Below are positions 1 to 64,000 of a stretch of DNA of 64,000 nucleotides, in pieces. Source of the DNA: Nesterenkonia muleiensis (GTDB lineage Bacteria; Actinomycetota; Actinomycetes; Actinomycetales; Micrococcaceae); contig NZ_QWLD01000022.1 in the NCBI RefSeq assembly GCF_003600155.1, positions 1 to 64,000 on the forward strand. Direction: 5' to 3'. How positions within the stretch are numbered: position 1 is the first letter of the stretch; each line of letters opens with the position of its first letter. The notes under the pieces were generated by a model. That model was not told the origin of the DNA, made no database searches, and saw nothing but the letters and a program-made list of their open reading frames with translations. The position numbers were made by a program, and so were the translations under genes.

Positions 1-62
1 GTGTGATGGCCGCGGTGATGCGGCCGAGAGCGTGGCGGGGTTTCCCTGCCCGCGGGACCAGC
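1..62. other. Non-coding edge downstream of ectC
   Basis: Short stretch after the ectC stop. A GCGGG/CCCGC pair at 35-39 and 49-53 could form a weak hairpin, but there is no T-run, so a terminator is not claimed. Any further ectoine gene such as ectD would lie outside the window. Confidence 0.4.
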
Positions 63-452
63 TCAGTCCTCGATGATCAGCGGGTAGACGCCATTTTCAT
101 CGTGGACTTCCTTGCCGGTGACCGGAGGGTTGAACACGCAGACCATGCGGGTCTCTTCCTCGATCTCCAAGCGGTGCTTCTCATATCCGTCCAGCAGGTA
201 GAGGAAGCCGTCGGTGACCTCATGCTTCTCGCCGGTCTCGAGATTGGTCAGAGTGCCCTTTCCTGCCACGGTGTAGACCGCCTCCACATGGTTGGCGTAC
301 CAGAACTCACTGACCGTGCCGGCCTTGATGTTGGTCTCATGCAGTGAGAAGCCAACTTTCTCCTTGGCCAGGACCATGCGGCGGGAGCGCCAGTTGCCGT
401 GGTGGATGTCGCGGTCTGTGCCGTTGAGGTCGTCGATGTGCAGGGTGTACAT
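63..452 (-). CDS. ectC: L-ectoine synthase
   Basis: Cytosolic cyclase that closes N-gamma-acetyl-L-2,4-diaminobutyrate to ectoine, the last step in making this osmoprotectant. The 129 residues match the normal family length and form a single cupin-type domain; conserved stretches include NGTDRDIHHGNWRSRRM near the N-terminus, EFWYANHVEAVY and a YEKHRL segment near residue 90. The ATG at 452 is preceded by AAGGAGC with good spacing. It follows ectB in the same direction, but after an unusually long 236-base gap, so it may have its own promoter. Identification is secure from sequence similarity and neighbours. Confidence 0.97.
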   Translation of the reverse strand: MYTLHIDDLNGTDRDIHHGNWRSRRMVLAKEKVGFSLHETNIKAGTVSEFWYANHVEAVYTVAGKGTLTNLETGEKHEVTDGFLYLLDGYEKHRLEIEEETRMVCVFNPPVTGKEVHDENGVYPLIIED

Positions 453-688
453 CCGTGCTCCTTGGTTGTGGGTCGGAAAACCGACGATTGGGAATACCAG
501 GGCTTAATCCTGCCACGAGTTCAGTGACAGCGTGGTTTCTCAGGACACGGCCGTGGCGCTCAGCTGCTGCCAACCCGATTCTCCACTGCCAACCGGAACC
601 CGCGGTGGCAGCAGGCAAAAGTGTTGGCAGGCGCCGCTGAGGGTGCAGTAAAAGGATGGTTCGGAAGGGGTGGTGGGAGGGCGGCCGC
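453..688 (-). other. Long ectB-ectC intergenic region with repeated CTGCCAACC
   Basis: ectABC genes are normally packed tightly, yet 236 bases separate ectB from ectC here. No credible ORF with coding-like composition lies inside. Two direct copies of CTGCCAACC start at 567 and 586 (19 bases apart, about two helical turns), and an inverted copy GTTGGCAG lies at 623-630. This may be a regulator site or internal promoter region; no binding protein can be named. Confidence 0.5.
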
Positions 689-1975
689 TCAGTGCGGAGG
701 ACGAATCCGGGAAGGCTCGCTCATCTGGCCGGTGGCGGCCAGCACGCAGTCCTCCAAGATGTGCATGCCCTTCTGCAGGTCCTCAGAGTCGATGGTCAGC
801 GGCGGCATGAGCTTGACCACTTCGTCCTTCGGGCCAGAGGTCTCCACCAGCATGTTGCGCTTATAGGCCTCAGCGGCGACTTTGCCGGCAGTGTCTGGCT
901 CGGGGAACCAGATGCCGGAGAGGAAACCGCGGCCGCGCACCGTAGCACCCTTGACGTGCTCGGCGATCTTCGCCATCCCGGTGTGCAGCTCCTCGATCTT
1001 TCCGGCAAGCTCCTTCTGGAACGCATCATCGGTCCAGAACAGCTCCAGAGCGCGTGCTGCGGTGACGAATGCCAGGTTGTTGCCGCGGAAGGTGCCGTTG
1101 TGCTCCCCCGGCTCCCAGACGTCCAGTTCGGGCTTGAACAGGGTCAGGGCCATGGCCAGGCCGTAGCCGGATATCGACTTCGACACGCAGACGATGTCCG
1201 GGACGATGCCTGCCTCCTCGAAGCTGAAGAAGGTGCCGGTGCGGCCGCAGCCGGCCTGTACGTCGTCGACGATCAGCAGAATCTTGTGCCGCCGCAGCAG
1301 ATCGGCCAGCGCCTTCAGCCATTCCATGCGAGCAGCGTTGAGCCCGCCTTCACCTTGAACCGTCTCCACGATCACGGCCGCTGGCTTGTCTACTCCGGAG
1401 CCAGAGTCCTCCAGGACCTTCTCCAGCCAGATGAAGTCCGGAATGTCGCCGTCGAAGTAGTCGTCGTAGGGAATCTTGGAGGAGTTGGTCAGCGGGATGC
1501 CGGCACCCTTGCGCTTCATGGAGTTTCCGGTGACCGACAGGGCGCCCAGGGTCATGCCGTGGAAGGCATTGGTGAAGGAGAGAATGTGCTGGCGGCCGGT
1601 GACCTTGCGAGCCAGCTTGAGCGCAGCCTCCACAGTGTTAGTACCTGTCGGTCCGGGGAACATGACCTTGTAGTCCAGGTTCCGTGGTTCCAGAATGATG
1701 CGTTCGAAGGTTTCCAGGAAGCGGCGCTTGGCCGGGGTCTTCATGTCCATCGAGTGGGTGACCCCGGAGTTGGACACATAGTCGACCACCAGGTCGCGCA
1801 GCTGTGGATGATTGTGTCCGTAGTTCAGCGCGCCGGCCCCGGCGAAGAAGTCGAGGTAGCGGGAGCCGTCCTCGGTGAACTGGTAGCTGCCTTCGGCCTT
1901 CTCGAACATAGCCGGCCAGTTCATGCAGTAGCTGCGTACTTGGGATTCGCGGGTCTCAAAAATATCAGTGGCCAT
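689..1975 (-). CDS. ectB: Diaminobutyrate-2-oxoglutarate transaminase
   Basis: PLP-dependent class III aminotransferase that converts L-aspartate semialdehyde to L-2,4-diaminobutyrate with glutamate as amino donor, the first committed step of ectoine synthesis. At 428 residues it has the usual EctB length. The PLP lysine is in [11 protein letters not shown] near residue 265; upstream are [17 protein letters not shown] and the glycine-rich [16 protein letters not shown] segment. It lies 50 bases after ectA in the same direction, consistent with one transcript. The start ATG at 1975 gives [16 protein letters not shown], a typical EctB N-terminus. Confidence 0.97.
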
Positions 1976-2025
1976 GGTGGCGTCTCTTATCCTCAGTCTC
2001 TTGGGGGTCTACAGGGGGAGTTGAA

Positions 2026-2544
2026 TCATCGGTTGAGCGGTTCGACGGTGTACAGATCCTCATCGGCATGAGTCTCACCGGACTCCGAGGGGAAGAGGTC
2101 CTGAGTGAACAGCGGACGGCTCTGGATCTCGGTGCCGTGCTCACGCGCCAGGGCAGTGAACAGTGCGATAGATGCTTGGTTATCGGCGGTGATGGTGGTT
2201 TCCAGGCGCGCGGCCTGCGTGCGCCCGACCAGCTCGAACAGCATCTTCTTGGCCAGGCCTCGGCCTCTGAAGGTTGAATCCACCGCCACCTGCCAGATGA
2301 ACAGCGTCTGCGGGTCGGAGGGCTTCAGGTAGCCGGAGATGAATCCGGCAGGTTCGGCCTCCACCTCAGCGATCACGCTGGTGGCGGCGAAGTCCCGAGC
2401 CCACAGCAGATAGGCGTACGGGGTGTTGGTGTCCAGCACCCCGGTGCCGTCGGCAAGTCGCCAGAGGTCGGCACCGTCAGCGACTGTGGGGGCACGCAGG
2501 ATGATCAGCTCGTCGTTTCGGGCAGGGCTATATTCGGCATTCAT
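2026..2544 (-). CDS. ectA: L-2,4-diaminobutyric acid acetyltransferase
   Basis: GNAT-family enzyme that acetylates the gamma-amino group of L-2,4-diaminobutyrate using acetyl-CoA, giving the EctC substrate. An in-frame extension reaches 2751, but family similarity only starts around LIILRAPTVADGADLW, so the ATG at 2544 (MNAEYSPARND, 172 residues) is preferred; this matches the usual EctA length. The acetyl-CoA loop is VDSTFRGRGLAKKM near residues 96-109. First gene of the leftward ectABC transcript; a promoter-like TTGATT/TAGTGT pair sits immediately upstream and supports this start. Confidence 0.95.
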   Translation of the reverse strand: MNAEYSPARNDELIILRAPTVADGADLWRLADGTGVLDTNTPYAYLLWARDFAATSVIAEVEAEPAGFISGYLKPSDPQTLFIWQVAVDSTFRGRGLAKKMLFELVGRTQAARLETTITADNQASIALFTALAREHGTEIQSRPLFTQDLFPSESGETHADEDLYTVEPLNR

Positions 2545-2552
2545 TACTGACC

Positions 2553-2580
2553 ACACTAGTAAGACATCCCTAGGAATCAA
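2553..2580 (-). promoter_or_regulatory. Candidate ectA promoter
   Basis: Read on the minus strand: TTGATT (2575-2580), 16-base spacer, TAGTGT (2553-2558), then 8 bases to the ectA ATG. The spacing places transcription start at or just before the start codon, implying a leaderless or nearly leaderless message. This is pattern matching only. Confidence 0.5.
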
Positions 2581-2898
2581 GCGGAGAAGCCCGGAAAGGC
2601 GCCCTAAACCCACCTTCGGAGGCATGTTTGAGGTATTCGGCTGGATATTACGACGACGCCGAGGGCTTGCCAGAGCGCGGATGCAGGCAGTGGGGAAGTT
2701 TTTGGTGAGGCGATTCAGCCCACCGTAATCCAGCTGTGATTCAGAATTCACCGGAGGGAGGAGTGGCGAAGGACCAACTGCCTAGACCCTGGAGGAGCCC
2801 CAGTGTTCACTGGGAGTTTGCCGGAACAGTGGTGACAGGAAGAAGGCTGCGCGGTAGCATCGTGCCTTGTCAGATCCACTTCGGCGAAAGGAGATCCC

Positions 2899-3120
2899 AT
2901 GGGACTCGGAGACAAGTTTGACGCCGCGAAAGACAAGGTGGCCGGCTCCACCAAGGAAACCGCCGGCAAGGCCACCGGAGATTCCGAGCTGGAGGGTGAG
3001 GGCAAGGCCCAGAACCTTCAGGGCAAGGTGAAGGATGCCGCTGAGTCCGTCAAGGACACGGCCAGCGACGCCAAGGAGCAGGCCAAGGGCTTTGCTGAGA
3101 ACCTGAAGAAGGACAACTAA
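2899..3120 (+). CDS. CsbD-family stress protein
   Basis: Small 73-residue hydrophilic protein, very rich in Lys, Ala, Glu, Asp and Gly, with the CsbD-like pattern KDKVAGSTKETAGKATGD followed by KAQNLQGKVKDAAESVKD. CsbD proteins are general-stress proteins of unclear biochemical function. Good ribosome site GAAAGGAG ends 6 bases before the ATG. Single gene, followed directly by a strong hairpin. The position next to ectoine genes fits an osmotic or envelope stress setting, but co-regulation is not shown. Confidence 0.88.
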   Translation: MGLGDKFDAAKDKVAGSTKETAGKATGDSELEGEGKAQNLQGKVKDAAESVKDTASDAKEQAKGFAENLKKDN

Positions 3121-3141
3121 CAGCTGGCCCGACATTGATGG

Positions 3142-3177
3142 CGCCGGGAGACTCGCCCAGTGGTGAGCCTCCCGGCG
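3142..3177 (+). terminator. Hairpin terminator after csbD-like gene
   Basis: Perfect 9-bp arms CGCCGGGAG (3142-3150) and CTCCCGGCG (3169-3177); the interior CTCGCC/GGTGAG extends the pairing with one G-T wobble. A short T-containing stretch TCGTTGTGTC follows. Placed 22 bases after the stop codon. Confidence 0.75.
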
Positions 3178-3227
3178 TCGTTGTGTCTGCGCGTCCTCAA
3201 GCAACGCTTCTTATCCCCATCAATCAG

Positions 3228-3292
3228 CAAGAATTCTCAGAGGTCACATAATTCTGACTTACTTTCGCTGAATTCTTGTGATAAGTTATAAC
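3228..3292 (+). promoter_or_regulatory. AT-rich promoter region with inverted repeat upstream of small ORF
   Basis: This stretch is far more AT-rich than its surroundings. Inverted arms CAAGAATTC (3228-3236) and GAATTCTTG (3270-3278) bracket a TGACTT motif (3255-3260). TGATAA (3279-3284) lies 18 bases after TGACTT, and TATAAC (3287-3292) is a second possible -10 element. Likely the control region of the 36-residue ORF starting at 3332. Confidence 0.4.
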
Positions 3293-3331
3293 CTGTCACT
3301 GTTCAACCGAGCCTGTGAAAGGAGGGGCACC

Positions 3332-3442
3332 ATGAAAATCTCAGAGATGAAGAACCCGGACTTTATGCCAGGGCTGTCATGGGGTGCCGCAACAGCGCGC
3401 TATATGCCCCTCGGCGTCGGTTTCGTGTCAAGCACCCGGTAA
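3332..3442 (+). CDS. Hypothetical 36-residue peptide
   Basis: Short ORF beginning MKISEMKNPDFMPGLSWG and ending GVGFVSSTR. Support comes from a textbook AAAGGAGG at 3318-3325, 6 bases before the ATG, and an AT-rich promoter-like region with an inverted repeat upstream. The N-terminal third is charged (Lys, Glu, Asp) and the rest is uncharged except for two Arg and rich in Gly, Ala, Ser, Met and aromatics: a leader-plus-core look. No modifying enzyme, exporter or partner lies nearby, so a modified-peptide precursor, a signalling peptide and a regulatory leader peptide are all open. Function unknown. Confidence 0.45.
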   Translation: MKISEMKNPDFMPGLSWGAATARYMPLGVGFVSSTR

Positions 3443-3641
3443 GGCAGAGTCCTCCCGGGACAGCTTATCTCCCCTTTTCGCTGCGCGACCCCTCGTCAGC
3501 ATTGTCCTTCAAGGCTGCAGACTGACGTCCATCAATTCTTTGATGTCATAAACCAGCAACGTCGCGCGCATGTATTGATGCCCCGTTTTTGGGCAATTTG
3601 ACCCTAGTCATCTATGCCTTTTTATAGCTTGAGGAAAACTC
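3443..3641. other. Intergenic region before 73-residue gene
   Basis: No gene seen. TTGACC (3598-3603) is followed after 18 bases by TTATAG (3622-3627), a plausible promoter for the gene at 3642; GAGGA at 3631-3635 may serve as its ribosome site. An AT-rich segment with TGATGTCATAA lies near 3541. Confidence 0.35.
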
Positions 3642-3863
3642 GTGTCTACATCAACATCCACACCTGACTACGGTGCCATGCAGCGCGCCGCGCTGGCGGT
3701 CTCGGCCGTCCTGGCCGCTTGGGCTGAGGCCTCCGCTCGCAGGAAGCGCCTTTCCGCTGCGGCGGGAGAGGGTGCCCGCCACCGCCGCATTCGGCGGCAG
3801 CAGGCCGAGCTCCGACGTGAGGCTGCCATCACTGAGCGGCTCCTAATGCCGCGGCAGTTCTGA
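3642..3863 (+). CDS. Hypothetical small basic protein
   Basis: 73 residues from a GTG start. The first half is Ala-rich and mildly hydrophobic (AMQRAALAVSAVLAAWAEAS); the second half is strongly basic with ARHRRIRRQQAELRREAA, likely one amphipathic helix. No signal peptide or known motif. GAGGA sits 6 bases before the GTG and a TTGACC/TTATAG pair lies upstream. It ends 22 bases before the convergent pheA stop. I do not recognise a family; DNA- or RNA-binding would be a guess from charge alone. Confidence 0.5.
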   Translation: MSTSTSTPDYGAMQRAALAVSAVLAAWAEASARRKRLSAAAGEGARHRRIRRQQAELRREAAITERLLMPRQF

Positions 3864-3885
3864 GCTGCTTCTCGGCCGCCTGCCC

Positions 3886-4809
3886 TTAGCGTATGTTTCC
3901 CCGCAGTGCGGTGATCCACGCGTGGGCGGCCGAGAACGCGGCCTCGGAGACCTCTGGGCCCACCTGCTGCGGCTTCTCATCGGCCCGGGGGTATGAGCCC
4001 AGGAAGCGGATCTTCGGCGAGATCCGGTGAACCCCGGCCAGTGCATCGGCAATCCGTTCCTCGCCGATATGCCCCTCCAGGTCCACCGAGAAGTAGTAGT
4101 CACCCATGCCGAAGCCGGTGGGGCGAGACTCGATTCGGCACATGTTCACCCCGTTGGTGGCGAAGTGCTCCAGGATCTCCATCAGCCCACCGGGATGATC
4201 CTCCGGCAGGGGAATCATCACGGTGGTCTTATCCGCCCCGGTCATCTCCGGCACCGGCCCCGGCTTGGCGGCCCGGACAAACCTGGTCACTGCACCGGTG
4301 ACGTCCTCAATCTCGGAGGCCAGCACATGCAGCCCCAACTGCTGGGCCACCAGTGGTGCACAGATCGCCGCATCTGCCACCGAAGGGTCCTGCTGCAGGC
4401 CGTGGGCGGCAGCCGCAGTCGAGGAGGCCGGCACGAACTCGGCGTGCGGCACCGTCGCCTCAGCCCATCTGCGCACCTGGGCCCAGCCGTGAGAATGTGT
4501 GGCGATCGAGCGCACGGTCTCCAGCGGCCTCGGCTCAGCAGAGACCAGAACAAAGGTGATCGGCACCAGGGCTTCGGCGGTGATGTGCAGATGATGGGCC
4601 ACCGAGACGGCGTCGAGGGTGGCGGTGACCCCGCCCTCCACCGAGTTCTCGATGGGCACCACCGCGGCATCGGCGTCGTCGTCCTCCACCATGGTCAGCG
4701 CCGAAAGGACAGAGCCTGTGGGCAGGCGCTGGGCCGTTTCCGCCCCGGGCATCTGCAGCAGGGCGGCTTCGGTGAAGGTCCCCGGGGGACCCAGATAGGA
4801 GTACCTCAC
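3886..4809 (-). CDS. pheA: Prephenate dehydratase
   Basis: Converts prephenate to phenylpyruvate in phenylalanine synthesis; cytosolic. 307 residues, the length of monofunctional actinobacterial PheA without a chorismate mutase part. The catalytic domain opens with YLGPPGTFTEAAL and contains IENSVEGGV near residues 54-61 and the catalytic TRF at 175-177. A C-terminal ACT domain (about 196-275), including ESRPTGFGMGDYYF, binds phenylalanine for feedback inhibition. Starts at a GTG overlapping the stop of the upstream rhodanese gene (GTGA), so the two are translationally coupled. Confidence 0.95.
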   Translation of the reverse strand: MRYSYLGPPGTFTEAALLQMPGAETAQRLPTGSVLSALTMVEDDDADAAVVPIENSVEGGVTATLDAVSVAHHLHITAEALVPITFVLVSAEPRPLETVRSIATHSHGWAQVRRWAEATVPHAEFVPASSTAAAAHGLQQDPSVADAAICAPLVAQQLGLHVLASEIEDVTGAVTRFVRAAKPGPVPEMTGADKTTVMIPLPEDHPGGLMEILEHFATNGVNMCRIESRPTGFGMGDYYFSVDLEGHIGEERIADALAGVHRISPKIRFLGSYPRADEKPQQVGPEVSEAAFSAAHAWITALRGNIR

Positions 4810-5135
4810 AGGATTCGTGGCTCCTCACCGCTGCTGGACTCCAACGGCTTGCCAGCGGTGATCCAGGAGTCGTATCCGCCTGCCACGAAGAACGCCGAGT
4901 AGCCCTGTGCGGTCAGCCAGCCGGCGATCTGCACGCTGCGACCGCCGGTGCGGCAGATCACGTAGTAATCTTCGTCAGGATCCAGCTCCGTCTCGAAGCG
5001 GGTAGGGATCTCCTCCACCGGAATATGGACCGCAGCAGGGGCGTGGCCGGGTTCGAACTCATAGGCTTCGCGCACATCAAGCAGGGCGGCGCCGGCGGGC
5101 ACCTCCGCCGCAGGAACTGTCTCTACATCGGCCAT
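4806..5135 (-). CDS. Single-domain rhodanese-like sulfurtransferase
   Basis: 109 residues forming one rhodanese domain. The active loop is CRTGGRS with the persulfide-forming cysteine at residue 61; LLDVREAYEFEPGHAPAAVH is the usual N-terminal CH2A-like motif. Such proteins move sulfane sulfur to cyanide, thiols or partner enzymes; the physiological acceptor is unknown. First gene of a two-gene unit with pheA. The ATG lies 6 bases after a TAATGT hexamer, so the message is probably leaderless. Confidence 0.88.
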   Translation of the reverse strand: MADVETVPAAEVPAGAALLDVREAYEFEPGHAPAAVHIPVEEIPTRFETELDPDEDYYVICRTGGRSVQIAGWLTAQGYSAFFVAGGYDSWITAGKPLESSSGEEPRIL

Positions 5136-5141
5136 GGCTCC

Positions 5142-5147
5142 ACATTA
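5142..5147 (-). promoter_or_regulatory. -10 element, leaderless rhodanese-pheA transcript
   Basis: TAATGT on the minus strand ends 6 bases before the ATG at 5135, leaving no room for a ribosome binding site. Confidence 0.5.
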
Positions 5148-5192
5148 TCCTCAAGAAACCGCTCCGCGCCTGCGTGAGCAGGGTTGATTCCA

Positions 5193-5198
5193 TAGAGT
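5193..5198 (+). promoter_or_regulatory. -10 element, leaderless amidase transcript
   Basis: TAGAGT ends 6 bases before the ATG at 5205. It supports this start over the internal ATG at 5280, which has no upstream signal. Confidence 0.45.
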
Positions 5199-5204
5199 GG
5201 TCCT

Positions 5205-6698
5205 ATGGACCAGGTTGCAGGTGTGCCCAGAATCCCCCAGACGGCAGGCCCCAGCTCAGGGCGCACCACCGACCTGTCGATGGCCGATTTCCGAGCAGCC
5301 ACCGCTGCCCAGTGGAGGTATTCGGTCCTCACCGGGGAGGTCTCCTGTGTGGAGCTGACCACCACAGCGCTCACCGCAGCGGCCACCATGAGCGGGTTGG
5401 GCGCATTCCTCCACCTGGACCCCGAGTTCGCCCTGGCCCGGGCAGAGCTTCAGGACGCTACGCTGAGGATGCTCAGAGAACGAACGACGCCGCAGCTGCT
5501 GGCAGAGACCTCACCATTGGTGGGTCTGCCCACCGCCTTCAAAGACCTGGTGCCGGTGGCCGGTCTGCCGCTGACGTGGGGCACGGCGGCCCTGCCGGCC
5601 ACAGTGCCCGCTGCCGATGCGCCGCTGGCCCGCACCGTACACCGGGCCGGAGGCATCAGCATCGGCAAGACCCAAGTGCCGGAGTTCGGGCTTCCCTGCT
5701 ACAGCGAGAACCAGCTCGCAGAGCCCGCCCGCAACCCCTTGGCCCTGACCCGCACCGCAGGCGGATCCAGCGGAGGCGGCGCAGCCGCAGTGGCGGCCGG
5801 GATGCTCCCCTTCGCGCCCGGAAACGACGGCGGGGGCTCGGTGCGTATCCCTGCCGCAGCCTGCGGTCTGGTGGGGCTGAAGCCGGGCAGGGGCAGGGTT
5901 CCCGACGACGCGGCCTCCGCCTCGGTGCGCAACCTTGTCGTCTCAGGCCCGATGGCCACCAGCGCTGAGGATGCGGCCCTGCTCTTCGACGTCATGGCCA
6001 AACAGGGCCGTTTCGCCCAGTCCGCGGTGCACAGCGCACTGGACCGGGGACTGGCCCCGCTGCAGGTGGGGGTGACCACGGATTCGCCGTTCTCCCCCGA
6101 CCTGGAGATCGTGCTGGCCGAGGAGGCGATGCTGGCACTGGAGGAGGGGATCTCCGCGCTGACCGGGCTCGGCCACCGTGTACAGGGCGCGGAGAACGCA
6201 CATTTCTCCCGCGGCGGCGCAGAACAGTTCTGGACCCGGAACTACCACCAGAACTTCCAGGCACTGTGGACCGCAGGGTTGGCCGAGCGGGGTTTCACCG
6301 ACGCCCAAGTGGAGCAGATGACGCCGCTGACGCAGTACTTTGTGGAGCTGTCCCAGCACCGCCGGCAGCAGCAGACCGATGCGTCCATCGCCGCCCTCCA
6401 AGAATTCTCCAACCACGCTGAGGACCTCTTCGGTCCCTGTGATGTGCTGATGACGCCGATGCTGGCCTGCGCGCCACCGGAGCTGGGCTGGTTCTCAGCC
6501 CTGGAGCCGGCGGAGAACTATGTGGAGCAGTGCCGGTTCACCCCATACAGCTCAGTGGTCAATGTCCTGGGCCTGCCGGCGATCAATGTTCCAGTGCACA
6601 CCAGCTCCGATGGGCTGAGCTGGTCGGTCCAGCTGATCGGCAGGTTCGGCTCCGAGGAGCGGCTGCTGGCGCTGGCGGCGACGATGATGAGCAACTGA
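5205..6698 (+). CDS. Amidase signature family hydrolase
   Basis: 497-residue amidase of the Ser-cisSer-Lys type. The catalytic lysine is in AFKDLVP (Lys113), the linker serine motif is AGGSSGGGAA (185-194), and the nucleophile is Ser212 in GGGSVRIPAA. It hydrolyses an amide bond, but the substrate cannot be read from sequence. It is not a convincing GatA: no gatC or gatB is nearby, and the C-terminal half resembles the broad amidase group used in catabolism or detoxification. Likely cytosolic, with no signal peptide. Monocistronic; converges on the kinase gene with only 9 bases between them. Confidence 0.85.
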   Translation: MDQVAGVPRIPQTAGPSSGRTTDLSMADFRAATAAQWRYSVLTGEVSCVELTTTALTAAATMSGLGAFLHLDPEFALARAELQDATLRMLRERTTPQLLAETSPLVGLPTAFKDLVPVAGLPLTWGTAALPATVPAADAPLARTVHRAGGISIGKTQVPEFGLPCYSENQLAEPARNPLALTRTAGGSSGGGAAAVAAGMLPFAPGNDGGGSVRIPAAACGLVGLKPGRGRVPDDAASASVRNLVVSGPMATSAEDAALLFDVMAKQGRFAQSAVHSALDRGLAPLQVGVTTDSPFSPDLEIVLAEEAMLALEEGISALTGLGHRVQGAENAHFSRGGAEQFWTRNYHQNFQALWTAGLAERGFTDAQVEQMTPLTQYFVELSQHRRQQQTDASIAALQEFSNHAEDLFGPCDVLMTPMLACAPPELGWFSALEPAENYVEQCRFTPYSSVVNVLGLPAINVPVHTSSDGLSWSVQLIGRFGSEERLLALAATMMSN

Positions 6699-6707
6699 CT
6701 GAAGCCG

Positions 6708-7820
6708 CTAGCTCTCCGGGTGCTCCAGCACGCTGGGGGACACACCGTTGACCACCAATGAGCCGGGGTCTACCTGCGCCGAGACGCTGACCACCTCGCC
6801 GACCGCGTCGCCGTCGATCTGGAAAGGCATCGGCCCGGCCATGGTGAGCCTGGCGACGCGGGCCTGACGCACCTTCATCACTGGAATGTCGGCGGAGAAG
6901 CGCAGGACGGTTTTGGACACCACCCGCGCCCAGTCCAGGGCGTGGCGCGGGGTGAAGAGGGCAACGTCCATATGCCCGTCGTCGAACATGGCCTCCGGGA
7001 TCAGCCTGATTCCGGCCTGCAGCGTGCCGCAGTTGGCCAGCAGCACCGAACGGACCCGGAAGGTCTCCGGGTCGGCGTCGTCGAGCTTCACCCCTACGGT
7101 CTTGCGGGCGCCCAGCACATGCCGGAGTCCGGCCTCGCCGTAGGCCAGCCAGCCTGCCCGTGCCTTGAGCACCTCACGGGTGTCAGCCATGACCTCGGCG
7201 TCCAGGCCGCCTCCGGCAATGACCAGGCTGATCTCCTGATCGGTGCGTCCGCCGCTGCGCTGCAGCCGAAGGTCCAGAGTGTCCACGGGGTGAGGTGCGC
7301 CGTGGATCGCCTCTGAGGCGCAGGCGGCCAGGTCTTGGTAGGGCAGGCCGATGTTGCGGGCGAAGAGGTTGCCGGTGCCCAGCGGGACGATGCCCATGGC
7401 CACCTCGGTGCCGACCAGGCGGGCGGCCACTGCGCGCAGAGTGCCGTCACCGCCTGCGGCGATCACCACATCGCACCCGGCCTCCACTGCGCGATCAGTC
7501 ATCGACAGACCAGAATCCTCAGGTGTGGTGGGCTCGATGAGCGGGGCTGGCATGCCGGCACGCTCGCAGGCCTGACGGACCAGCGCGACGGCCTGGTCGG
7601 CGTTCTCCTTGCTCGCGTTGACCACCACGCCGATCAGCCGGTCCACTGGAAGCTTGGGATGCGCGGCAACCGAGGCGGTCACTTCAGCGCGCTGTTCAAG
7701 CTCGGTGACCTGCCGCTTCAGCGCCCTCACCCGTCGGCCCAGACGCAGAATGACCACCAGCAGCCCGACGGCGAGCCCCAGCCCGACGGCGATCACCCAC
7801 CAGTAGCCCTCTTCTGTCAT
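6708..7820 (-). CDS. Diacylglycerol/lipid kinase, DagK/YegS type
   Basis: 370 residues. One N-terminal membrane helix (about 6-25) followed by a basic, coiled stretch, then a lipid kinase catalytic domain from about residue 60 with nucleotide motifs AAGGDGTLRA (GGDGT 123-127) and IVPLGTGNLFARN (about 144-156). It likely phosphorylates diacylglycerol or a related lipid at the inner membrane face, recycling lipid into phosphatidate. The membrane anchor is an addition to the usual soluble form. The ATG lies 7 bases after TAAGCT, a leaderless arrangement. Divergent from serS. Confidence 0.87.
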   Translation of the reverse strand: MTEEGYWWVIAVGLGLAVGLLVVILRLGRRVRALKRQVTELEQRAEVTASVAAHPKLPVDRLIGVVVNASKENADQAVALVRQACERAGMPAPLIEPTTPEDSGLSMTDRAVEAGCDVVIAAGGDGTLRAVAARLVGTEVAMGIVPLGTGNLFARNIGLPYQDLAACASEAIHGAPHPVDTLDLRLQRSGGRTDQEISLVIAGGGLDAEVMADTREVLKARAGWLAYGEAGLRHVLGARKTVGVKLDDADPETFRVRSVLLANCGTLQAGIRLIPEAMFDDGHMDVALFTPRHALDWARVVSKTVLRFSADIPVMKVRQARVARLTMAGPMPFQIDGDAVGEVVSVSAQVDPGSLVVNGVSPSVLEHPES

Positions 7821-7827
7821 GTACAGG

Positions 7828-7833
7828 AGCTTA
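7828..7833 (-). promoter_or_regulatory. -10 element, leaderless lipid kinase transcript
   Basis: TAAGCT on the minus strand ends 7 bases before the ATG at 7820; no Shine-Dalgarno sequence is present. Confidence 0.45.
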
Positions 7834-7935
7834 TCTGTGTTGATGGCGGCGGCGGGTGAACCCCGCTCGCTTCTCGGCCGCGAGCTGCGCGCCGTCCTTC
7901 AAGGGGCTGAGGCGCGCGCGGAGGTGAGAGCGTAC

Positions 7936-7941
7936 TAGGCT
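7936..7941 (+). promoter_or_regulatory. -10 element, leaderless serS transcript
   Basis: TAGGCT ends 7 bases before the GTG at 7949, which decides that start. Confidence 0.5.
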
Positions 7942-7948
7942 AAGCACT

Positions 7949-9232
7949 GTGATTGACATCAAGGACCTCATCGCTGACCCTGAGAAATACCGAGCCAGCC
8001 AGCGTGACCGTGGGGCCGAGGAATCAGCTGTGGATGTTCTCATCGAGGCCTCTGAGGCCCGCACTGCGGCGATCACCCGGTTTGAGAGCCTACGTGCTGA
8101 GCAGAAGGCGCAGGGCAAGAAGGTCGCCAAGGCCCAGGGCGAGGAGAAGCAGACGCTGCTTGAGCAGGTCAAGCAGCTTGCCGCCGAGGTGAAGGCTGCT
8201 GAGGCCCAGGCCGATAATGCTGCCGAACGGCTGCGTGCCGTTCAGGCCTCCTTCCCCAACCTCATCCACGACGGCGTTCCGGCCGGCGGGGAGGATGACT
8301 TCATCATCCTGCGTACAGAGGGTGCCGTGCGGGACTTCGCTGCCGAAGGGTTCGAGCCCAAGGACCACCTGGAACTGGCCGAGCTGCTCGGAGCGGTCGA
8401 TATGCAGCGCGGGGCCAAGGTCTCCGGTTCCAGGTTCTACTTCCTCACCGGCATCGGGGCCAGGCTTGAGCTGGCGATGATGCAGATGGGCCTCGACCAG
8501 GCTCTGGAGGCCGGCTTCACCCCGATGATCACTCCTACTCTGGTGCGCCCGGAGGCGATGGCCGGCACCGGGTATTTGGAGGCGCATGACGACGTCTACC
8601 ACCTCGAGCGCGACGATATGTACCTCGTCGGCACCTCAGAGGTAGCCCTGGCCGGTTACCACGCAGATGAGATTCTTGACCTCTCCGACGGTCCTGCCCG
8701 GTACGCCGGATGGTCCACCTGCTACCGGCGTGAGGCCGGCTCACACGGCAAGGACACTCGCGGTATCCTCCGGGTCCACCAGTTCAACAAACTGGAGATG
8801 TTCGTCTACTGCGCGGCGGAGGAGTCCAAGGCCGAGCACGAGCGGCTGCTTGGCTGGGAGGAGCAGATGCTGGCGAAGATGGAGCTGCCCTACCGGGTGA
8901 TCGACACCGCCGCCGGGGATCTGGGGCTCTCCGCCGCCCGGAAGTTCGACTGCGAGGCCTGGGTTCCCACCCAGGGCACCTACCGCGAGCTGACCTCCAC
9001 CTCAGACACCACCACCTTTCAGGCCCGCCGGCTCAACATTCGTGAGCGTACGGTGAGAGCCGATGGCGGCAAGGGCCCCACCCGGCCGGTGGCCATGCTC
9101 AACGGCACCCTGGCCACCACCCGGTGGATCGTGGCCATCCTGGAAAATCACCAGCAGGCCGACGGCTCGGTCCGGGTGCCGCAGGCGCTGCGCCCCTACC
9201 TCGGCGGCCTGGAGGTCATCGAGCCGAAGTAG
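7949..9232 (+). CDS. serS: Seryl-tRNA synthetase
   Basis: Charges tRNA-Ser with serine. 427 residues, standard bacterial length. The N-terminal long coiled-coil arm (about 25-105) contacts the tRNA variable arm. Class II catalytic motifs are present: motif 2 around [19 protein letters not shown] and motif 3 in [17 protein letters not shown] near the C-terminus; [10 protein letters not shown] is the serine pocket region. The GTG start gives [17 protein letters not shown], the normal SerS beginning. A hairpin follows about 50 bases after the stop. Confidence 0.97.
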
Positions 9233-9280
9233 CGGCTGTCCAGCAGGCTCTCAGGTACTGCTCACCTTGGCTCGATAGTA

Positions 9281-9297
9281 AAGAGTCCATGACTCTT
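9281..9297 (+). terminator. Hairpin after serS
   Basis: Perfect 7-bp arms AAGAGTC (9281-9287) and GACTCTT (9291-9297) around a CAT loop, about 50 bases after the stop. Low GC and no clear T-run, so only moderately convincing. Confidence 0.45.
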
Positions 9298-9425
9298 CAA
9301 CAGTGCTCAGGACGCGGCATAAGGCCAGCCTCATCTTCCTGGCGCGGCTTGTTCTGAGTAACTAAGATTTAGCTATGACGCCGACAGAGCGCCGGCGCAT
9401 CATTTCAAGCAGAAGGAGTGTTGAG

Positions 9426-9917
9426 ATGACTAAGACTGCTGACTACACCGTTCCCGGCCTCGGCAAGGACAACGGCGAGGAGATCGCCGGACTGCTGCAG
9501 GACAGGCTGCATGCCCTCAACGATCTGCACCTGGTGCTCAAGCATGTGCACTGGAATGTGGTGGGCCCGAACTTCATCGCTGTTCACGAGATGCTGGACC
9601 CGCAGACCGAGACAGTCCGGGGGTTCGCCGATGATGTCGCGGAGCGCATCGCTACCCTGGGCACAGCACCTTCGGGACTTTCCGGTGAGCTGGTCACTGA
9701 GCGTTCCTGGAAGGACTATCCGCTGTTCAAGGCCAGTGTGGAGGACCATCTGAGCGAGCTGGACAAGGTCTACACCGGTGTCATCGAGGATCACCGCGAG
9801 GTGCTCGCCAAGACCGGTCAGATCGATCCGATCACCGAGGATATCCTCATCGGTCAGGTCAAGGACCTTGAGCTATTCCAGTGGTTCATCCGCAGCCACC
9901 TGGAGAAAGTTTCCTGA
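9426..9917 (+). CDS. dps: Dps-family DNA protection / ferritin-like protein
   Basis: 163 residues, a typical Dps monomer that assembles into dodecamers, oxidises Fe(II) with peroxide and protects DNA. Ferroxidase residues are recognisable: KHVHWNVVGPNF (His42), HEMLDPQTE, then FADDVAERI. An in-frame extension starts at 9375, but the ATG at 9426 has AGAAGGAG at the right distance and gives the usual MTKTADYTVPG length. Likely induced in stationary phase or oxidative stress; the regulator is not visible. A long hairpin overlaps its stop codon. Confidence 0.93.
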   Translation: MTKTADYTVPGLGKDNGEEIAGLLQDRLHALNDLHLVLKHVHWNVVGPNFIAVHEMLDPQTETVRGFADDVAERIATLGTAPSGLSGELVTERSWKDYPLFKASVEDHLSELDKVYTGVIEDHREVLAKTGQIDPITEDILIGQVKDLELFQWFIRSHLEKVS

Positions 9918-9966
9918 CGTGGCCCACACAGATGCTTCGCATCTGCGCGGGGCCCAGACGTCAGGA
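9912..9966 (+). terminator. Extended hairpin overlapping the dps stop codon
   Basis: Outer arms TCCTGACGT (9912-9920) and ACGTCAGGA (9958-9966) pair over 9 bp, GGCCC/GGGCC pair inside, and an inner stem CAGATGC TTC GCATCTG occupies 9929-9945. The stop codon lies in the outer left arm. Probably a terminator or mRNA 3'-end stabiliser. Confidence 0.6.
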
Positions 9967-9996
9967 GCCTCCCGCCTGATTCTCTGAGATCACGAC

Positions 9997-10041
9997 GACG
10001 CCCGGGCCGGGTGGTGGATCATCCCCACCAGTCCGGGCGTC
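9997..10041. terminator. Second hairpin downstream of dps
   Basis: GACGCCCGG (9997-10005) and CCGGGCGTC (10033-10041) form a perfect 9-bp stem; GGTGG/CCACC can pair inside. No T-run follows on the plus strand. Confidence 0.55.
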
Positions 10042-10203
10042 CTGCTGCGTGCGAGGTGAGCATGGCCGGGATGGAGCCTGCAGTATGCGAAGGTTATCGG
10101 TGTTTACCGCCAGTTTCGGCGCTGATCCGGTAGTCGGGCAGAGGGAGTTGTGCCGAGCGCGTCAAACACGGTAACGAGTGCGCGGCGAACTGGCCAGTCT
10201 CGG

Positions 10204-10209
10204 TAGGTT
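10204..10209 (+). promoter_or_regulatory. -10 element, leaderless nitroreductase transcript
   Basis: TAGGTT ends 7 bases before the ATG at 10217; supports that start over the upstream in-frame ATG at 10178. Confidence 0.45.
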
Positions 10210-10216
10210 GATAGGC

Positions 10217-11062
10217 ATGAGCGAAACGACCACACCGAAACAGCACCTGCAGGCGCGCTGGGGCGCGGACCCCGGCTTTGTCCCAAAGGAGTGGAACACC
10301 ACATTGGAGACGATCGTCTCCCACCGCTCAGTGCGGCAGTGGCAGGACCGCGAGGTCACCGAGAACCAGATCCGCACCATCGCAGCGGCCGCGCAGTCCG
10401 GATCCTCCAGCTCCAATAAGCAGGTGGTCTCTGTGGTGGCGGTCCGCGACCCAGTGAAGAAGCAAGCGCTGGGTGAAGTCGGCGGACCCCATCAAGCCCC
10501 CCACATCTCCACCGCGCCGGTGGTGCTGGTCTGGCTGATCGATACCTCCCGGATCCGTGCTGCGGTGAGGAAGGCCCAGCTGGAGAAGCCCAAGGTGGAG
10601 TACACCGGGGCCGAATACCTGGATGAGGTGTTGGTAGGTGCCTGTGATATTGGCATCAACGCCCAGAACGCCGTCATCGCAGCACGTTCGCTGGGATTGG
10701 GCACCTGCTACCTGGGCTCGTTGCGCAACGATGCCGAGTGTGTCGGCGAGATCCTGGGCACACCTGAGCATGTGGTGCCATTCGTCGGCCTGGAGATCGG
10801 GCACCCGGACCCGCAGGAGCCGGCCGGCATCAAGCCGCGGATCCCCCAGAGTGCCTATCTGCACTGGGACGCCTACGACGCCGCGGCCGCCACTGACGTC
10901 GCCGACTATGACCAGATCCTGGCCGACTACTTCGCCCAGTACGGCAAACCCAGCTCCTGGACCTCAGGGCTGGTCTCCCGGGTCGGGCCCAAGGCGGTCA
11001 AGGTGCGCAAGCGCCACTTCCTGCGCCAGGTCTTCGAACGCGCCGGCTTCGGCCTCAGATGA
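10217..11062 (+). CDS. NADPH-dependent nitroreductase / flavin reductase
   Basis: 281-residue flavoprotein of the nitroreductase superfamily, closest in layout to the oxygen-insensitive NfsA/FRP group. SHRSVRQWQDREVT near residue 35 is the FMN-phosphate binding region, AAQSGSSSSNKQ follows it, and ARSLGLGTCYLGSLRN is the conserved mid-region motif. Expected to reduce nitroaromatics, quinones or flavins with NAD(P)H; the natural substrate is unknown. The basic C-terminus (VRKRHFLRQVFERAGF) may help bind NADPH. Cytosolic, monocistronic, ending 18 bases from the convergent MFS gene. Confidence 0.85.
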   Translation: MSETTTPKQHLQARWGADPGFVPKEWNTTLETIVSHRSVRQWQDREVTENQIRTIAAAAQSGSSSSNKQVVSVVAVRDPVKKQALGEVGGPHQAPHISTAPVVLVWLIDTSRIRAAVRKAQLEKPKVEYTGAEYLDEVLVGACDIGINAQNAVIAARSLGLGTCYLGSLRNDAECVGEILGTPEHVVPFVGLEIGHPDPQEPAGIKPRIPQSAYLHWDAYDAAAATDVADYDQILADYFAQYGKPSSWTSGLVSRVGPKAVKVRKRHFLRQVFERAGFGLR

Positions 11063-11080
11063 AACCACCTGCGCACCGGA

Positions 11081-12331
11081 TCACCGTCGCAGCGCCAGGT
11101 ACACCAGCAGTGCGGAGACCGTGATCCCAGGCCAGATCATCAGTGTGGTGACGATGCCCAGAGTGGAGCCGGAGAGTCCTCCGAGAAGACCTGCGATGGG
11201 CACCATACCCATGGTCAGCGTCCGCCGTGCGGTGGAGATCCGCGCGAAGTGCGACTCCGGCATGATCGAGGCCGCCCACCCCATGGTCGCCACACTGGCC
11301 GCCACCACGGCGAAACCCCACAGCACACTGTGTGCGAAGACCAGACCCACCGCGGCAGGGTAGGGGGAGAACGCTGCGAGCACGTAGAACGACGCCGCCA
11401 GAATCTGCCCGCAGGTACCGGCCACCATCAGCTGGGGAGCCTCCCAGCGGCGCATCAGCCAGGGCCCCCACAGAGCTCCGAGCAGCCCGCCGACCGCTCC
11501 GGCACTGACGGCGGCGCCGAAGAGCGCCGGGCTCAGGTTCAACACCTCCAGCAGGAAAATCACCTCCACCGCAGCGCCGAACCCCAGGGCGGCATTGGTT
11601 CCGGCGACCAGCAGAGTGACCGCCAGCAGCTGGGGAAGGGCGACCAGCTCCCGGAATCCTGAGGTGAGTGTGCCCCAGAACCCTCCCTTCTGGGCAGGCG
11701 AGGTCCCGGCGTCGTTCTCTGCTGCTTCGGTATTTGGCGCCATGCTACCCCGGTGCTCCACCGGGCTCAGGGCGATCAGGGCGATCCCGAGTAATGCGAT
11801 GCTGAGGCCGATCAGCACTGGTACCCCCATGGCAGTGATCACCAGGCCCGCGGCGGCTGGGACGATGATGCGCACTGTCTCGTCCACCGAGGCGATTCGG
11901 GAGACGTACCCGGAGATACCGGCGGCTCTGGCTTCGCCGTATTCGACAAGCCGAGGGGCCAACGCCTGACGAGAGGCCTCGATGGCGGTGGTGCAGACCC
12001 CGGTCAGCGTGACGACCACCATGCCCAGCCAGATGGTCAGCACACCGGTGATCTGGAGTGCGAGCAGAATGCTGATGAGCAGGATGAGCGCTGCCTGGGA
12101 GAGCCGGAGAATTCTCAGTGGGTGCGTGCGGTCAACCAGAACACCTATAGGGACCGCCAGCAGCAGGAAGGCCGCTGAGCCCAGGGCATTGATGATGCCC
12201 ATCTGATAGGCAGCTGCACCGAGAAGAGAGACGAACAGGACATCGGTGGCGACCTCGAGGGTGGAGGCAGAGACCGCGCCGGAGCCGTTGGAGGCCATCA
12301 GTGCGCGCCGTTGGGAGGGCAGGGAGGTCAA
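11081..12331 (-). CDS. MFS transporter, drug-efflux-like
   Basis: 416-residue membrane protein with about 11-12 predicted helices in two halves separated by a hydrophilic central loop (about residues 195-225, EHRGSMAPNTEAAENDAGTS). VLVDRTHPLRILRL after helix 2 is the MFS motif-A region. The sequence resembles the MFS_3/antibiotic exporter branch. Direction and substrate cannot be assigned. The listed start is a TTG; an internal ATG at 12298 (MASNGSG) is equally possible because neither has a clear ribosome site. Confidence 0.8.
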   Translation of the reverse strand: MTSLPSQRRALMASNGSGAVSASTLEVATDVLFVSLLGAAAYQMGIINALGSAAFLLLAVPIGVLVDRTHPLRILRLSQAALILLISILLALQITGVLTIWLGMVVVTLTGVCTTAIEASRQALAPRLVEYGEARAAGISGYVSRIASVDETVRIIVPAAAGLVITAMGVPVLIGLSIALLGIALIALSPVEHRGSMAPNTEAAENDAGTSPAQKGGFWGTLTSGFRELVALPQLLAVTLLVAGTNAALGFGAAVEVIFLLEVLNLSPALFGAAVSAGAVGGLLGALWGPWLMRRWEAPQLMVAGTCGQILAASFYVLAAFSPYPAAVGLVFAHSVLWGFAVVAASVATMGWAASIMPESHFARISTARRTLTMGMVPIAGLLGGLSGSTLGIVTTLMIWPGITVSALLVYLALRR

Positions 12332-12501
12332 GGGTGTTCTGCTTTCATGTTCAGAAATCGGAGGTGAACACGGCCAGACGCAATGGGCGGGGAAGGCAGT
12401 GAGAGCTGAAGCCAGTGCCGGTGATGAGCGTTGGCCGACCGCAGGGCGTGTCAGTCGGCTGGTCTAAATCCGCATGCAGAACATGAGCCTCACTCTACCT
12501 C

Positions 12502-13323
12502 TTAGAGTCCCTCCAGGGCGTTGAGGCCCAGGAACAATCCCAGCAGGAAGAGGATCAGGGCGATGGTTCCGTGGGCATGGCGGCTCAGAAAGCCCTCCAA
12601 CCGTGAGAGCGGACCCTCGACCAGCCGGTGGGCAACGATCCGTCCGGCCAGCAGAACCACAGCTGGCATGATCATCACCGCGCAGTAGAACAGAATCATC
12701 AATGCCGAGCCTGGCAGCTCCGGGGCGGTGGCCGCCACCAGTCCGATGCCTGCCAGATAGGGCAGAAGGGTGGCAATCTCCATACCCACCGCAGCCAGCG
12801 CAAGTGCTAGAAGAGGAACGACGCCGCCCTGCGCCCCTTCACCGACCGCCCGGTTGCGGAACCGGCTCACCCGGTCAGCGGAGCGTCGCGCGGCCTCGCG
12901 CTTGCGCTTCTTCGCCTTGCCGGCCTTTGTCATGGGATCGAGCCGCAAGCTGTACCAGATCAACCCGGCGGCCAGCGCGGCCTGGCCCAGGAGAAAGGCC
13001 TGTGACTCGCGGGCTTGTGCGAACCAGGCGAACAGCTCGTTTCCGAAGAGCGCCAGACCTGCCAGCAGAAGCAGCCCGATGACCGCGTAGGCTCCGGCCA
13101 CCACACCCAGGTAGACCAGCACCCGGCCGGCGTGCAGCCGCCCCGGTGCCATCAGAAGCCACACTGGTATCAGTAGGGTGCCGAAGCTGGTGGAGTCGAT
13201 CAGCGCCAATACCATCAGAACTCCCAGCAGCGCTAGGGTTCCCTCCGGTCCGCCATCCAGCCAGTCGGCGGCGACGTCCGCACCGCCGACTGCGCTCGCT
13301 GCGACCGCATGAAGTCCTGTCAT
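12502..13323 (-). CDS. GAP/Sap-family membrane protein
   Basis: 273 residues from the ATG at 13323, chosen because ATCAGGA precedes it; a longer start at 13359 is possible. Six or so hydrophobic helices with the opening pattern LALIDSTSFGTLLIPVWLL, typical of the GAP (Sap) family that includes mycobacterial proteins linked to glycolipid export. A charged cytoplasmic loop KAGKAKKRKREAARRSADR lies in the middle. The role is inferred only as transport or membrane lipid handling; the substrate is unknown. Divergent from the histidine kinase gene. Confidence 0.75.
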   Translation of the reverse strand: MTGLHAVAASAVGGADVAADWLDGGPEGTLALLGVLMVLALIDSTSFGTLLIPVWLLMAPGRLHAGRVLVYLGVVAGAYAVIGLLLLAGLALFGNELFAWFAQARESQAFLLGQAALAAGLIWYSLRLDPMTKAGKAKKRKREAARRSADRVSRFRNRAVGEGAQGGVVPLLALALAAVGMEIATLLPYLAGIGLVAATAPELPGSALMILFYCAVMIMPAVVLLAGRIVAHRLVEGPLSRLEGFLSRHAHGTIALILFLLGLFLGLNALEGL

Positions 13324-13450
13324 GTCCTGATCATCCCGCCGGTTCTCCGGTGAGCGCATCGGCCTAAAGATGGAACCGAGAGCCTGTCAGCTGCTCACCT
13401 GCCACCTTTGGCGGAGGCCGGAGCTGCCGGGACTGTGGTCGAATGGCTGT

Positions 13451-14659
13451 GTGAAGCAGAACTACCGCGCGCATCTGCATTCGGTGGGCTACCTTGCGCT
13501 GGCCCTGGTGACCATTGTCGCCGGCTGGGCGGGCCCAACGGAGCTGCCGTGGTGGGAAACAGTGGGCATGGAGCCTGCGGTGTGGTGGCATGTGTTCACG
13601 CTGGCAGCCATGTCTGGCGCACTTCTGGTCAAACTCCGTCGCCCCACGCTCGCTCTGGTGTGGGGTGCACTCTGCGTGGTGGCGGACCTCAGCTTCGGCA
13701 TCAACATCGGGCTTCTCATCTGCCTGACCGATCTCATCTACAGCCACGGGATCAGGGCTTCGGCGCGCCGGGCCCGAGTGGTCAATATGAGCCTCATCGG
13801 GGTGGTTGCTGCGGTGACTCTGGCAGTGACCGTGGTGGACACCGGCCTGCCGGTGATCAGCGTGCTTCTGTCCAGCACTGCAGTGCTGCTGGTTCCCTGC
13901 TGGTGGTCGGCGGAGGTGCGCCGCGGGTATCCTGCCCTGGTAGAGGATCAGGTCCGGAAGAATCTCGAGCAGGAGCGCCATGCTGAGCTCCTTGCCCAGC
14001 ACAAGCGGCGCAGAACGGCCGCCATCGAGTCCGAACGCCGCCGGATGGCCCGCGAACTCCATGATGTGGTCTCCGCACAGGTCTCCGCGGTCGCCCTGAC
14101 CTCGGGTGCAGTGCTCAACGCCGAGGCTGACTCCCAGCGCGACCGTGAAGCGTTGAAGAGCATCCGCTCTACCAGCCTCACCGCGTTGGAGGATCTGCGC
14201 CAGATGGTCCAGATGCTGCGCGCCACAGGCCCTGAGGACGCCGCCGCCGCCGAGCTGCTCACCGACACCACCTGGGATCAGGTGCTCGAGCAGGCGCGGG
14301 GACGAGGGCTGGAGGTGTCTGTGCACGGCACGCTGCCGAATGATCTCCCTGCGGCAGTGCGAGCGGTGCTGCTGCGCATACTGCAAGAGTCTTTGAGCAA
14401 CGCGCACCGTCACGGCATCGGTGGCGCCGATGTGCGGTTGCAGAACAGGAACGGACAGATTGAGCTTCAGGTGGGGTCAATGCTGCCAAAGGGTCCTTCC
14501 CTGTCTCAGGAGACTGGCACGGGTAGCGGGTTGGCGGTCATGGCGGAGCGGGTGAACAGCGTCGGGGGCCGTCTCACTGCAGGTGAGTGCTCAGGCCGGT
14601 GGATGGTCCGTGCCGAACTGCCCAGCGGCAGCGTCTCCGAGAGGAGTGAGAGAAGATGA
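13451..14659 (+). CDS. Sensor histidine kinase (NarL-type partner)
   Basis: About 402 residues from the GTG at 13451; an upstream in-frame ATG at 13370 adds residues without family character. Four to five membrane helices in the first 150 residues, then a HisKA_3 dimerisation segment with the phospho-acceptor histidine in ARELHDVVSAQVSA near residue 204, and a HATPase domain with N-box SLSNAHRHG and G-box GSGLAVMAERV. It probably senses a membrane or envelope cue through its helices. The last bases overlap the response regulator start (ATGA), so the pair is coupled. Confidence 0.88.
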   Translation: MKQNYRAHLHSVGYLALALVTIVAGWAGPTELPWWETVGMEPAVWWHVFTLAAMSGALLVKLRRPTLALVWGALCVVADLSFGINIGLLICLTDLIYSHGIRASARRARVVNMSLIGVVAAVTLAVTVVDTGLPVISVLLSSTAVLLVPCWWSAEVRRGYPALVEDQVRKNLEQERHAELLAQHKRRRTAAIESERRRMARELHDVVSAQVSAVALTSGAVLNAEADSQRDREALKSIRSTSLTALEDLRQMVQMLRATGPEDAAAAELLTDTTWDQVLEQARGRGLEVSVHGTLPNDLPAAVRAVLLRILQESLSNAHRHGIGGADVRLQNRNGQIELQVGSMLPKGPSLSQETGTGSGLAVMAERVNSVGGRLTAGECSGRWMVRAELPSGSVSERSERR

Positions 14660-15351
14660 GTGCTGAAGAACACGAGCGGGTCACCACGGTGCTTCTTGCC
14701 GATGACCACCCCAGTGTGCGCGCCGGACTCCGCCTGCTGCTGGAGACCGCGGACCGGATTGAGGTGCTGGGCGAAGCTGCTGACGGCCAGGCCGCCGTCC
14801 AGCAGGTGCGGGCGCTGGCCCCCGATGTGGTGCTGATGGATGCTCGTATGCCCGGCACTGACGGGATTGCTGCCACTCGACGGATCGTGGCAGAGACGGA
14901 CACCGAGGTGCTGATGCTGACCACCTTCGACCTCGACGAGGTCGTCTTCGGTGCGCTGCAGGCCGGCGCGGCGGGGTTCCTGCTGAAGTCCGCAGAACCC
15001 AGCGATCTCATCCAGGCCATTCACCGGGTAGCGGCCGGCGACGGCGTCGTGGCTCCTGAGGTGACCAGGAAGGTGCTTCAGAGGTTCGCCCAAACCTCCG
15101 GGGCAGAACCTGCTGAGGGCAGCGGCCAGACTGAACCTCCGCAGCACCAGCAGCTGAGCGAGCTGACCCCGCGCGAGCAGGAGGTGCTGGCGGCCCTGGG
15201 GCGTGGGCTCGGCAACTCACAGATCGCCCAGGAGCTTTTCGTGGCCGAGGCCACGGTGAAGTCGCATGTCTCCAGTCTGCTGGCCAAGCTGCACCTGACC
15301 TCCCGTATGCAGGCGGCTGTTCTAGCCCGTCAAGCCGGGCTGGACGTTTAG
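14656..15351 (+). CDS. LuxR/NarL-family response regulator
   Basis: 231 residues: receiver domain with acidic pocket ADD (15-17) and phosphorylation site Asp62 in VVLMDARMPG, switch Thr in MLTTFDLDE, lysine in LLKSAEP; then a NarL-type helix-turn-helix starting LTPREQEVLAALGRGLGN. A 20-residue linker rich in Gln, Glu and Pro separates the domains. Partner of the kinase directly upstream. Its targets are not evident; the adjacent phosphatase cassette has its own promoter-like sequence. Confidence 0.92.
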   Translation: MSAEEHERVTTVLLADDHPSVRAGLRLLLETADRIEVLGEAADGQAAVQQVRALAPDVVLMDARMPGTDGIAATRRIVAETDTEVLMLTTFDLDEVVFGALQAGAAGFLLKSAEPSDLIQAIHRVAAGDGVVAPEVTRKVLQRFAQTSGAEPAEGSGQTEPPQHQQLSELTPREQEVLAALGRGLGNSQIAQELFVAEATVKSHVSSLLAKLHLTSRMQAAVLARQAGLDV

Positions 15352-15370
15352 CAGAAGCGTTCTGCTGGTC

Positions 15371-15376
15371 TAGGCT
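15371..15376 (+). promoter_or_regulatory. -10 element, leaderless phosphatase transcript
   Basis: TAGGCT ends 7 bases before the ATG at 15384, favouring it over the GTG at 15378. Confidence 0.45.
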
Positions 15377-15383
15377 CGTGGGC

Positions 15384-16109
15384 ATGGCTACTGTCATCCT
15401 GGTACGGCACGGCCGCAGCACCGCCAACGCCGACGGCGTCCTGGCTGGCCGAGCTGCGGGCGTCACGCTCGATGAGATCGGACACAGTCAGGCGGCGCAT
15501 ACCGGTGACCGGCTGGCGGTGGTGCCGCTGGTGGGCCTGGTCGCCAGTCCTTTGGAACGCTGCCGGCAGACATCGCAGGCGATCCTTGATCGTCAAGCAG
15601 GTTCCCCTGCGATGTCGGTCGATACCGGAATCACCGAATGTGACTACGGCCAGTGGCAGGGTCGCAGGCTTGCGGATCTGTCCAAGGAAGACTTGTGGTC
15701 GGTGGTGCTCAGGCAGCCGTCGGCCGCCGTTTTCCCCGGAGGGGAGTCACTGGCCGCGATGCAGGCCAGGGCGGTGGCTGCGATCCGTCGACACGATGCG
15801 GTGTTCGAGTCCCAGCACGGGCCGGGGGCGGTATGGGCGGCGGTGAGCCATGGCGACATCATCAAGGCGGTTCTGGCTGATGCGTTCGGCATGCATCTGG
15901 ACCTTTTCCAGCGTATCCACGTCAATCCCGCCTCGGCATCGATCGTGCGCTACACGGCCGCACAGCCCCACGTGGTGTCCACCAACACTGATGCAGGCGA
16001 CCTGTCCTGGCTCCGGGAGACCGAGAGTGCAAACAAGGACACGACGACCAGCGCGCAGATCGGTGGTGGAGCGGGCCCCACGGCCCCACCACCGGCCGCT
16101 CTCTCCTAA
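15384..16109 (+). CDS. Histidine phosphatase, MSMEG_4193 family
   Basis: 241-residue member of the phosphoglycerate mutase-like histidine phosphatases. The catalytic RHG is in ILVRHGRSTANADG, and the second histidine is in AAVSHGDIIKAV. It is the first gene of a conserved actinobacterial trio (this gene, DUF3090, SCO1664-like) often found near the mycothiol gene mshC. The substrate is unknown. Here the trio follows a two-component system and no mshC is present in the window. The C-terminal 30 residues are low-complexity and poorly conserved. Confidence 0.88.
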   Translation: MATVILVRHGRSTANADGVLAGRAAGVTLDEIGHSQAAHTGDRLAVVPLVGLVASPLERCRQTSQAILDRQAGSPAMSVDTGITECDYGQWQGRRLADLSKEDLWSVVLRQPSAAVFPGGESLAAMQARAVAAIRRHDAVFESQHGPGAVWAAVSHGDIIKAVLADAFGMHLDLFQRIHVNPASASIVRYTAAQPHVVSTNTDAGDLSWLRETESANKDTTTSAQIGGGAGPTAPPPAALS

Positions 16110-16112
16110 AAT
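16107..16112 (+). promoter_or_regulatory. -10 element, leaderless DUF3090 transcript
   Basis: TAAAAT ends 6 bases before the ATG at 16119, overlapping the stop codon of the preceding gene. It suggests an internal promoter within the cassette. Confidence 0.5.
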
Positions 16113-16118
16113 AGACAC

Positions 16119-16670
16119 ATGCCCACCATCACCCACGGATTCGACTGGCCCGACCGGTTCGTCGTCGGCACGGTAGGCCCTCCCGGGTCTCGCACGTTCT
16201 ATCTCCAGGTGCGCGCCAGGACCGAGATCCTCAGTGTCGCCCTCGAGAAGCAGCAGTCGGCGGCCCTCGCCGAAGGGATCGACGAGGTTCTCGGGGAGCT
16301 GATGGCCCAGGAGGGCAACCCGTTCAGCGTCCCGTCTCAGACGCCGGAAGGGCTCATCGACAACGAGCCGCTGGAACAACCGGTCCAGGAGCAGTTCCGG
16401 GTCGGGGCGCTGAGCCTGGGCTGGGACCCCTCGACCGCACAGATCGTCATCGAGGCAGTGCCCGTTCAGGAGGCGGACACCGAGGAACCGGCCCACACCG
16501 GGGCGGAACCGGAGGAAGTCCTGGTTGTCCGGATTCCGGTAGGTGCGGCACGTGCCTTCGCCAAGCGAACCCGCGAGGTGGTGGAGGCAGGGCGTCCCCT
16601 CTGTCCGCTCTGCCACCTGCCGATGGACTCATCCGCCCACGTCTGTGAACCACCCGACGAGTTCCGGTGA
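16119..16670 (+). CDS. DUF3090 family protein
   Basis: 183 residues, nearly full family length. Conserved features are DWPDRFVVGTVGPPG at the N-terminus and a C-terminal Cys cluster CPLCHLPMDSSAHVC, which looks like a metal-binding (likely zinc) knuckle. Biochemical function unknown; its gene is almost always beside the MSMEG_4193-type phosphatase and the SCO1664-type protein, so the three probably act together. The stop overlaps the next start as GTGA. Confidence 0.9.
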   Translation: MPTITHGFDWPDRFVVGTVGPPGSRTFYLQVRARTEILSVALEKQQSAALAEGIDEVLGELMAQEGNPFSVPSQTPEGLIDNEPLEQPVQEQFRVGALSLGWDPSTAQIVIEAVPVQEADTEEPAHTGAEPEEVLVVRIPVGAARAFAKRTREVVEAGRPLCPLCHLPMDSSAHVCEPPDEFR

Positions 16671-17443
16671 CGCTGACACGCCCTGACGATGCCGTCAACG
16701 GTGAGCTCGTGGTGGAAGCCCGGATCATGTCGGCGTCGAACATGACCTTCATCGGCCGCATCGGTGAGGCCAAGGTCGTCTACAAGCCTGTGGCCGGTGA
16801 ACAGCCTTTATGGGACTTCCCCGACGGCACCCTTGCCCGGCGGGAGGTGGCCGCCTATGCGCTCTCGGAGTCGCTGGGCTGGAACGTGGTCCCGCCCACC
16901 TGGCTGAGTGACGGACCGTTCGGGATCGGTATGGTGCAGCGGTGGCGAGACCGTGACGCGGACCAGGAAGCTGTCGCACTGGTCGGCATCGAAGACCTGC
17001 CTGCTGAGGGATGGTGCCATATCTTCGACGGCCTGGACGCGCAGGAGAACCCGGTGTCGCTGATCCACGAGGATTCGCCGGCGCTGCGGCGAATGGCAGT
17101 GTTCGACGTCATCGTGAACAACGCCGACCGCAAGGGCGGCCACGTGCTGGCGATGCCCGACGGGCACCGCCACGGAGTAGACCACGGACTGACTTTCCAC
17201 ACCGAGTACAAGCTGCGCACCGTCCTGTGGGGATGGCTCGGCGATGACCTTCACGCCTCCGAGCTGGAAGGGGTCGAAGGAGTCTGCTGCGCCCTGGGCG
17301 GCGAACTCGGCGACACCCTTGCTGAGCTGCTCAGCGACGAGGAGATCACCGCGTTGGCCATGCGCTGCGATCTGCTGCTGAGCACCGCACGGTTCCCTGC
17401 CCCTGATGGGGAGATGCCTGCGATTCCCTGGCCACCGTTCTGA
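16667..17443 (+). CDS. SCO1664 family protein (kinase-like)
   Basis: 258 residues, GTG start overlapping the DUF3090 stop. The sequence shows a phosphatidylinositol-kinase-like fold: NMTFIGRIGEAKVVYKP holds the presumed ATP-binding lysine, RREVAAYALSESLGW follows, and FDVIVNNADRKGGHVL with HGVDHGLTFH corresponds to the catalytic and metal-binding loops (DxxxxNxDR pattern). Phosphotransfer activity is therefore plausible but unproven. Third member of the conserved trio. Confidence 0.88.
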   Translation: MTLTRPDDAVNGELVVEARIMSASNMTFIGRIGEAKVVYKPVAGEQPLWDFPDGTLARREVAAYALSESLGWNVVPPTWLSDGPFGIGMVQRWRDRDADQEAVALVGIEDLPAEGWCHIFDGLDAQENPVSLIHEDSPALRRMAVFDVIVNNADRKGGHVLAMPDGHRHGVDHGLTFHTEYKLRTVLWGWLGDDLHASELEGVEGVCCALGGELGDTLAELLSDEEITALAMRCDLLLSTARFPAPDGEMPAIPWPPF

Positions 17444-17512
17444 GGACACCATGTTCGGGGAAAGCTACCAGAGGCAACCGATTCTATCGGGGTCGCCGTT
17501 GTCGCCGAACGC

Positions 17513-17543
17513 CTCACCGGACCCATCGCGCGGGCGCGGTGAG
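17513..17543. terminator. Weak hairpin between convergent genes
   Basis: CTCACCG (17513-17519) and CGGTGAG (17537-17543) could pair over 7 bp with a 17-base loop between the SCO1664-type gene and xylB. No T-run. Low support. Confidence 0.3.
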
Positions 17544-17574
17544 CGTGGGTGTGGACCGGAGATGACAGGAGCGC

Positions 17575-19020
17575 TCAGGGCCTCTCGGTGAAGAGATGCT
17601 GACGCTGGGCGTAGCGCTCGCGGACGAACCGGGTGGGCTCGGCGGTGAAGCTGGTGACCCGTGAGGCCGTCCACTGCGGGGCAGTGTCTGATCCGGCGAG
17701 CACCCACGCCGCCTGAAGGGCCGCGCCGTCGGCAACGTATTCGCCGGGCTCGGGCACCAGGATCTCACGCTCGAAGATGGCCGGGGCGATCTGCTGCACC
17801 GCCGGGTTCTTGGCGGCCCCGCCGATCAGCTGGATCGAGTTCACCGGCACGCCCATACCGGTCATCGCCTCCAGTCCTTCGGCCAACAGGCAGAGCAGGC
17901 CCTCCACGGCGGCCCGGGCCACATCGTGGGGGTTCATCGAGGCCAGCGAGAGCCCCACGAAGGATCCGGTGGCATGAGGGAGGTTGGGAGTCCGCTCCCC
18001 CTCCAGGTAGGGGATCATGGTCAAGCCGTTCGCACCGGGTTCGGCGGCCAGGGCCAGCTCGGCCAGCTGATCGTGGTCCACACCCAGCATCCTGCAGGCG
18101 CCGTCGAGCACCCGGGAGCCGTTGAGGGTCACCGCCAGCGGCAGGAACTCCCCGGTGGCTGAGGCGAAGCCGGTGATCATCCCGGTGGGATCCTGCACCG
18201 GCAGCGGGGATGTCGCGGCCACCACCCCTGAGGTGCCGATGGAGACCGACACGTCTCCGGTGCCCATGCCGATGCCCAGTGCGCCCATGGCATTGTCCCC
18301 GCCGCCGGGGCCCAGGACCAGGCCGCCCCAGCCTCGGGCTGGGTCTCCGGTGCCCACCGCCTGGTTGGCCGATGCCACCCTGGGCAGAACGATCTGGCGG
18401 GCCTGGTCCTCGCGGATCCGCAGCGCTGCCGCCAGCAGATCGTGGCGGTACTGGCCAGCAACAGTGTCGTAGTAGCCGGTGCCGGAGACCTCGGAGCGGT
18501 CGGTGATCAGATCAGCCACGTTCCTCGAGCCGGAGATCTTCCAGGTCAGCCAGTCATGGGGAAGGGCGACGGCGGCCACCCGCCGGGCATTCTCCGGTTC
18601 GGCGTCGGCCAGCCAGCGCAGCTTGGTCACTGTCAGCGAGGGTACTGGCACTGAGCCGACCATCCGCGCCCAGGCCGCCTTGCCGGCGACCTCGCCCCCG
18701 TACTCGTCGATCAGCTGTGCGGCGGCTTCAGCGGAGCGGGTGTCGTTCCACAGCAGTGCATCGCGGATCACCTGGCCGCGTGCGTCCAGGGCCACCATGC
18801 CGTGCTGCTGGCCGCCCACTGCTGCGGCGGCGACGTCGTTCAACCCTCCTGCGGCTTCGACGGCCTCCAGGAAGGCGTCCCACCACGCCTGAGGGTTCAC
18901 CTCGGTGCCCTCCGGGTGCTTGGCGGAGCCGGAGCGGACCAGAGCGCCGGTCTCAGCGTCCCGGATCACCACCTTGCAGGACTGGGTGGATGAGTCGATA
19001 CCAGCCACAAGCGTTGCCAC
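17575..19020 (-). CDS. xylB: Xylulokinase
   Basis: 481 residues, FGGY carbohydrate kinase. Phosphorylates D-xylulose to xylulose 5-phosphate for the pentose phosphate pathway. N-terminal phosphate-binding motif VAGIDSSTQSCKVVI, the substrate region GGQQHGMVALDARG, and a C-terminal QLIGGAAKNPAVQQ nucleotide motif are present. The GTG start has TAGGAG upstream. It follows xylA on the same strand after 181 bases and probably shares its XylR-controlled transcript. Confidence 0.95.
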   Translation of the reverse strand: MATLVAGIDSSTQSCKVVIRDAETGALVRSGSAKHPEGTEVNPQAWWDAFLEAVEAAGGLNDVAAAAVGGQQHGMVALDARGQVIRDALLWNDTRSAEAAAQLIDEYGGEVAGKAAWARMVGSVPVPSLTVTKLRWLADAEPENARRVAAVALPHDWLTWKISGSRNVADLITDRSEVSGTGYYDTVAGQYRHDLLAAALRIREDQARQIVLPRVASANQAVGTGDPARGWGGLVLGPGGGDNAMGALGIGMGTGDVSVSIGTSGVVAATSPLPVQDPTGMITGFASATGEFLPLAVTLNGSRVLDGACRMLGVDHDQLAELALAAEPGANGLTMIPYLEGERTPNLPHATGSFVGLSLASMNPHDVARAAVEGLLCLLAEGLEAMTGMGVPVNSIQLIGGAAKNPAVQQIAPAIFEREILVPEPGEYVADGAALQAAWVLAGSDTAPQWTASRVTSFTAEPTRFVRERYAQRQHLFTERP

Positions 19021-19134
19021 GGATTCTCCTAAGGGTGCAGGCGCAGGGTCACGCGAAAAGTCTAGTGGGTCAGGTCACGCTGACGCCCGGCGCTGTCCTG
19101 ACGAACCCTCTCTGACATCCGGGTCCCGGGCAAA

Positions 19135-19163
19135 CCTGAAGCGTGTGTGCGGGCAGCTTCAGG
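19135..19163 (-). other. Intercistronic hairpin between xylA and xylB
   Basis: CCTGAAGC (19135-19142) and GCTTCAGG (19156-19163) form an 8-bp stem just after the xylA stop. It could attenuate readthrough so that xylA is made in excess of xylB, or protect the xylA message. Confidence 0.45.
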
Positions 19164-19201
19164 GACCGAGCAGGGTTTCCCCGCGGACGGAACCTGCGCT
19201 G

Positions 19202-20380
19202 TCAGCCGATCAGGTGCCTGAGGGCCAGCTGGTTGAGCTTCACGAAGCCATAGTCACGCTCAGCGGCCTTCTCGGCGTCGAACTCCTCGTAGACGGAGGT
19301 GTCGGCTAGGAAGTCGCTGAGCGACTCACCGGGGGCCAGAGTGGGCTGAGCCAGTTCGAAGATCCCGGAAGCCTCAAAGGCAGCCTGAACCTCGGGGTCA
19401 GCACGGTAGGCCTTGGCCTTATCGGCCAGCAGGGTCACCATCTCTGTGTTGGCCTTGGCCGAATCCCAGATGCCTTGGACGTAGTCGGTGCGGGAGGGCT
19501 TGTAGTCGAAGTGCAGCCAGCCGTCATAGGCCGGCCCGCCGTTGGGGAACCCATTGACCAGCAGATCGATGGTGAAGAACGCGCTGGTGAGGTCGCCGTG
19601 GCCGAAGACCAGGTCCTGGTCGTATTTGATCGAGCGCTGACCGTTGAGGTCGATGTGGAAGAGCTTGCCGGCCCACAAGGCCTGGGCGATGCCGTGGGTG
19701 AAGTTCAACCCGGCCATCTGTTCGTGCCCGGTCTCGGGGTTCAGGCCCACGATGTCCCCGTGCTCCAGCTGCGCGATCATGCCCAGGGCGTGGCCGATGG
19801 TCGGCAGCAGGATGTCGCCGCGGGGCTCGTTGGGCTTCGGCTCCAGGGCGACCTTGAGGTCGTAGCCCTTGTCCTTGATGTACCCGGCAACGGTGTCGAT
19901 GCCCTCGGCGTAGCGGTCGTGGGCGGCATTGAGATCCTTGGCGTTGTCGTACTCGGAGCCTTCGCGCCCGCCCCACATCACGAAGGTCTCTGCCCCGAAC
20001 TCTGCGGCCCGGTCCACATTGCGCAGCAGCTTGCTCAGGCCGAACCGGCGCACCGAGCGGTCGTTGGAGGTCAGGCCGCCGTCCTTGAACACCGGGTGGG
20101 AGAAGGTGTTGGTGGTGATCATCTCCACCTTCAGGCCGACCTGGTCGGCAACCTCTTTGAACGTGGCGAAGTACTTCTCCCGTTCGGCGTCATCGGTGCC
20201 GAAGGGAGCGACGTCGTCGTCGTGGAACGTCACACCGGAGGCGCCTGCCTCCTTGAGCTTGGGCAGGTACTCCCAGGGTTCGAAGGCGGGGCGGGAGGCC
20301 TCGCCGAACTGGTCGCGGGCGGTCCATCCCACAGTCCAGAGGCCGAAGGAGAGCTTGTAATCAGCTGGCGTCGAGGCCAT
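19202..20380 (-). CDS. xylA: Xylose isomerase
   Basis: Interconverts D-xylose and D-xylulose. 392 residues from the ATG at 20380, which has GGAGGAACC just upstream; the longer ORF to 20458 would run through the operator. Actinoplanes/Streptomyces-type (class I) enzyme. Active-site segments: [11 protein letters not shown] with the catalytic histidine, [22 protein letters not shown] with metal-binding Glu, and [10 protein letters not shown] near the C-terminus. First gene of the xylAB unit, divergent from the ROK regulator. Confidence 0.96.
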
Positions 20381-20457
20381 GGGGTTCCTCCATGGAGATA
20401 GGTCGGGGATATATGTCGCACCAGACTGCGAAGGCAGCCATGGTGATGTGCGACTCA

Positions 20458-20480
20458 TTTTGTTTCTAGGTGAAACATAA
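20458..20480. promoter_or_regulatory. XylR-type palindromic operator
   Basis: TGTTTC (20461-20466), TAGGT, GAAACA (20472-20477): a perfect 6-bp inverted repeat with a 5-base centre that extends with one mismatch to 9-bp arms. It lies between divergent xylA and the ROK repressor gene, the normal place for a XylR operator, and overlaps a CATAAT candidate -10 for the repressor gene. Confidence 0.75.
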
Positions 20481-20485
20481 TAGCA

Positions 20486-21892
20486 GTGGGGGCTAAGATC
20501 AAGTCTGTGATGTGGAACGGTTCTGGTTCACTGGCGCGCCTGGGGAGGCGATCGCTGACCCGTGGCCTGGTCACCGGCGGCAGCGGCACCGGTCCCCTGA
20601 GTGACAACAGCCCGCACGACGCTCGGCGCGACGTCCTGGGTCCGCGCCGTGTTGACCGCCCACCGCACCAGAAAGCTCTGCGGCCCGGGGCCCGTCAGGA
20701 GACTCTGCGTGAGGCCAATCTGTTGCTGATCACCGAGGAGATCTTCGCCTCCTCCGCACCGCTCTCCCGTGCCGACCTCTCGGTCCGCACCGGGATGACC
20801 AGGTCTACGGTCTCCCGGCTGGTCGACGATCTTCTGGCGGCAGGTATCGTCCGGGAGGACTCACCGGTCATCGGGCCCGCCCGCGGCCGGCCGGCGGTGC
20901 CGCTGAGGCCGGCGCGGAAGACTCTGGCCGGACTCGGCGTGGAGGTCAACGTCGGCTTCATGGGTGCCAGGGTCCTGGACCTCACCGGAAGCGTATTGGC
21001 CGAAGCGATCGTCGAGGCCGACTACCGGGACTCTGACCCGGTGCAGGTGCTGCACGCAGCCGGTGAGCTGGCGGTGCAGGTGGCTGAGCAGGCCGTCTCA
21101 GCCGGGGCCCGGGTGGTCGGCACAGTGCTGGCCCTGCCGGGTTTGGTGGCCTCGGACGGGCGCTCGCTGCTGCTGGCCCCGAACCTCGGCTGGAAAGATG
21201 TCGATGTGGTGGAGCTGCTCTGTGCCTCAGTGGGGCGGGCGGCGTTCGGTCACTTCGTCACCGTGGTCAACGAGGCCAAGCTCGCCGCGCTCGCGGTGGC
21301 TCAGGAGCTCACCGAGGCCGACGGGCAGGAGCAGACCTTCCTCTACATCTCTGCACAGATGGGCATCGGCTCCGCTGTGGTCATCGACGGCGTGGTGGAG
21401 GCCGGACCGCACGGCTGGGCGGGGGAGCTCGGTCATATGCCGGTGGAGCCCTCGGGGCCTGAGTGCAATTGCGGATCCAGCGGCTGCCTGGAGGTCTACG
21501 CCGGTAAGCACGCCCTGCTGAAAGCTGCTGGCCTCGGCCCTGCGGCCACCGCCGGGGACCTTATGCAGCGGGTGCAGACCCCTGGCCATGGCGCCGGAGA
21601 CCCTTCTGAGGCCGTGGCGCGTGCCGGATGGGCTCTGGGGGTGGCGCTCTCTGGTGCGATGAACGTGTTGGACGTCCACGACATCGTGCTCGGGGGTGAG
21701 TTCGGGCCGCTCACCGAGATACTGCGCCCGCTGATCGAGGAGCAGCTGAGCCGCCGTGTGCTGGCCTCTCCCTGGGCGGAGTTCCGGGTGCGGGAATCGG
21801 GGATCGGATTGGCGCCGGCCACCACCGGCGCAGCGATGCGTGCACTGCGCGCAGTGGTGGAGGCGCCCCAGGCCTGGGTACCCGCTAGATAA
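20486..21892 (+). CDS. xylR: ROK-family xylose repressor
   Basis: Up to 468 residues from a GTG at 20486; a later ATG at 20510 is possible, and the HTH only begins near residue 72, so the true start is uncertain. [23 protein letters not shown]. The ROK sugar-kinase-like domain contains [10 protein letters not shown] and the zinc motif [14 protein letters not shown]. Expected to bind the adjacent palindrome and release it with xylose, controlling xylAB and itself. No xylose transporter gene is present in the window. Confidence 0.88.
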
Positions 21893-21921
21893 CGGTGCTG
21901 GGCAGCCTCAGCAGGCGACAA

Positions 21922-21980
21922 ACCATGCCCACCTCAGGGGTGCTCGGCGTCTTGCCGGACAGCCCTGAGGTGGGCATGGT
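21922..21980. terminator. Bidirectional hairpin 1 between xylR and surface protein gene
   Basis: Perfect 18-bp arms ACCATGCCCACCTCAGGG (21922-21939) and its complement (21963-21980) with a 23-base loop, itself able to pair CGGC/GCCG. Lies between two convergent genes. Confidence 0.75.
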
Positions 21981-21997
21981 CGCTGTTCAGTGGTGAC

Positions 21998-22032
21998 CGG
22001 TGTGGTCAGCGGCCGAGCCGCTGACCACACCG
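21998..22032. terminator. Bidirectional hairpin 2
   Basis: Perfect 16-bp arms CGGTGTGGTCAGCGGC (21998-22013) and its complement (22017-22032) with only a CGA loop. Together with the preceding hairpin it forms a double barrier between the convergent genes. Confidence 0.75.
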
Positions 22033-22049
22033 AGTATTCCTCCGAGGGA

Positions 22050-25000
22050 TCAGGCCTCGAAGCTGCTGCGGCGGCGGACCATGGCCAGCACGCCGAACCC
22101 GATGGCCAGCAGTACCAGGGCGCCGAGGCCCACCAGCCCGATGGTGGCACCGGTCTGTGCCAGGCCCCCGGGCTGCTGCTTGGTGTCATCGTCCGGTTCC
22201 TCGGCAGGGCCGGGATCAGCGGCGACCACGGTCAGCGTGGTGCTGGCGGTGATGCCGGAGTCACCGGTGGCGGTGAACTCGTAGTCTCCGGGTTCCTGGT
22301 CTTCCGGGATGGTGACTGTGCCGGAGACGCTGCCCTCGGCGTCAGCCTCGAATGTGCCCAGCGTGGGGTTGAGGGTCACCGTGACCTGATCCTCGGCGTC
22401 AAAGCCGCTGGCCTCGAAGTCAACCTCTCCGCCTGCGGCGATCTCGGAGACGCTGAGGGTGATCTCGGCGTCTCCGACCTGATCGTCATCGCCGTCCTGG
22501 TCCTCGTCATCATCGGAGGGCGGGGTGGTGGCGTCGTCGCTCGGGCTCGGGGACGGCGCCGGGTCATCGTCATCGCCTGAGGGCGGGGTGCTGGCATCAT
22601 CAGACGGGCTCGGGCTCGGTGCCGGTTCGGTGGGCTCGGGCTCGGTCGGCTCATCCGTCGGCTCCGGCTCCTCGGGATCCACCGGTGCGGGCGGGTCCAC
22701 AGTGCCGCCACCATCGAAGTCATCACCGGTGATGGAGAAGACATCCACGACGCCGGCGTTCGAGAAGTTCGAGACCCACAGGTCCCGGCTGACCGGGTCG
22801 ATGCCGATGTTGATGGCATTGCCGGAGGTCGGCAGCACCAGCTGCGGCTCGAAGTCCTCGGTGTCGTAGACCACGACTTCACGGTCTCCGAGGTTGGCCG
22901 AGTAGAGCAGGCCGCGCTCGCCGTCGATGCTCACGGAGTTGGTGGAGCCGGTCTCAATCACCTCGATGGCCTCTCCGTAGTTCGAGGAGGCAGGGTCACC
23001 GTCGACCACGGTGATCGTCTCGTCGTTCCACGCTGAGACGTAGACCCGCTTGTCCACCGGATCGTAGGTGGGGCGAGCATTGAGGCCCACGGTGGCATCG
23101 AGCTCGGTCACAGCACCGGCGTTGGCCTGCTGGGACTCGGTCTTGCTCGTGCTGGTGGGATCAGACTCCTCCACGGCATCGCCGTCGATGACCCACAGGG
23201 AACCGTCGCCAGCGCCCATGGTGCCCACGTAGATGTTGTTGTGATCCGCATCCACGTCGACCCCGACGACGCCCAGCGGCGTCTGGTCGGCCGTCTTGGG
23301 GATGGCCACCTGGGCCACGACCGCGTCAAGGCCACGTTTGGTGGTGTCCAGCACGGTGATGTACCCGTGACGGGCATCGGGCCCGGAGACGCTTCCGAAG
23401 CGCCCATCACCGAGGTTGGTCACATAGGCCCGGTTGGTCTCCGGGTTGACCGCGACACGACGCGGGCCGTCGAAGACGGGTTCATCGTCCTCATAGGCCC
23501 AGATGCGGTCACCATCAGTGGGCTCGCCCTGGTCCGCGGAGTAGAGCACGACGCCGCCGCCGTAGCCGTAGTCCGCGTATCCGTTGCGCTGACGTGCGGT
23601 GGTGGTGATCACCGAGTTGCTGCTGGTGTCCACCGCCACCCCGTAGGGCCCGAAGTGTGTCCGGATGGTGGAGAGTGAGGTGACGTCCTCACCAGCTTCT
23701 GACCAGTCGAGGGGATCGCTCTCCGTCCCCGACCCGTCATTGAGGGTCAGCCCGGTGAAATCGTGGTTGCGGACCAGCTCCTTGGAGTCCACGTCGAACT
23801 CGACCAGTTTCGAGCTGGACTCGCGAACGGTGATCTCCCCGTCCTCGCCTCTGGTCTCCTGACGCCACTGGGTGTCAGCTAGGTAGACGCTGCGATTCAC
23901 CTCGTCGAGGGCCAGCTGGTAGCCGTTGTTCACGCCGGTGTCCAGGCGATCGACCTCGTAGTCGAGGTCCGATTCGATCATCGCCGGGGCCTCACCGGTG
24001 ATGGTCACGGTGCCCGCCGCGCCGCCGCGGGCGACGTCGTTCTCGCCCAGCGAGCCGGTCAGGAGGATGATCTCGTGCTCACTGCCGGTCTGCCAGGGCT
24101 CTTCCAGATCAGAGTTGTAGGGGGTCGGGAAGTCGAGGGAAACATCGAAGCTTCCGTCCTCGTCAGCTTCGATGATCTCCCATACCCCGTCCAGCCCGTC
24201 GGCCAGCGGATGCGGAGTCACCTCCGGGGTCGGGCCGCCGTCGCCGTCCAGGCGCACGGCGATCACCGAGCCGGCGTCGCCGTCGAAGTTCACCCAGCCC
24301 TCGCCGCGGATATCCAGTGACTCGCCATATTCCCACTGTTCGGGAATCCACACCTCGGCACCGTCGTTGTATGCGCGGGTCGGCTCCTCGACATCGTCTT
24401 CCTCATCATCGTCGGCCTCGTAGTCGAAGCTCCAGGAGGTGACGGCATCCTCAGTCAGCACGTAGTCCGCGGCAGCCTCTGCGGTGATCTCCAGGGTCCC
24501 GCCCTCCGGGATCTCCACCTGGCCCTGGTGGCTGTAGGTCACGCCCTCGACCTCAGGAACTGTGACGGTGTTGCCCTCACGGGCCGGCTCCTGCGGACTG
24601 ACTGCAGTGAGCTCCTCCTCCTCGGCCGCCACCACGGTGAACTCGGCGTGGGGGTTGCGGATGACGTCGTTGTCGCCCAGCGAGCCGCTGAGGACGCGCA
24701 CCAGGTGCTCGGTCTCGGCATCCCAGTCCTGCGGGTCGATGTCCGAGTTGTCCTCATCGGGGAACGGAATGCTCACCTCCCAGCTGCCGTCGTCTTCGGC
24801 CTCGAAGATCGCATGCAGCCGGGTGTCTGCGGTCGGCTCGCCGGTCACCGGGTTGATGACCTCCCGAGTGGTGTTCACCGCACCGGGAGCAGGGGCGTCC
24901 AGCAGGACCGCTCCCACAGAGGGGCTCTCACCGTCCTGGCCGAACCAGTTCTCTCCGGAGATGACGATCTCCTCGCCGTGCTCCACCTCGGTGGGGGCGA

Positions 25001-25181
25001 TGAGCACAGCACCGTCAGGAGTCTCGACGCTCTGGGTCTCCGCGTGGGCCGCCGACGCCATGACGCCGACCAGGCCGCTGGAGAAGAGTGTGGCGGCCAG
25101 CCCGGAGGCCAGAACCCTTCGCATTCTTTGCGGCCGCGGGCTGCGATGGCGCTGGGGAGGCGCCGGTACAAGCGTGTCCAT
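22050..25181 (-). CDS. Sortase-anchored surface protein with beta-propeller
   Basis: 1043 residues. Signal peptide (basic start, hydrophobic to about 40, AHA cleavage near 45-47). Two copies of a recurrent beta-domain (about 57-183 and 276-396) with the pattern GExxxIxGExW, DGSW/F and LTGSLGENDV. Then a YncE/YVTN-type beta-propeller (about 400-835) with repeats such as DPVDKRVYVSAWND and NPETNRAYVTNLGD, an acidic Pro/Thr/Ser linker, an Ig-like module (about 900-990), and LAQTG (1007-1011), a membrane helix and an RRR tail: a sorting signal of the LAXTG kind used by class E sortases. No sortase gene is in the window. Divergent from the siderophore importer with an iron-box-like site in its promoter; probably a wall-linked component of iron capture. 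Function otherwise unknown. Confidence 0.85.
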   Translation of the reverse strand: MDTLVPAPPQRHRSPRPQRMRRVLASGLAATLFSSGLVGVMASAAHAETQSVETPDGAVLIAPTEVEHGEEIVISGENWFGQDGESPSVGAVLLDAPAPGAVNTTREVINPVTGEPTADTRLHAIFEAEDDGSWEVSIPFPDEDNSDIDPQDWDAETEHLVRVLSGSLGDNDVIRNPHAEFTVVAAEEEELTAVSPQEPAREGNTVTVPEVEGVTYSHQGQVEIPEGGTLEITAEAAADYVLTEDAVTSWSFDYEADDDEEDDVEEPTRAYNDGAEVWIPEQWEYGESLDIRGEGWVNFDGDAGSVIAVRLDGDGGPTPEVTPHPLADGLDGVWEIIEADEDGSFDVSLDFPTPYNSDLEEPWQTGSEHEIILLTGSLGENDVARGGAAGTVTITGEAPAMIESDLDYEVDRLDTGVNNGYQLALDEVNRSVYLADTQWRQETRGEDGEITVRESSSKLVEFDVDSKELVRNHDFTGLTLNDGSGTESDPLDWSEAGEDVTSLSTIRTHFGPYGVAVDTSSNSVITTTARQRNGYADYGYGGGVVLYSADQGEPTDGDRIWAYEDDEPVFDGPRRVAVNPETNRAYVTNLGDGRFGSVSGPDARHGYITVLDTTKRGLDAVVAQVAIPKTADQTPLGVVGVDVDADHNNIYVGTMGAGDGSLWVIDGDAVEESDPTSTSKTESQQANAGAVTELDATVGLNARPTYDPVDKRVYVSAWNDETITVVDGDPASSNYGEAIEVIETGSTNSVSIDGERGLLYSANLGDREVVVYDTEDFEPQLVLPTSGNAINIGIDPVSRDLWVSNFSNAGVVDVFSITGDDFDGGGTVDPPAPVDPEEPEPTDEPTEPEPTEPAPSPSPSDDASTPPSGDDDDPAPSPSPSDDATTPPSDDDEDQDGDDDQVGDAEITLSVSEIAAGGEVDFEASGFDAEDQVTVTLNPTLGTFEADAEGSVSGTVTIPEDQEPGDYEFTATGDSGITASTTLTVVAADPGPAEEPDDDTKQQPGGLAQTGATIGLVGLGALVLLAIGFGVLAMVRRRSSFEA

Positions 25182-25242
25182 GCACAGCTTCTTTCTCTCA
25201 AGGTTGAGTAGTTCGACATATCCAGGGATCCTGGATCAGGAC

Positions 25243-25261
25243 TTAGCATAGCCTTAGTATG
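25243..25261. promoter_or_regulatory. DtxR/IdeR-like iron box 1
   Basis: Begins TTAGCATAGCCT; matches the degenerate IdeR/DtxR 19-mer consensus at 13 of 19 positions by eye, best in its left half and centre. On the minus strand it overlaps a TATGCT candidate -10 (19 bases after TTGATT) of the surface protein gene. Confidence 0.5.
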
Positions 25262-25534
25262 AGCAGATAAATCAAGACTGTGACGCAAAAAAGTCACAAA
25301 TGGTTCACATAATGAGGTTCGACGGTGGCCAGATGATGGATAAATACCTGTTGATATGCGGATCTCACGATTGCCGCGTGTCATGCGATGTTGACGAGGT
25401 GCAACTCACTCAAGCAGGGTAATAAGCGACATTTATCTCATGAAAACCCTCGTACAGCCGATCCAGTGATACATATCACGCTCTGCTTCGTGCGAGAATT
25501 TGACGTAACATCAGTCATGAATATGCCATCAGAT

Positions 25535-25553
25535 GACTATTAGGCTCTACTTA
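25535..25553. promoter_or_regulatory. DtxR/IdeR-like iron box 2
   Basis: Centred on TTAGGCT with CTTA at the right end; about 12 of 19 consensus positions. It lies just downstream of the TTGACG/TATGCC promoter-like pair of the importer operon, where a repressor would block initiation. Weaker than box 1. Confidence 0.4.
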
Positions 25554-25606
25554 GTAGTTTCCTTTAGGCGCTTTTTGTTCTCATTGACGTATGATCGGGG
25601 GTCACC

Positions 25607-26629
25607 TTGGGCATCAGCCGACGCCTGACACGACTGACCGCTGCCATGGCAGCAGCGTCGGTCCTTGCGCTGTCGGCATGCGGCGGCAGCGCGGAGCTCG
25701 CGGCTGGCGGTGCGGAGCCTGATTCCGTCGGCGGCACCCGCGTCGTCGTCGATGTCGAAGGCACAGAGGTCGAGGTCCCGGAGGCTCCGCGCCGTGTGGT
25801 GACGCTCAGTGAGCCGACCCTGGACGGAGTGCTGGCGTTGGGGCTGGAGCCGATCGGGACGGTCACCGGACGCGGCCAGGCCACAGTGCCGGCATATCTT
25901 CAGGACGTGGCCGGTGACCTCCCGGTCCTCGGCAGTGTGGCCCAGCCCAACTTCGAGGCTATCGGCGCCGCAGGGCCGGACCTGATCCTGGTGGACGGCA
26001 CCTCGGTCAACAACAACCCGGATGTGATCGCCGCACTGCGGGAGATCGCCCCGGTCGTCTACACCGGATATGCCGGAGGCGACTGGAGACTCAACTTCGG
26101 CCTGACCGCCGAGGCTCTGGGGAAGGAAGACCAAGCAGAAGAGATCATCGCTGACTACGACGAGCGCGCCGCAGCGATCGCCGCAGAGCTTGAACCGGAG
26201 TACGGAGACAAGACGTTCAGCATTGTCCGCTGGCAGGGCGGCGGGGCTGCCACCATCCTTCAGGAACTTCCGCCTGGAGCAGCCCTTGAGGACCTCGGAC
26301 TGGCGCGGCCGCCCAGTCAGGACATGCGCGGCCGCGGACACTCCAACCCGGTCTCCCTGGAGAACCTAGAGGAGATCGACGCTGACTACATGTTCTTCGG
26401 AACCCTCGGCGGCTCCAGCGTGGACAACCCGCAGGCAGGGGGGTCCGCTGATGTTGAGGAGGCCGAGTCGGCTCTTCAGACCGCTGTCGAGACCCCCGGC
26501 TTCAGCCAGCTCAAGGCCTATCAGGAGGGCAATATCATCCCGGTGGACGGCTCGGCATGGACTTCCACCGGTGGCCCGCTGCTGATGACCCGCATTATTG
26601 AAGACGTCCGGGAGGAACTCCTCAGATGA
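25607..26629 (+). CDS. Iron-siderophore ABC transporter substrate-binding lipoprotein
   Basis: 340 residues, TTG start with GGGGGT upstream. Lipobox LALSAC with the lipidated Cys at 25. Class III periplasmic-binding fold: RRVVTLSEPTLDGVLALGLEPIG at the start of lobe 1, PDLILVDGTSVNN, and a C-terminal lobe ending VREELL. The family binds ferric siderophores, haem or B12; the Fes esterase in the same operon argues for a ferric catecholate. First gene of the seven-gene rightward operon; its stop overlaps the next start (ATGA). Confidence 0.9.
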   Translation: MGISRRLTRLTAAMAAASVLALSACGGSAELAAGGAEPDSVGGTRVVVDVEGTEVEVPEAPRRVVTLSEPTLDGVLALGLEPIGTVTGRGQATVPAYLQDVAGDLPVLGSVAQPNFEAIGAAGPDLILVDGTSVNNNPDVIAALREIAPVVYTGYAGGDWRLNFGLTAEALGKEDQAEEIIADYDERAAAIAAELEPEYGDKTFSIVRWQGGGAATILQELPPGAALEDLGLARPPSQDMRGRGHSNPVSLENLEEIDADYMFFGTLGGSSVDNPQAGGSADVEEAESALQTAVETPGFSQLKAYQEGNIIPVDGSAWTSTGGPLLMTRIIEDVREELLR

Positions 26630-29277
26630 CAGCCAACGCACCGGTCCCGCACAGGACGTCGAGGCTGCAGCGCCTGCTGACGCTGCTGGTCACCACACTG
26701 CTGCTGATCTCGGCGTCAGCGGTCGCAGCCGGACCGGTCCACGCACAGCAGATCGCCGACGCCCTGGGCAGCGATGCGGTCCTGACCGGACCCGAGGAGG
26801 TGGAGTACGGCGAGGCGATTCAGATCTCCGGAACCGGCTTCCTCACCTCCGACGGGGAGCCCTCGGTGATGACCGTGCTGCTCGACGCGAGGTTCTCCGG
26901 GGATCCGGACACCGTCTACACCACACGCGATGTCCTCAACCCGGTCACTGTTGAGAGCGACGGCGACAAGCGGCTGCACGCGGTGGTGGAGGCAGCGGCC
27001 GACGGCAGTTGGGAGGCCACCATCCCGTTCCCCACTGCGGAGAACTCCACCGCCGGAGCCGGCACCCCGGCGTGGACTCCCGGCAGCAGCCATGAGATCC
27101 GTGTGCTCACCGGCAGCTACCGGACCGGGGACCAGATCCGGAGTATGCCCCTGGAGTTCACGATCAGCGGCGGCGACGGCCAGCAGCCGGGCGAAGGCCC
27201 CGATCCAGATGAGAGCCCCGAGCCCAGCGATCCGGCTCAGACTCCTGAACCCGGTGAGACCCCCCAGCCCGGAGCCCCGGAGTGGCCGCATGTCACCGTC
27301 ACCCACGGCTCCGGCGCCGTTGCCCACATCGAACGGGACGTGGGTCTGGCCGAGGGTGAGACGCTGCGGATCCGCGGGCAGGGATGGACGAACCAGGAGC
27401 GCACCAGTGGCTCCACCATCGCCATCAAGCTCAACTCCTCACAGACCGCACAGTACACCCGCGACGGCAACGACGTCGTCGTCCACCCCTCCGCCGGAGG
27501 TGATGACACCATCTGGGCGCTGCTGGCCCCGCAGAATCCAGAGGACCACCAGTACGTCTTCGAGATCGACGACGACGGGTCCTTCGACATCGAGCTCCCG
27601 GCTCCGGAGGTGCTCAGCGCCGGTCAGTACCTGAGCGTCCTGTTCCAGTCCGGACTGTTTCAGCCCGGTGACGTCACCCGGGCCGTGACCTCTGAGCCGC
27701 TGGTGGTCGGCGGAGTCCCCTTTGCCGATGAGACCGGGCTGGAGGCGGAGGTCACCTGCGTGCCCTCGGCAGGCCAGCCGACAGTGGAGATCGAGAATCC
27801 TGCCGCTGGCTTCGGGGAGGAGCTCATCGTCCACGGGCGCGGCTGGTGCCACCCGGAGGACGATCGCGGAGCCTCCGTGCTGGCCATCAAGATCGACGAG
27901 GGTGCCTACAGCCGGCTCGATGACTCTCTGCACCAGAACCGGACTATCTGGTACATCGTCAACGACGCCGACCCCGCCACCGGGGACTGGACCGCCCGTA
28001 TCGACCTGCCCGACGGCACCGCCGCCACCTCCGACCCTGCTCTCCCCGAAGGCGCCCACACCCTGCGGCTGCTCACCGGCTCGCTCAAGCCCGGCGATGC
28101 GCCCCGGACGGTCCTCTCCGAAGAGTTCGTCATAGGTCAGTACCAGCCGCTGGGCCCGCCGGAGCCGCCTGAGTACGGCCAGGACCTCACCGAGGACGCC
28201 CAGGGGCCGGTCAGCATCACCCAGTCCGCCCGTTACATCGACGTGACCATTCCCGGTGCCCAGGACGGAGACTGGATCTACCTGATGGGCTTCGCCGAGG
28301 ACGGTTCGCCGCGCACCTGGTGGGGCGGGACTTGGTTCCAGGTGGAGGACCAGCGGGTGCGGGCACCACTGGCCGAGACCGTGATGCCGCTTCCTGAGGA
28401 GCCGACTAAGCTCGCAGTGCTTTCCGGGAACCAGGGTGAGGCGGGACTGCTGCTGGGCTGGAAGTGGATCCATGGATCCTCGGTCCAGGGACCACCGGAC
28501 TCAGCACCGAGCGGAGACGGGGCGCCTACACGCAGCGATGAGTCCAGCACCGGCTCATCGCAGCCACGGAATCAGGTGCGCAGCACAACAGACTCATCCC
28601 CCGGCCGGCAGCCGGGGACCGGCTACGGAGAAACCCAGCACTACGGAATCGTGCAGAGCCCGCTGCAGAATCTTGGGCAGCCACTCGCGCAGCAGACCTC
28701 ATGGCACCAGGCACCTGGAGAATGGGTCCAGGAGCAGTGGGCGCCGGAGCTCGAGCAGCAGCCGGGTGCCCCTACAGCGGACCCGGCGCCGCCCCACGAG
28801 GAAGACCTCACCGAGGAGACCGCCGGAGAGCTCACCGTGTGGCTGGAGGACCAGGAGCTTGTTCTCCAGTTCCCCGGGGCAGACTCTGGCGACTGGCTCT
28901 TCCTCCACCTCTTCCCAGGCGCTCAGCCGCTGGGCTGGATCGAGGTCGACGACGAGCACCAGGTCCGCATCGATGTGACCGGAATGCCGCCGGGGGAGTT
29001 CCGCTTCTCCGTGCAGGACCGTGAGGGGGAGCTGATCGGTTGGGCGGAGCTCATCCACGAGGAGCACCAGGAGACCGGCACTGAACAGACCGCCGGCTCT
29101 GTGCTGTCACCACCAGAGACCGACGATCAGCCCGGGCAACAGCAGCAGGCCCCAGCAGTGTCATCGGGAGGGCTTCTGGGCCATAGCGACTGGGTGCTGA
29201 TCTCACTGGGCGCCGGGGCTCTCTTCGGCGTTGCCCTGGCGATGTTCCTCACCGGCCGACGAATACAGACGGCATAA
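26626..29277 (+). CDS. Secreted membrane-anchored multi-domain surface protein
   Basis: 883 residues. Signal peptide ending near VHAQQ (38-42). Three copies of the recurrent beta-domain: about 50-181, 236-360 and 385-504; each has GExLxIxGxGW, and the third has SVLAIKIDEG and a likely disulfide pair (Cys378, Cys408). A Pro/Glu-rich linker follows the first copy. Two shorter related modules (about 520-615 and 720-800; GDWIYLMGF and GDWLFLHLF) come next, then a Gln/Pro linker and one C-terminal helix (about 850-873) with a GRRIQTA tail. No LPXTG-like motif, so it is anchored by the helix. Embedded between the binding lipoprotein and permease genes with overlaps or short gaps, so tied to siderophore uptake. 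No known family recognised. Confidence 0.85.
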   Translation: MTANAPVPHRTSRLQRLLTLLVTTLLLISASAVAAGPVHAQQIADALGSDAVLTGPEEVEYGEAIQISGTGFLTSDGEPSVMTVLLDARFSGDPDTVYTTRDVLNPVTVESDGDKRLHAVVEAAADGSWEATIPFPTAENSTAGAGTPAWTPGSSHEIRVLTGSYRTGDQIRSMPLEFTISGGDGQQPGEGPDPDESPEPSDPAQTPEPGETPQPGAPEWPHVTVTHGSGAVAHIERDVGLAEGETLRIRGQGWTNQERTSGSTIAIKLNSSQTAQYTRDGNDVVVHPSAGGDDTIWALLAPQNPEDHQYVFEIDDDGSFDIELPAPEVLSAGQYLSVLFQSGLFQPGDVTRAVTSEPLVVGGVPFADETGLEAEVTCVPSAGQPTVEIENPAAGFGEELIVHGRGWCHPEDDRGASVLAIKIDEGAYSRLDDSLHQNRTIWYIVNDADPATGDWTARIDLPDGTAATSDPALPEGAHTLRLLTGSLKPGDAPRTVLSEEFVIGQYQPLGPPEPPEYGQDLTEDAQGPVSITQSARYIDVTIPGAQDGDWIYLMGFAEDGSPRTWWGGTWFQVEDQRVRAPLAETVMPLPEEPTKLAVLSGNQGEAGLLLGWKWIHGSSVQGPPDSAPSGDGAPTRSDESSTGSSQPRNQVRSTTDSSPGRQPGTGYGETQHYGIVQSPLQNLGQPLAQQTSWHQAPGEWVQEQWAPELEQQPGAPTADPAPPHEEDLTEETAGELTVWLEDQELVLQFPGADSGDWLFLHLFPGAQPLGWIEVDDEHQVRIDVTGMPPGEFRFSVQDREGELIGWAELIHEEHQETGTEQTAGSVLSPPETDDQPGQQQQAPAVSSGGLLGHSDWVLISLGAGALFGVALAMFLTGRRIQTA

Positions 29278-29289
29278 AGGAGACGTGTC

Positions 29290-30309
29290 ATGATCGCAGC
29301 AATCAGCAGAACCCTGGCAGGTCTGGCCGCACTCGTTCTGGCCTGCCTGATCGCCACCGCACCGGCACAGTCCATCCCGCCGGACGGTGCGGGTCCGGAC
29401 ACCCCGGGAACCTCCTCCACCACCAGCCCCACCAGCGGCCTGCGACCCGGCGACACGCTGAACTTCCGGGTGAGCGGCTTTCCCGGCGGAGAGACCCTTT
29501 ACATCAAGATCGACGACGGTCTGAACTGCTCCCAGGCCGCAGTGCACGGGGCTTGTGTCTACCATCAGCAGGCGATCCCCGCATCCGGCACTGTCAGCGG
29601 CTCCATCGTGCTGCCCCATGACATCAGCCCGGGCCAGCACTGGCTGCGCTTTCTGGCCTCGGAGGAGATGCGGGACAGCGGCGGCTCTGTCATCGGCACC
29701 CAGGGGTACACGTTGCGCGGACAGAACTTCACCGTCGCCTCCGGCTCGCAGGGTTCAGGAGGATCCTCCTCGAACGGAGGGTCCGGCAACGGCTCATCCT
29801 CCGGGGGCGGTTCCAGCAGCAGCGGCGGTGGAGGCGGCAGCTCATCCTCCGGTGGCGGAAACACGATCAGCACCACCCCCGGCGGACAGGGCGGGGGCCA
29901 GCTGAACGGTGCCTCCGGGAACACCGTCAACATCTCACCGGACATGCAGCAGCCCGACGGCGGATCCGCGGAAGCGGGTCAGGTCCAGGACGGTGTCCTC
30001 GACCAGGAGCAGGGCGAGGGTGCGCTTGCCGGGGAGGCTCTGGAGGTGGACTGGTCAAGCCACGAGAACGACGACGTTGACACCGATCAGGACGAAACGG
30101 ACAGTGGCGCAGCGGCACAGGCAGCGCAAGAGGCCCGCGAGTTTCTCGACCAGAGCCAGGACACCGAGGACGCTGATGCCCTTGCCGCAGCTCCTTCCGC
30201 CGGTACCGGCGGTTTTCCCTGGATCGGCGTTCTGGTACTCACAGTTCTGCTCGGCGCAGGAGGGCTTATCGTGGCGACGATGGTGCAGCGCCGCCGTGCT
30301 GAAGCATGA
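29290..30309 (+). CDS. Small membrane-anchored surface protein with Ser/Gly stalk
   Basis: 339 residues. Signal peptide ending APAQS near 27. One beta-domain (about 51-150) of the same type as in the two larger surface proteins: LRPGDTLNFRVSGFPGG, LYIKIDDG, two cysteines (80, 89) and a PGQHWLRFLAS segment. Then a Ser/Gly repeat stalk (about 150-200), an acidic region (about 250-300) and a C-terminal helix followed by QRRRAEA. Ribosome site AAAGGAGACG precedes the ATG; the stop overlaps the permease start. It looks like a short receptor held just above the membrane, possibly handing ligand to the lipoprotein. Confidence 0.83.
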   Translation: MIAAISRTLAGLAALVLACLIATAPAQSIPPDGAGPDTPGTSSTTSPTSGLRPGDTLNFRVSGFPGGETLYIKIDDGLNCSQAAVHGACVYHQQAIPASGTVSGSIVLPHDISPGQHWLRFLASEEMRDSGGSVIGTQGYTLRGQNFTVASGSQGSGGSSSNGGSGNGSSSGGGSSSSGGGGGSSSSGGGNTISTTPGGQGGGQLNGASGNTVNISPDMQQPDGGSAEAGQVQDGVLDQEQGEGALAGEALEVDWSSHENDDVDTDQDETDSGAAAQAAQEAREFLDQSQDTEDADALAAAPSAGTGGFPWIGVLVLTVLLGAGGLIVATMVQRRRAEA

Positions 30310-31304
30310 CCACCGCAGTTCGGGTGGCGTGGCTTGCGGCCGCGCTGAGCCTCACCCTGCTGCTCTGCGCGCTGAGCATCTCCATCGGTTCGCGCAGCAT
30401 AGCGGTCCTCGATGTCTGGGGGTTCCTGCTGCGGCCTGAGGAGACGGCAGAGGCAGCCGTGGTCACCCAGCTGCGGGTGCCGCGGACGCTGATCGCCGTG
30501 GTCGTCGGCGCCGCACTTGCGGTGGCGGGGTCGCTGATGCAGTCCCTGACCCGGAATCCGCTGGCCGACCCAGGAATTCTGGGTATCAACGCCGGGGCCT
30601 CGCTGGCGGTGGTGATCGCGGTGGCGGTGACCGGGATCGCCTCGATCATGTTCTACATGTGGTTCGCCTTCCTCGGCGCCGCGGCCGCCGCGGTCGGGGT
30701 CTACCTGCTGGGCAGTGGCCGCCGCCGCACGGCCACACCGGCCCGGTTGGCCCTGGCCGGTGTGGCGATCACCGCTGCCCTGACGGCCCTGGTGCAGACC
30801 ATCATTCTCACCAACCAGGAGGCATTCAACGAGTTTCGCTTCTGGACAGCCGGATCGCTGGAGGGCCGGGGCCTGGAGATCACCGGCGCCGCGGCGCCGT
30901 TCGTGGCGGCGGGACTGTTGCTGGCACTGCTGCTGGCCCCGGCGCTCAACGCCCTGGCCCTCGGCGAGCAGACCGGGGCGGCTCTCGGGGTGAGGGTCCG
31001 GCGCACCCGGGCGCTGACGTTTCTTGCGGTGACGCTGCTCTGCGGAGCAGGCACCGCCGCGGTCGGCCCCATCGCCTTCGTCGGACTCGGGGTCCCCTTC
31101 CTCGCCCGGGCCGCTGTGGGCCCAGATCAGCGCTGGTCCGTGCCGCTGTGTCTGCTCCTGGGCCCGGCCATGCTGCTGGCCGCTGACGTGGCCGGTCGGG
31201 TGGTGATCGCACCCCAGGAGGTGCAGGCCGGGATCATCACCGCTCTGGTGGGAGCCCCGCTGTTTATCACGATCGTGCGCCGTCGCAGGATTGAGGCACT
31301 GTGA
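30306..31304 (+). CDS. FecCD-type siderophore permease 1
   Basis: 332 residues with about 9-10 membrane helices. Family hallmarks: LRVPRTLIAVVVGAALAVAGS, QSLTRNPLADPGILGINAG and a C-terminal GVPFLARAAVGPD region. Forms the channel with the second permease and couples to the ATPase. ATG start overlaps the preceding stop. FepD/FhuB-half-like subunit. Confidence 0.92.
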   Translation: MTTAVRVAWLAAALSLTLLLCALSISIGSRSIAVLDVWGFLLRPEETAEAAVVTQLRVPRTLIAVVVGAALAVAGSLMQSLTRNPLADPGILGINAGASLAVVIAVAVTGIASIMFYMWFAFLGAAAAAVGVYLLGSGRRRTATPARLALAGVAITAALTALVQTIILTNQEAFNEFRFWTAGSLEGRGLEITGAAAPFVAAGLLLALLLAPALNALALGEQTGAALGVRVRRTRALTFLAVTLLCGAGTAAVGPIAFVGLGVPFLARAAVGPDQRWSVPLCLLLGPAMLLAADVAGRVVIAPQEVQAGIITALVGAPLFITIVRRRRIEAL

Positions 31305-32392
31305 GCGCCTCCTCGAAGGCCACTCCCGTTGGGACCGTTTCACATCCTGGCCAAGGCCGTAGCCGGCGCCATGTGGTGCTCCGCGCCTCGGGCCGATCGC
31401 TGAAGGTCGAACGCCGCACCCTGAGCGTCTGCGCGGTGATGCTGGCGGTCTGTGCCGGGTTGGGCACCGCGGGTCTGCTGCTGGGTGACTATCCGCTGAC
31501 GGTCAGGCAGGTGATCGGCTATCTCTTCGGCGATCACACCGACCCCCTGGCGGGGTTCTTTGTCCGGGAGCAGCGGCTGCCGCGGGTTCTGCTGGCAGTT
31601 CTGGTCGGCGCGGCGCTGGGCGTGTCCGGCCAGGTCTTCCAGTCACTGTCCGGGAACCCGTTGGGCAGTCCTGACATCATCGGATTCACCACCGGCTCGG
31701 CGACCGGAGCGGTGCTGCAGATCATTGTCTTCGACGCCGGGCCCGCAGGGGCCGCCGGAGGAGCTCTGCTCGGCGGTTTCGCCACTGCTCTGGTGGTGTA
31801 TCTGCTGGCCCACCGCGGCGGGGTCAGCGGTCTGCGGCTGGTGCTGGTGGGCATCGGCATCGGTCTGATGCTCGGGGCTCTGAACACACTGCTGGTGGCC
31901 CGGGCCTCCCTGGTCGCTGCCCAGACCGCCGCGCAATGGCTGGCCGGCTCGCTCAATGCCACCACGTGGTCGCAGGTCGGGCTCGTCTCAGCCGCGCTTG
32001 TCCTGCTGCTTCCGATGGCGCTGGTGCGCGGACGCACTCTCACCGCTATGACCCTGGGGGACGCTTCGGCGGCGGCGCTAGGCATCCGGCCAGAGCGCCA
32101 GCGGCTGGTCCTGGTGGTCTGCGGCGTCGCGCTTGTCGCGGTGGCCACTGCCGCCTGCGGCCCCATCGCGTTCATCGCGCTGGCCGCCCCGCAGCTGGCC
32201 CGCCGCCTCACCCGGTCATCAGGTGCCGGTCTGCTGCCTGCGGCCCTGATGGGTGCCTGTCTGGTGCTCGGCAGCGACATTCTGGCCCAGCGGCTCTTCG
32301 CCCCCACCCAGCTCGCCGTGGGAGTGGTCTCCGGCACTCTGGGCGGCATCTATCTGATCTGGCTGCTTGCTATGGAAAGGAGCCGACTGTGA
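31301..32392 (+). CDS. FecCD-type siderophore permease 2
   Basis: 363 residues, FepG-like partner of the preceding gene. A basic 45-residue cytoplasmic N-terminus precedes the first helix. Signature LRLPRVLLAVLVGAALGVSGQ followed by QSLSGNPLGSPDIIGFTTGS, and IALAAPQLARRLTRSSG near the C-terminus, the coupling region with the ATPase. GTG start overlaps the stop upstream; its own stop overlaps the ATPase start (GTGA). Confidence 0.92.
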   Translation: MSASSKATPVGTVSHPGQGRSRRHVVLRASGRSLKVERRTLSVCAVMLAVCAGLGTAGLLLGDYPLTVRQVIGYLFGDHTDPLAGFFVREQRLPRVLLAVLVGAALGVSGQVFQSLSGNPLGSPDIIGFTTGSATGAVLQIIVFDAGPAGAAGGALLGGFATALVVYLLAHRGGVSGLRLVLVGIGIGLMLGALNTLLVARASLVAAQTAAQWLAGSLNATTWSQVGLVSAALVLLLPMALVRGRTLTAMTLGDASAAALGIRPERQRLVLVVCGVALVAVATAACGPIAFIALAAPQLARRLTRSSGAGLLPAALMGACLVLGSDILAQRLFAPTQLAVGVVSGTLGGIYLIWLLAMERSRL

Positions 32393-33213
32393 CAGCTGCG
32401 GAGATGCCGACTCACCAGGCCCGACTCGCCGCTCGGAGACTGAGCGTGGGATATGACTCGCGGAAGGTCCTGGACGGTATCGCGGTGGAGATTCCCAACA
32501 ACACGTTCAGCGTGATCGTGGGCCCCAACGCCTGCGGGAAATCGACCTTGGTGAAAGCACTGGCCCGGGTGCTGCGGATCCAGTCAGGGGAGGTGCTGCT
32601 GGATGGCTCGCCGCTGTCCCAGTACACGCCCAAGGAGGTCGCCCGCCGGCTGGGCATGCTTCCCCAGGCGCCTCACGTCCCGGACGGGATTCTGGTGGAG
32701 GATCTCGTGGCCCGCGGGCGGTATCCGCATCAGGGTCTGTTCCGCCAGTGGAGCCAGGAGGACGCCGACGCGGTCGACACCGCGTTGCGCAGGGCGCGTG
32801 TTGAGCAGCTGCGCGACCGGCTGCTCACCGAACTCTCCGGAGGCCAGCGGCAGCGGGTGTGGATCGCGATGGCGCTGGCCCAGATGACCCCGTTGCTGCT
32901 GCTGGATGAGCCGACCACCTTCCTCGACATCTCCCACCAGGTGGAGGTGCTCAATCTCTGCCGGCGTCTGCAGCGGGAGGGAACCACCGTAGTGGCTGTC
33001 CTCCACGACCTGAACCTCGCCTTCCGCTACGCCGACCATGTGATCGTGATGCGCAGCGGGGGCATCGTTGCCCAAGGCCCCCCCCGGGAGGTGATCTCCG
33101 CGGAGCTGATCGAGAAGGTCTTCGACCTCTCCTGCCGGATCATCGAGGATCCGGAGACCGGCACCCCGCTGGTCATCCCCCAAAACCCTGACACTGCGGC
33201 GAAGGGAAGCTGA
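32389..33213 (+). CDS. Siderophore ABC transporter ATPase
   Basis: 274 residues from a GTG with GGAAAGGAG upstream; an open frame extends far upstream but lies inside the permease gene. Walker A GPNACGKST (45-53; Ala replaces the usual Gly), signature LSGGQRQRVWIAMAL, Walker B LLLLDEPTTFLD and switch His in VLHDLNLAFRY are all present. FepC/FhuC class. Powers import through the two permeases. Overlaps the esterase gene by one base. Confidence 0.95.
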   Translation: MTAAEMPTHQARLAARRLSVGYDSRKVLDGIAVEIPNNTFSVIVGPNACGKSTLVKALARVLRIQSGEVLLDGSPLSQYTPKEVARRLGMLPQAPHVPDGILVEDLVARGRYPHQGLFRQWSQEDADAVDTALRRARVEQLRDRLLTELSGGQRQRVWIAMALAQMTPLLLLDEPTTFLDISHQVEVLNLCRRLQREGTTVVAVLHDLNLAFRYADHVIVMRSGGIVAQGPPREVISAELIEKVFDLSCRIIEDPETGTPLVIPQNPDTAAKGS

Positions 33214-34424
33214 TGACCCTCCACCGCCCCGGGGCGAGGAACACCCTGCGCCGCCCACCCAAGCTGCCCCGGCCTGAGCCTGCCCCCCGGGTACCAGTAC
33301 CGGCGCTGCCGAAGAACCACCGCACCCAGCCCTGGCCGCTGATCAGCGAGAACCACGACGACGCCGGGGCCGGGACCGCCACTGTCACCTTCCTCTACGA
33401 ATCCCGCCGCGCCAAGACTGTCCTCCTGTTCGTCAACCGGCTCACCGATGAAAGAGACATCACCCGCAGCGAGATGGAGTACTTCGGTGACGGGCTGTGG
33501 GCACTCAGCTACCGCATGGACACCGACTGGCGGGCCAGCTACGCCTTCCTGGAGCACACCGGCTGCGGGGAACCCCCGTGGCGGACCGAGACGGACCAGC
33601 GCACCCTCCGCACCCTCCTGGACTCCGGCCGGTGCGATCCCCGAAACCAGCTGACCTGTCTGAACTCGGGAGGAACACCGTTCTCTGTGGTCGAACTCCC
33701 CGATGCCCCTCCGCAGCCACACCGCATCGAACTCCGGCACCCTAGCCTGCCGCAGAGCGCGGTGATCGCCGCAGAGCACAGTGTCGCCACTGCGTCGGGG
33801 CACCGGAGAGTCTGGGCACATCCGGTGGGGCGGCCAGGAGCTGCGGCCCCGCTGGTACTGCTGCTCGACGGCGAAACCTGGTTAACCCATCACCGCTTCC
33901 AGCTCAGTCTGGACAGTGCCCGCCAGGCAGGCGAACTCCCCGATCTATGGGCGGTGTTCATCAGCTCCGGCGCCAGGTCCGAGCGCTGGCAGTACCTGGG
34001 CCATCATGATGGTGCAGCCCGGGATCTGCCGGAGTCCATCCTGCCCTGGGCCCAACGGACGCTGGAGGCCGGCTACGAGCCGGCCTCCACTGTGGTGACC
34101 GGGCACAGTCTCGGAGGTATCAGCGCACTGTGGGCCCTGGCCCAGCACCCGGAGAGCATCGGGGCGGTCCTGGCTCAGTCGCCGTCGGTCTGGACCGACC
34201 CCGACGGCGCCTTGGCAGCGCATCTGCAGCAGACTTCCGGGCGCATTCGACTGGAGGTCGGCCGTCAGGAATGGGCCATGGCGGACCAGGTGCGGGAGCT
34301 GGCGGATGCGCTGGGCAGCACAGGCGCGCAGGTGGAGTACGCCGAGTTCAACGGAGGGCACGACTTTGCCTGCTGGCGCGGGGGCCTCATTGAGGGGATC
34401 ACTGCTCTGCTCGCTCCCCGTTGA
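33213..34424 (+). CDS. fes: Enterochelin esterase-like siderophore hydrolase
   Basis: 403 residues: an N-terminal Fes-type domain (to about 190; ALSYRMDTDWRASYAFL) and an alpha/beta hydrolase esterase domain with nucleophile Ser299 in GHSLGG and His383 in NGGHDFACW. Fes enzymes cleave ferric trilactone catecholates in the cytosol so that iron can be released. No signal peptide is visible, consistent with cytosolic action after import. Last gene of the operon; its final 26 bases overlap the end of the convergent GntR gene. Confidence 0.9.
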   Translation: MTLHRPGARNTLRRPPKLPRPEPAPRVPVPALPKNHRTQPWPLISENHDDAGAGTATVTFLYESRRAKTVLLFVNRLTDERDITRSEMEYFGDGLWALSYRMDTDWRASYAFLEHTGCGEPPWRTETDQRTLRTLLDSGRCDPRNQLTCLNSGGTPFSVVELPDAPPQPHRIELRHPSLPQSAVIAAEHSVATASGHRRVWAHPVGRPGAAAPLVLLLDGETWLTHHRFQLSLDSARQAGELPDLWAVFISSGARSERWQYLGHHDGAARDLPESILPWAQRTLEAGYEPASTVVTGHSLGGISALWALAQHPESIGAVLAQSPSVWTDPDGALAAHLQQTSGRIRLEVGRQEWAMADQVRELADALGSTGAQVEYAEFNGGHDFACWRGGLIEGITALLAPR

Positions 34425-35133
34425 GGCTGCGCAGCTCAGCGAGCTCTCCGCGCAGTCCGGGATCCTCGGGCACCAGGTCACGGTCCACATGAAAAGCGGC
34501 GGCGTGGGCCGCCCCGGGGACGTCCTGCTGCTCGATGGCACGCAGGACAGCCAGATGGTCCTGATGGCGCAGCTCCGGTGAGGCACCGTGCACAATCCGT
34601 CCTGAGCTCTTGATCTGACGCAGGGCGGCGATCACGCCTGCGTAGAGGCCGGTCATCAGTTCGTTGCCGGCGGCCTCGAAGATCAGCACATGGAACTCAC
34701 CGGGGGTCTGGCCGCGCTCCACGTGGGGCAGGGAATCAGCAGCCGCCGTTCCTTCGGCATCACAGGCTGCGCGCAGCGCCGCCAGCTGTTGGTCTGTGCG
34801 GCCGACCGCCGCCAGCTGTGCGGCTTCAATCTCCAGGGCGCGCCGGTAGCCCAGCACCTCTTCGACGTTGAAGTAGCTGACATAGTCGGCCAGCACAGAG
34901 TTCACGGGGCTGCGGGATCGCACGAAGGTGCCGATCCCGGGCATCGTTTCCAGCATCCCCTGGTGTGCCAGCGAGCGGACAGCCTCACGGACCGTGGACT
35001 TGCCGACCCCCAGAGTCTCCATGAGCGTTGCCTCAGTGGGAATCCGTGAGTTCACGGGCCATTCCCCGGAGGCGATTTTTCGGCTCAGGAACTGGTGGGT
35101 GCGCCGAGCGATCTGTGAGCCTCCCCGGTGCAC
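34399..35133 (-). CDS. GntR/FadR-family transcriptional regulator
   Basis: 244 residues from the GTG at 35133, which has AAAGGGAGG directly upstream; the frame stays open to 35448 without family character. Winged HTH: IPTEATLMETLGVGKSTVREAVRSLAHQGMLE, preceded by ARRTHQFLSRKIASGEW. The all-helical FCD ligand domain follows (about 90-220), with RRALEIEAAQLAA and a metal-type HV..F..H pattern. Likely senses a carboxylate or sugar acid. The target is unclear; the aldose epimerase upstream on the same strand is one candidate. Confidence 0.85.
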   Translation of the reverse strand: MHRGGSQIARRTHQFLSRKIASGEWPVNSRIPTEATLMETLGVGKSTVREAVRSLAHQGMLETMPGIGTFVRSRSPVNSVLADYVSYFNVEEVLGYRRALEIEAAQLAAVGRTDQQLAALRAACDAEGTAAADSLPHVERGQTPGEFHVLIFEAAGNELMTGLYAGVIAALRQIKSSGRIVHGASPELRHQDHLAVLRAIEQQDVPGAAHAAAFHVDRDLVPEDPGLRGELAELRSLNGERAEQ

Positions 35134-35285
35134 CTGGCCTCCCTTTGCCTGACATACAACGAACTGAGCCCCAGTGTAGCGAGCGTGCGGCCCCTTCGTG
35201 CGAACCCAGGTGATCTCCAGTGTCCCGGCAGATGAGAGGAGAGCCGGGGATGGCCGGTCAGCTGAGTCTGAGGGCCGGCAGGACG

Positions 35286-36203
35286 TTACAGCCGAAAGGC
35301 CTCCAGCGAATACCCCACCCGATGCCAGGTGCCCGGTTCCAGGGTGATCAGGTCCCTGCCGGAGTTGAACGCGTTGGGCGGGCAGGTCATCGGTTCCACT
35401 GCCACTCCGGCGCCGCCAATCGCCTGGCCGGTGTACACCTGTGCCCACGGAGTGTCAGCGATCATCCGGACCATGAAGCCGCTGGGGCCGTGCATCAGCT
35501 CCGCGCTCCAGCCGCCCTCCGGGAGGTTGGTGTAGGCGTGGTCGATATTCAGCCCGGCCAGCAGCGGTCCGTCGGTCAGATCCAGATCCCCGGAGACGGC
35601 GTGTGATCCCACCACCTTTCCGTTGGCCTTGGTCTTGGCCACAGTGGTGGCGGGCAGGCGCAGCCGGCAGGTTCTCAGCGGGGCGTCCCCAGCGGTGAGA
35701 TAAGGGTGGAACCCGGCGCCGAAGGGGGCAGTCTCGGCGCCCTCCTCATCGTCCTGGGGAGCGTACCGAGTGCTCAGCGTGGTGGTCAGCCCCAGCTGCC
35801 CGGCCACCCGGTAGACCAGCACCGCCTCCAGGCGGAACGGGTACCCTTCGCTGGGCTCGATGACTCCCGCCAGGTGCACCTCGGACTCCCGCTGATACTG
35901 AACAGCCAGGTCAACGTCATGGAGCAGCCCATGCAGTGCCGCCCCTGTGGCCTCCTCATTCACCGGCAGCTGATAGGTGGACTCGTCGTACACATAGCTG
36001 GCTTTGACCACCCGGTTGGGCCAGGGGGCCAGCACAGCGCCGGCGAAGGCCCCTGCGGTCTGCTCAGCGGGGACGATCAGGTTCTGCGCGCTGCCGGTGA
36101 CGGGGTCCTGGCTGGTCAGGCTCAGCAGCTGGCCCCCGCGCAGGCTGATCCGGGCAGCGTATCCGCCAGCAACGATGGTGACGGACGGTCTTGATGTGCT
36201 CAA
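35286..36203 (-). CDS. Aldose 1-epimerase family protein
   Basis: 305 residues, galactose mutarotase-like beta-sandwich. Features: LAPWPNRVVKASY near residue 60, ALHGLLHDV with the catalytic-type histidine region, GFHPYLTAGDAPL with the second histidine, and a C-terminal VAVEPMTCPPNAFNSG with the catalytic glutamate. Interconverts alpha and beta forms of hexoses or related sugars. A TTG start is chosen because GAGGAGGCT precedes it at good spacing. Confidence 0.9.
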   Translation of the reverse strand: MSTSRPSVTIVAGGYAARISLRGGQLLSLTSQDPVTGSAQNLIVPAEQTAGAFAGAVLAPWPNRVVKASYVYDESTYQLPVNEEATGAALHGLLHDVDLAVQYQRESEVHLAGVIEPSEGYPFRLEAVLVYRVAGQLGLTTTLSTRYAPQDDEEGAETAPFGAGFHPYLTAGDAPLRTCRLRLPATTVAKTKANGKVVGSHAVSGDLDLTDGPLLAGLNIDHAYTNLPEGGWSAELMHGPSGFMVRMIADTPWAQVYTGQAIGGAGVAVEPMTCPPNAFNSGRDLITLEPGTWHRVGYSLEAFRL

Positions 36204-36301
36204 CGTAGAGCCTCCTCACGTGAATTCTGGATCAACACTAGCTAACCGCGGCGGTTCTGCCCATACGCGCCGGCAGCGCGTCGTCGTACACTGTTCACCC
36301 T

Positions 36302-37207
36302 ATGAATACACCACTGGACAGTACACAGACCCACCGGCGCGCGGATTTCGCCGTTCCAGCAGCAGGAGGGGGAGGACATTTCGTCTACGAACCGGGCACA
36401 GCCATGGTCTGTCTGGACGTCGACGGCACCGTGGTCAACCACGACGGCCATATGTCGCTTGCGGTCAAGCAGGCCGGCCGCGCAGTCGTCGCCGACGGCC
36501 ATACGGTGGTCATCGCCACCGGGCGCTCAGTGCCGGCGACCCTTCCGATCGTCGAAGCCCTGGGCATCACCCATGGTTACGCGGTCTGCTCCAACGGGGG
36601 AGTGACCCTGCGCATCGATGCCCGCCCGCCTGAGCAGGGAGGGCTGGAGGACGGCTATGAGGTGCTCAGCCAGGAGGTCTTCGACCCGGGGCCCGCGCTC
36701 GATGCCCTGGGTGAGCGGCTCTCTACCGCCAGGTATGCGGTGGAGACATCTGCCGGGCACTTTCTGGCCACCGAACGCTTTGACGACATGTCTTTCGGGC
36801 TGGTGCCCCAGCCGGTGAGCATCAAGGAGATGAAGCGCGCCGAGGCGGTGCGCCTGGTGGTCAACTCCAGCGAAGCCACCTCCATGGAGTTCTCCCGGGC
36901 AGTCAAGGAGATCGGCCTGCAGGGCGTGAGCTATTCGGTCGGATGGTCGGCCTGGATCGACATCGCCGCCGAAGGGGTGACCAAAGGGTCTTCCCTGGAG
37001 GAGCTGCGTCAGCGGATCGGTGCCCCGCTGGAGGTCACGGTGGCCTGCGGAGATGGCCGCAACGATATCGAGATGCTCGGCTGGGCCCACCGCGGGGTGG
37101 CCATGGGGCAGGCTGTCCAAGAGGTCAAGGACGCCGCCGATGAGATCACCGGCACGGTCGAGGAGGACGGCCTGGTCCCGGTGCTGTCCTCCATCCTGGA
37201 GGATTGA
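36302..37207 (+). CDS. HAD-superfamily Cof-type phosphatase
   Basis: 301 residues. The class II cap HAD pattern is clear: CLDVDGTVVNHDG (nucleophile and acid Asp), VIATGRS (motif II), a mid-region cap with KEMKRAEAVRLVV, and GDGRNDIEMLGWAHRG (motif IV). Acts on small phosphorylated metabolites such as sugar phosphates; exact substrate unknown. About 40 residues precede the domain, longer than usual for Cof proteins. TACACT ends 9 bases before the ATG. Confidence 0.88.
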   Translation: MNTPLDSTQTHRRADFAVPAAGGGGHFVYEPGTAMVCLDVDGTVVNHDGHMSLAVKQAGRAVVADGHTVVIATGRSVPATLPIVEALGITHGYAVCSNGGVTLRIDARPPEQGGLEDGYEVLSQEVFDPGPALDALGERLSTARYAVETSAGHFLATERFDDMSFGLVPQPVSIKEMKRAEAVRLVVNSSEATSMEFSRAVKEIGLQGVSYSVGWSAWIDIAAEGVTKGSSLEELRQRIGAPLEVTVACGDGRNDIEMLGWAHRGVAMGQAVQEVKDAADEITGTVEEDGLVPVLSSILED

Positions 37208-37371
37208 CCCGAATCCGGCAGTGGGCACCAGGTTCTGGGGGTCTTTCGACCCTGCGTGGAGCTCTTCATACTCCTGTTGGTGATTCATGCCTCCACAGCG
37301 GTATGCAGAGACAACGGGAGTATGAACTGTCCTGCTGGAGCGAGGTCAGCGCGGGCGGACAACCGCCGGGA

Positions 37372-38349
37372 TCACCGTAAGTGGTCGGATAGCCCCGCAA
37401 CGGCCTCCTCGCCCACCAGATCCCCGGGCAGCATCGGCAGGGTCAGCACAGGCACCCGGGGAAGCAGCTTCTCCAGCGTGGCCAGATGAGTCTCCTCCCG
37501 CCTGCGCCGGGAAGCCAGGAACGCGCCCTGGTCCTCAGGGGAGAGATGGTTGACGACGACGCCGCCCACCTCGACTCCCAGCCGGTCGAGTTCGTGGAAC
37601 AGTTCTGCGGACTCCAAGACAGGCACCCGCTCGGCGGTCGCCACAATGACAAAGCTGCAGGCCGAGGCATCGGTGATGAGGCTGCGCAGCCTCTCGAACG
37701 CGGTGCGCCTTTGGGTGAGCACCTGACGGATCCGCCGGTCTCGGTTGGCTCCGCGGGAGGAGGCGGGGTCGTCGTCGTTGTCCAGGGCGCGGACGGCCGC
37801 ACCGAACCTCTCGGCCTTGGTGCGCCGGTTCAGCAGCCCTTCGGTCCATGCCGACATGATCTCCGGCAGTGCCAGCAGCCGGGCGGTATGACCGGAGGGG
37901 GCGGTGTCGAAGATGATCAGGTCGTAGTCCCGTTCAGCCAGATCCACCACCTCGGCGATCCGTTCCAGAATCGCTGACTCATGGGTCCCCGGGGACTGGC
38001 GGGCCAGCTCCAGATGGGAGTCCACCTGCTTGTGCAGGTGCTCGGGCATGAAGTCGCGCAGAGTGGCCCCGACCTGTTTCAGATGCCGTTCGACGGTGGC
38101 AGAAGGGTCGATCTCCACCCCGGCGAGCACGCCTGAGCCCTGGTCATCGGCCAGCAGGACCGGCTCATCCCCCACGCTGCGTCCCCACAGGTGGCCGAGA
38201 TTGTGCGCAGGATCGGTGGAGACCACCAGCACCCGGCGCCCCGCCCGCGCTTGGTGCAGGCCGACTGCCGAGGAGACGGAGGTTTTCCCCACCCCGCCCT
38301 TGCCGCCGATGAACAGCACTCGCCGGTCTGCGGCGAGGTCTAACAGCAT
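37372..38349 (-). CDS. ArsA/GET3-family ATPase
   Basis: 325 residues with one ATPase unit. Deviant Walker [11 protein letters not shown] near 17-26, then [13 protein letters not shown], and switch [13 protein letters not shown]. No arsenite-binding cysteine set is seen, and no arsenic genes are nearby, so arsenite pumping is unlikely. In actinobacteria such single-unit ArsA proteins pair with cory-CC-star proteins, as here: the start overlaps the partner's stop by 10 bases. Possible role in membrane protein or peptide handling. Confidence 0.88.
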
Positions 38350-38609
38350 GACAGCCCGTCGATGGGGGAGTGATCGAGACCCTGGCGGAGGTGCCAGTGG
38401 TGCATCCGGTCCAGCATCTCCGGCAGCAGCTCCAGGGTGGCGCCGGAGGCGGGGTTGGGCACGCCGAGCGCCTCGGAGAGCACCAGCATCATGAACAGGT
38501 CCTCCTCGTCGCGCTGGGCTCGGGCGAAGACGCGCCGATAGGGGGCTACGTAGAACTCACGCAGTCCGCGGCTGAGCTGGTTGAACAATGACATGAGCTC
38601 CCGTGACAT
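38340..38609 (-). CDS. cory-CC-star protein
   Basis: 89 residues from the ATG at 38609 (a start at 38642 adds 11 poor residues). The conserved body [23 protein letters not shown] and the C-terminal Cys-Cys directly before the stop define this family. The CC dipeptide could bind metal, carry a lipid or be a substrate for the ArsA-type ATPase encoded downstream in an overlapping frame. Function not established in the literature I know. Confidence 0.85.
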
Positions 38610-38678
38610 GGTCTCCAGGCTACGGCGGCAGCGCCCCGGCATGCATGTGGAGCGAGCCGGGGCGCCTGGGGCAGCGGG

Positions 38679-40400
38679 TCACGTGGTGTCCAGGGGGAAC
38701 TTCTGATCTTCGGTGAGAAGTTCGTCGTCCTCGGGCTCCTTCTTCTCCTTGAACGCCTGTCCCATGGCGATGATCGACTCGACCATGACCCAGACTGCGG
38801 CGATGATGATCACCACGTCGATGGCCAGCAGCAGCCACTCGCCGTCGCGGTAGAACCCGCCCAGCTGCACCACCGCCGCTGAACCGGCCATGATCATCAC
38901 GAATGCCGCTGGCAGCAGCACCGGCAGGTACGGCCGGCCCTTGCGGATGAGCATGATGGTGACAATGGACAGCGTCAGTGCGGCCAGCAGCTGGTTGGTG
39001 GTGCCGAACAGCGGCCAGATCAGCATGCCGCCGGAGCCGTCTCCGCCCTGGGAGAAGGTCAGCGCCAGAGCGATGACCACCGTGATCAGCGTGGCGGAGA
39101 CCGTTCCGAGGCGGAACCCGGCCAGCTGTCCGATCTCCTGGACCACGTACCGCTTGAGCCGGACCCCGGTGTCCATGGTGGTGGCGGCGAAGAGGACGGC
39201 CATCGTGGCCAGGATGGTCGCGGAGAGGCTCTCCGGGATACCCAGGCCGTTGTTCACAATGGCGCCGCCGCCCTGCACGAAGACCCCGACGCCGCCGGAG
39301 GAGAAGGAGTCGTAGACAGCCTCCCAGTCCGCCAGTGTGCGGAACCCTGCCGCGCAGGCGATGATCGCCCCCAGGGCCAGCAGGCCCTCACCCACGGCTC
39401 CGAAGTAGCCGACGAAGCGGGCATCAGTCTCGCGGGCCAGCTGTTTGGAGCTGGTGCCGGAGGAGACTGTGCCGTGGAATCCGGAGATCGCGCCGCAGGC
39501 GATGGTCACGAACAGCAGTGGAACGATCGACGGCGTGTCGGCGGGGACGTTGTCGTTCCAGGCTGGAGCGACCAAGGTAGGAGTCGCCAGCATGACTGAG
39601 CCGTAGAGAATGCCCAGGCCGATGAACAGCTGGATGCCGTTGATGTAGTCCCGCGGCTGCAGCAGCACCCACACCGGCAGAACCGAGGCGATGGCCGCGT
39701 AGACGAAGAGCGTGATGATCCAGAAGCCCTGCGGTGACATGCCGAGGATGCTTTCGGGCAGTTCAACCGGATAGCGGTCACCGAGCAGGATCAGTGCGTA
39801 GAGGGCGATGACTCCGGCCACGGTGACCGCCAGCAGGTTCCACTTGAGCCGATAGATGGCCTGGCCCACTAACAGTGCGACCACTAGGGCACCCCAGGTG
39901 GGGATGACTGCTCCGGGCTGGTCGACAAGAAGCCCAGAGATCACTACGGCGAAGGCGGCGACGACCATGAGCAGCAGCAGGAAGATGACCACCAGGAACA
40001 GGTTCCGCCCCCGGGCGCCGATGTAGCGGCCGGAGAGGGTTCCGATCGACTGTCCCTTATTGCGGACCGAGGCCCACATTGCTCCCAGGTCATGCATGCC
40101 GGCCAGGAATACTGTGCCGAGGGTGACCCACAGAAAGGCAGGGAACCATCCCCAAATCACCGCGACGGCGGGCCCCACGATCGGCGCCGCACCGGCCACA
40201 GAGGTGAAGTGGTGGCCCCAGAGGATGTACTTATTGGTCGGTACGAAGTCAACCCCGTCGCTGAACTCATGGGAGGGTGTCTTGAACTCAGCGTTGAGCT
40301 TGTAGACCTTCTTGGCGAGGAATTTCGAGTAGAGGAAGTAGCCGGCCAGCATCATCGCGACCCCGATGATGGCCAGCACCAGTGAATTCGGTGCGTCCAT
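38679..40400 (-). CDS. cstA: Carbon starvation protein A family transporter
   Basis: 573 residues, 14 or more membrane helices. CstA hallmarks: VPTNKYILWGHHFTSVAGAAPIVGPA near 55-80, ISGFHGTVSSGTSSKQLARETDAR in the middle and a C-terminal helix pair. Family members import pyruvate or peptides when preferred carbon is exhausted. The short CstA of the BtsT type often has a small DUF466 partner, which is absent here. AGGAGCCACC precedes the ATG. A CRP/GlxR-like site lies about 105 bases upstream, fitting catabolite control. Confidence 0.93.
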   Translation of the reverse strand: MDAPNSLVLAIIGVAMMLAGYFLYSKFLAKKVYKLNAEFKTPSHEFSDGVDFVPTNKYILWGHHFTSVAGAAPIVGPAVAVIWGWFPAFLWVTLGTVFLAGMHDLGAMWASVRNKGQSIGTLSGRYIGARGRNLFLVVIFLLLLMVVAAFAVVISGLLVDQPGAVIPTWGALVVALLVGQAIYRLKWNLLAVTVAGVIALYALILLGDRYPVELPESILGMSPQGFWIITLFVYAAIASVLPVWVLLQPRDYINGIQLFIGLGILYGSVMLATPTLVAPAWNDNVPADTPSIVPLLFVTIACGAISGFHGTVSSGTSSKQLARETDARFVGYFGAVGEGLLALGAIIACAAGFRTLADWEAVYDSFSSGGVGVFVQGGGAIVNNGLGIPESLSATILATMAVLFAATTMDTGVRLKRYVVQEIGQLAGFRLGTVSATLITVVIALALTFSQGGDGSGGMLIWPLFGTTNQLLAALTLSIVTIMLIRKGRPYLPVLLPAAFVMIMAGSAAVVQLGGFYRDGEWLLLAIDVVIIIAAVWVMVESIIAMGQAFKEKKEPEDDELLTEDQKFPLDTT

Positions 40401-40504
40401 GGTGGCTCCTGCGAATCGAGAGTGTCAGTGACGCTGGCCACTCGGCGAGCACAGGCGGTCTGCGCCACTGCTGAATTATGCTGCTCATCAGTATATGGGC
40501 AGAT

Positions 40505-40520
40505 TGTGACCTGTGTCATA
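40505..40520. promoter_or_regulatory. CRP/GlxR-like site upstream of cstA
   Basis: TGTGA CCTGTG TCATA: one perfect half-site and one with a single mismatch to the TGTGA-N6-TCACA consensus. It is in the 228-base divergent region between cstA and the P450 gene and could serve either. Confidence 0.5.
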
Positions 40521-40628
40521 CATCACGGGAGTCGGTGTCGTCGTGTGCCAGCCAGTACCAAGGTCGGTGTGATGAGCTGGAGACACCGTGTGGACACAAT
40601 CTGAAATTCAGGAAGAGTTGCACCTCTC

Positions 40629-42035
40629 ATGACACATCCGAACACCGGCAGCCACCGCGCAGTCGAATCCGTCTATTCGAACGGGCCATCCGCCGTGCAG
40701 AACCCGCTGCCACAGGCAAGTATCGCGGAGACCGCGAAGATCCTGGCTGATGTCCAGCTGCCCACTGTCGCCAAAGGCCCCATTATCCGGCGGCCCAGGG
40801 TAGTGGCTGTGGTGGAGAGAATGGGGCTTGAGGCCCGAGCGGTCACCCGGATGCAGGACATGGCGAAGAAGTATGGCCAGGGACCGCTGCTGCTGGCGGT
40901 GCCCGGCAGGAACATGGCGGTGGTGCTTGACCCGGAGCATGTGCACCGGGTCCTCGAGGGATCCCCAGAGCCTTTTGCCACCGCGGAGACGCTTAAGCGG
41001 CACGCGTTGAAGCACTTCGAGCCGAAGGTGGCGCTGACCTCTCACGGCTCCGACCGGGCGCGCCGGCGCGAGACCAATGAGCAGCTGCTGGACCACAGTC
41101 ACCACATCCACCGGATGGCTGAGCAGTTCATGCCCGCAGTGCGTCAGGAGGCCGCCGAGCTGCTCGAGCGGGTCGATGCTGCCGGGGGCAGGATGGACTA
41201 TGACATGTATTTCGGTGCGTGGTTCGCACTGGTCAACCGTGTGGTGCTGGGAGACTCCTACCGGGAGGACACGGAACTGGTGGAGCTGATGGAAACCCAG
41301 CGAGCCCGGGGGAACTGGGCGTTCTTCCGCCCGGTGGACACCAGCGCCCGCGCAGCGATCCTGACCCGGATCGAGCAGGCTGTGGACGGGGCCGAACCCG
41401 GCAGTCTGGCAGCGCTGATGAAGCAGATGGAGTCCAAGGGCGAGATCGACGGGTCCCGGGAGGAGAACATCCAGCAAATCCCGCAGTGGCTCTTCGCCTT
41501 CGACCCTGCGGGAATGGCCGGCTACCGGGCGCTTGCGCTGCTGGCGTCCCACCAGGACCGGCTGGATGCTGTCCGCTATCAGATAGCGGATCAGCAGCTC
41601 GCCGAGGCGCCGCCGCTTCCGCTGCTGCGCGCCACAGTGCTGGAGTCGCTGCGGCTGTGGGCCACCACCCCGATGATCCTGCGGGAGACCACCCGTGAGG
41701 TGGAGTTCGACCACGGGGTCATGCCGGCGGGGACCAGTGTGCTGATCTTTGCGCCGTTCTTCCACCGCGATGATGCCAACCTGGACTTTGCCCACCGCTT
41801 CGCCCCGGAGGTGTGGGATCACCAGCGCACCCGTGAAGAGTGGCCGCTGGTGCCGTTCAGCGCAGGCCCCGGAATCTGTCCGGGCCGCCACCTGGTGCTG
41901 CTTCTGACTTCCACCTTCATCGCCCAGATCGTGGGGCAGCGCAGCATTGACCTGCTCAGCCACAGCCTCGAGCCGGACAACCTGCCTGTTCTGCTGGACA
42001 ACTTCTCGCTGAGGTTCCATCTCTCGGGTCGCTGA
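40629..42035 (+). CDS. Cytochrome P450
   Basis: 468 residues. Heme loop FSAGPGICPGRHL with Cys417 as thiolate ligand; K-helix ESLR. The I-helix reads FAFDPAGMAGYRAL: where most P450s have an acid-threonine pair for oxygen activation, the threonine position appears to be Gly. The protein may use peroxide, a substrate hydroxyl, or a modified mechanism. Soluble, no membrane anchor; no ferredoxin or reductase gene adjacent. Substrate unknown. Confidence 0.88.
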   Translation: MTHPNTGSHRAVESVYSNGPSAVQNPLPQASIAETAKILADVQLPTVAKGPIIRRPRVVAVVERMGLEARAVTRMQDMAKKYGQGPLLLAVPGRNMAVVLDPEHVHRVLEGSPEPFATAETLKRHALKHFEPKVALTSHGSDRARRRETNEQLLDHSHHIHRMAEQFMPAVRQEAAELLERVDAAGGRMDYDMYFGAWFALVNRVVLGDSYREDTELVELMETQRARGNWAFFRPVDTSARAAILTRIEQAVDGAEPGSLAALMKQMESKGEIDGSREENIQQIPQWLFAFDPAGMAGYRALALLASHQDRLDAVRYQIADQQLAEAPPLPLLRATVLESLRLWATTPMILRETTREVEFDHGVMPAGTSVLIFAPFFHRDDANLDFAHRFAPEVWDHQRTREEWPLVPFSAGPGICPGRHLVLLLTSTFIAQIVGQRSIDLLSHSLEPDNLPVLLDNFSLRFHLSGR

Positions 42036-42064
42036 GCACGCCGCCGAACGCTCCGAGGCGGGGA

Positions 42065-42070
42065 TAGAGT
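42065..42070 (+). promoter_or_regulatory. -10 element, leaderless acetyltransferase transcript
   Basis: TAGAGT ends 6 bases before the ATG at 42077. Confidence 0.45.
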
Positions 42071-42076
42071 TGCCCC

Positions 42077-42832
42077 ATGAGCGAGTTCCACCTCAATGCT
42101 GACGACCCCACGCACACGCTGGATCAGGTGTGGCCGCCGTTCGGGCTGCTGATCGAGTCCCCTCGGCTGATCCTGCGCCAGATCCGCGAGACCGACTTCC
42201 CCGGCTACCTTGCGGCAGCATCCTCCGGAATCATGAGGACTGCTCGGAACTCCTTCGCCTCGCCGTGGGATGAGAACTCGCCGGAGAAGATGGCCAAGAA
42301 TTCGCTGACCTGGCTGTGGTCCAGGCGGGCGTCGATCGGCCCGGACTCCTGGTATCTGATGCTCGCGGTGTTTACTAAGGACGAAGATGGTGGTGAGCGG
42401 CAGCTCATCGGCATGCAGGATGTCTGGGGCCAGAAGTGGCGGGTGCTGCGCACGGTGAACTCCGGGTCCTGGATGCGCAGCGACCACCAGGGGAGAGGGC
42501 TTGGCAAGGAGATGCGGGCGGCCATGCTGATGTGGGCCTTCGACCACTTCGGCGCCGAGTACGCGGAATCCGGTGCCTACGACTGGAACGAGGCGAGTCT
42601 CGGTGTCTCGAAGTCTTTGGGATACTTCCAGTCCGGCACTACACGTGTCACCGATGCACACGGCAAGCAGCCAGAGTGGGAGATCCAGCTGCGTCTGCCC
42701 AAGAATGACTTCCTCCGTCCCAGCTGGACGGTACAGGTCCAAGGCAACGACCTGCTCAAGGACTTCATGCTGCTCTCCGACCGACACCTCTCCGAAGCGA
42801 ATGATGAAGAGAACGACGACGACGCCGGCTGA
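42077..42832 (+). CDS. GNAT acetyltransferase (RimJ/RimL-like)
   Basis: 251 residues. The opening ESPRLILRQIRETDFPGYL is typical of the RimJ/RimL-like branch; the acetyl-CoA loop is SDHQGRGLGKEMRAAML and the last core strand FGAEYAESGAYDWNEASLGVSKSLGY. A 40-residue tail ends in acidic NDEENDDDAG. Substrate amine unknown. Upstream of and co-directional with the MerR gene (32-base gap), so possibly co-transcribed. Confidence 0.85.
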   Translation: MSEFHLNADDPTHTLDQVWPPFGLLIESPRLILRQIRETDFPGYLAAASSGIMRTARNSFASPWDENSPEKMAKNSLTWLWSRRASIGPDSWYLMLAVFTKDEDGGERQLIGMQDVWGQKWRVLRTVNSGSWMRSDHQGRGLGKEMRAAMLMWAFDHFGAEYAESGAYDWNEASLGVSKSLGYFQSGTTRVTDAHGKQPEWEIQLRLPKNDFLRPSWTVQVQGNDLLKDFMLLSDRHLSEANDEENDDDAG

Positions 42833-42864
42833 TTCTTGACCCTCACCCTGGTTCAGGGGCTTGG

Positions 42865-43959
42865 ATGACAGTCATGGACGATGACGAGGAGCTACTGACC
42901 ATCGGGGAGATCGCCCGGGCCTCTGGGCTGAGCATCTCAGCCCTGCGCTTCTACGACCGGCAAGGAGTCTTCCCACCGCGGCATGTCGATCCCGTCTCCG
43001 GTTACCGCTGGTATGCGCGCTCGCAGCTCAGCGATGCCAAGCTGCTGGCCAGGCTGCGTCGGATCGGTCTGCCGCTGCCGGAGATCGCCACCATCCTCAC
43101 CAGGGCGGATGCTGATCTTACCCGCACGGTGCTCGAAGAGCATATCGACGGCCTGGAGGCGGGCCTCGCCGTGGCTCGCAGTGAGGTGAGCACGCTGGGC
43201 CGTGAGCTCGGGGTGGAGATTCCTCCGGCGGCAGCTGGGCAGGAACGCTTCCGGGCTTCGCTCAGCAGCACCGATCTGCTGGCGGGGCTGCGCACAGTCC
43301 GCCATGCCGTCGGTGATGATCCTGATCTGCCCTCAATCCACGGGATCCACCTGGTGGTCGTCAACCGGGGACTGCGGCTCTCGGCCACTGACCGGCACCG
43401 GGCAGCGTTCGCCGAGGTACCGGCCAAGAGCACCGGAAGGCTGCGTGCCCTGCTGGCCACCGCTGATGCCGACCAACTGCTGGAACTGGGGAAAGCGTAC
43501 CCCCGGGCTCAGGTGCTCCTGGCAGACCGGCACCTGACGCTGGTGGACTCCGCGGGTGACTGTGTGCTCGGTGCGCAGCTGCTGGAGACCACTTTCCCAG
43601 ATCTCAGCCATGCTATCCCTGTGGTCCGCGAGTCAGCGCTGATCACGGCGGAGGAACTCATCGAGGTGCTCAACGAACACCCCAGCACCGGGCTGTGGGC
43701 CCTGCATCGCAGCAGCCTCGGCGGTAATGACGGCGACTTACACTGTGGGCCAGAATCTGCGGCGCAGGATTCACCAGGGGCGATTTACGTGGACCGCACC
43801 TACCTGGAGGACGCGCTGGCCGGACTCACCAGTACACAGGGCACCGCTCAGCTGCGCTTCGACGTCGACGGGCCGGCCGATCCGGTGGCGATCCGCCGCG
43901 CTGAGGAGCTGGGCACCTTCGTGGTGATTCTGCCGGTCATCCCGGGTTGCCGCCGGTGA
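42865..43959 (+). CDS. MerR-family regulator fused to a DNA sliding-clamp-like region
   Basis: 364 residues (361 if the ATG at 42874 is used). Residues 10-80 are a MerR winged HTH: LTIGEIARASGLSISALRFYDRQG and DPVSGYRWYARSQL. A helical linker to about 125 follows. The rest resembles DnaN beta-clamp: LSATDRHRAAFAEVPA (compare ATDG/YRLA), LETTFPDLSHAIP (FPDY..IP), YVDRTYLEDALAGL (N..YL.DAL) and PVAIRRAEELGTFVVILPV at the C-terminus (compare PV.I..... LIMPVRL). Clamp-fold regions may mediate dimerisation or ligand sensing. The stop overlaps the MFS start (GTGA), so the pump is a likely target. Confidence 0.82.
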   Translation: MTVMDDDEELLTIGEIARASGLSISALRFYDRQGVFPPRHVDPVSGYRWYARSQLSDAKLLARLRRIGLPLPEIATILTRADADLTRTVLEEHIDGLEAGLAVARSEVSTLGRELGVEIPPAAAGQERFRASLSSTDLLAGLRTVRHAVGDDPDLPSIHGIHLVVVNRGLRLSATDRHRAAFAEVPAKSTGRLRALLATADADQLLELGKAYPRAQVLLADRHLTLVDSAGDCVLGAQLLETTFPDLSHAIPVVRESALITAEELIEVLNEHPSTGLWALHRSSLGGNDGDLHCGPESAAQDSPGAIYVDRTYLEDALAGLTSTQGTAQLRFDVDGPADPVAIRRAEELGTFVVILPVIPGCRR

Positions 43960-45248
43960 CCGCCGGCGGAACCAGCTTCAGGTCCGATGGCCGCGATCGC
44001 TGTGCGCGGCTGAGAGCTCAGCGGGGTGTCCCAGTCGGCGGAACCAGCACCGTACCCGGCGTCTACTGGCTCTGGCTGGCCGGACTGGCCTGGACCAGCA
44101 TCGGGGCGAATCTGCTGTCCTTCGGCATGGTGTGGACTGCCACCGAGTACAGCGCCACGCTGGCCGGGATCGTCCTGCTGGCGGTCACCGTTCCGCGGGT
44201 GACCCTGGGACTCTTCGGAGGCGCTGTGGCCGACCGGATCGGTCCGATCCGGGTCATGCTGGCCTCCGACGTGGTGATGGTCAGCTTCACCGCCGCCGCT
44301 GCCGTCGCCGCGTACTTCTTCGGACCGCACCCTATGCTGCTGATCGGTGCGGCCCTGGTGTTGGGAACTGCCGACGCGTTCTACCTGCCGGCAGCGGGTT
44401 CGGTGCCCAAATTCCTGGTCCCAGGAGCCGGGCTTCCCCGGGCCATGGCAGCCCGGCAGATGGTGTTCTACTTCGCCTCGGTGATCGGTCCGGGGCTGGG
44501 CGGTGTGGCAGTGACCGCGGCCGGACTCCCGTTGAGCTTTGCTCTCGGTGCGGTCGGCTTCACCGGGATGCTGCTGATTCTCCTGGGTGTTCGCCGTCGA
44601 ATTCCCACCCGGACCACAGAGGACGATGCCTGTCGGTCGCAGATGCTCGCCCAGATCCGGGACGGGGTCGGTGTCATCCTTACTGAGCCGTTGCTGCGTG
44701 CGGTGCTCGTCATGACGTCTGGCTTCGCGCTGTTCGTGCTGCCGCTGACCTCGATCATGGTGCCGGTGCTGGCCCGTGATCGTGGATGGCACGCCGCCTT
44801 GGCAGGCACCGCCGCGGGCGCATTCAGCGCCGGAATGGCGGTGCTGGCGGTATGGGTGATGTGGCGCAGCGGCGCACATCGTGCTGGAGCGGCAGCCATC
44901 CTCGGAATGGTGCTGACCGGGGGTGGGATCCTCGGCCTGGCTTTCGCGCCCTCCGAACTGCTGGCGATCGCCGCGGTGCTCAGCGCCGGTCTCGGAGCCG
45001 GCCTGTTCAGCACGCATATCGGCCCCTTGCTCGTGGCAGCCACCCCGCCTGAGTACACGGCACGGGTGCAGGCTGTCATGATGATCGCCCAGGCCGCACC
45101 GATGATGCTCGCAGGCCCGGTCATCGGGGTCATGGCAGATGTGGTGCCGGTGGGCGTCGTCGTTATCCTTTGGGGAGTTGGGGCTGTCACAGTTGCTCTC
45201 GGGGCGCTGGTGAGCCGTCCGCTGAGGGCTGCCCGGCGACCCGGCTGA
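43956..45248 (+). CDS. MFS transporter, EntS-like
   Basis: 430 residues from the GTG at 43956 that overlaps the MerR stop; a TTG at 43947 is an alternative. About 12 helices preceded by a 30-residue hydrophilic start. Motif-A-like GGAVADRIGPIRVMLASD after helix 2 and the long mid-loop RRRIPTRTTEDDACRSQ. Resembles the MFS_3 branch containing the enterobactin exporter EntS and macrolide pumps. Coupling to a MerR regulator suggests drug or metabolite export. Confidence 0.83.
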   Translation: MTAGGTSFRSDGRDRCARLRAQRGVPVGGTSTVPGVYWLWLAGLAWTSIGANLLSFGMVWTATEYSATLAGIVLLAVTVPRVTLGLFGGAVADRIGPIRVMLASDVVMVSFTAAAAVAAYFFGPHPMLLIGAALVLGTADAFYLPAAGSVPKFLVPGAGLPRAMAARQMVFYFASVIGPGLGGVAVTAAGLPLSFALGAVGFTGMLLILLGVRRRIPTRTTEDDACRSQMLAQIRDGVGVILTEPLLRAVLVMTSGFALFVLPLTSIMVPVLARDRGWHAALAGTAAGAFSAGMAVLAVWVMWRSGAHRAGAAAILGMVLTGGGILGLAFAPSELLAIAAVLSAGLGAGLFSTHIGPLLVAATPPEYTARVQAVMMIAQAAPMMLAGPVIGVMADVVPVGVVVILWGVGAVTVALGALVSRPLRAARRPG

Positions 45249-45283
45249 GGTGGGGCACAAAACCTCCATCAGGGTCTAGGATT

Positions 45284-45300
45284 CATGTCAGACTGACATG
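45284..45300. promoter_or_regulatory. Palindrome upstream of aquaporin
   Basis: CATGTCA GAC TGACATG: perfect 7-bp arms with a 3-base centre, 23 bases before the aquaporin ATG. Could be an operator or a leader hairpin; no regulator can be named. Confidence 0.45.
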
Positions 45301-45323
45301 AGCTTTCTGCCTAGGAGTTGGAT

Positions 45324-46082
45324 ATGACACTCGCACCACTGTATTCACGACTGTCGGCCGAGCTGATCGGCACTTTCGTCCTGGTGCTCGGCGGTGCGGG
45401 CACCGCCATCTTCGCCGCCAGCGCCTGGGTGAGCGATGACTTCAACGCCGGGGTCGGTTTCCTGGGCGTCTCACTGGCTTTCGGCCTCTCCGTGCTGGTG
45501 GCCGCCTACGCCGTGGGGCATATCTCGGGCGGACACTTCAACCCGGCGGTGACACTGGGTGCATTGCTCGCCGGGCGGATCGACGCCAAATCGGTGCTGC
45601 CGTACTGGCTGGCGCAGATCATCGGCGGATCGCTGGCCGCACTGCTGATCTATGTGATGGTCACCCAGCAGGCGGGCGGATACAGCATCAGCGAATCAGG
45701 GTTCGCGCTCAACGGTTTCGGTGAGCTCTCACCCTTCGGTTTCTCGCTCGGCGCAGTGCTGCTGGCGGAGTTCGTCCTGACTTTCCTCTTCCTGATCGTC
45801 ATCCTCGGTGCCACCGACTCCCGGGCACCGGCAGGTTTTGCTCCGATCGCCATCGGCCTGGCGCTGACCCTGATCCACCTGGTCTCCATCCCGATCTCGA
45901 ACACCTCGGTCAACCCGGCCCGATCACTGGCCGTGGCATGGTTCTCTCCCGAGGCGTTGGGCCAGGTCTGGGTGTTCTTCCTTGCGCCGCTCGCTGGAGC
46001 CGCGGTGGCGGGTCTGGTCTACAAGTTCCTCTTCCCCAATACGGAGGATACGGTGCTGGAGAATGAGGACCAGAGCGCCTGA
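45324..46082 (+). CDS. aqpZ: Aquaporin Z-type channel
   Basis: 252 residues, six helices with two half-helix loops. NPA motifs: GHFNPAVTLG and SVNPARSLAVAWF; the Arg after the second NPA and a His in the loop-B/helix-5 region (LIHLVSIP) suit a narrow water filter rather than a glycerol channel. Lets water equilibrate quickly across the membrane, sensible in a cell using ectoine for osmoregulation. ATG at 45324 has TAGGAGTTGG upstream. Confidence 0.93.
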   Translation: MTLAPLYSRLSAELIGTFVLVLGGAGTAIFAASAWVSDDFNAGVGFLGVSLAFGLSVLVAAYAVGHISGGHFNPAVTLGALLAGRIDAKSVLPYWLAQIIGGSLAALLIYVMVTQQAGGYSISESGFALNGFGELSPFGFSLGAVLLAEFVLTFLFLIVILGATDSRAPAGFAPIAIGLALTLIHLVSIPISNTSVNPARSLAVAWFSPEALGQVWVFFLAPLAGAAVAGLVYKFLFPNTEDTVLENEDQSA

Positions 46083-46108
46083 ACGCGGTGGTCGGAGGCC
46101 GGGCGGGA

Positions 46109-46114
46109 TAGGCT
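46109..46114 (+). promoter_or_regulatory. -10 element, leaderless acetyltransferase transcript
   Basis: TAGGCT ends 6 bases before the GTG at 46121, favouring it over the TTG at 46118. Confidence 0.45.
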
Positions 46115-46120
46115 GGATTG

Positions 46121-46729
46121 GTGACTGAGCAGATTCACGATATCGCCGCCACACCGGTATTGGAGAACGCGCTGGTCCGGCTGGAGCCGCTGAGCACCGT
46201 CCACCATGATGCGCTGGCCGAGGCGGTGAAGGACGGCGAGCTGTGGCGAAGCTGGTATACCCGGGTCCCCTCCCCAGACCAGGTGGGTGAAGAGATTGAG
46301 CGGCGTCTGGCCCTCCAGCAGCAGGGGCAGATGGCCCCGTGGGCGGTGGTGGATCCTGCCACCGGGACAGCGGTGGGCATGACCACCTACATGCAGATCG
46401 AGGTGACACACCGGCGTCTGGAGATCGGCTCTACCTGGCTCGGCCGGCTCGCGCAGGGGACCGGGATCAACCCTGCGATGAAGCTGCTGATGCTCCAGCG
46501 GGCCTTCGAGGAGCTGGACTGCATCGCCGTGGAGTTCCGCACCCACTGGCACAACCACCAGTCCCGCGCTGCGATCGCCTGGCTCGGCGCCAAGCAGGAC
46601 GGGGTGCTGCGCAACCACCTGATCATGGACAACGGCACCCTCCGCGACACCGTGGTGTTCTCCATCCTGGACTCCGAATGGCCGGCAGTGCGGGCTGGTC
46701 TTCTCCACCGCCTGGAACGGCGGCGATGA
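46121..46729 (+). CDS. GNAT acetyltransferase (RimL-like)
   Basis: 202 residues. ENALVRLEPLSTVHHDAL opening, core ATGTAVGMTTYMQIE, then GSTWLGRLAQGTGINPAMKLLML and FRTHWHNHQSRAAIAWLGA, typical of the RimJ/RimL-like group with a C-terminal helix. Acceptor unknown. The stop overlaps the start of the YcaQ-family gene (ATGA), so the two are co-translated. Confidence 0.87.
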   Translation: MTEQIHDIAATPVLENALVRLEPLSTVHHDALAEAVKDGELWRSWYTRVPSPDQVGEEIERRLALQQQGQMAPWAVVDPATGTAVGMTTYMQIEVTHRRLEIGSTWLGRLAQGTGINPAMKLLMLQRAFEELDCIAVEFRTHWHNHQSRAAIAWLGAKQDGVLRNHLIMDNGTLRDTVVFSILDSEWPAVRAGLLHRLERRR

Positions 46730-47895
46730 CCGAGCATGCCACTGTCAGCCCCGAATGGGTTCGGGGCGCCGTCGTTGCTGCCCAGAAGATTCCGGCACCT
46801 GGGGTGCCGGGGGAGTACGGCGATGCCGCTGATGTGCTGCGCGGCATCGGACTCATCCAGCTGGATCCGCTCACCAGAGTCTCGACTGCCCAGCGGCTGA
46901 CCTGTCTGACCCGACTGCCGCGCAAGCACCGGGCCGCACAGGTGGACGCCGCTCTCTGGCCGGGGGAGACGCCGGTCGCCTTTGAAGCCTTCACCAAAGT
47001 CGCCTGCCTCTTTCCGCTGCAGGACTGGCCGCTGATGGAGCTGAGGCGCAGGGCCTTCCGAGAGCAGGTTCGGCAGCGCTATGCAGACACCTTCACCCCG
47101 AAGCTGCGCGAACAGATCAGCGAGGTGGTCGCAGCCCAGCCGCGCGGAGTACAGATCGGCACCATCGAGTCCGCGCTGGGTTCGGCCCGGACCACCGGGT
47201 GGAACTGGTCCCAGGTCAAGCAGGCTGCGGAGTTCATGGTGCGCACCGGCGAGCTGGTGATCACCGCCCGTGATGGCATTGTGCGGCTCTTCGACCTGCC
47301 TGAGCGGGCGCTGCCGGCTGGGATCCGGGAGGCTGAGCACCTGCCGCCTGATCAGCTCCGCGCAGATCTGGCGCGGCGCGCAGCGGGGTCTCTGGCGGTG
47401 ATGACCGTCAATGATTTCGCTCATCATTACCACCTCAGCAAGCACGACGCAGCCCACGGAATCGAGCTGGCAGGACTTGTCCCGGTGGTGGTCCCGGGTT
47501 GGCGGGACATGGCCTATGTACTGCCGGAGCTGTTGGAGGCCGACGTGCTCGGCGGTGATGGCATCGGCCCGGTGAAGGAGGCCCGGCTGATTGGACCGTT
47601 CGACCCGCTGCTGCGCGACCGCCGCCGGGCCTTGAGGATCTTCGGCTTCGACTACACCTTCGAAGCCTATGTGCCGAAGGCCAAGCGGATCTACGGCCAC
47701 TACGTGATGGGTGTGCTCTCCGGCACCGAGCTCATCGGGCGGGTGGACCTCTGGCGCAGCGACGGGGAGCTGGTGATCAACAGGATCTTCCCCGAACCGG
47801 GCATTGCGGCCCGCAGCGTGACCGCCCGCGCCAAGGCTGCCGCCGCCACCCTCTCCCGCCAGCTGGGCATCACCCTCCGGCTCCCCGCGAGCTGA
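46726..47895 (+). CDS. Winged-helix DNA glycosylase-like protein, YcaQ/AlkZ superfamily
   Basis: 389 residues from the ATG overlapping the previous stop. HTH_42 superfamily: three winged-helix modules, the early IGLIQLDPLTRV motif and EAFTKVACLFPLQDWPL. The QLD triplet (Gln-x-Asp) matches the AlkX/YcaQ branch, which removes damaged bases including interstrand crosslinks, rather than the Gln-x-Gln AlkZ branch tied to azinomycin-type resistance. The consensus His after EAFT is Lys here. Probably base-damage repair. Confidence 0.82.
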   Translation: MTEHATVSPEWVRGAVVAAQKIPAPGVPGEYGDAADVLRGIGLIQLDPLTRVSTAQRLTCLTRLPRKHRAAQVDAALWPGETPVAFEAFTKVACLFPLQDWPLMELRRRAFREQVRQRYADTFTPKLREQISEVVAAQPRGVQIGTIESALGSARTTGWNWSQVKQAAEFMVRTGELVITARDGIVRLFDLPERALPAGIREAEHLPPDQLRADLARRAAGSLAVMTVNDFAHHYHLSKHDAAHGIELAGLVPVVVPGWRDMAYVLPELLEADVLGGDGIGPVKEARLIGPFDPLLRDRRRALRIFGFDYTFEAYVPKAKRIYGHYVMGVLSGTELIGRVDLWRSDGELVINRIFPEPGIAARSVTARAKAAAATLSRQLGITLRLPAS

Positions 47896-47931
47896 GCGTG
47901 CAGCCTACAGGCGAGAGGACTGGGTCAGAGG

Positions 47932-47959
47932 ATGCCACCGGTAGTACCATAGGTGGCAT
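47932..47959 (+). promoter_or_regulatory. Autoregulatory operator/promoter of vapBC module
   Basis: Perfect 8-bp arms ATGCCACC (47932-47939) and GGTGGCAT (47952-47959); the right arm includes the antitoxin ATG. TACCAT (47945-47950) ends 7 bases before the ATG, so the -10 lies inside the palindrome and the message is leaderless. Confidence 0.6.
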
Positions 47960-48179
47960 GAACAAGACCACGCTGTATTTGCCTGACGACCTCAAGGAGG
48001 CCGTCAAGCAGGAAGCAGCGCGCCGAGGGGTCTCTGAGGCGGAGGTAATTCGCGTGTCGCTGCGCTCCACCATCGGGACGTCGCGTCCCAAGCCAGCTGG
48101 CGCGCTATTTGCCAGTGGAGGTCGTGATCCCATGGCGCATCGGGTTGACGAATTGCTGGAAGGGTTTGGAGAGGCTTGA
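47958..48179 (+). CDS. vapB: Ribbon-helix-helix antitoxin, VapB-like
   Basis: 73 residues. RHH/CopG DNA-binding segment MNKTTLYLPDDLKEAVKQ with helix AARRGVSEAEVIRVSLR; the C-terminal tail (ASGGRDPMAHRVDELLEGF) is the toxin-wrapping region. Binds its own promoter palindrome and neutralises the PIN toxin encoded next. Start set by the leaderless -10 and the family N-terminus. The stop overlaps the toxin's TTG start. Confidence 0.88.
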   Translation: MNKTTLYLPDDLKEAVKQEAARRGVSEAEVIRVSLRSTIGTSRPKPAGALFASGGRDPMAHRVDELLEGFGEA

Positions 48180-48583
48180 TCGTCGACACCAGCGCTTTGA
48201 TCGCCTATTTTGATGCCGATGAGCCGGATCAGGCGCGGGTCGCGGCAGTTCTGGAGTCGACCGAAGAGTCATTGGTGGTCTCTCCCTACGTGATCGCCGA
48301 AGTCGACTACCTCCTGAGCAGCCGGCTCGGCCCAGACTATGCAGTAGCGGCGCTCCGGCAGTTGGCAAGTGGGGCATGGGAACTCGCGGAGATCGGTGTC
48401 AAAGAACTGCAGGACATTGCGGATTTCGCTGAGCGATACAGCGATTTCCCCATAGGAGCTGCTGATGCCTCCAACGCTGTACTGGCAGAACGGTACGGCA
48501 CTGACAAGATCGCCACCCTCGACCACCGGCTTTTCCGAGCCATCAAGACGCCAGCAGGCCGACCCCTTGGGGTTCTTCCATAA
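48176..48583 (+). CDS. vapC: PIN-domain ribonuclease toxin, VapC-like
   Basis: 135 residues from a TTG overlapping the antitoxin stop. Metal-binding acidic residues of the PIN active site are intact: Asp4 (VDTSAL), Glu42 (VIAEVDY), Asp97 (GAADASN) and Asp116 (TLDHRLF). VapC toxins cut tRNA or rRNA and stop translation until VapB re-accumulates. The module appears functional, in contrast to the broken one at 49.9 kb. Confidence 0.9.
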   Translation: MIVDTSALIAYFDADEPDQARVAAVLESTEESLVVSPYVIAEVDYLLSSRLGPDYAVAALRQLASGAWELAEIGVKELQDIADFAERYSDFPIGAADASNAVLAERYGTDKIATLDHRLFRAIKTPAGRPLGVLP

Positions 48584-48586
48584 CCC

Positions 48587-49480
48587 TCAGAGGTCGTCTT
48601 CATGAAGATTGGTTGTATACGCGTTGCCGTCCGGTGACGGTCGCCAGAGCCAGCGAAGTGCTTCCGGAAGGATGACACCACCATGGTTGGGACTGTGCCC
48701 ACCATCGCCGAGTATGAGGCGGTGATCGTACCCACGTTCGGCCAGAGCGGCGGCGACCAGCAGATTGTTGCTGTACCAGTTGTCGTCGGGCTGATCGAAG
48801 TTCAAATCCCATCGATTTGCCTGTAGCAACACCCTCAATGGTTTTTGGGGTCCTCGCTGGATGAGATCGGGGTAGGGGTTTCCTCCCGGAATCTGAGCGA
48901 AACTCCCGACGAACGCCAGTACACGTCGGAACCGGTCGGGACGGTGCCAAGCAGCGGTGAAAGCACAGTTACCACCACTGCTGCCCCCACAGATGGCCCA
49001 TTTCTCGGGGTCACCAGTGATGGTGATCCCGAGCCGTTCCCGGACTGCGGGAATGATCTCGGTTAGCAGGAAGGTGGAGTACCGATCATCTGCCGGATCG
49101 TACTCCTTGTTGCGGTTCCCCGGCTGCCCAGGATCGACGAATACTCCGACGGTAACCGGTATCGAGCCTTCATGGATGAGATTGTCGAACACGATGCTGG
49201 CACGCATGTCCAGGTCTGGATCGAGATAGAGCTGGCCGTCCTGAAACACCATCAGCGCTGCCGGCTCCCCGGGCGTGTACTGCTGTGGCACGTACACCTG
49301 CACGATCCTGCTCGTGTTGGGGTACACGGTGCTGGCATCCCACTTGAATTGCTCGATGCGTCCCTGTGGCACATCAGTCTTCCGGTACGAGTCTGGTCCG
49401 TGGAGGTACTGCAACGGATGCTCAGCGGGAGCTGATGGCGGCACATACGGGACTGTGCCAACCGCATCATGAGAGACCAT
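48587..49480 (-). CDS. Alpha/beta-hydrolase esterase, enterochelin-esterase-like
   Basis: 297 residues, esterase-D type fold without the N-terminal Fes domain. Nucleophile motif CGGSSGGNCAF; RVVQ-type strand RIVQVYVPQQYTPGEP; GDGGHSPNHGG holds the likely catalytic His. No signal peptide. Codon use and GC content look lower than neighbours, and it sits between two toxin-antitoxin modules, so acquisition by transfer is likely. Could hydrolyse siderophore or other esters; substrate not decidable. ATG is 7 bases after TACGTT (leaderless). Confidence 0.82.
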   Translation of the reverse strand: MVSHDAVGTVPYVPPSAPAEHPLQYLHGPDSYRKTDVPQGRIEQFKWDASTVYPNTSRIVQVYVPQQYTPGEPAALMVFQDGQLYLDPDLDMRASIVFDNLIHEGSIPVTVGVFVDPGQPGNRNKEYDPADDRYSTFLLTEIIPAVRERLGITITGDPEKWAICGGSSGGNCAFTAAWHRPDRFRRVLAFVGSFAQIPGGNPYPDLIQRGPQKPLRVLLQANRWDLNFDQPDDNWYSNNLLVAAALAERGYDHRLILGDGGHSPNHGGVILPEALRWLWRPSPDGNAYTTNLHEDDL

Positions 49481-49487
49481 ATGGACA

Positions 49488-49493
49488 AACGTA
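49488..49493 (-). promoter_or_regulatory. -10 element, leaderless esterase transcript
   Basis: TACGTT on the minus strand ends 7 bases before the ATG at 49480. Confidence 0.35.
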
Positions 49494-49645
49494 GCATCGA
49501 CTCAAGACAGGTCTACCTCTCCCCAATTGCCCTAAGATCCAGCTCTCGACGCGGCTGCATGAAGTGCGGGACGACTCTTGTCTGCACGGGCGCTACCCGT
49601 AGAGTCTCGTCGAGGTATAGTGAAATCCCATCCCTAGCACCTACG

Positions 49646-49662
49646 GTAGTTATAAGTACTAC
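49646..49662 (+). promoter_or_regulatory. Inverted repeat upstream of phd/yefM-like antitoxin
   Basis: GTAGT TATAAGT ACTAC: 5-bp arms around an AT-rich centre that includes a TATAAG -10-like element; 13 bases before the antitoxin ATG. Probable autoregulatory operator. Confidence 0.45.
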
Positions 49663-49675
49663 ATTGGAGGTGGCT

Positions 49676-49930
49676 ATGGCTACAGTGACTGCCGCCGAGT
49701 TCAATCGCAGTCCCAGCACAGTCAAGCGAGAAGCTCGGGAGCATCCGGTCATCGTCACGGAGCGTGACCGACCCTCGATCGTGGTGCTCAGCTATAGCGA
49801 GTACCAAAAGCTGCAGGGCACTCCGGAGAAATTGGGCACATGGCTTCAGGGCGAGGGGGATGGCCTCGATGAGTTTCTCCCGTCCCGTGACGATCACCCG
49901 CGTCCGATCCCCTTTCAAGACGAGGACTGA
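49676..49930 (+). CDS. Phd/YefM-family antitoxin
   Basis: 84 residues from the ATG at 49676, preceded by TTGGAGG; the open frame reaches 49469 without family features. MATVTAAEFNRSPSTVKREA and PVIVTERDRPSIVVLSYSEYQKL are typical of Phd/YefM DNA-binding antitoxins; the C-terminal 35 residues are acidic and would bind the toxin. The TGA overlaps the start of the adjacent PIN toxin gene (ATGA), which is disrupted, so the antitoxin may be an orphan. Confidence 0.85.
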   Translation: MATVTAAEFNRSPSTVKREAREHPVIVTERDRPSIVVLSYSEYQKLQGTPEKLGTWLQGEGDGLDEFLPSRDDHPRPIPFQDED

Positions 49931-50345
49931 TGTACCTCATCGACACCAATGTCATCGCAGAACTAGAGCGCAGAACGCCGACCCTGTGGTCCTGGAGCGG
50001 ATGGATGCGCAGAACTCTGCGGAGCTCCACCTGAGTGTCATCACGGTGCTGGAGATTCGTATCGGAATCCTCAAGGCGGCGCGGAAGGACTCTGACCGTG
50101 CCGCTAGGTTGCGTCAGCGGTACGAGCAGCGAGTCCTGACGGGATTCAGCGGCCGAATATTGCCCGTAGACCTCGAGGTTGGAGAAGCTGCGGCCCCCTG
50201 CGTTCCCAAGACTGCATCAGCGCACGACGCCCTGATCGCAGGCACGGCTCTGGCGCGAGGGTTCGCATTGGTCATACGAAACGTCAAAGACTTCCAGGGC
50301 AGGGGAGTCCGGCTGATCAACCCCTGGGGAGCGAATCAGCCGTAG
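49930..50345 (+). pseudogene. Frameshifted FitB/VapC-like PIN toxin
   Basis: Opens correctly with MYLIDTNVIAELERR at 49930, but this frame stops after 34 residues. The rest of a PIN domain continues in another frame from about 49970: NADPVVLERMDAQNSAELH, SVITVLEIRIGILKAARK, SAHDALIAGTALARGF and VIRNVKDFQGRGVRLINPW. One base appears to be missing or two gained around 49965-49985. All active-site acids survive across the two frames, so the break looks recent, or it is a sequencing error or programmed shift. The 3' end overlaps the convergent acetyltransferase gene by 10 bases. Confidence 0.8.
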
Positions 50346-50875
50346 AGGTCAAGGGTGAAGAGCTCGCAACTGGTGTTGTAGTAACGCTCCGTCCGGCCCT
50401 CATGGGTCATGCCGAGGCGGCGGGCCACCGCCTGGGAGCCGGTATTGTCCGGGTGGGTGACCGCGACCAGTCGCTTGTGTCCGACGGCGCGGGCGTGATC
50501 AATCAGCGCTTGGGCAGCTTCTGTGGCAAAGCCTGAACCCCATGCTTCCGGGTGCAGGTGCCAGCCGATTTCGAGGTCTTCCTGCTGTGCCACCACCCCC
50601 TCGGAGAAGGGAATGGGCTTCATCAGCGCGAACCCGAGTGGGGCGCCGTCGTGATTCTCGACCAGCCAGACACCGGTGCCCGGCCCGAACTGTGACCGAT
50701 AGCGCTCAATCCTCTGATACGCCTGCTCGTGGGTGGTCTGCGTCTCGCCTGTGCCGATGTAGCGCACCACCTCTGAACGGGAATAGGTGTCCAGCACGAA
50801 ACCGACGTCGTCATCGGTGGGCGCTCGCAGCAGCAGTCGTGGGGTGTTGAGTTCGGTGTCTCTTGCGTCGGCCAT
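50336..50875 (-). CDS. GNAT acetyltransferase (RimJ/RimL-like)
   Basis: 179 residues. ELNTPRLLLRAPTDDDVGFVL opening, GWHLHPEAWGSGFATEAAQAL as the acetyl-CoA site, and HPDNTGSQAVARRLGMTHEGRTERYY as the last strands: a standard small RimJ/RimL-like enzyme. Acceptor unknown. Start ATG lies 7 bases after TAGGAT. Divergent from the ArsR gene. Confidence 0.87.
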   Translation of the reverse strand: MADARDTELNTPRLLLRAPTDDDVGFVLDTYSRSEVVRYIGTGETQTTHEQAYQRIERYRSQFGPGTGVWLVENHDGAPLGFALMKPIPFSEGVVAQQEDLEIGWHLHPEAWGSGFATEAAQALIDHARAVGHKRLVAVTHPDNTGSQAVARRLGMTHEGRTERYYNTSCELFTLDLYG

Positions 50876-50882
50876 CAGTGGA

Positions 50883-50888
50883 ATCCTA
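50883..50888 (-). promoter_or_regulatory. -10 element, leaderless acetyltransferase transcript
   Basis: TAGGAT on the minus strand ends 7 bases before the ATG at 50875. It lies 15 bases from the palindromic promoter of the divergent ArsR gene, so both could be affected by the same regulator. Confidence 0.45.
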
Positions 50889-50903
50889 GTTCCGCGTCAG
50901 CAA

Positions 50904-50932
50904 TTACAGTTATTACGTAATTACTGTAAAAT
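50904..50932 (+). promoter_or_regulatory. Palindromic operator coincident with leaderless promoter of arsR-type gene
   Basis: Bases 50904-50929 form a 26-bp palindrome with two mismatched positions (arms start TTACAGTTATTAC). TTACAG (50904-50909) and TAAAAT (50927-50932) are separated by exactly 17 bases, and the ATG begins 6 bases after the -10. The palindrome covers nearly the whole promoter, a strong sign of autoregulation. Confidence 0.75.
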
Positions 50933-50938
50933 CGAAGG

Positions 50939-51442
50939 ATGAGTGATGCAGTAGAGCGTCTCGAGAGCTTGGAGGAGCGCGTGGCTCTGCTGGAATCCCG
51001 TGTGGAGGCTCATGTTGTTCCAGCCGCCCCGGAGGACAGTGGCGTCTTCTGGGCCCTGGAGGGACTGCGGGCTCGTGCCCCGGAGCCCGGGGCAGTGATG
51101 ATGGCCGGCAGTGTGCAGACCCCCAACGGGTATGAAGCCCGCTGGCAGGTGAGCGCGCTGGCCGAGGATCTCTTCAGCTCCGACTTCGCCGAGCGCGCCG
51201 AGGCCCTCTCCGCTCTTGCCCACCCGGTGCGGCTGCGGATCATCCAGCAGCTGATGACCGAGGCCGAGACCGTCCAAGACCTGGCTGGGACAGGAGAGTT
51301 CGGCACCAGCGGGCAGATCTACCACCACCTGCGGCAGCTGACCTCTGCCGGCTGGCTGCGCGCAGCCGGCGGCGGCCGCTACGAGGTCCCGGTGGCGCGA
51401 GTAGTCCCGCTGCTGACGATTCTGATGGGAGTGGACAGATGA
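50939..51442 (+). CDS. ArsR-type winged-helix regulator
   Basis: 167 residues. An N-terminal coiled coil (VERLESLEERVALLESRVE, about 4-22) precedes a winged HTH around 75-150: AERAEALSALAHPVRLRIIQQL, then GTSGQIYHHLRQLTSAGWL as the recognition part. No metal-binding Cys motif, so it is not a classic arsenic or zinc sensor. It almost certainly binds the palindrome in its own promoter. Its stop overlaps the start of an M23 peptidase gene (ATGA); the pair likely forms one operon. Confidence 0.85.
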   Translation: MSDAVERLESLEERVALLESRVEAHVVPAAPEDSGVFWALEGLRARAPEPGAVMMAGSVQTPNGYEARWQVSALAEDLFSSDFAERAEALSALAHPVRLRIIQQLMTEAETVQDLAGTGEFGTSGQIYHHLRQLTSAGWLRAAGGGRYEVPVARVVPLLTILMGVDR

Positions 51443-52374
51443 GACGCGCGATTGCGGCACTGGGGCCGCTGTGGCGGGTGCTGTTGCTGACAGTGATTCT
51501 TGCCGTCGTACTGGATCTCACCGGGGTGATCGATCCACCCGGAGGCGGATGGTGGGTCCTCTTTGTGGTGGCGCTGGGTCTCGGGCTTGTGATGGCGATC
51601 AGCATCGGTCCCTCAGCCCGCTCACAGAAGCCGGTGGAAGTCCACTCCCCAGTCCGCGGCCGGTGGTTGGCGCTGAACTCCCCTGGGCAGGCTATTCCCA
51701 GCCACGGGACCGCAAAACTCGGCCAGCTCAGTGCCGTCGACATCATCCATCCTTCTGATCAGAGCGCTGAGCATGTCAACCCTGCCAGGATGAGCTGGGC
51801 ACTGATGGGCGAGAGGCCCGAACGGTTCAGCTGCTTCGGTGCCCCGATCCATTCTATGGCAGCAGGCGCAGTCGTCAGGGTCAATGACTGGCAGCGTGAT
51901 CAGCGGGGGCGGAACTCCTGGCCCAGCTATGTGTTCTTCTCCACGCTGGAGAATGTCCTGCGCAGCCTCGCCGGTCCTGCTGCGATTATCGGCAACCGAG
52001 TGGTGATCCAGCACGACGACGATATCTGCTCCGCCTACGCGCATCTGCGCCGAGGTTCTGCGAAAGTCTCAGCGGGGCAGCGCGTTGAGGCCGGTCAGGT
52101 GATCGCCGAGGTCGGTAACACCGGCAACACCACTCAGCCGCATTTGCATGTTCAACTGATGGACCGAGTCGATTTCGAGGCTGCCGCCGGAGTGCCGATG
52201 ATCTGGCGGAACATCGAGCTGGAGGGTGTCGCGTCCGGCTGGGAGAAGTTCGCCAAAGAGCCGGCGCACACCGCGCTTTCGGGCATGCCGCGTAATGGGC
52301 AGATCTTCCGGACGGTCATGGAGTCCGGACCGGGTGAGCAGAGTGGGGCATCGTCGTTATACGCTGAGCAGTGA
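51439..52374 (+). CDS. Membrane-anchored M23-family peptidase-like protein
   Basis: 311 residues. Two N-terminal helices (about 10-55), then an extracellular LytM/M23 domain with [30 protein letters not shown] and HLHVQLMD (HxH). The earlier metal His/Asp motif (HxxxD) is not obvious; [14 protein letters not shown] sequence [11 protein letters not shown] is present. It may be an active endopeptidase cutting peptidoglycan cross-bridges or a degenerate scaffold. Coupling to an ArsR-type regulator suggests controlled wall remodelling. Confidence 0.82.
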
Positions 52375-52418
52375 GTTTTTCAGCCTCGACCCAGTCATTT
52401 CGAACCTCAGGAGGAACT

Positions 52419-52904
52419 GTGGCAATTGTCCGCGATGTGACCATCGAGATCCCGGCCGGATCCCGTGTGAAGTACGAGATCGACCACGAGACCCACCGGC
52501 TGCGCCTGGACCGGGTGCTGTTCACCCCCATGCAGTACCCCGCCCACTACGGCTACTTCGACGACACCCTGGGCGAAGACGGCGATCCGCTCGACGCCCT
52601 GGTCTACATCCCGGATGTGGACCTGATCCCAGGCGTGGTGCTGGAGGCCCGCCCGATCGGAGTGCTGAACATGACCGACGACGGCGGCGGTGACGCCAAG
52701 CTGGTCTGCGTGCTCGACGACAAGCGCTTCGACGACATCCAGGACATCTCTGATCTGAACGACTTCCTGGTCAAGGAGATCGAGCACTTCTTCACCCGCT
52801 ACAAGGACCTCGAGCCCGGCAAATGGGTCAAGATTGAAGGCTGGGAGGGCCGCGAGGAAGCCGAGGCCGAACTCCAGCGCTCGATCGAGCGCTTTAAGGG
52901 CTGA
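52419..52904 (+). CDS. ppa: Inorganic pyrophosphatase
   Basis: 161 residues, family I. Hydrolyses pyrophosphate to drive biosynthesis. GTG at 52419 with AGGAGG (52409-52414) is chosen over an upstream in-frame ATG at 52371. Metal and substrate residues: [25 protein letters not shown] (the DGDPLD core), and [12 protein letters not shown]. Essential housekeeping enzyme; convergent with oligopeptidase B across a strong hairpin. Confidence 0.96.
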
Positions 52905-52922
52905 CGGCGACGCCCCACTGCT

Positions 52923-52987
52923 GACTGGCCGATTCTGTCCCTAAATCACATGGATTCTGCCGGAATTAGCGACACATTCGGCCAGTC
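52923..52987. terminator. Bidirectional hairpin between ppa and oligopeptidase gene
   Basis: GACTGGCCGA (52923-52932) and TCGGCCAGTC (52978-52987) pair perfectly; TGTC-CTAA and TTAG-GACA inside extend the stem to about 22 nt per arm with a few mismatches. Serves both converging genes. Confidence 0.7.
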
Positions 52988-53002
52988 GACGGTGGGATGG
53001 CC

Positions 53003-55264
53003 TCAGAGCCTTTCCGCAGCACCCAGCCAGCTGGCCAGCCAGGCGTAGTCCCAGGCACGGTCCTTCCACTTCTCATACCGCCCGGAGGCCCCGCCGTGGC
53101 CGCCCTCCAGCTCGGTCTTCAGCACAATCGGCGCTTCGCCCTGCTGGTGCTCGCGCAGGGCCGGCACCCATTTGGCCGGTTCCACGTAGAGCACTCTGGT
53201 GTCATGCAGGCTGGTCACCGCCGCGATCGCCGGGTACTCGGTGGGATGCACGTTCTCATACGGCGAGTAGGACTTCATATAGGCGTAGACTTCCGCGTCC
53301 TCGATCGGGTTGCCCCACTCCTCCCACTCCAGGGCCGAAAGCGGCAGGTCCGGGTCCAGGATCGAGGTCAGATTGTCCACGAACGGCACCTGCGCGACGA
53401 TCGCCCGGTACTTCTCCGGGGCTATATTGGCCACCGCGCCCATCAGCAGTCCGCCCGCGGAGCCGCCGTAGGCTGCCACCCGGCTCCGGTCCGCCCACCC
53501 GGTCTCCACCAGGTAGTCGGTGGCGGTGATGAAGTCTGAGAAGGTGTTGGTCTTCTTCAGCTTCTTGCCCTCGTCGTACCACTTCCGGCCCAGCTCCCCG
53601 CCGCCGCGGATATGCGCCACAGCGAACACGATTCCGCGGTCCAGCAGGCTCAGCGAAGCGATCTGCAGGTAGGGGTCCATGGACATCTCGTAGGAGCCGT
53701 AGCCGTAGACCAGCACCGGGTTGGTCCCATCCGGCTCGAGCCCCTGGCGGTGCAGCAGGCTGATCGGCACCTCAACCGGGGTGCCGTCGGGCCAGGTCTC
53801 CCCGGTCGGCGCCCACAGCCGCCGTGCGCGGTACTGGCTGAGGTCCACATTGACCGGGGTCTCGCGCCGCAGGATGGGGGCGGGGTCCGCATGCGGAATG
53901 TCGTAGACCCGGTCCGGGATGAGCCAGGAGGAGAACTGGACGCGGAACACCGGGGCCTCATAGCGGGCCTGAACAAGGTTCACGGTGAACATCTCTTCAT
54001 CGAAGCTCGGACCGGATAACGACGACGCCGCCACCGCGCCTGCACCGTCGCGGACCGCCCGCACCGTCTCCAGGGGCAGCAGGTACACCGACTGGACGGT
54101 GTTGACCCGGGCCTGCACCAGAATCTGCGACGCGGTGACCACCACAGAGTCGTCCAGCTTGACCGTCTCCTCGTGCTCCAGCACGGTGCGGCCCAGCCAG
54201 AGGCGCTCAGCGTCGGCTTGGTCCAGCAGCGCCTGCACCGTGGTCAGCGAGACGGACTTGTTCGGCCCACCCTGGTTGTGGGTGATCAGCAGATGGCGTG
54301 TCCCGTCGAGCTCAAGAGGCTCCACGCTGTGCTCCACCCGGCGGTCCTTGCCGATGAGCAGGACCAGCTCGGCCTCGGGGTCGGTGAGATCCAGGATGCG
54401 GGTCTCGTTGTACTCAGAGTTTCCGGAGTAGATCAGCAGCTCCTGCCGGTCTGCCGAGAGCTCCGGAAAGCTCCAGAGCTGGACGTCCTCGACTTCCAGC
54501 AGCAGCCGGTCCTCCTCAGCCGGGGTGCCGATGCGGTGTTCGTAGAGCCGGTAGGGCCGCCAGGCGGCATCGGCCACCATGTAGAAGGCGCGCTCGCCTG
54601 CCGGGTCCAGGATGGGGCCGCCGTGCACGTTCTCGACATGTTCAGGCAGGTTCTCGCCGGTCTCCAGGTTCCGGAATCGCAGCGTGTAGTGCTCATCTCC
54701 GGTGGTGTCCTCGGAGTAGGCCAGCAGTGTGCCCGCATCGTTCAGCGCCATCCCGCCCACGGAGTAGAACGGATGCCGGGCAGCCTCAGCATTGGTGTCG
54801 AAGTAGATTTCCTCACCCTCCAGTGCGGTACCGGGCTGCACCTCCGGAGGGGTCCAGGCGGCTAACGAGGATGGTGCCACGGCTTCTGCCGCGGGCTCGG
54901 CCGCTTCATCCTGGATGCCGGCGAGTGCCTCCTGCGCTGGCACGCGGCAGTACACCGGATGCTGCTGGCCCTCGATGGTCCGGGTGAGGTACCACCAGTC
55001 TCCGCGCCGGGCCGGCACCGAGAGGTCGGTCTCCACAGTGCGGTGCTTGATCTCCTCGAAAATCGCAGTGCGCAGCGGCTCCTGATCGGCGGCAACCGCC
55101 TCGGTGTAGGCGTTCTCCGCTGTGAGGTGCTCGATGACTTCGGGGCTGTCCTTCTCGCGCAGCCACTCATAGGGGTCGGTGAACGTGTCCCCGTGGTGTG
55201 TGCGCTCGGTGGGGACTTTCTTGGCAGCAGGAGGAGCGGGCGTCGTCGTCATCTCTTTATTCAA
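53003..55264 (-). CDS. ptrB: Oligopeptidase B (S9 family)
   Basis: 753 residues (749 if the ATG at 55252 is used rather than the TTG at 55264). N-terminal beta-propeller lid (about 75-420) and C-terminal alpha/beta hydrolase domain. Catalytic triad: Ser in YGGSAGGLLMGAV, Asp in HDTRVLYVEPAKW, His in EGGHGGASGRY. Cleaves short peptides after basic residues in the cytosol. RGGGELGRKWYDEGKKLKK is a family hallmark. Single gene between ppa and the two-component pair. Confidence 0.93.
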   Translation of the reverse strand: MNKEMTTTPAPPAAKKVPTERTHHGDTFTDPYEWLREKDSPEVIEHLTAENAYTEAVAADQEPLRTAIFEEIKHRTVETDLSVPARRGDWWYLTRTIEGQQHPVYCRVPAQEALAGIQDEAAEPAAEAVAPSSLAAWTPPEVQPGTALEGEEIYFDTNAEAARHPFYSVGGMALNDAGTLLAYSEDTTGDEHYTLRFRNLETGENLPEHVENVHGGPILDPAGERAFYMVADAAWRPYRLYEHRIGTPAEEDRLLLEVEDVQLWSFPELSADRQELLIYSGNSEYNETRILDLTDPEAELVLLIGKDRRVEHSVEPLELDGTRHLLITHNQGGPNKSVSLTTVQALLDQADAERLWLGRTVLEHEETVKLDDSVVVTASQILVQARVNTVQSVYLLPLETVRAVRDGAGAVAASSLSGPSFDEEMFTVNLVQARYEAPVFRVQFSSWLIPDRVYDIPHADPAPILRRETPVNVDLSQYRARRLWAPTGETWPDGTPVEVPISLLHRQGLEPDGTNPVLVYGYGSYEMSMDPYLQIASLSLLDRGIVFAVAHIRGGGELGRKWYDEGKKLKKTNTFSDFITATDYLVETGWADRSRVAAYGGSAGGLLMGAVANIAPEKYRAIVAQVPFVDNLTSILDPDLPLSALEWEEWGNPIEDAEVYAYMKSYSPYENVHPTEYPAIAAVTSLHDTRVLYVEPAKWVPALREHQQGEAPIVLKTELEGGHGGASGRYEKWKDRAWDYAWLASWLGAAERL

Positions 55265-55311
55265 TCAGGTGACCAGCGGTTGCCCCGCACCCCGGAGGGG
55301 GAGAGATCAGG

Positions 55312-55989
55312 TCACGGTGAGGGGGAATCCAGCAGGTCCAGGCGGGCCTGGGCGACCAGGACGGCCAGCTGCGCCCCGGAGTCGGCGCCGGCCTTGCTCA
55401 TCGCTCGGCCAATGGTGCTCTTGACGGTGCTTGCGGAGATGAACAGCTGCCGGGCGATATCGTCATAGGTCTTGCCCGCGCCCACCAGTTGGGCCACCTC
55501 GATCTCACGTGCGGAGAGGTCCTTCACCTGGGTGCGGGCAGCCCGGCAGAGCGGATCAGTCCGCGCGGTGACGTAGCTGGAGATCAGCCGTGAGGTCAGT
55601 GCCGGGGAGATCATGGGGTCACCGGCGTGGGCCATCCGGATCGCGGTGGCCAGGGAGCTGGTGGCATCGTTCTTCAGCAGGAATCCGGTGGCTCCGGCGT
55701 CCAGCGCCCCGCGCATGTAGACATCGGTGTCGAAGCTGGTCACCGCCAGCACCGCGGGCGGATTCAGCATACTGCGGATCCGGCCAGTGGCCTCCACGCC
55801 GTCCATCTCACCTTTGAGCAGCAGATCCATCAGCACCACATGAGGCCGATGTGTGCGCACTGCCTGGATCGCCTCAGACCCGGTACAGGCAGTGCCGACT
55901 ACGGTGATGTCTTCATCCTTGCTCAGGATTCGCTCCAACGAATCCAGGACAAGCGTCTCGTCATCGACCATCACCAGCGTGATCTGCAC
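55312..55989 (-). CDS. NarL-family response regulator
   Basis: 225 residues, GTG start. Receiver: VDDE acidic pair, phospho-Asp in VVLMDLLLKGEMDG, AVTSFDTD switch and LLKNDAT lysine. Output HTH begins LSAREIEVAQLVGAGKTYDD. Encoded 50 bases after the kinase gene in the same direction, but TAAACT 7 bases before the GTG suggests its own leaderless promoter as well. Confidence 0.9.
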   Translation of the reverse strand: MQITLVMVDDETLVLDSLERILSKDEDITVVGTACTGSEAIQAVRTHRPHVVLMDLLLKGEMDGVEATGRIRSMLNPPAVLAVTSFDTDVYMRGALDAGATGFLLKNDATSSLATAIRMAHAGDPMISPALTSRLISSYVTARTDPLCRAARTQVKDLSAREIEVAQLVGAGKTYDDIARQLFISASTVKSTIGRAMSKAGADSGAQLAVLVAQARLDLLDSPSP

Positions 55990-55996
55990 GGATGGC

Positions 55997-56002
55997 AGTT
56001 TA
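55997..56002 (-). promoter_or_regulatory. -10 element, leaderless response regulator transcript
   Basis: TAAACT on the minus strand ends 7 bases before the GTG at 55989, in the kinase-regulator gap. Confidence 0.45.
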
Positions 56003-56039
56003 TCAAGGCCGTGGGCGCTGGAACCGGGTGACGCCGGGC

Positions 56040-57266
56040 TCAGCGTGCCGGTTCGGCCGAGGGCCAGGGCAGGAACACGCTGACGGCGAACTCACCGCCT
56101 TCGGTGCGGACCTCGGCAGTTCCGCCCAGCAGGTGCGCGCGTTCTCTGATGCCGATCAGGCCGGTGCCGGCACCGCCGGAAAAGCCCGGCCCCGTAGTGC
56201 TGCGGTTGCTGAACCCCAGCCGGACGCCACGCTGCTGGTCGCCGCTGATGCTCAGATGCACCACACGGTCCTCGCTGTGCCGCAGGGCGTTGGTCAGTGC
56301 TTCCTGCGTGATGCGCAGGATCGCTCGCTGCAGTGCCGGCGGGGCGGAGGAGTATCCGTCCAGCAGAATGTAGGGACGGACCTCCAGACCCGCTGCCGCG
56401 GCGTCGTCGAGCAGGTCCTGGAGGTCCGGGACACCGGTGGGGGTCTTCGCCGGGATGGTGGCGGAGGCGCCTGATTCGCGCAGTGAGGTCAGCAGCACGC
56501 GCAAATCGGCCAGCGCCTGATCAGCGTAGCTGCGGGTGGTGCGGAGGGCCTCGTCGAGCTGGTCCTCATCACCGCGCTGGGCGGTCTGTTCGAGGCTTCC
56601 CACCTGCAGGGAAAGTCCCGAGAGACGTCCGGCCAGGGTGTCGTGGACCTCACGGGCCAGGTCCTCGCGTTCCCGCTGGCGGGCTAGCTCACCAGAGAGC
56701 AGTTCGCTGTTCTGCTGCGCGGACTGGGCTTGGGACTCGGCGTGCTTGGTGGAGCGCTTCTGCCGGGTCCACAGAGAGATGCCCAGCACCAGGCCCACGC
56801 ACAGCACAGTCATTGCCACGACCAGCACCTGCCCAGTGCGCCGGTACTCAGCATCTGGCCACTGAGAGAGCCCGTGGAGGTGAAGCACGGTGTTGAGGAC
56901 GATCAGCGCCAGACCTATGCCGCCCACCGCCCACTGCCAGCGCTGTCTGCAGCGCACTATCCACACCGTCAGGCCCACCGCCAGCACGAAGGGATCCATC
57001 CGCAGCACCAGCGCCGACACCGCTCCCGCGACCATGAGCACCAGGGGAGCCTTGCGGTACCACGGCAGGGCCAGCAGCACCAGCATGCCCAGCCCGGCCA
57101 TCAGCGCCCCAAAGTCAGTGGGGCCCCCGGTCTCCGGATCGGTCATCTGCGGGGAGGTCATCGAGGCCATCACCAGCACCAGCAGTCCCGCACAGATCAT
57201 CACCACGACGATCGCACCGGAGAGGAGCGCGCGCAGAGCGGACCGGCGCCGGGTTCGGGGGAGCAT
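56040..57266 (-). CDS. Sensor histidine kinase
   Basis: 408 residues. Five or six N-terminal helices (to about 165) with very short loops, a coiled segment, HisKA_3 with phospho-His in AREVHDTLAGRLSGLSLQ, and HATPase with N-box EALTNALRHSE and G-box GGAGTGLIGIRERAHLLGG. Intramembrane-sensing layout. Partner of the regulator encoded next. ATG lies 6 bases after TAGACT. Confidence 0.9.
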   Translation of the reverse strand: MLPRTRRRSALRALLSGAIVVVMICAGLLVLVMASMTSPQMTDPETGGPTDFGALMAGLGMLVLLALPWYRKAPLVLMVAGAVSALVLRMDPFVLAVGLTVWIVRCRQRWQWAVGGIGLALIVLNTVLHLHGLSQWPDAEYRRTGQVLVVAMTVLCVGLVLGISLWTRQKRSTKHAESQAQSAQQNSELLSGELARQREREDLAREVHDTLAGRLSGLSLQVGSLEQTAQRGDEDQLDEALRTTRSYADQALADLRVLLTSLRESGASATIPAKTPTGVPDLQDLLDDAAAAGLEVRPYILLDGYSSAPPALQRAILRITQEALTNALRHSEDRVVHLSISGDQQRGVRLGFSNRSTTGPGFSGGAGTGLIGIRERAHLLGGTAEVRTEGGEFAVSVFLPWPSAEPAR

Positions 57267-57272
57267 CCAGCC

Positions 57273-57278
57273 AGTCTA
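57273..57278 (-). promoter_or_regulatory. -10 element, leaderless kinase transcript
   Basis: TAGACT on the minus strand ends 6 bases before the ATG at 57266. Confidence 0.45.
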
Positions 57279-57444
57279 CTGAGATCCGCGCGTCCCGCCG
57301 CAGAGCGGATCGGTCAGGAAATACTGCCCGATCGGGCAGGCTTGTTCACCTGATCCGGCGTCCCGGACTGGTCCGCAATTCGGCAGGCTCGTAGAGCACA
57401 CAACAGTGCATCACTCGTCAACCGAAGAAAGTGCAGGTAACTCC

Positions 57445-58308
57445 ATGTCCTCGCCCGTGGCCGAAACCACCACAGAGAAAAGAACTCACCACAGAAACGT
57501 TGTGGGCATCATCGCGTTGATCACCGCCGTGGTGGGCGCGATCTTCGCCGGTGTGCCCGGGGCGCTGATCATCGGCTGGGTTCTGCTGCCCATCGCGTTC
57601 ATCCTGTCTCTGGTGTCGCTGTTCCTGAAGGGGAGGAAGCGTGGTAATGGCATCGCTGCCTTGATCATCACTGTGGTCGGTAGCATCATCGGGGTCATCG
57701 TGTTCTTCACGGTGGTGGCTGATGCCTTCGATGAGGCCCTCAGCGATGAGACCACCGCGAGTGTGCCTTCGGAGGAAGGGACAGCGGACGAGGACGATCA
57801 GGACGGTGAGAGCGGTGAGGAGAGAGAAACTGCCGCCGATGACGAAGATGCTGGTGACGCCTCCGCCGCCGATGAGGAGCTCGGCTCTCGTGCCAATCCC
57901 TACCCGCTGGGCACTGAGGTGTCCTCCTCGGACTGGAGCGTGACCATCAACAGTGTGGATCTGGATGCCACCGACGAAGTGCTTGCCGAGAACCAGTTCA
58001 ACGAGGAGCCCGAGGAAGGGCACCACTACATGCTGGTCAATGTCACCGCCGAGTACACCGGTGATGACGCTCAGGGAGCAACGCCCATGCTGAGTATCGC
58101 CTACGTCTCTCCCCAGGGAAATACCTACAACTCCTACGACAAGTCCGCTGTGGAGCCTGACTCCTTTGATTCGCTGACCACGCTGTACGAGGCCGCATCA
58201 GTCACCGGCAACATTGCCATTCACGTGCCCTCGGATGATGTCGAGACTGGCGTGCTCTCGGTCACCCCGGATCTGCTCAGTGACAGGGTGTTCGTCGCCG
58301 TGGACTGA
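57445..58308 (+). CDS. DUF4352-type membrane-anchored extracellular protein
   Basis: 287 residues from the ATG at 57445 (a start at 57406 is possible). Two helices (about 18-85) separated by KGRKRGNG, a strongly acidic linker (about 105-145), then an immunoglobulin-like DUF4352 domain: SRANPYPLGTEVSSSDWSV, GHHYMLVNVTAEYTGDDA and a C-terminal DRVFVAVD. Such proteins are exported envelope stress or binding proteins of unknown role. It lies between two two-component systems and may be a target or accessory sensor. Confidence 0.78.
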   Translation: MSSPVAETTTEKRTHHRNVVGIIALITAVVGAIFAGVPGALIIGWVLLPIAFILSLVSLFLKGRKRGNGIAALIITVVGSIIGVIVFFTVVADAFDEALSDETTASVPSEEGTADEDDQDGESGEERETAADDEDAGDASAADEELGSRANPYPLGTEVSSSDWSVTINSVDLDATDEVLAENQFNEEPEEGHHYMLVNVTAEYTGDDAQGATPMLSIAYVSPQGNTYNSYDKSAVEPDSFDSLTTLYEAASVTGNIAIHVPSDDVETGVLSVTPDLLSDRVFVAVD

Positions 58309-58326
58309 ACGCTCTGCCCGTGGCGC

Positions 58327-59025
58327 TCACTCCCCGGCCCTGACCAGTCCGGACTCATAGGCGGTGACCACAATCTGGGTGCGGTCGCGCAGGGTCAGCT
58401 TGTTCAGAATCCGGGACACGTGGGTCTTGACCGTCTGCTCGGCCAGGAACAGCTCTGCGGCGATCGCGGCGTTGGGCAGGCCTTTGGCCACCAGGCGCAT
58501 CACATCGAGCTCCCGCTCGGTCAGCCCCGCCAGCAGTGTCTTGTTCTGTGCCGGGGCTGCGGGCCGGGCAGCATAGTCGGCGATGAGGGTGCGGGTGATC
58601 CGTGGAGACAGCAGCGCCTCGCCTTGGGCCACCACCCGGACCGCCTGGACCAGTTCCTCGGGTGCGGCGTCCTTGAGGAGGAAGCCGCTGGCTCCGGCGC
58701 GCAGAGCGGCGAAGACGTACTCATCGGCGTCGAAAGTGGTCAGCATGAGGATCCGGGGCGGTTCACCGGGCATACTGAGCACTGTGCGAGTGGCTTCAAG
58801 ACCGTTGACCTTGGGCATCCGGATGTCCATCAGCACCACATCGGGCCGGGTGCGTCGGACAACATCGATGATTCCCGCCCCGTCCTCGGCGGTGCCGACC
58901 ACGTCGATCCCGTCCTGGGCGTCGAGCAGGGCGGCGAAGCCGGCGCGGATCATCGATTGGTCGTCCACGATGAGCACGCGGACAGAGCGTGCAGCGGGGA
59001 GGTCTGAGCTGCTGGTGTCGGCCAC
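58327..59025 (-). CDS. NarL-family response regulator
   Basis: 232 residues, GTG start. Receiver with DDQSMIRAGFAALL, phospho-Asp in VVLMDIRMPKVNG, LMLTTFDADEYV and LLKDAAPEEL; HTH from LTERELDVMRLVAKGLPNAAI. Divergent from the large kinase at 59.2 kb, the probable partner. TAGCGT ends 6 bases before the GTG. Confidence 0.92.
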   Translation of the reverse strand: MADTSSSDLPAARSVRVLIVDDQSMIRAGFAALLDAQDGIDVVGTAEDGAGIIDVVRRTRPDVVLMDIRMPKVNGLEATRTVLSMPGEPPRILMLTTFDADEYVFAALRAGASGFLLKDAAPEELVQAVRVVAQGEALLSPRITRTLIADYAARPAAPAQNKTLLAGLTERELDVMRLVAKGLPNAAIAAELFLAEQTVKTHVSRILNKLTLRDRTQIVVTAYESGLVRAGE

Positions 59026-59031
59026 AGCATC

Positions 59032-59037
59032 ACGCTA
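59032..59037 (-). promoter_or_regulatory. -10 element, leaderless response regulator transcript
   Basis: TAGCGT on the minus strand ends 6 bases before the GTG at 59025. Confidence 0.45.
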
Positions 59038-59159
59038 CCCCAGCAGCCCCCCGGGTCCCGACTCAGCGGGCCCTGAACCGGCGAGATTCCCCCGCAAGTA
59101 TCACCCGCATCTCAGAAGAGTCACCCCTCAGCGGGACGCCGGGCGCGGCGGCGGCTCCA

Positions 59160-59165
59160 TAGGGT
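59160..59165 (+). promoter_or_regulatory. -10 element, leaderless kinase transcript
   Basis: TAGGGT ends 7 bases before the ATG at 59173, favouring that start over the GTG at 59164, which overlaps the hexamer. Confidence 0.45.
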
Positions 59166-59172
59166 GTACCGC

Positions 59173-61149
59173 ATGAATGTCACCGCTTACCGTGCGGAGG
59201 AGCCCCGGAGGCGTCTCCGGCGCCTGGCCCGGGACTACGGCTATGTGCTGCCCGGGTTCCCGATCGCGGTGTTCAGCTTCAGCCTGCTGCTGGCGCTGAC
59301 GGTGGCCTCCGCCGCCACCGCGGTCCTGTGGGTCGGCGCGCTGCTGATGCCGCTGACCCTGGTGGTCGCTTCGGGGTTCGCTGAGCTCTCCCGTACCCGG
59401 CTGCGTATCTGGGGAGCGCCCGTGCCCGCCGCGGCCTACCGACTCGCCGCCCCAGGACTCACCGGGAAGCTGCGCATCCTCGCCGATCCGCGCCGCTGGC
59501 TGGATCTGGTCTTCGAAATGCTCATCACCTTCCCGCTGCGGCTGGGCACTGTCATGGTGGCGGTGGTGTGGACCGTCATCGGGCCGGCGGGCCTCACGTA
59601 TTTCTTCTGGTCGCTGTTCCTGCCCGGTGAACGATCACTGATCCAGCTGCTGGATCTCATCGACCCGGGCCTGGTTCCGGCTGCCTCATCCACCCAGTAC
59701 CTCCTGGATGCCGGAGCGTACTTCGTCGTCGGGCTGGTGTTCATGGCCACCCTGCCGGCGATGATGCGGGGGCTGGCCGTTCTGGACGCCACCCTGACCA
59801 CTGCGCTCCTGGGGAGCGCTGATTCCGCCGGGGCGGGAGCCCCGCTCGGTCCCCGACCTGGCCCGCACAGTCGCGATCCGTCCGCGCGGGTCCCTGACGT
59901 CGGGGGTCCGCCTCCGCCGCGTGCAGAGGCCGCGGCCATCAGGCATGAAGAGGGCATCGGAGGCGGGCGCACAGCCTCGTTCAGCCCCGCCGCGTGGTCC
60001 TGGATCGGCACCGGCTTCGCCGCTGCGGTTCTGCTGGCGGTGGGCTGGCCGATCACCTCCGCAGTTCACTCCGTTCCGGTGGTGATCGCCATGGTGCTGG
60101 TGCTGGCCCACTGCGGATCGGTGGTGCTCACCCTGCATATGACATGGACCGGGCTCCTGTTGTCCATGGCGGCCGCCGGAGGCCTGATGGTCGCCGTCGC
60201 CGAGGCCGGAACCCTCCCTTGGCCCTGGCCGGTCACCGCACTGATCACCCAGTGTGCAGTGCTGGCGGTCGCCGCTTTGGCCCGACCCTGGTACTACGCA
60301 GTATCGGCCTGGTGCGGCGGTGCGGTGCTCACTCTGGTCGCACTGTTCATCGTGGACGCTGAACGGCCCAGCGGCTCGATGGCCAACAGCATCGTTTCCC
60401 TCTCCATCACCGCAGGTGTGGTGGTGATCGGTGTCCTGGTGCGGCTGTGGATACTCAACGCTGGGCGCCTGGAGGCCGCCGAGCGCACCAGCGCCGAACA
60501 GGACCGGCGCCGCAAAGAGCTCCAGGAGCGCAACCGGATCGCTCGTGAGCTGCACGATGTGGTGGCCCACTCCATGTCGGTGATCAGCGTGCAGGCGGCC
60601 ACGGCCCAGTACCGCAACCCCGGTATGGACTCTTCGGCTCGGCGCGAGTTCGAAGAGATCGCCGGATCTTCCCGCCAGGCGCTGAGCGAGATGCGGATGC
60701 TGCTGAGCATCCTGCGCGGCGAGGACGAGGTTCCCACCGCTCCGGAGCCCGGACTGGAGGACATCGACGGGTTGATTCAGGCCACCCGTGCCTCCGGCAC
60801 CCTCATCCGGTACAGCGGGCTCAGCACGGGCGGAGGCTCCACGCAGGCCAGCTCAGCCACCGGGCTGGCGGCCTATCGGATCGTTCAGGAGGCGTTGAGC
60901 AATGCCCTGCGCCATGCCCCAGCAGCCGAGGTCGACGTCGACCTCAGCGCAGAGAGCGGGGAACGAAGACGGCAGCTGCGCATCACTGTGGCCAACGGCC
61001 CTTCCCCGGAGACCATGGTGGATCCGGCACCCGGTGCCGGACTCGGCTTGAGCGGCATCCGGGAACGGGCCGCAGCTGTCGGCGGCAGCGTTGAGACCGG
61101 GCCCACCCCCGCCGGGGGCTTCACCGTCGACGCCGTACTCCCGCTGTGA
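59173..61149 (+). CDS. Large multi-spanning sensor histidine kinase
   Basis: 658 residues. Residues about 20-210 form a helical 'putative sensor' domain with GFPIAVFSFSLLLALTVA and a mid-domain TYFFWSLFLPGE; a low-complexity Pro/Arg linker (about 220-270) leads to a second set of five to six helices (270-430). HisKA_3: phospho-His in IARELHDVVAHSMSVIS; N-box EALSNALRHAP; G-box GAGLGLSGIRERAAAVGG. The two membrane blocks make it larger than most NarL-type kinases. Partner of the divergent regulator; a desaturase gene follows. Confidence 0.9.
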   Translation: MNVTAYRAEEPRRRLRRLARDYGYVLPGFPIAVFSFSLLLALTVASAATAVLWVGALLMPLTLVVASGFAELSRTRLRIWGAPVPAAAYRLAAPGLTGKLRILADPRRWLDLVFEMLITFPLRLGTVMVAVVWTVIGPAGLTYFFWSLFLPGERSLIQLLDLIDPGLVPAASSTQYLLDAGAYFVVGLVFMATLPAMMRGLAVLDATLTTALLGSADSAGAGAPLGPRPGPHSRDPSARVPDVGGPPPPRAEAAAIRHEEGIGGGRTASFSPAAWSWIGTGFAAAVLLAVGWPITSAVHSVPVVIAMVLVLAHCGSVVLTLHMTWTGLLLSMAAAGGLMVAVAEAGTLPWPWPVTALITQCAVLAVAALARPWYYAVSAWCGGAVLTLVALFIVDAERPSGSMANSIVSLSITAGVVVIGVLVRLWILNAGRLEAAERTSAEQDRRRKELQERNRIARELHDVVAHSMSVISVQAATAQYRNPGMDSSARREFEEIAGSSRQALSEMRMLLSILRGEDEVPTAPEPGLEDIDGLIQATRASGTLIRYSGLSTGGGSTQASSATGLAAYRIVQEALSNALRHAPAAEVDVDLSAESGERRRQLRITVANGPSPETMVDPAPGAGLGLSGIRERAAAVGGSVETGPTPAGGFTVDAVLPL

Positions 61150-61289
61150 CGCTACCGGGGTAGGGGGTCAGGTTGGCTCCACCGGGTGACGCGCAGAGCC
61201 ACCATCTGTTCCTACTGTGTAGGTAAGCGAGCAGGGTTGCTGACACGGCCCCGCCCAACACCACAGTGCGAGGAAGGGAAGAGCCAACG

Positions 61290-62405
61290 ATGACGATGAC
61301 ACAGGATGCTGTTGACACCACCCAGCCTCAGCCGGCTGTCCAGGCTCAAGGACGCCCGGTGCGTAACCGGCAGACCAATGAGTTCTTCGAACTAGCCCAA
61401 AGAGTCAAGGACGCCGGGCTCATGGAGCGCGGTGCGCAGAGCTACATCGGCCGCGCCGTCGTGCTCGTCCTGGCCTTCGCCGCCGCTGGGACGCTGCTGG
61501 CGGTGCTCGGCAGCAGCATCTGGCAGCTGGCGGTGGCGGTGCTGTTCGGGGTTCTGTTCACCCAGGTCGCCTTCCTCTCCCACGACGCCGCCCACCAGCA
61601 GGTGTTCGACAACGGACGGAAGAACGCCTGGCTGTCGCTGATGGTGGGCAATGGGATCGTCGGGCTCTCCTACGGCTGGTGGGCCCAGAAGCACGGCAAG
61701 CACCACGCCAACCCCAATGTGATCGGCAAGGACGGCGACATCGCCCCCGGCACCATCGCCTTCGTCCCCGAGGACGCCGCGGCCCGCAACACCGGCATCG
61801 CCGGCTGGTTCGTCAAGCGGCAGGGCTGGTTCCTCTTCCCGCTGCTGCTGTTCTTCGGCCTGGTGCTGCACTACAACGCCGTCGCGACGGTGGTCCAGTC
61901 GAAGAAGCTCAAACACCGCAAGGTTGAAGCTGCGCTGTTGACCGTTCGGCTCATCGGATTCCCGGCCTTGGTGCTGTGGCTGCTGGGGCCGTGGCTGGGC
62001 CTGGCGTTCCTGGCCGTGCAGGTGGCGGTCTTCGGCGTCTACATGGGTGCCAGCTTCGCACCCAACCACAAGGGCATGCCGCTGATCCCGAAGGACTCGA
62101 AGGTGGACTTCCTGCAGCGCCAGATCCTGACTTCGCGGAACATCCGCGGCGGCCGTCTGATCGACTGGGGGATGGGTGGACTGAACTACCAGATCGAGCA
62201 TCACCTCTTTCCCCGGATGGCCAGCGCGAACCTGCACAAGGTCCAGCCCCTGGTCAAGGAGTTCTGCGCCGAACGCGGCATCACCTACACCGAGACCGGG
62301 CTGATGGAGTCCTACGGCATCGTCATCCGCTACCTCAACCGGGTAGGTCTGGGCTACTCAGATCCGATGGAGTGCCCCATCACCGCACAGTTCCGTCCGC
62401 GCTGA
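61290..62405 (+). CDS. Acyl-lipid fatty-acid desaturase
   Basis: 371 residues from the ATG at 61290. Membrane di-iron desaturase with histidine boxes HDAAHQQ, HGKHHANPN and QIEHHLFPRM, and two hydrophobic hairpins between. Introduces a double bond into membrane acyl chains with O2 and a ferredoxin-type donor, raising membrane fluidity. GAAGGGAAG upstream acts as ribosome site. Its place beside a membrane-embedded two-component system recalls the Bacillus DesK-DesR-des arrangement. Confidence 0.92.
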   Translation: MTMTQDAVDTTQPQPAVQAQGRPVRNRQTNEFFELAQRVKDAGLMERGAQSYIGRAVVLVLAFAAAGTLLAVLGSSIWQLAVAVLFGVLFTQVAFLSHDAAHQQVFDNGRKNAWLSLMVGNGIVGLSYGWWAQKHGKHHANPNVIGKDGDIAPGTIAFVPEDAAARNTGIAGWFVKRQGWFLFPLLLFFGLVLHYNAVATVVQSKKLKHRKVEAALLTVRLIGFPALVLWLLGPWLGLAFLAVQVAVFGVYMGASFAPNHKGMPLIPKDSKVDFLQRQILTSRNIRGGRLIDWGMGGLNYQIEHHLFPRMASANLHKVQPLVKEFCAERGITYTETGLMESYGIVIRYLNRVGLGYSDPMECPITAQFRPR

Positions 62406-62501
62406 GTCTGCCGACCGGTCGACGAACTGCTCCGCACCGCGGCGCCGATGATGCCTCAGGCAGCGCCTGGGGATAGACACCAGTCCTTCACCCGGGATGG
62501 T

Positions 62502-62507
62502 TAGGAT
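62502..62507 (+). promoter_or_regulatory. -10 element, leaderless chrA transcript
   Basis: TAGGAT ends 6 bases before the GTG at 62514. Confidence 0.45.
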
Positions 62508-62513
62508 GCCCAG

Positions 62514-63746
62514 GTGAGCGTACCCAGTCCTGAACAGCCGGCGCAGCAGCACCCCGGCACTGTTGGTGAGGTGTTCCTGGTCTTCCTGCGGCTGGGGCTG
62601 ACCAGCTTCGGCGGGCCGGTGGCCCACCTGGCCTTTTTCCGTGAGGCGTTCGTGGAACGGCGTCGGTGGCTGTCCGAGAAGGCCTATGCGGATGTGGTGG
62701 CGCTGTGCCAGTTCCTGCCCGGCCCCGCCTCAAGCCAGGTTGGCATGGCGCTTGGGCTGCAGCGGGCCGGCTACCCGGGAATGTTCGCCGCCTGGTTCTC
62801 CTTCACCATGCCCTCTGTGCTGCTGCTGGTGGCCTTCGCCTACGGGGTGGCCCATGCCGGGGATCTCACCGATGCCGGGTGGGTCAGCGGGCTCAAGGCC
62901 GCCGCGGTGGCGGTGGTCGCCCACGCGGTGCTGGGGATGGCCAAATCGTTGGCCCCCGACGCTCCTCGGGCCACCCTGGCCGTCTTCGCGACGATCATCG
63001 TCCTGCTGTTGCCCCAACCCTTTGTGCTGGCCGGTGCCATCGCCGCCACCGGGTTCATCGGACTCATCTGGTTGCGCCCAGAGGCCGAGCAGCAGAGCGC
63101 CGAGGACGCTTTCACCGTCCGGGTGTCGAAGAAATGTGCCGGAGTCTGCCTGGGTCTCTTCGCCGTGCTGCTTGCCGGTCTCCCGCTGCTGGTGGCCCTG
63201 ACCGGAAACGCCTACCTCACCCTGGCTGATCTCTTCTACCGCGCCGGCTCCTTGGTCTTCGGCGGCGGCCACGTGGTCCTGCCGCTGCTGCAGGCCGAAA
63301 CCGTCTCCGGTGGCCTGGTGGAGCCCGATACCTTCCTGGCAGGCTACGGCGCAGCGCAGGCGGTCCCCGGCCCCCTCTTCACCTTCGCCGGATTCCTCGG
63401 CGCCTCGACCACGGGGGCTCCGGGAGGCCTCACCGGGGCGGTGATAGCGACGGTGGCCATCTTCCTTCCGGCAGGGCTGCTGGTCGTCGGCGCGCTGCCG
63501 TTCTGGGAGTCTCTGCGCGGTCATGCTCTAGCGCGGCGAGCACTGATGGGGGTCAATGCCGGGGTGGTGGGCATCCTGGCTGCTGCGCTCTACACCCCCG
63601 TGTTCACCGTTGGCGTCCTGGAGGTCAGGAACCCGGCCCTGGCCCTGTGCTTGGTGGTGGCCGCGTTCGTCGCGCTCACCAGCTGGAGGGTTCCCGCCTG
63701 GGCTGTGGTGATCGCCGCTGGTCTCCTCGGCTGGCTTCTGCTGTAG
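62514..63746 (+). CDS. chrA: Chromate transporter, CHR family
   Basis: 410 residues, long-chain (two-domain) CHR protein. Each half begins with a conserved block: LRLGLTSFGGPVAHLAFFRE plus CQFLPGPASSQVG in the first, GSLVFGGGHVVLPLLQAE plus QAVPGPLFTFAGFLG in the second. Exports chromate, conferring resistance, or may carry sulfate-like anions. No ChrB regulator is seen nearby. GTG start fixed by the leaderless -10. Confidence 0.93.
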   Translation: MSVPSPEQPAQQHPGTVGEVFLVFLRLGLTSFGGPVAHLAFFREAFVERRRWLSEKAYADVVALCQFLPGPASSQVGMALGLQRAGYPGMFAAWFSFTMPSVLLLVAFAYGVAHAGDLTDAGWVSGLKAAAVAVVAHAVLGMAKSLAPDAPRATLAVFATIIVLLLPQPFVLAGAIAATGFIGLIWLRPEAEQQSAEDAFTVRVSKKCAGVCLGLFAVLLAGLPLLVALTGNAYLTLADLFYRAGSLVFGGGHVVLPLLQAETVSGGLVEPDTFLAGYGAAQAVPGPLFTFAGFLGASTTGAPGGLTGAVIATVAIFLPAGLLVVGALPFWESLRGHALARRALMGVNAGVVGILAAALYTPVFTVGVLEVRNPALALCLVVAAFVALTSWRVPAWAVVIAAGLLGWLLL

Positions 63747-63798
63747 AACCCGCGCCGGTCCGCCATTCCGGCCCATAGGCTGACTACTCTGGACAACG

Positions 63799-64000
63799 AT
63801 GAACCAGCGCCGCCGACCCTCACCTGCCGTGTACCGCCGCCGGCGGCTGGTGGCTGCGCTGCTCGCTGTGGTGGTGCTGGCACTGGTGGTCTGGGGCGCC
63901 CGTGCGCTCTATGACACGTTCGTGGACGGTCAGGGTCAGAACGAGTCCGCCGCTCAGACCGGCGCCGGGCAGGACACCGAGGACGACGGCGCCGGCGAGA
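63799..64000 (+). CDS. N-terminal part of a membrane-anchored secreted protein (truncated by window end)
   Basis: 67 codons visible. Basic cytoplasmic start MNQRRRPSPAVYRRRR, one hydrophobic helix VAALLAVVVLALVVWGA, then an acidic Gln/Gly/Asp-rich stretch, the usual beginning of an extracytoplasmic anchored protein in actinobacteria. TACTCT ends 8 bases before the ATG. The catalytic or binding part lies outside the window, so no function is assigned. Confidence 0.6.
   Translation, partial: MNQRRRPSPAVYRRRRLVAALLAVVVLALVVWGARALYDTFVDGQGQNESAAQTGAGQDTEDDGAGE

Follow-up and report, generated by a model that had tools for sequence, protein, structure and literature searches.

Surface proteins with a shared repeat domain as a putative extracellular part of a catecholate-type siderophore importer in Nesterenkonia muleiensis and other actinobacteria

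Three surface proteins (A, B and C) encoded together with a siderophore-type ABC importer in Nesterenkonia muleiensis share homologous copies of one repeat domain, and we consider it rather probable that they form the extracellular part, devoted to capture and relay, of a dedicated importer of ferric tri-catecholates of the enterobactin type. This explanation draws on the homology of the repeats, the sortase signal and C-terminal helices, the genetic coupling of the surface genes to the importer, and the siderophore synthesis genes that adjoin related operons. The window referred to throughout is the whole analyzed stretch of 64,000 nt from contig NZ_QWLD01000022.1.

Gene layout, importer and regulation

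All eight genes of the locus were found where the original prediction had placed them, with B and C lying within the lipoprotein/FecCD/FecCD/ATPase/Fes-like operon and the gene of the LAQTG protein A oriented divergently, 425 bases from the lipoprotein gene. Spacings along the series lipoprotein, B, C, FecCD 1, FecCD 2, ATPase and Fes-like esterase are -4, +12, -4, -4, -10 and -1. The importer has the components of a FecCD-type siderophore ABC system, all scoring over Pfam cut-offs: the lipoprotein (25607..26629, + strand) matched Peripla_BP_2 with 72.6 bits, the two permeases (30306..31304 and 31301..32392, both +) matched FecCD with 309.1 and 255.7 bits, and the FecE/FepC-type ATPase (32383..33213, +), also assigned through NCBIfam, matched ABC_tran with 104.5 bits. 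Among solved structures, the lipoprotein is nearest to YfiY (108.9 bits), with similarity to SirA (72.8 bits) and YclQ as well. The Fes-like enterochelin esterase (33213..34424, +; Pfam and NCBIfam) exceeded the cut-offs of both Enterochelin_N (79 bits; cut-off, 27.1) and Esterase (72.2 bits), and it aligns with the solved enzyme 2b20 along its GHSLGG and GGHDFACWRGGL stretches. The enterobactin equivalog cut-offs of NCBIfam were missed by permease 2 (319.5 against 422), the ATPase (314.3 against 497), Fes (NF007758; 185.6 against 222) and the lipoprotein (57.2 against 205). The Fes match, together with the synthesis-type genes neighboring other loci, suggests that the importer transports ferric catecholate.

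In 15 of 29 loci, DtxR-like boxes lie in front of the operon, as counted up to 600 bases from a crude lipobox guess and against a background that includes the sites themselves. A DtxR/IdeR-type regulator probably represses the operon under plentiful iron in many carriers. In the window, the boxes are weak: a degenerate DtxR/IdeR-like box upstream of A (25243..25261, unstranded; 13 of 19 positions of the consensus) does not rise above chance (shuffle p 0.295), and another (25535..25553, unstranded; 12 of 19) lies near the position of the strong box in related loci.

Architecture of the surface proteins

Profile comparison, alignment and HMM searches confirm the earlier claim of one domain common to the three surface proteins, with two copies in A, three in B and one in C. 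B (26626..29277, +), delineated from its reading frame, homologues and predicted structure, is a secreted, membrane-anchored protein of 883 residues and five domains. Its shared copies D1 (residues 40-181; 26743..27168, +), D2 (222-361; 27289..27708, +) and D3 (378-505; 27757..28140, +) matched one another at 99.7% (D1-D2), 100% (D1-D3) and 99.8% (D2-D3) in profile comparison, and C matched D3 at 96.8%, D1 at 93.7% and D2 weakly, at 58.4%. An HMM made of seven C-family sequences only also recovered B-family frames in loci L020 (E 2.6e-12) and L042 (E 1.3e-8). The copies in A, at about residues 50-190 (24612..25034, -) and 268-400 (23982..24380, -), align to B copy 1 with 50% and 36% identity, respectively. 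D3, which was also placed by alignment, is the most conserved copy of B: all 60 aligned sequences have C378 and C408, and the polar or aromatic residues K422, D424, N438, W442, H478, R481 and R494 are kept in 58 to 60 of them. D4 (517-616; 28174..28473, +) and D5 (722-812; 28789..29061, +) make up a second, unnamed family that the original prediction did not contain, scoring 99.5% to each other and 0.4 to 3.5% to D1-D3 and C. A C-terminal helix (853-876; 29182..29253, +) is probably transmembrane. B has at least 96 homologues, mostly without a name; precomputed I-set Ig domains appear on 6 of the 97 rows of its homologue listing.

A match to an already characterized non-iron domain had been named in advance as counting against the proposal; no Pfam or NCBIfam family exceeded its cut-off in A, B or C of the window. 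Matches to TIG, MG2, DnaJ_C, BapA_N and GEVED were all under cut-off and were discarded. Over-cut-off matches to general Ig-like families do occur in relatives, namely, to GEVED and TIG in some A-type homologues and to GEVED and GxPGS in tandem-copy relatives (locus L045). The predicted lack of NEAT and HtaA-type domains was borne out, with neither NEAT nor HtaA (PF04213) among the Pfam matches of A, B and C up to E 1 (HMMER filters remove most above 0.1), and hhalign comparison of four HtaA-type segments with D1-D5 and C gave 0.1 to 0.7%.

A (22050..25181, -; reading frame, NCBIfam and alignment) is a secreted wall protein of 1043 residues in which the two shared copies are followed by a YncE-like propeller, a Pro/Asp-rich spacer, an Ig-like domain, LAQTG, a helix and an RRR tail. 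The LPXTG-like LAQTG motif (residue 1007 of 1043; 22149..22163, -), the hydrophobic stretch and the basic C-terminal RRR give A the signature of a sortase-anchored wall protein. The propeller (about residues 405-820; 22722..23969, -), also absent from the original prediction, was recognized by an NF052280 (YncE) match of 30.8 bits, below the cut-off of 400, which was likewise missed by its counterpart in L016 (97 bits) and by the matches in L037 (81.1 bits) and L015 (60.2 bits). An HMM grown from the A propeller, iterated within the loci themselves without an outside negative control, showed 20 of the 35 related loci to encode a propeller protein. The propeller homologues in L037 and L042 show a weak match to the Lactonase family. 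YncE is described as Fur-regulated in Escherichia coli (PMC5120174).

C (29290..30309, +; reading frame and homologues) is a secreted, membrane-anchored protein of 339 residues with at least 29 homologues, mostly nameless, and a probably transmembrane C-terminal helix (311-338; 30220..30303, +). Its domain (38-152; 29401..29745, +) is predicted to be an Ig-like sandwich of seven strands and superposes on the neocarzinostatin family, whose chromoproteins occupy the top structural rows, within a tie. For the window copy, the neocarzinostatin profiles PF00960 (17.3 bits; cut-off, 25) and NF040680 (19; cut-off, 86) stayed below cut-off, profile searches of solved structures returned chance-level rows without chromoproteins, and a search with the single C sequence ranked C-1027 third (E 0.075), behind two unrelated CD276 rows (E 0.016). 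HtaA, NEAT and Znu structures were absent from the VIA lists, an absence that excludes nothing. Members of the neocarzinostatin family have two disulfides and a bound chromophore, an aromatic molecule that they carry. C differs from these enediyne chromoproteins in being tethered, in lying beside a siderophore importer, in its sub-cut-off profile scores, and in having at most one disulfide (C80 and C89 are the only cysteines of the mature protein).

Coupling to the importer and the likely ligand

Of 35 loci found via B alone, using two peptide motifs of D3, 32 encode C and 27 encode both permeases, and most of those without both permeases end at contig ends; L023, L025, L031 and L032 are near-duplicates, and counts are based on open frames because the simple gene caller missed some real genes. 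Homologues are therefore not usually found away from importers, the situation held beforehand to speak against the proposal, and the predicted tie between the surface system and a catecholate-type importer stands. Among 395 genomes of the window's family, 20 have this lipoprotein clade, and all 19 with C belong to these; the remaining genome is 65% complete. Misses are possible since only the first candidates were scored per genome (11 to 14 for C, in the family genomes and the class sample, and 5 to 7 for the lipoprotein clade), although one scan scored every candidate. B can be missing. Because relatives keep the same importer as neighbor in many actinobacteria, sometimes with genes for enterobactin-type siderophores alongside, A, B and C probably belong to the iron import system as its surface parts. 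In the lipoprotein tree, the window groups with N. ebinurensis and then with Microbacteriaceae (89/88, not starred) instead of joining Rothia, a member of its own family; transfer is possible, although not firmly supported.

Among the loci examined, most of those from Rothia and some of those from Nocardioides have catechol-siderophore synthesis genes adjoining the operon, and in most Rothia-type stretches the operon continues into EntE/EntF-like genes, which makes a tri-catecholate the likely ligand. The same adjacency confines the earlier suggestion of foreign-siderophore scavenging: it does not hold for Rothia and some Nocardioides, where the adjoining genes are of the enterobactin type, and may apply at most to Nesterenkonia. 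The window's genome yielded no IucA/IucC match and no siderophore synthesis cluster in a search that excluded NRPS genes. A strong DHB-AMP-ligase match on its contig C34 (572.5 bits) was rejected as siderophore synthesis, since the neighboring gentisate dioxygenase and salicylate-type genes make it look like degradation. As this gene scores as high as the EntE-like genes of Rothia on the same profile (543.8 to 570.2 bits), the ligase score alone is no proof of DHB activation, which is argued for Rothia from the adjoining NRPS gene. The presence of isochorismate synthase says little, since the profile exceeded its cut-off in 10 of 10 genomes tested (233.7 bits in the window's genome) and matched all 14 controls, 7 of them over cut-off; the evidence taken from this gene is confined to its position, 1 to 2 kb away from the R. 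nasimurium-type cluster.

A putative siderophore relay and its alternatives

In textbook Gram-positive siderophore uptake, the lipoprotein alone meets the ferric siderophore, and wall-to-membrane relays are established for haem. The Isd system of Firmicutes combines wall- and membrane-anchored NEAT repeats with a lipoprotein and an ABC importer for haem, and Hta/Hmu of Corynebacterium is a haem system with anchored HtaA domains. The present locus resembles Isd in that wall- and membrane-anchored repeats accompany a lipoprotein and an ABC importer for a single iron source, but Isd takes haem, not a siderophore, and A, B and C have no NEAT match. It shares with Hta/Hmu the actinobacterial host, the grouping of anchored domains and a FecCD-type importer in one operon and, in some haem operons, a C-related Ig domain, whereas no HtaA match exists in A, B or C. 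For zinc, cargo-binding wall proteins have been reported: a paper on Corynebacterium diphtheriae Znu describes ZnuF and ZnuG as wall-anchored zinc-binding proteins (PMC12445094), and the system is similar in uniting an ABC importer cluster with mutually similar membrane and wall proteins but different in its cargo and transporter class. Anchored-repeat ABC transporter families of NCBIfam gave no wall-repeat match in A, B and C up to E 1, and the ATPase scored 132.9 bits with TIGR03771, below its cut-off of 268.8. FecCD permeases, lipoprotein and Fes are common to the FepBDGC-Fes/Rothia enterobactin cluster, to which A, B and C are additions here; the excerpted description of that cluster mentions no surface proteins (PMC7190385). 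Titles and abstract openings, mostly outside the subscription literature, contained no published Gram-positive surface siderophore relay.

In the relay that we favor, siderophore binding would be the task of the shared domains. A would capture the ferric siderophore at the wall surface, the Ig-like domains (that of C being similar to small-molecule-carrying chromoproteins) would bind it, and B, with three copies and a long stalk, and C, with one copy, would hand it to the lipoprotein. The FecCD permeases and the ATPase would then import the complex, and the Fes-like esterase would cleave the trilactone to release iron. The whole system would most likely be iron-regulated and comparable in its working to Isd, Hta or Znu, with other domains. 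More tentatively, the locus might represent an undescribed actinobacterial siderophore relay in which a tethered domain related to the neocarzinostatin fold serves as carrier and works with D4/D5 and the YncE-like propeller; such a relay would be coupled to one importer clade, adjoin enterobactin-type synthesis genes and have a haem counterpart in Hta/Hmu operons. As part of this same reading, a secreted small-molecule carrier would have evolved into an iron-siderophore chaperone, or would itself have arisen from one.

A structural role, with Ig-like stalks and propeller scaffolds positioning or shielding the lipoprotein-permease complex and making no ligand contact, seems unlikely to us. The Ig-like sandwich is a widespread fold, tandem-copy relatives and A-type homologues reach the cut-offs of general Ig-like families (GEVED and GxPGS, and GEVED and TIG, respectively), and B can be absent; against this role speak the conserved polar and aromatic residues of D3, the restriction of the coupling to one lipoprotein clade and the resemblance of C to a carrier-protein family. 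Less probable still is another ligand, be it haem, an iron protein of a host or microbe, or a siderophore other than a catecholate, given the occurrence of Fes in 16 of 35 loci, the catechol-synthesis-type genes in several lineages and the lack of HtaA or NEAT matches in A, B and C. Such a ligand would nonetheless fit the C-type Ig domains that adjoin FecE/HmuV-type ATPases in 10 of 17 weak-match genomes of the class sample (these domains match C at 97.6% by profile, and two of two ATPases tested were haem-type over cut-off), the similarity of the lipoprotein to YfiY, SirA and YclQ, and the Corynebacterium copies, which have no adjacent Fes over threshold. Retention at the surface, or processing outside the cell, of the cell's own secreted siderophore, with a lactonase-like propeller acting on the trilactone in the latter case and no delivery to the lipoprotein, is very improbable: it accords with the adjoining synthesis genes of some loci and the weak Lactonase matches, but 25 of 35 named loci (some flanks incomplete) have no flanking synthesis gene over threshold, L008, L009, L012 and L013 among them retain A-, B- and C-type proteins, and the window's genome gave the negative results described above.

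If the favored relay is real, it would provide a testable answer to how siderophores pass the thick walls of actinobacteria, suggest a role for at least 96 homologues of B and at least 29 of C, most of them nameless, and link YncE-like propellers genomically with siderophore loci.

Domain architecture of three anchored surface proteins

The eight genes originally predicted at 22050-34424 were recovered exactly as described. Seven of them lie on the plus strand, where each adjacent pair overlaps by 1 to 10 bases or is separated by 12, in the order Peripla_BP_2 lipoprotein, B (883 aa) and C (339 aa), which are both secreted and membrane anchored, two FecCD permeases, an ATPase, and a Fes-like enterochelin esterase (Fes) with an Enterochelin_N domain. 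The eighth encodes A, a 1043-aa wall protein divergent from this operon across a 425-base gap, whose C-terminal anchoring signal includes LAQTG at residue 1007 and an RRR tail. Pfam and NCBIfam searches of A, B, and C returned zero families over cut-off; B has 96 homologues, itself not counted, and C has 29; most are nameless or "hypothetical protein", and six B homologue rows carry precomputed I-set Ig domains. Translations alone place carbohydrate-kinase-like and sugar-isomerase-like genes (17575-20458) next to a ROK-type regulator gene (20486-21892).

A, B, and C do share a domain, in the anticipated two, three, and one copies, according to profile comparison and, for A, alignment to the first copy in B (D1). 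In the AlphaFold model of B, derived from a 60-row alignment (mean pLDDT, 80.8), five beta domains are well folded and the C terminus forms a helix. D1, D2, and D3 are mutually homologous (99.7-100%), and C matches D3 at 96.8%, D1 at 93.7%, and D2 at just 58.4%, whereas D4 and D5 constitute a second family (99.5% mutually versus 0.4-3.5% with the remaining domains). The copies in A, 50% and 36% identical to D1, are followed by a beta-propeller. D3 is the best-conserved domain of B in the alignment: it contains the sole cysteines of the protein, C378 and C408, invariant in 60/60 rows, and K422, D424, N438, W442, H478, R481, and R494, each kept in 58-60 rows.

Genetic coupling to the importer

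With C as the query, 19 of 395 genomes of the family matched at an E value of 1e-20 or better: 17 belong to g117 (a Rothia-type genus) and 2 to the window's genus, of which 20 further listed genomes lack C. Permease 1 adjoins C in 19/19 of these genomes, and B is present in 17. At two loci without B, either the gap between C and the lipoprotein is too small for it (L102) or a gene without a match occupies the interval (L100). The reverse search with the lipoprotein retrieved 20 family genomes at 365 bits or more, followed by a gap down to 131 bits; 19 are the C-positive ones, and the last is a 65%-complete g117 genome. The window's genome has the C domain at this locus only, versus seven FecCD matches on four contigs.

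Scanning named genomes with the B alignment uncovered 35 loci, in which components were scored at fixed thresholds: B was detected in 33, C in 32, the lipoprotein in 29, the ATPase in 26, and a propeller protein in 20. Of the FecCD and Fes genes whose co-occurrence was proposed as a check, permeases 1 and 2 were each detected in 27 loci and Fes in 16; lipoprotein, B, C, and both permeases were all present in 24. Five of the eight permease-less loci (L027, L028, L030, L031, and L038) stop at contig ends, B is below threshold in another (L041), and L021 has a weaker FecCD and an ATPase ∼5 kb off. L014 (Peptidiphaga gingivicola) carries B and C homologues (9866-13855), close to a TRCF/Mfd-type helicase gene, with the importer absent within 10 kb. 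In L008 (N. ebinurensis), permease 2 and Fes are ∼35 bases apart (12921-12957) with no ATPase gene between them or found elsewhere in the locus; either another ATPase must serve this system or it is not working.

Siderophore synthesis genes and wider relatives

Fes is followed by EntE- and EntF-like (enterobactin-type synthesis) genes in seven of the eight Rothia-type stretches read. The order lipoprotein-B-C-permeases-ATPase-Fes-EntE-EntF occurs in L098, L131, L132, and likewise L099, and without B at the cut used in L100, L102, and L133, whose genome (G394) has a B match reaching 48 bits; L097 has a propeller protein, and EntE is absent from the stretch. The EntE-like genes scored 543.8-570.2 bits (cut-off, 723.55), and the two NRPS pieces tested, both incomplete at the stretch end, had EntF as their top match (443.8 and 289 bits; cut-off, 2400). 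Among the named loci, EntE, EntF, or isochorismate-type genes flank 6/6 from Rothia (L022-L025, L031, and L032) and 3/5 from Nocardioides (L017, L030, and L036; not L020 or L042), and Corynebacterium L037 has a flanking NRPS; no synthesis-type genes were found in the flanks of 25/35, some of them incomplete. A catechol-siderophore cluster is reported in all 45 mined genomes of three Rothia species, as is enterobactin from R. mucilaginosa (PMC7190385, whose text lacks the words "transporter", "permease", and "surface"). PMC13347742 also describes enterobactin-like clusters for this genus, with the Ca. R. avicola isolate of L022 among the carriers; "surface protein" and "ABC transporter" are absent from its text.

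The original prediction of foreign scavenging would hold at most for Nesterenkonia. A search of the window's genome for genes other than NRPS found no synthesis cluster, which makes foreign catecholate uptake the simplest reading for this genome; in Rothia and some Nocardioides loci, synthesis-type genes adjoin. One candidate in this genome (L110; G000:C34:7095-15291) was rejected as a probable degradation cluster of the salicylate/gentisate type; with 572 bits to DHB-AMP ligase, its acyl-adenylate ligase is easily miscalled as siderophore synthesis. Genome G133 is a counter-case to a strict link, with EntE, EntF, Fes, and a lipoprotein relative (226.8 bits), no C-type match, and no propeller within the 20 kb read.

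C-type matches occur in 22/296 genomes of the class. All five below 1e-10 are at siderophore loci: the window; G228, with the same operon plus a propeller protein; G064, where 20 kb hold a ten-copy C-like surface protein and a propeller standing alone, together with EntE, EntF, lipoprotein, and Fes; G079, whose two stretches read contain EntE, EntF, propeller, and lipoprotein; and G123, with EntE, EntF, lipoprotein, permease, and two Fes-like genes. L127 encodes a 1152-aa ten-repeat C-like protein and a 450-aa secreted propeller (3002-6460 and 10891-12243) amid EntE-/EntF-like genes. A FecE/HmuV-type ATPase adjoins the weaker matches in 10/17 genomes; both of the two tested are haem-type over cut-off, and HtaA in a nearby protein is over cut-off at two such loci and below it at a third. 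The Ig domain of haem-type operons is homologous to C (97.6%); it lies in unannotated proteins of HtaA-bearing operons (L092, 9483-10559; L094, 9699-11027). No kinship of HtaA to the domains tested here was found.

Iron boxes and a putative relay

Iron boxes are frequent upstream of the lipoprotein. Against a DtxR/IdeR consensus, boxes of at least 15/19 occur in 15/29 loci (1.5 predicted from the background of the same loci) and of at least 14/19 in 19/29 (versus 2.6); a cruder shuffle test gave a p of 0.05 or less in 12/30. No strong box was found in the five Corynebacterium loci, where the best scores are 11-14, or in the window, at 12-13.

In A, the propeller is similar to YncE, an E. coli protein that is Fur-regulated, seven-bladed, secreted, and linked with DNA binding (PMC5120174). 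By the domain tests made, the A/B/C system belongs to none of Isd, Hta, and Znu (PMC12445094 for the last), but it would work like them: the domains may bind the ferric siderophore, which would pass from A to B/C and then to the lipoprotein.
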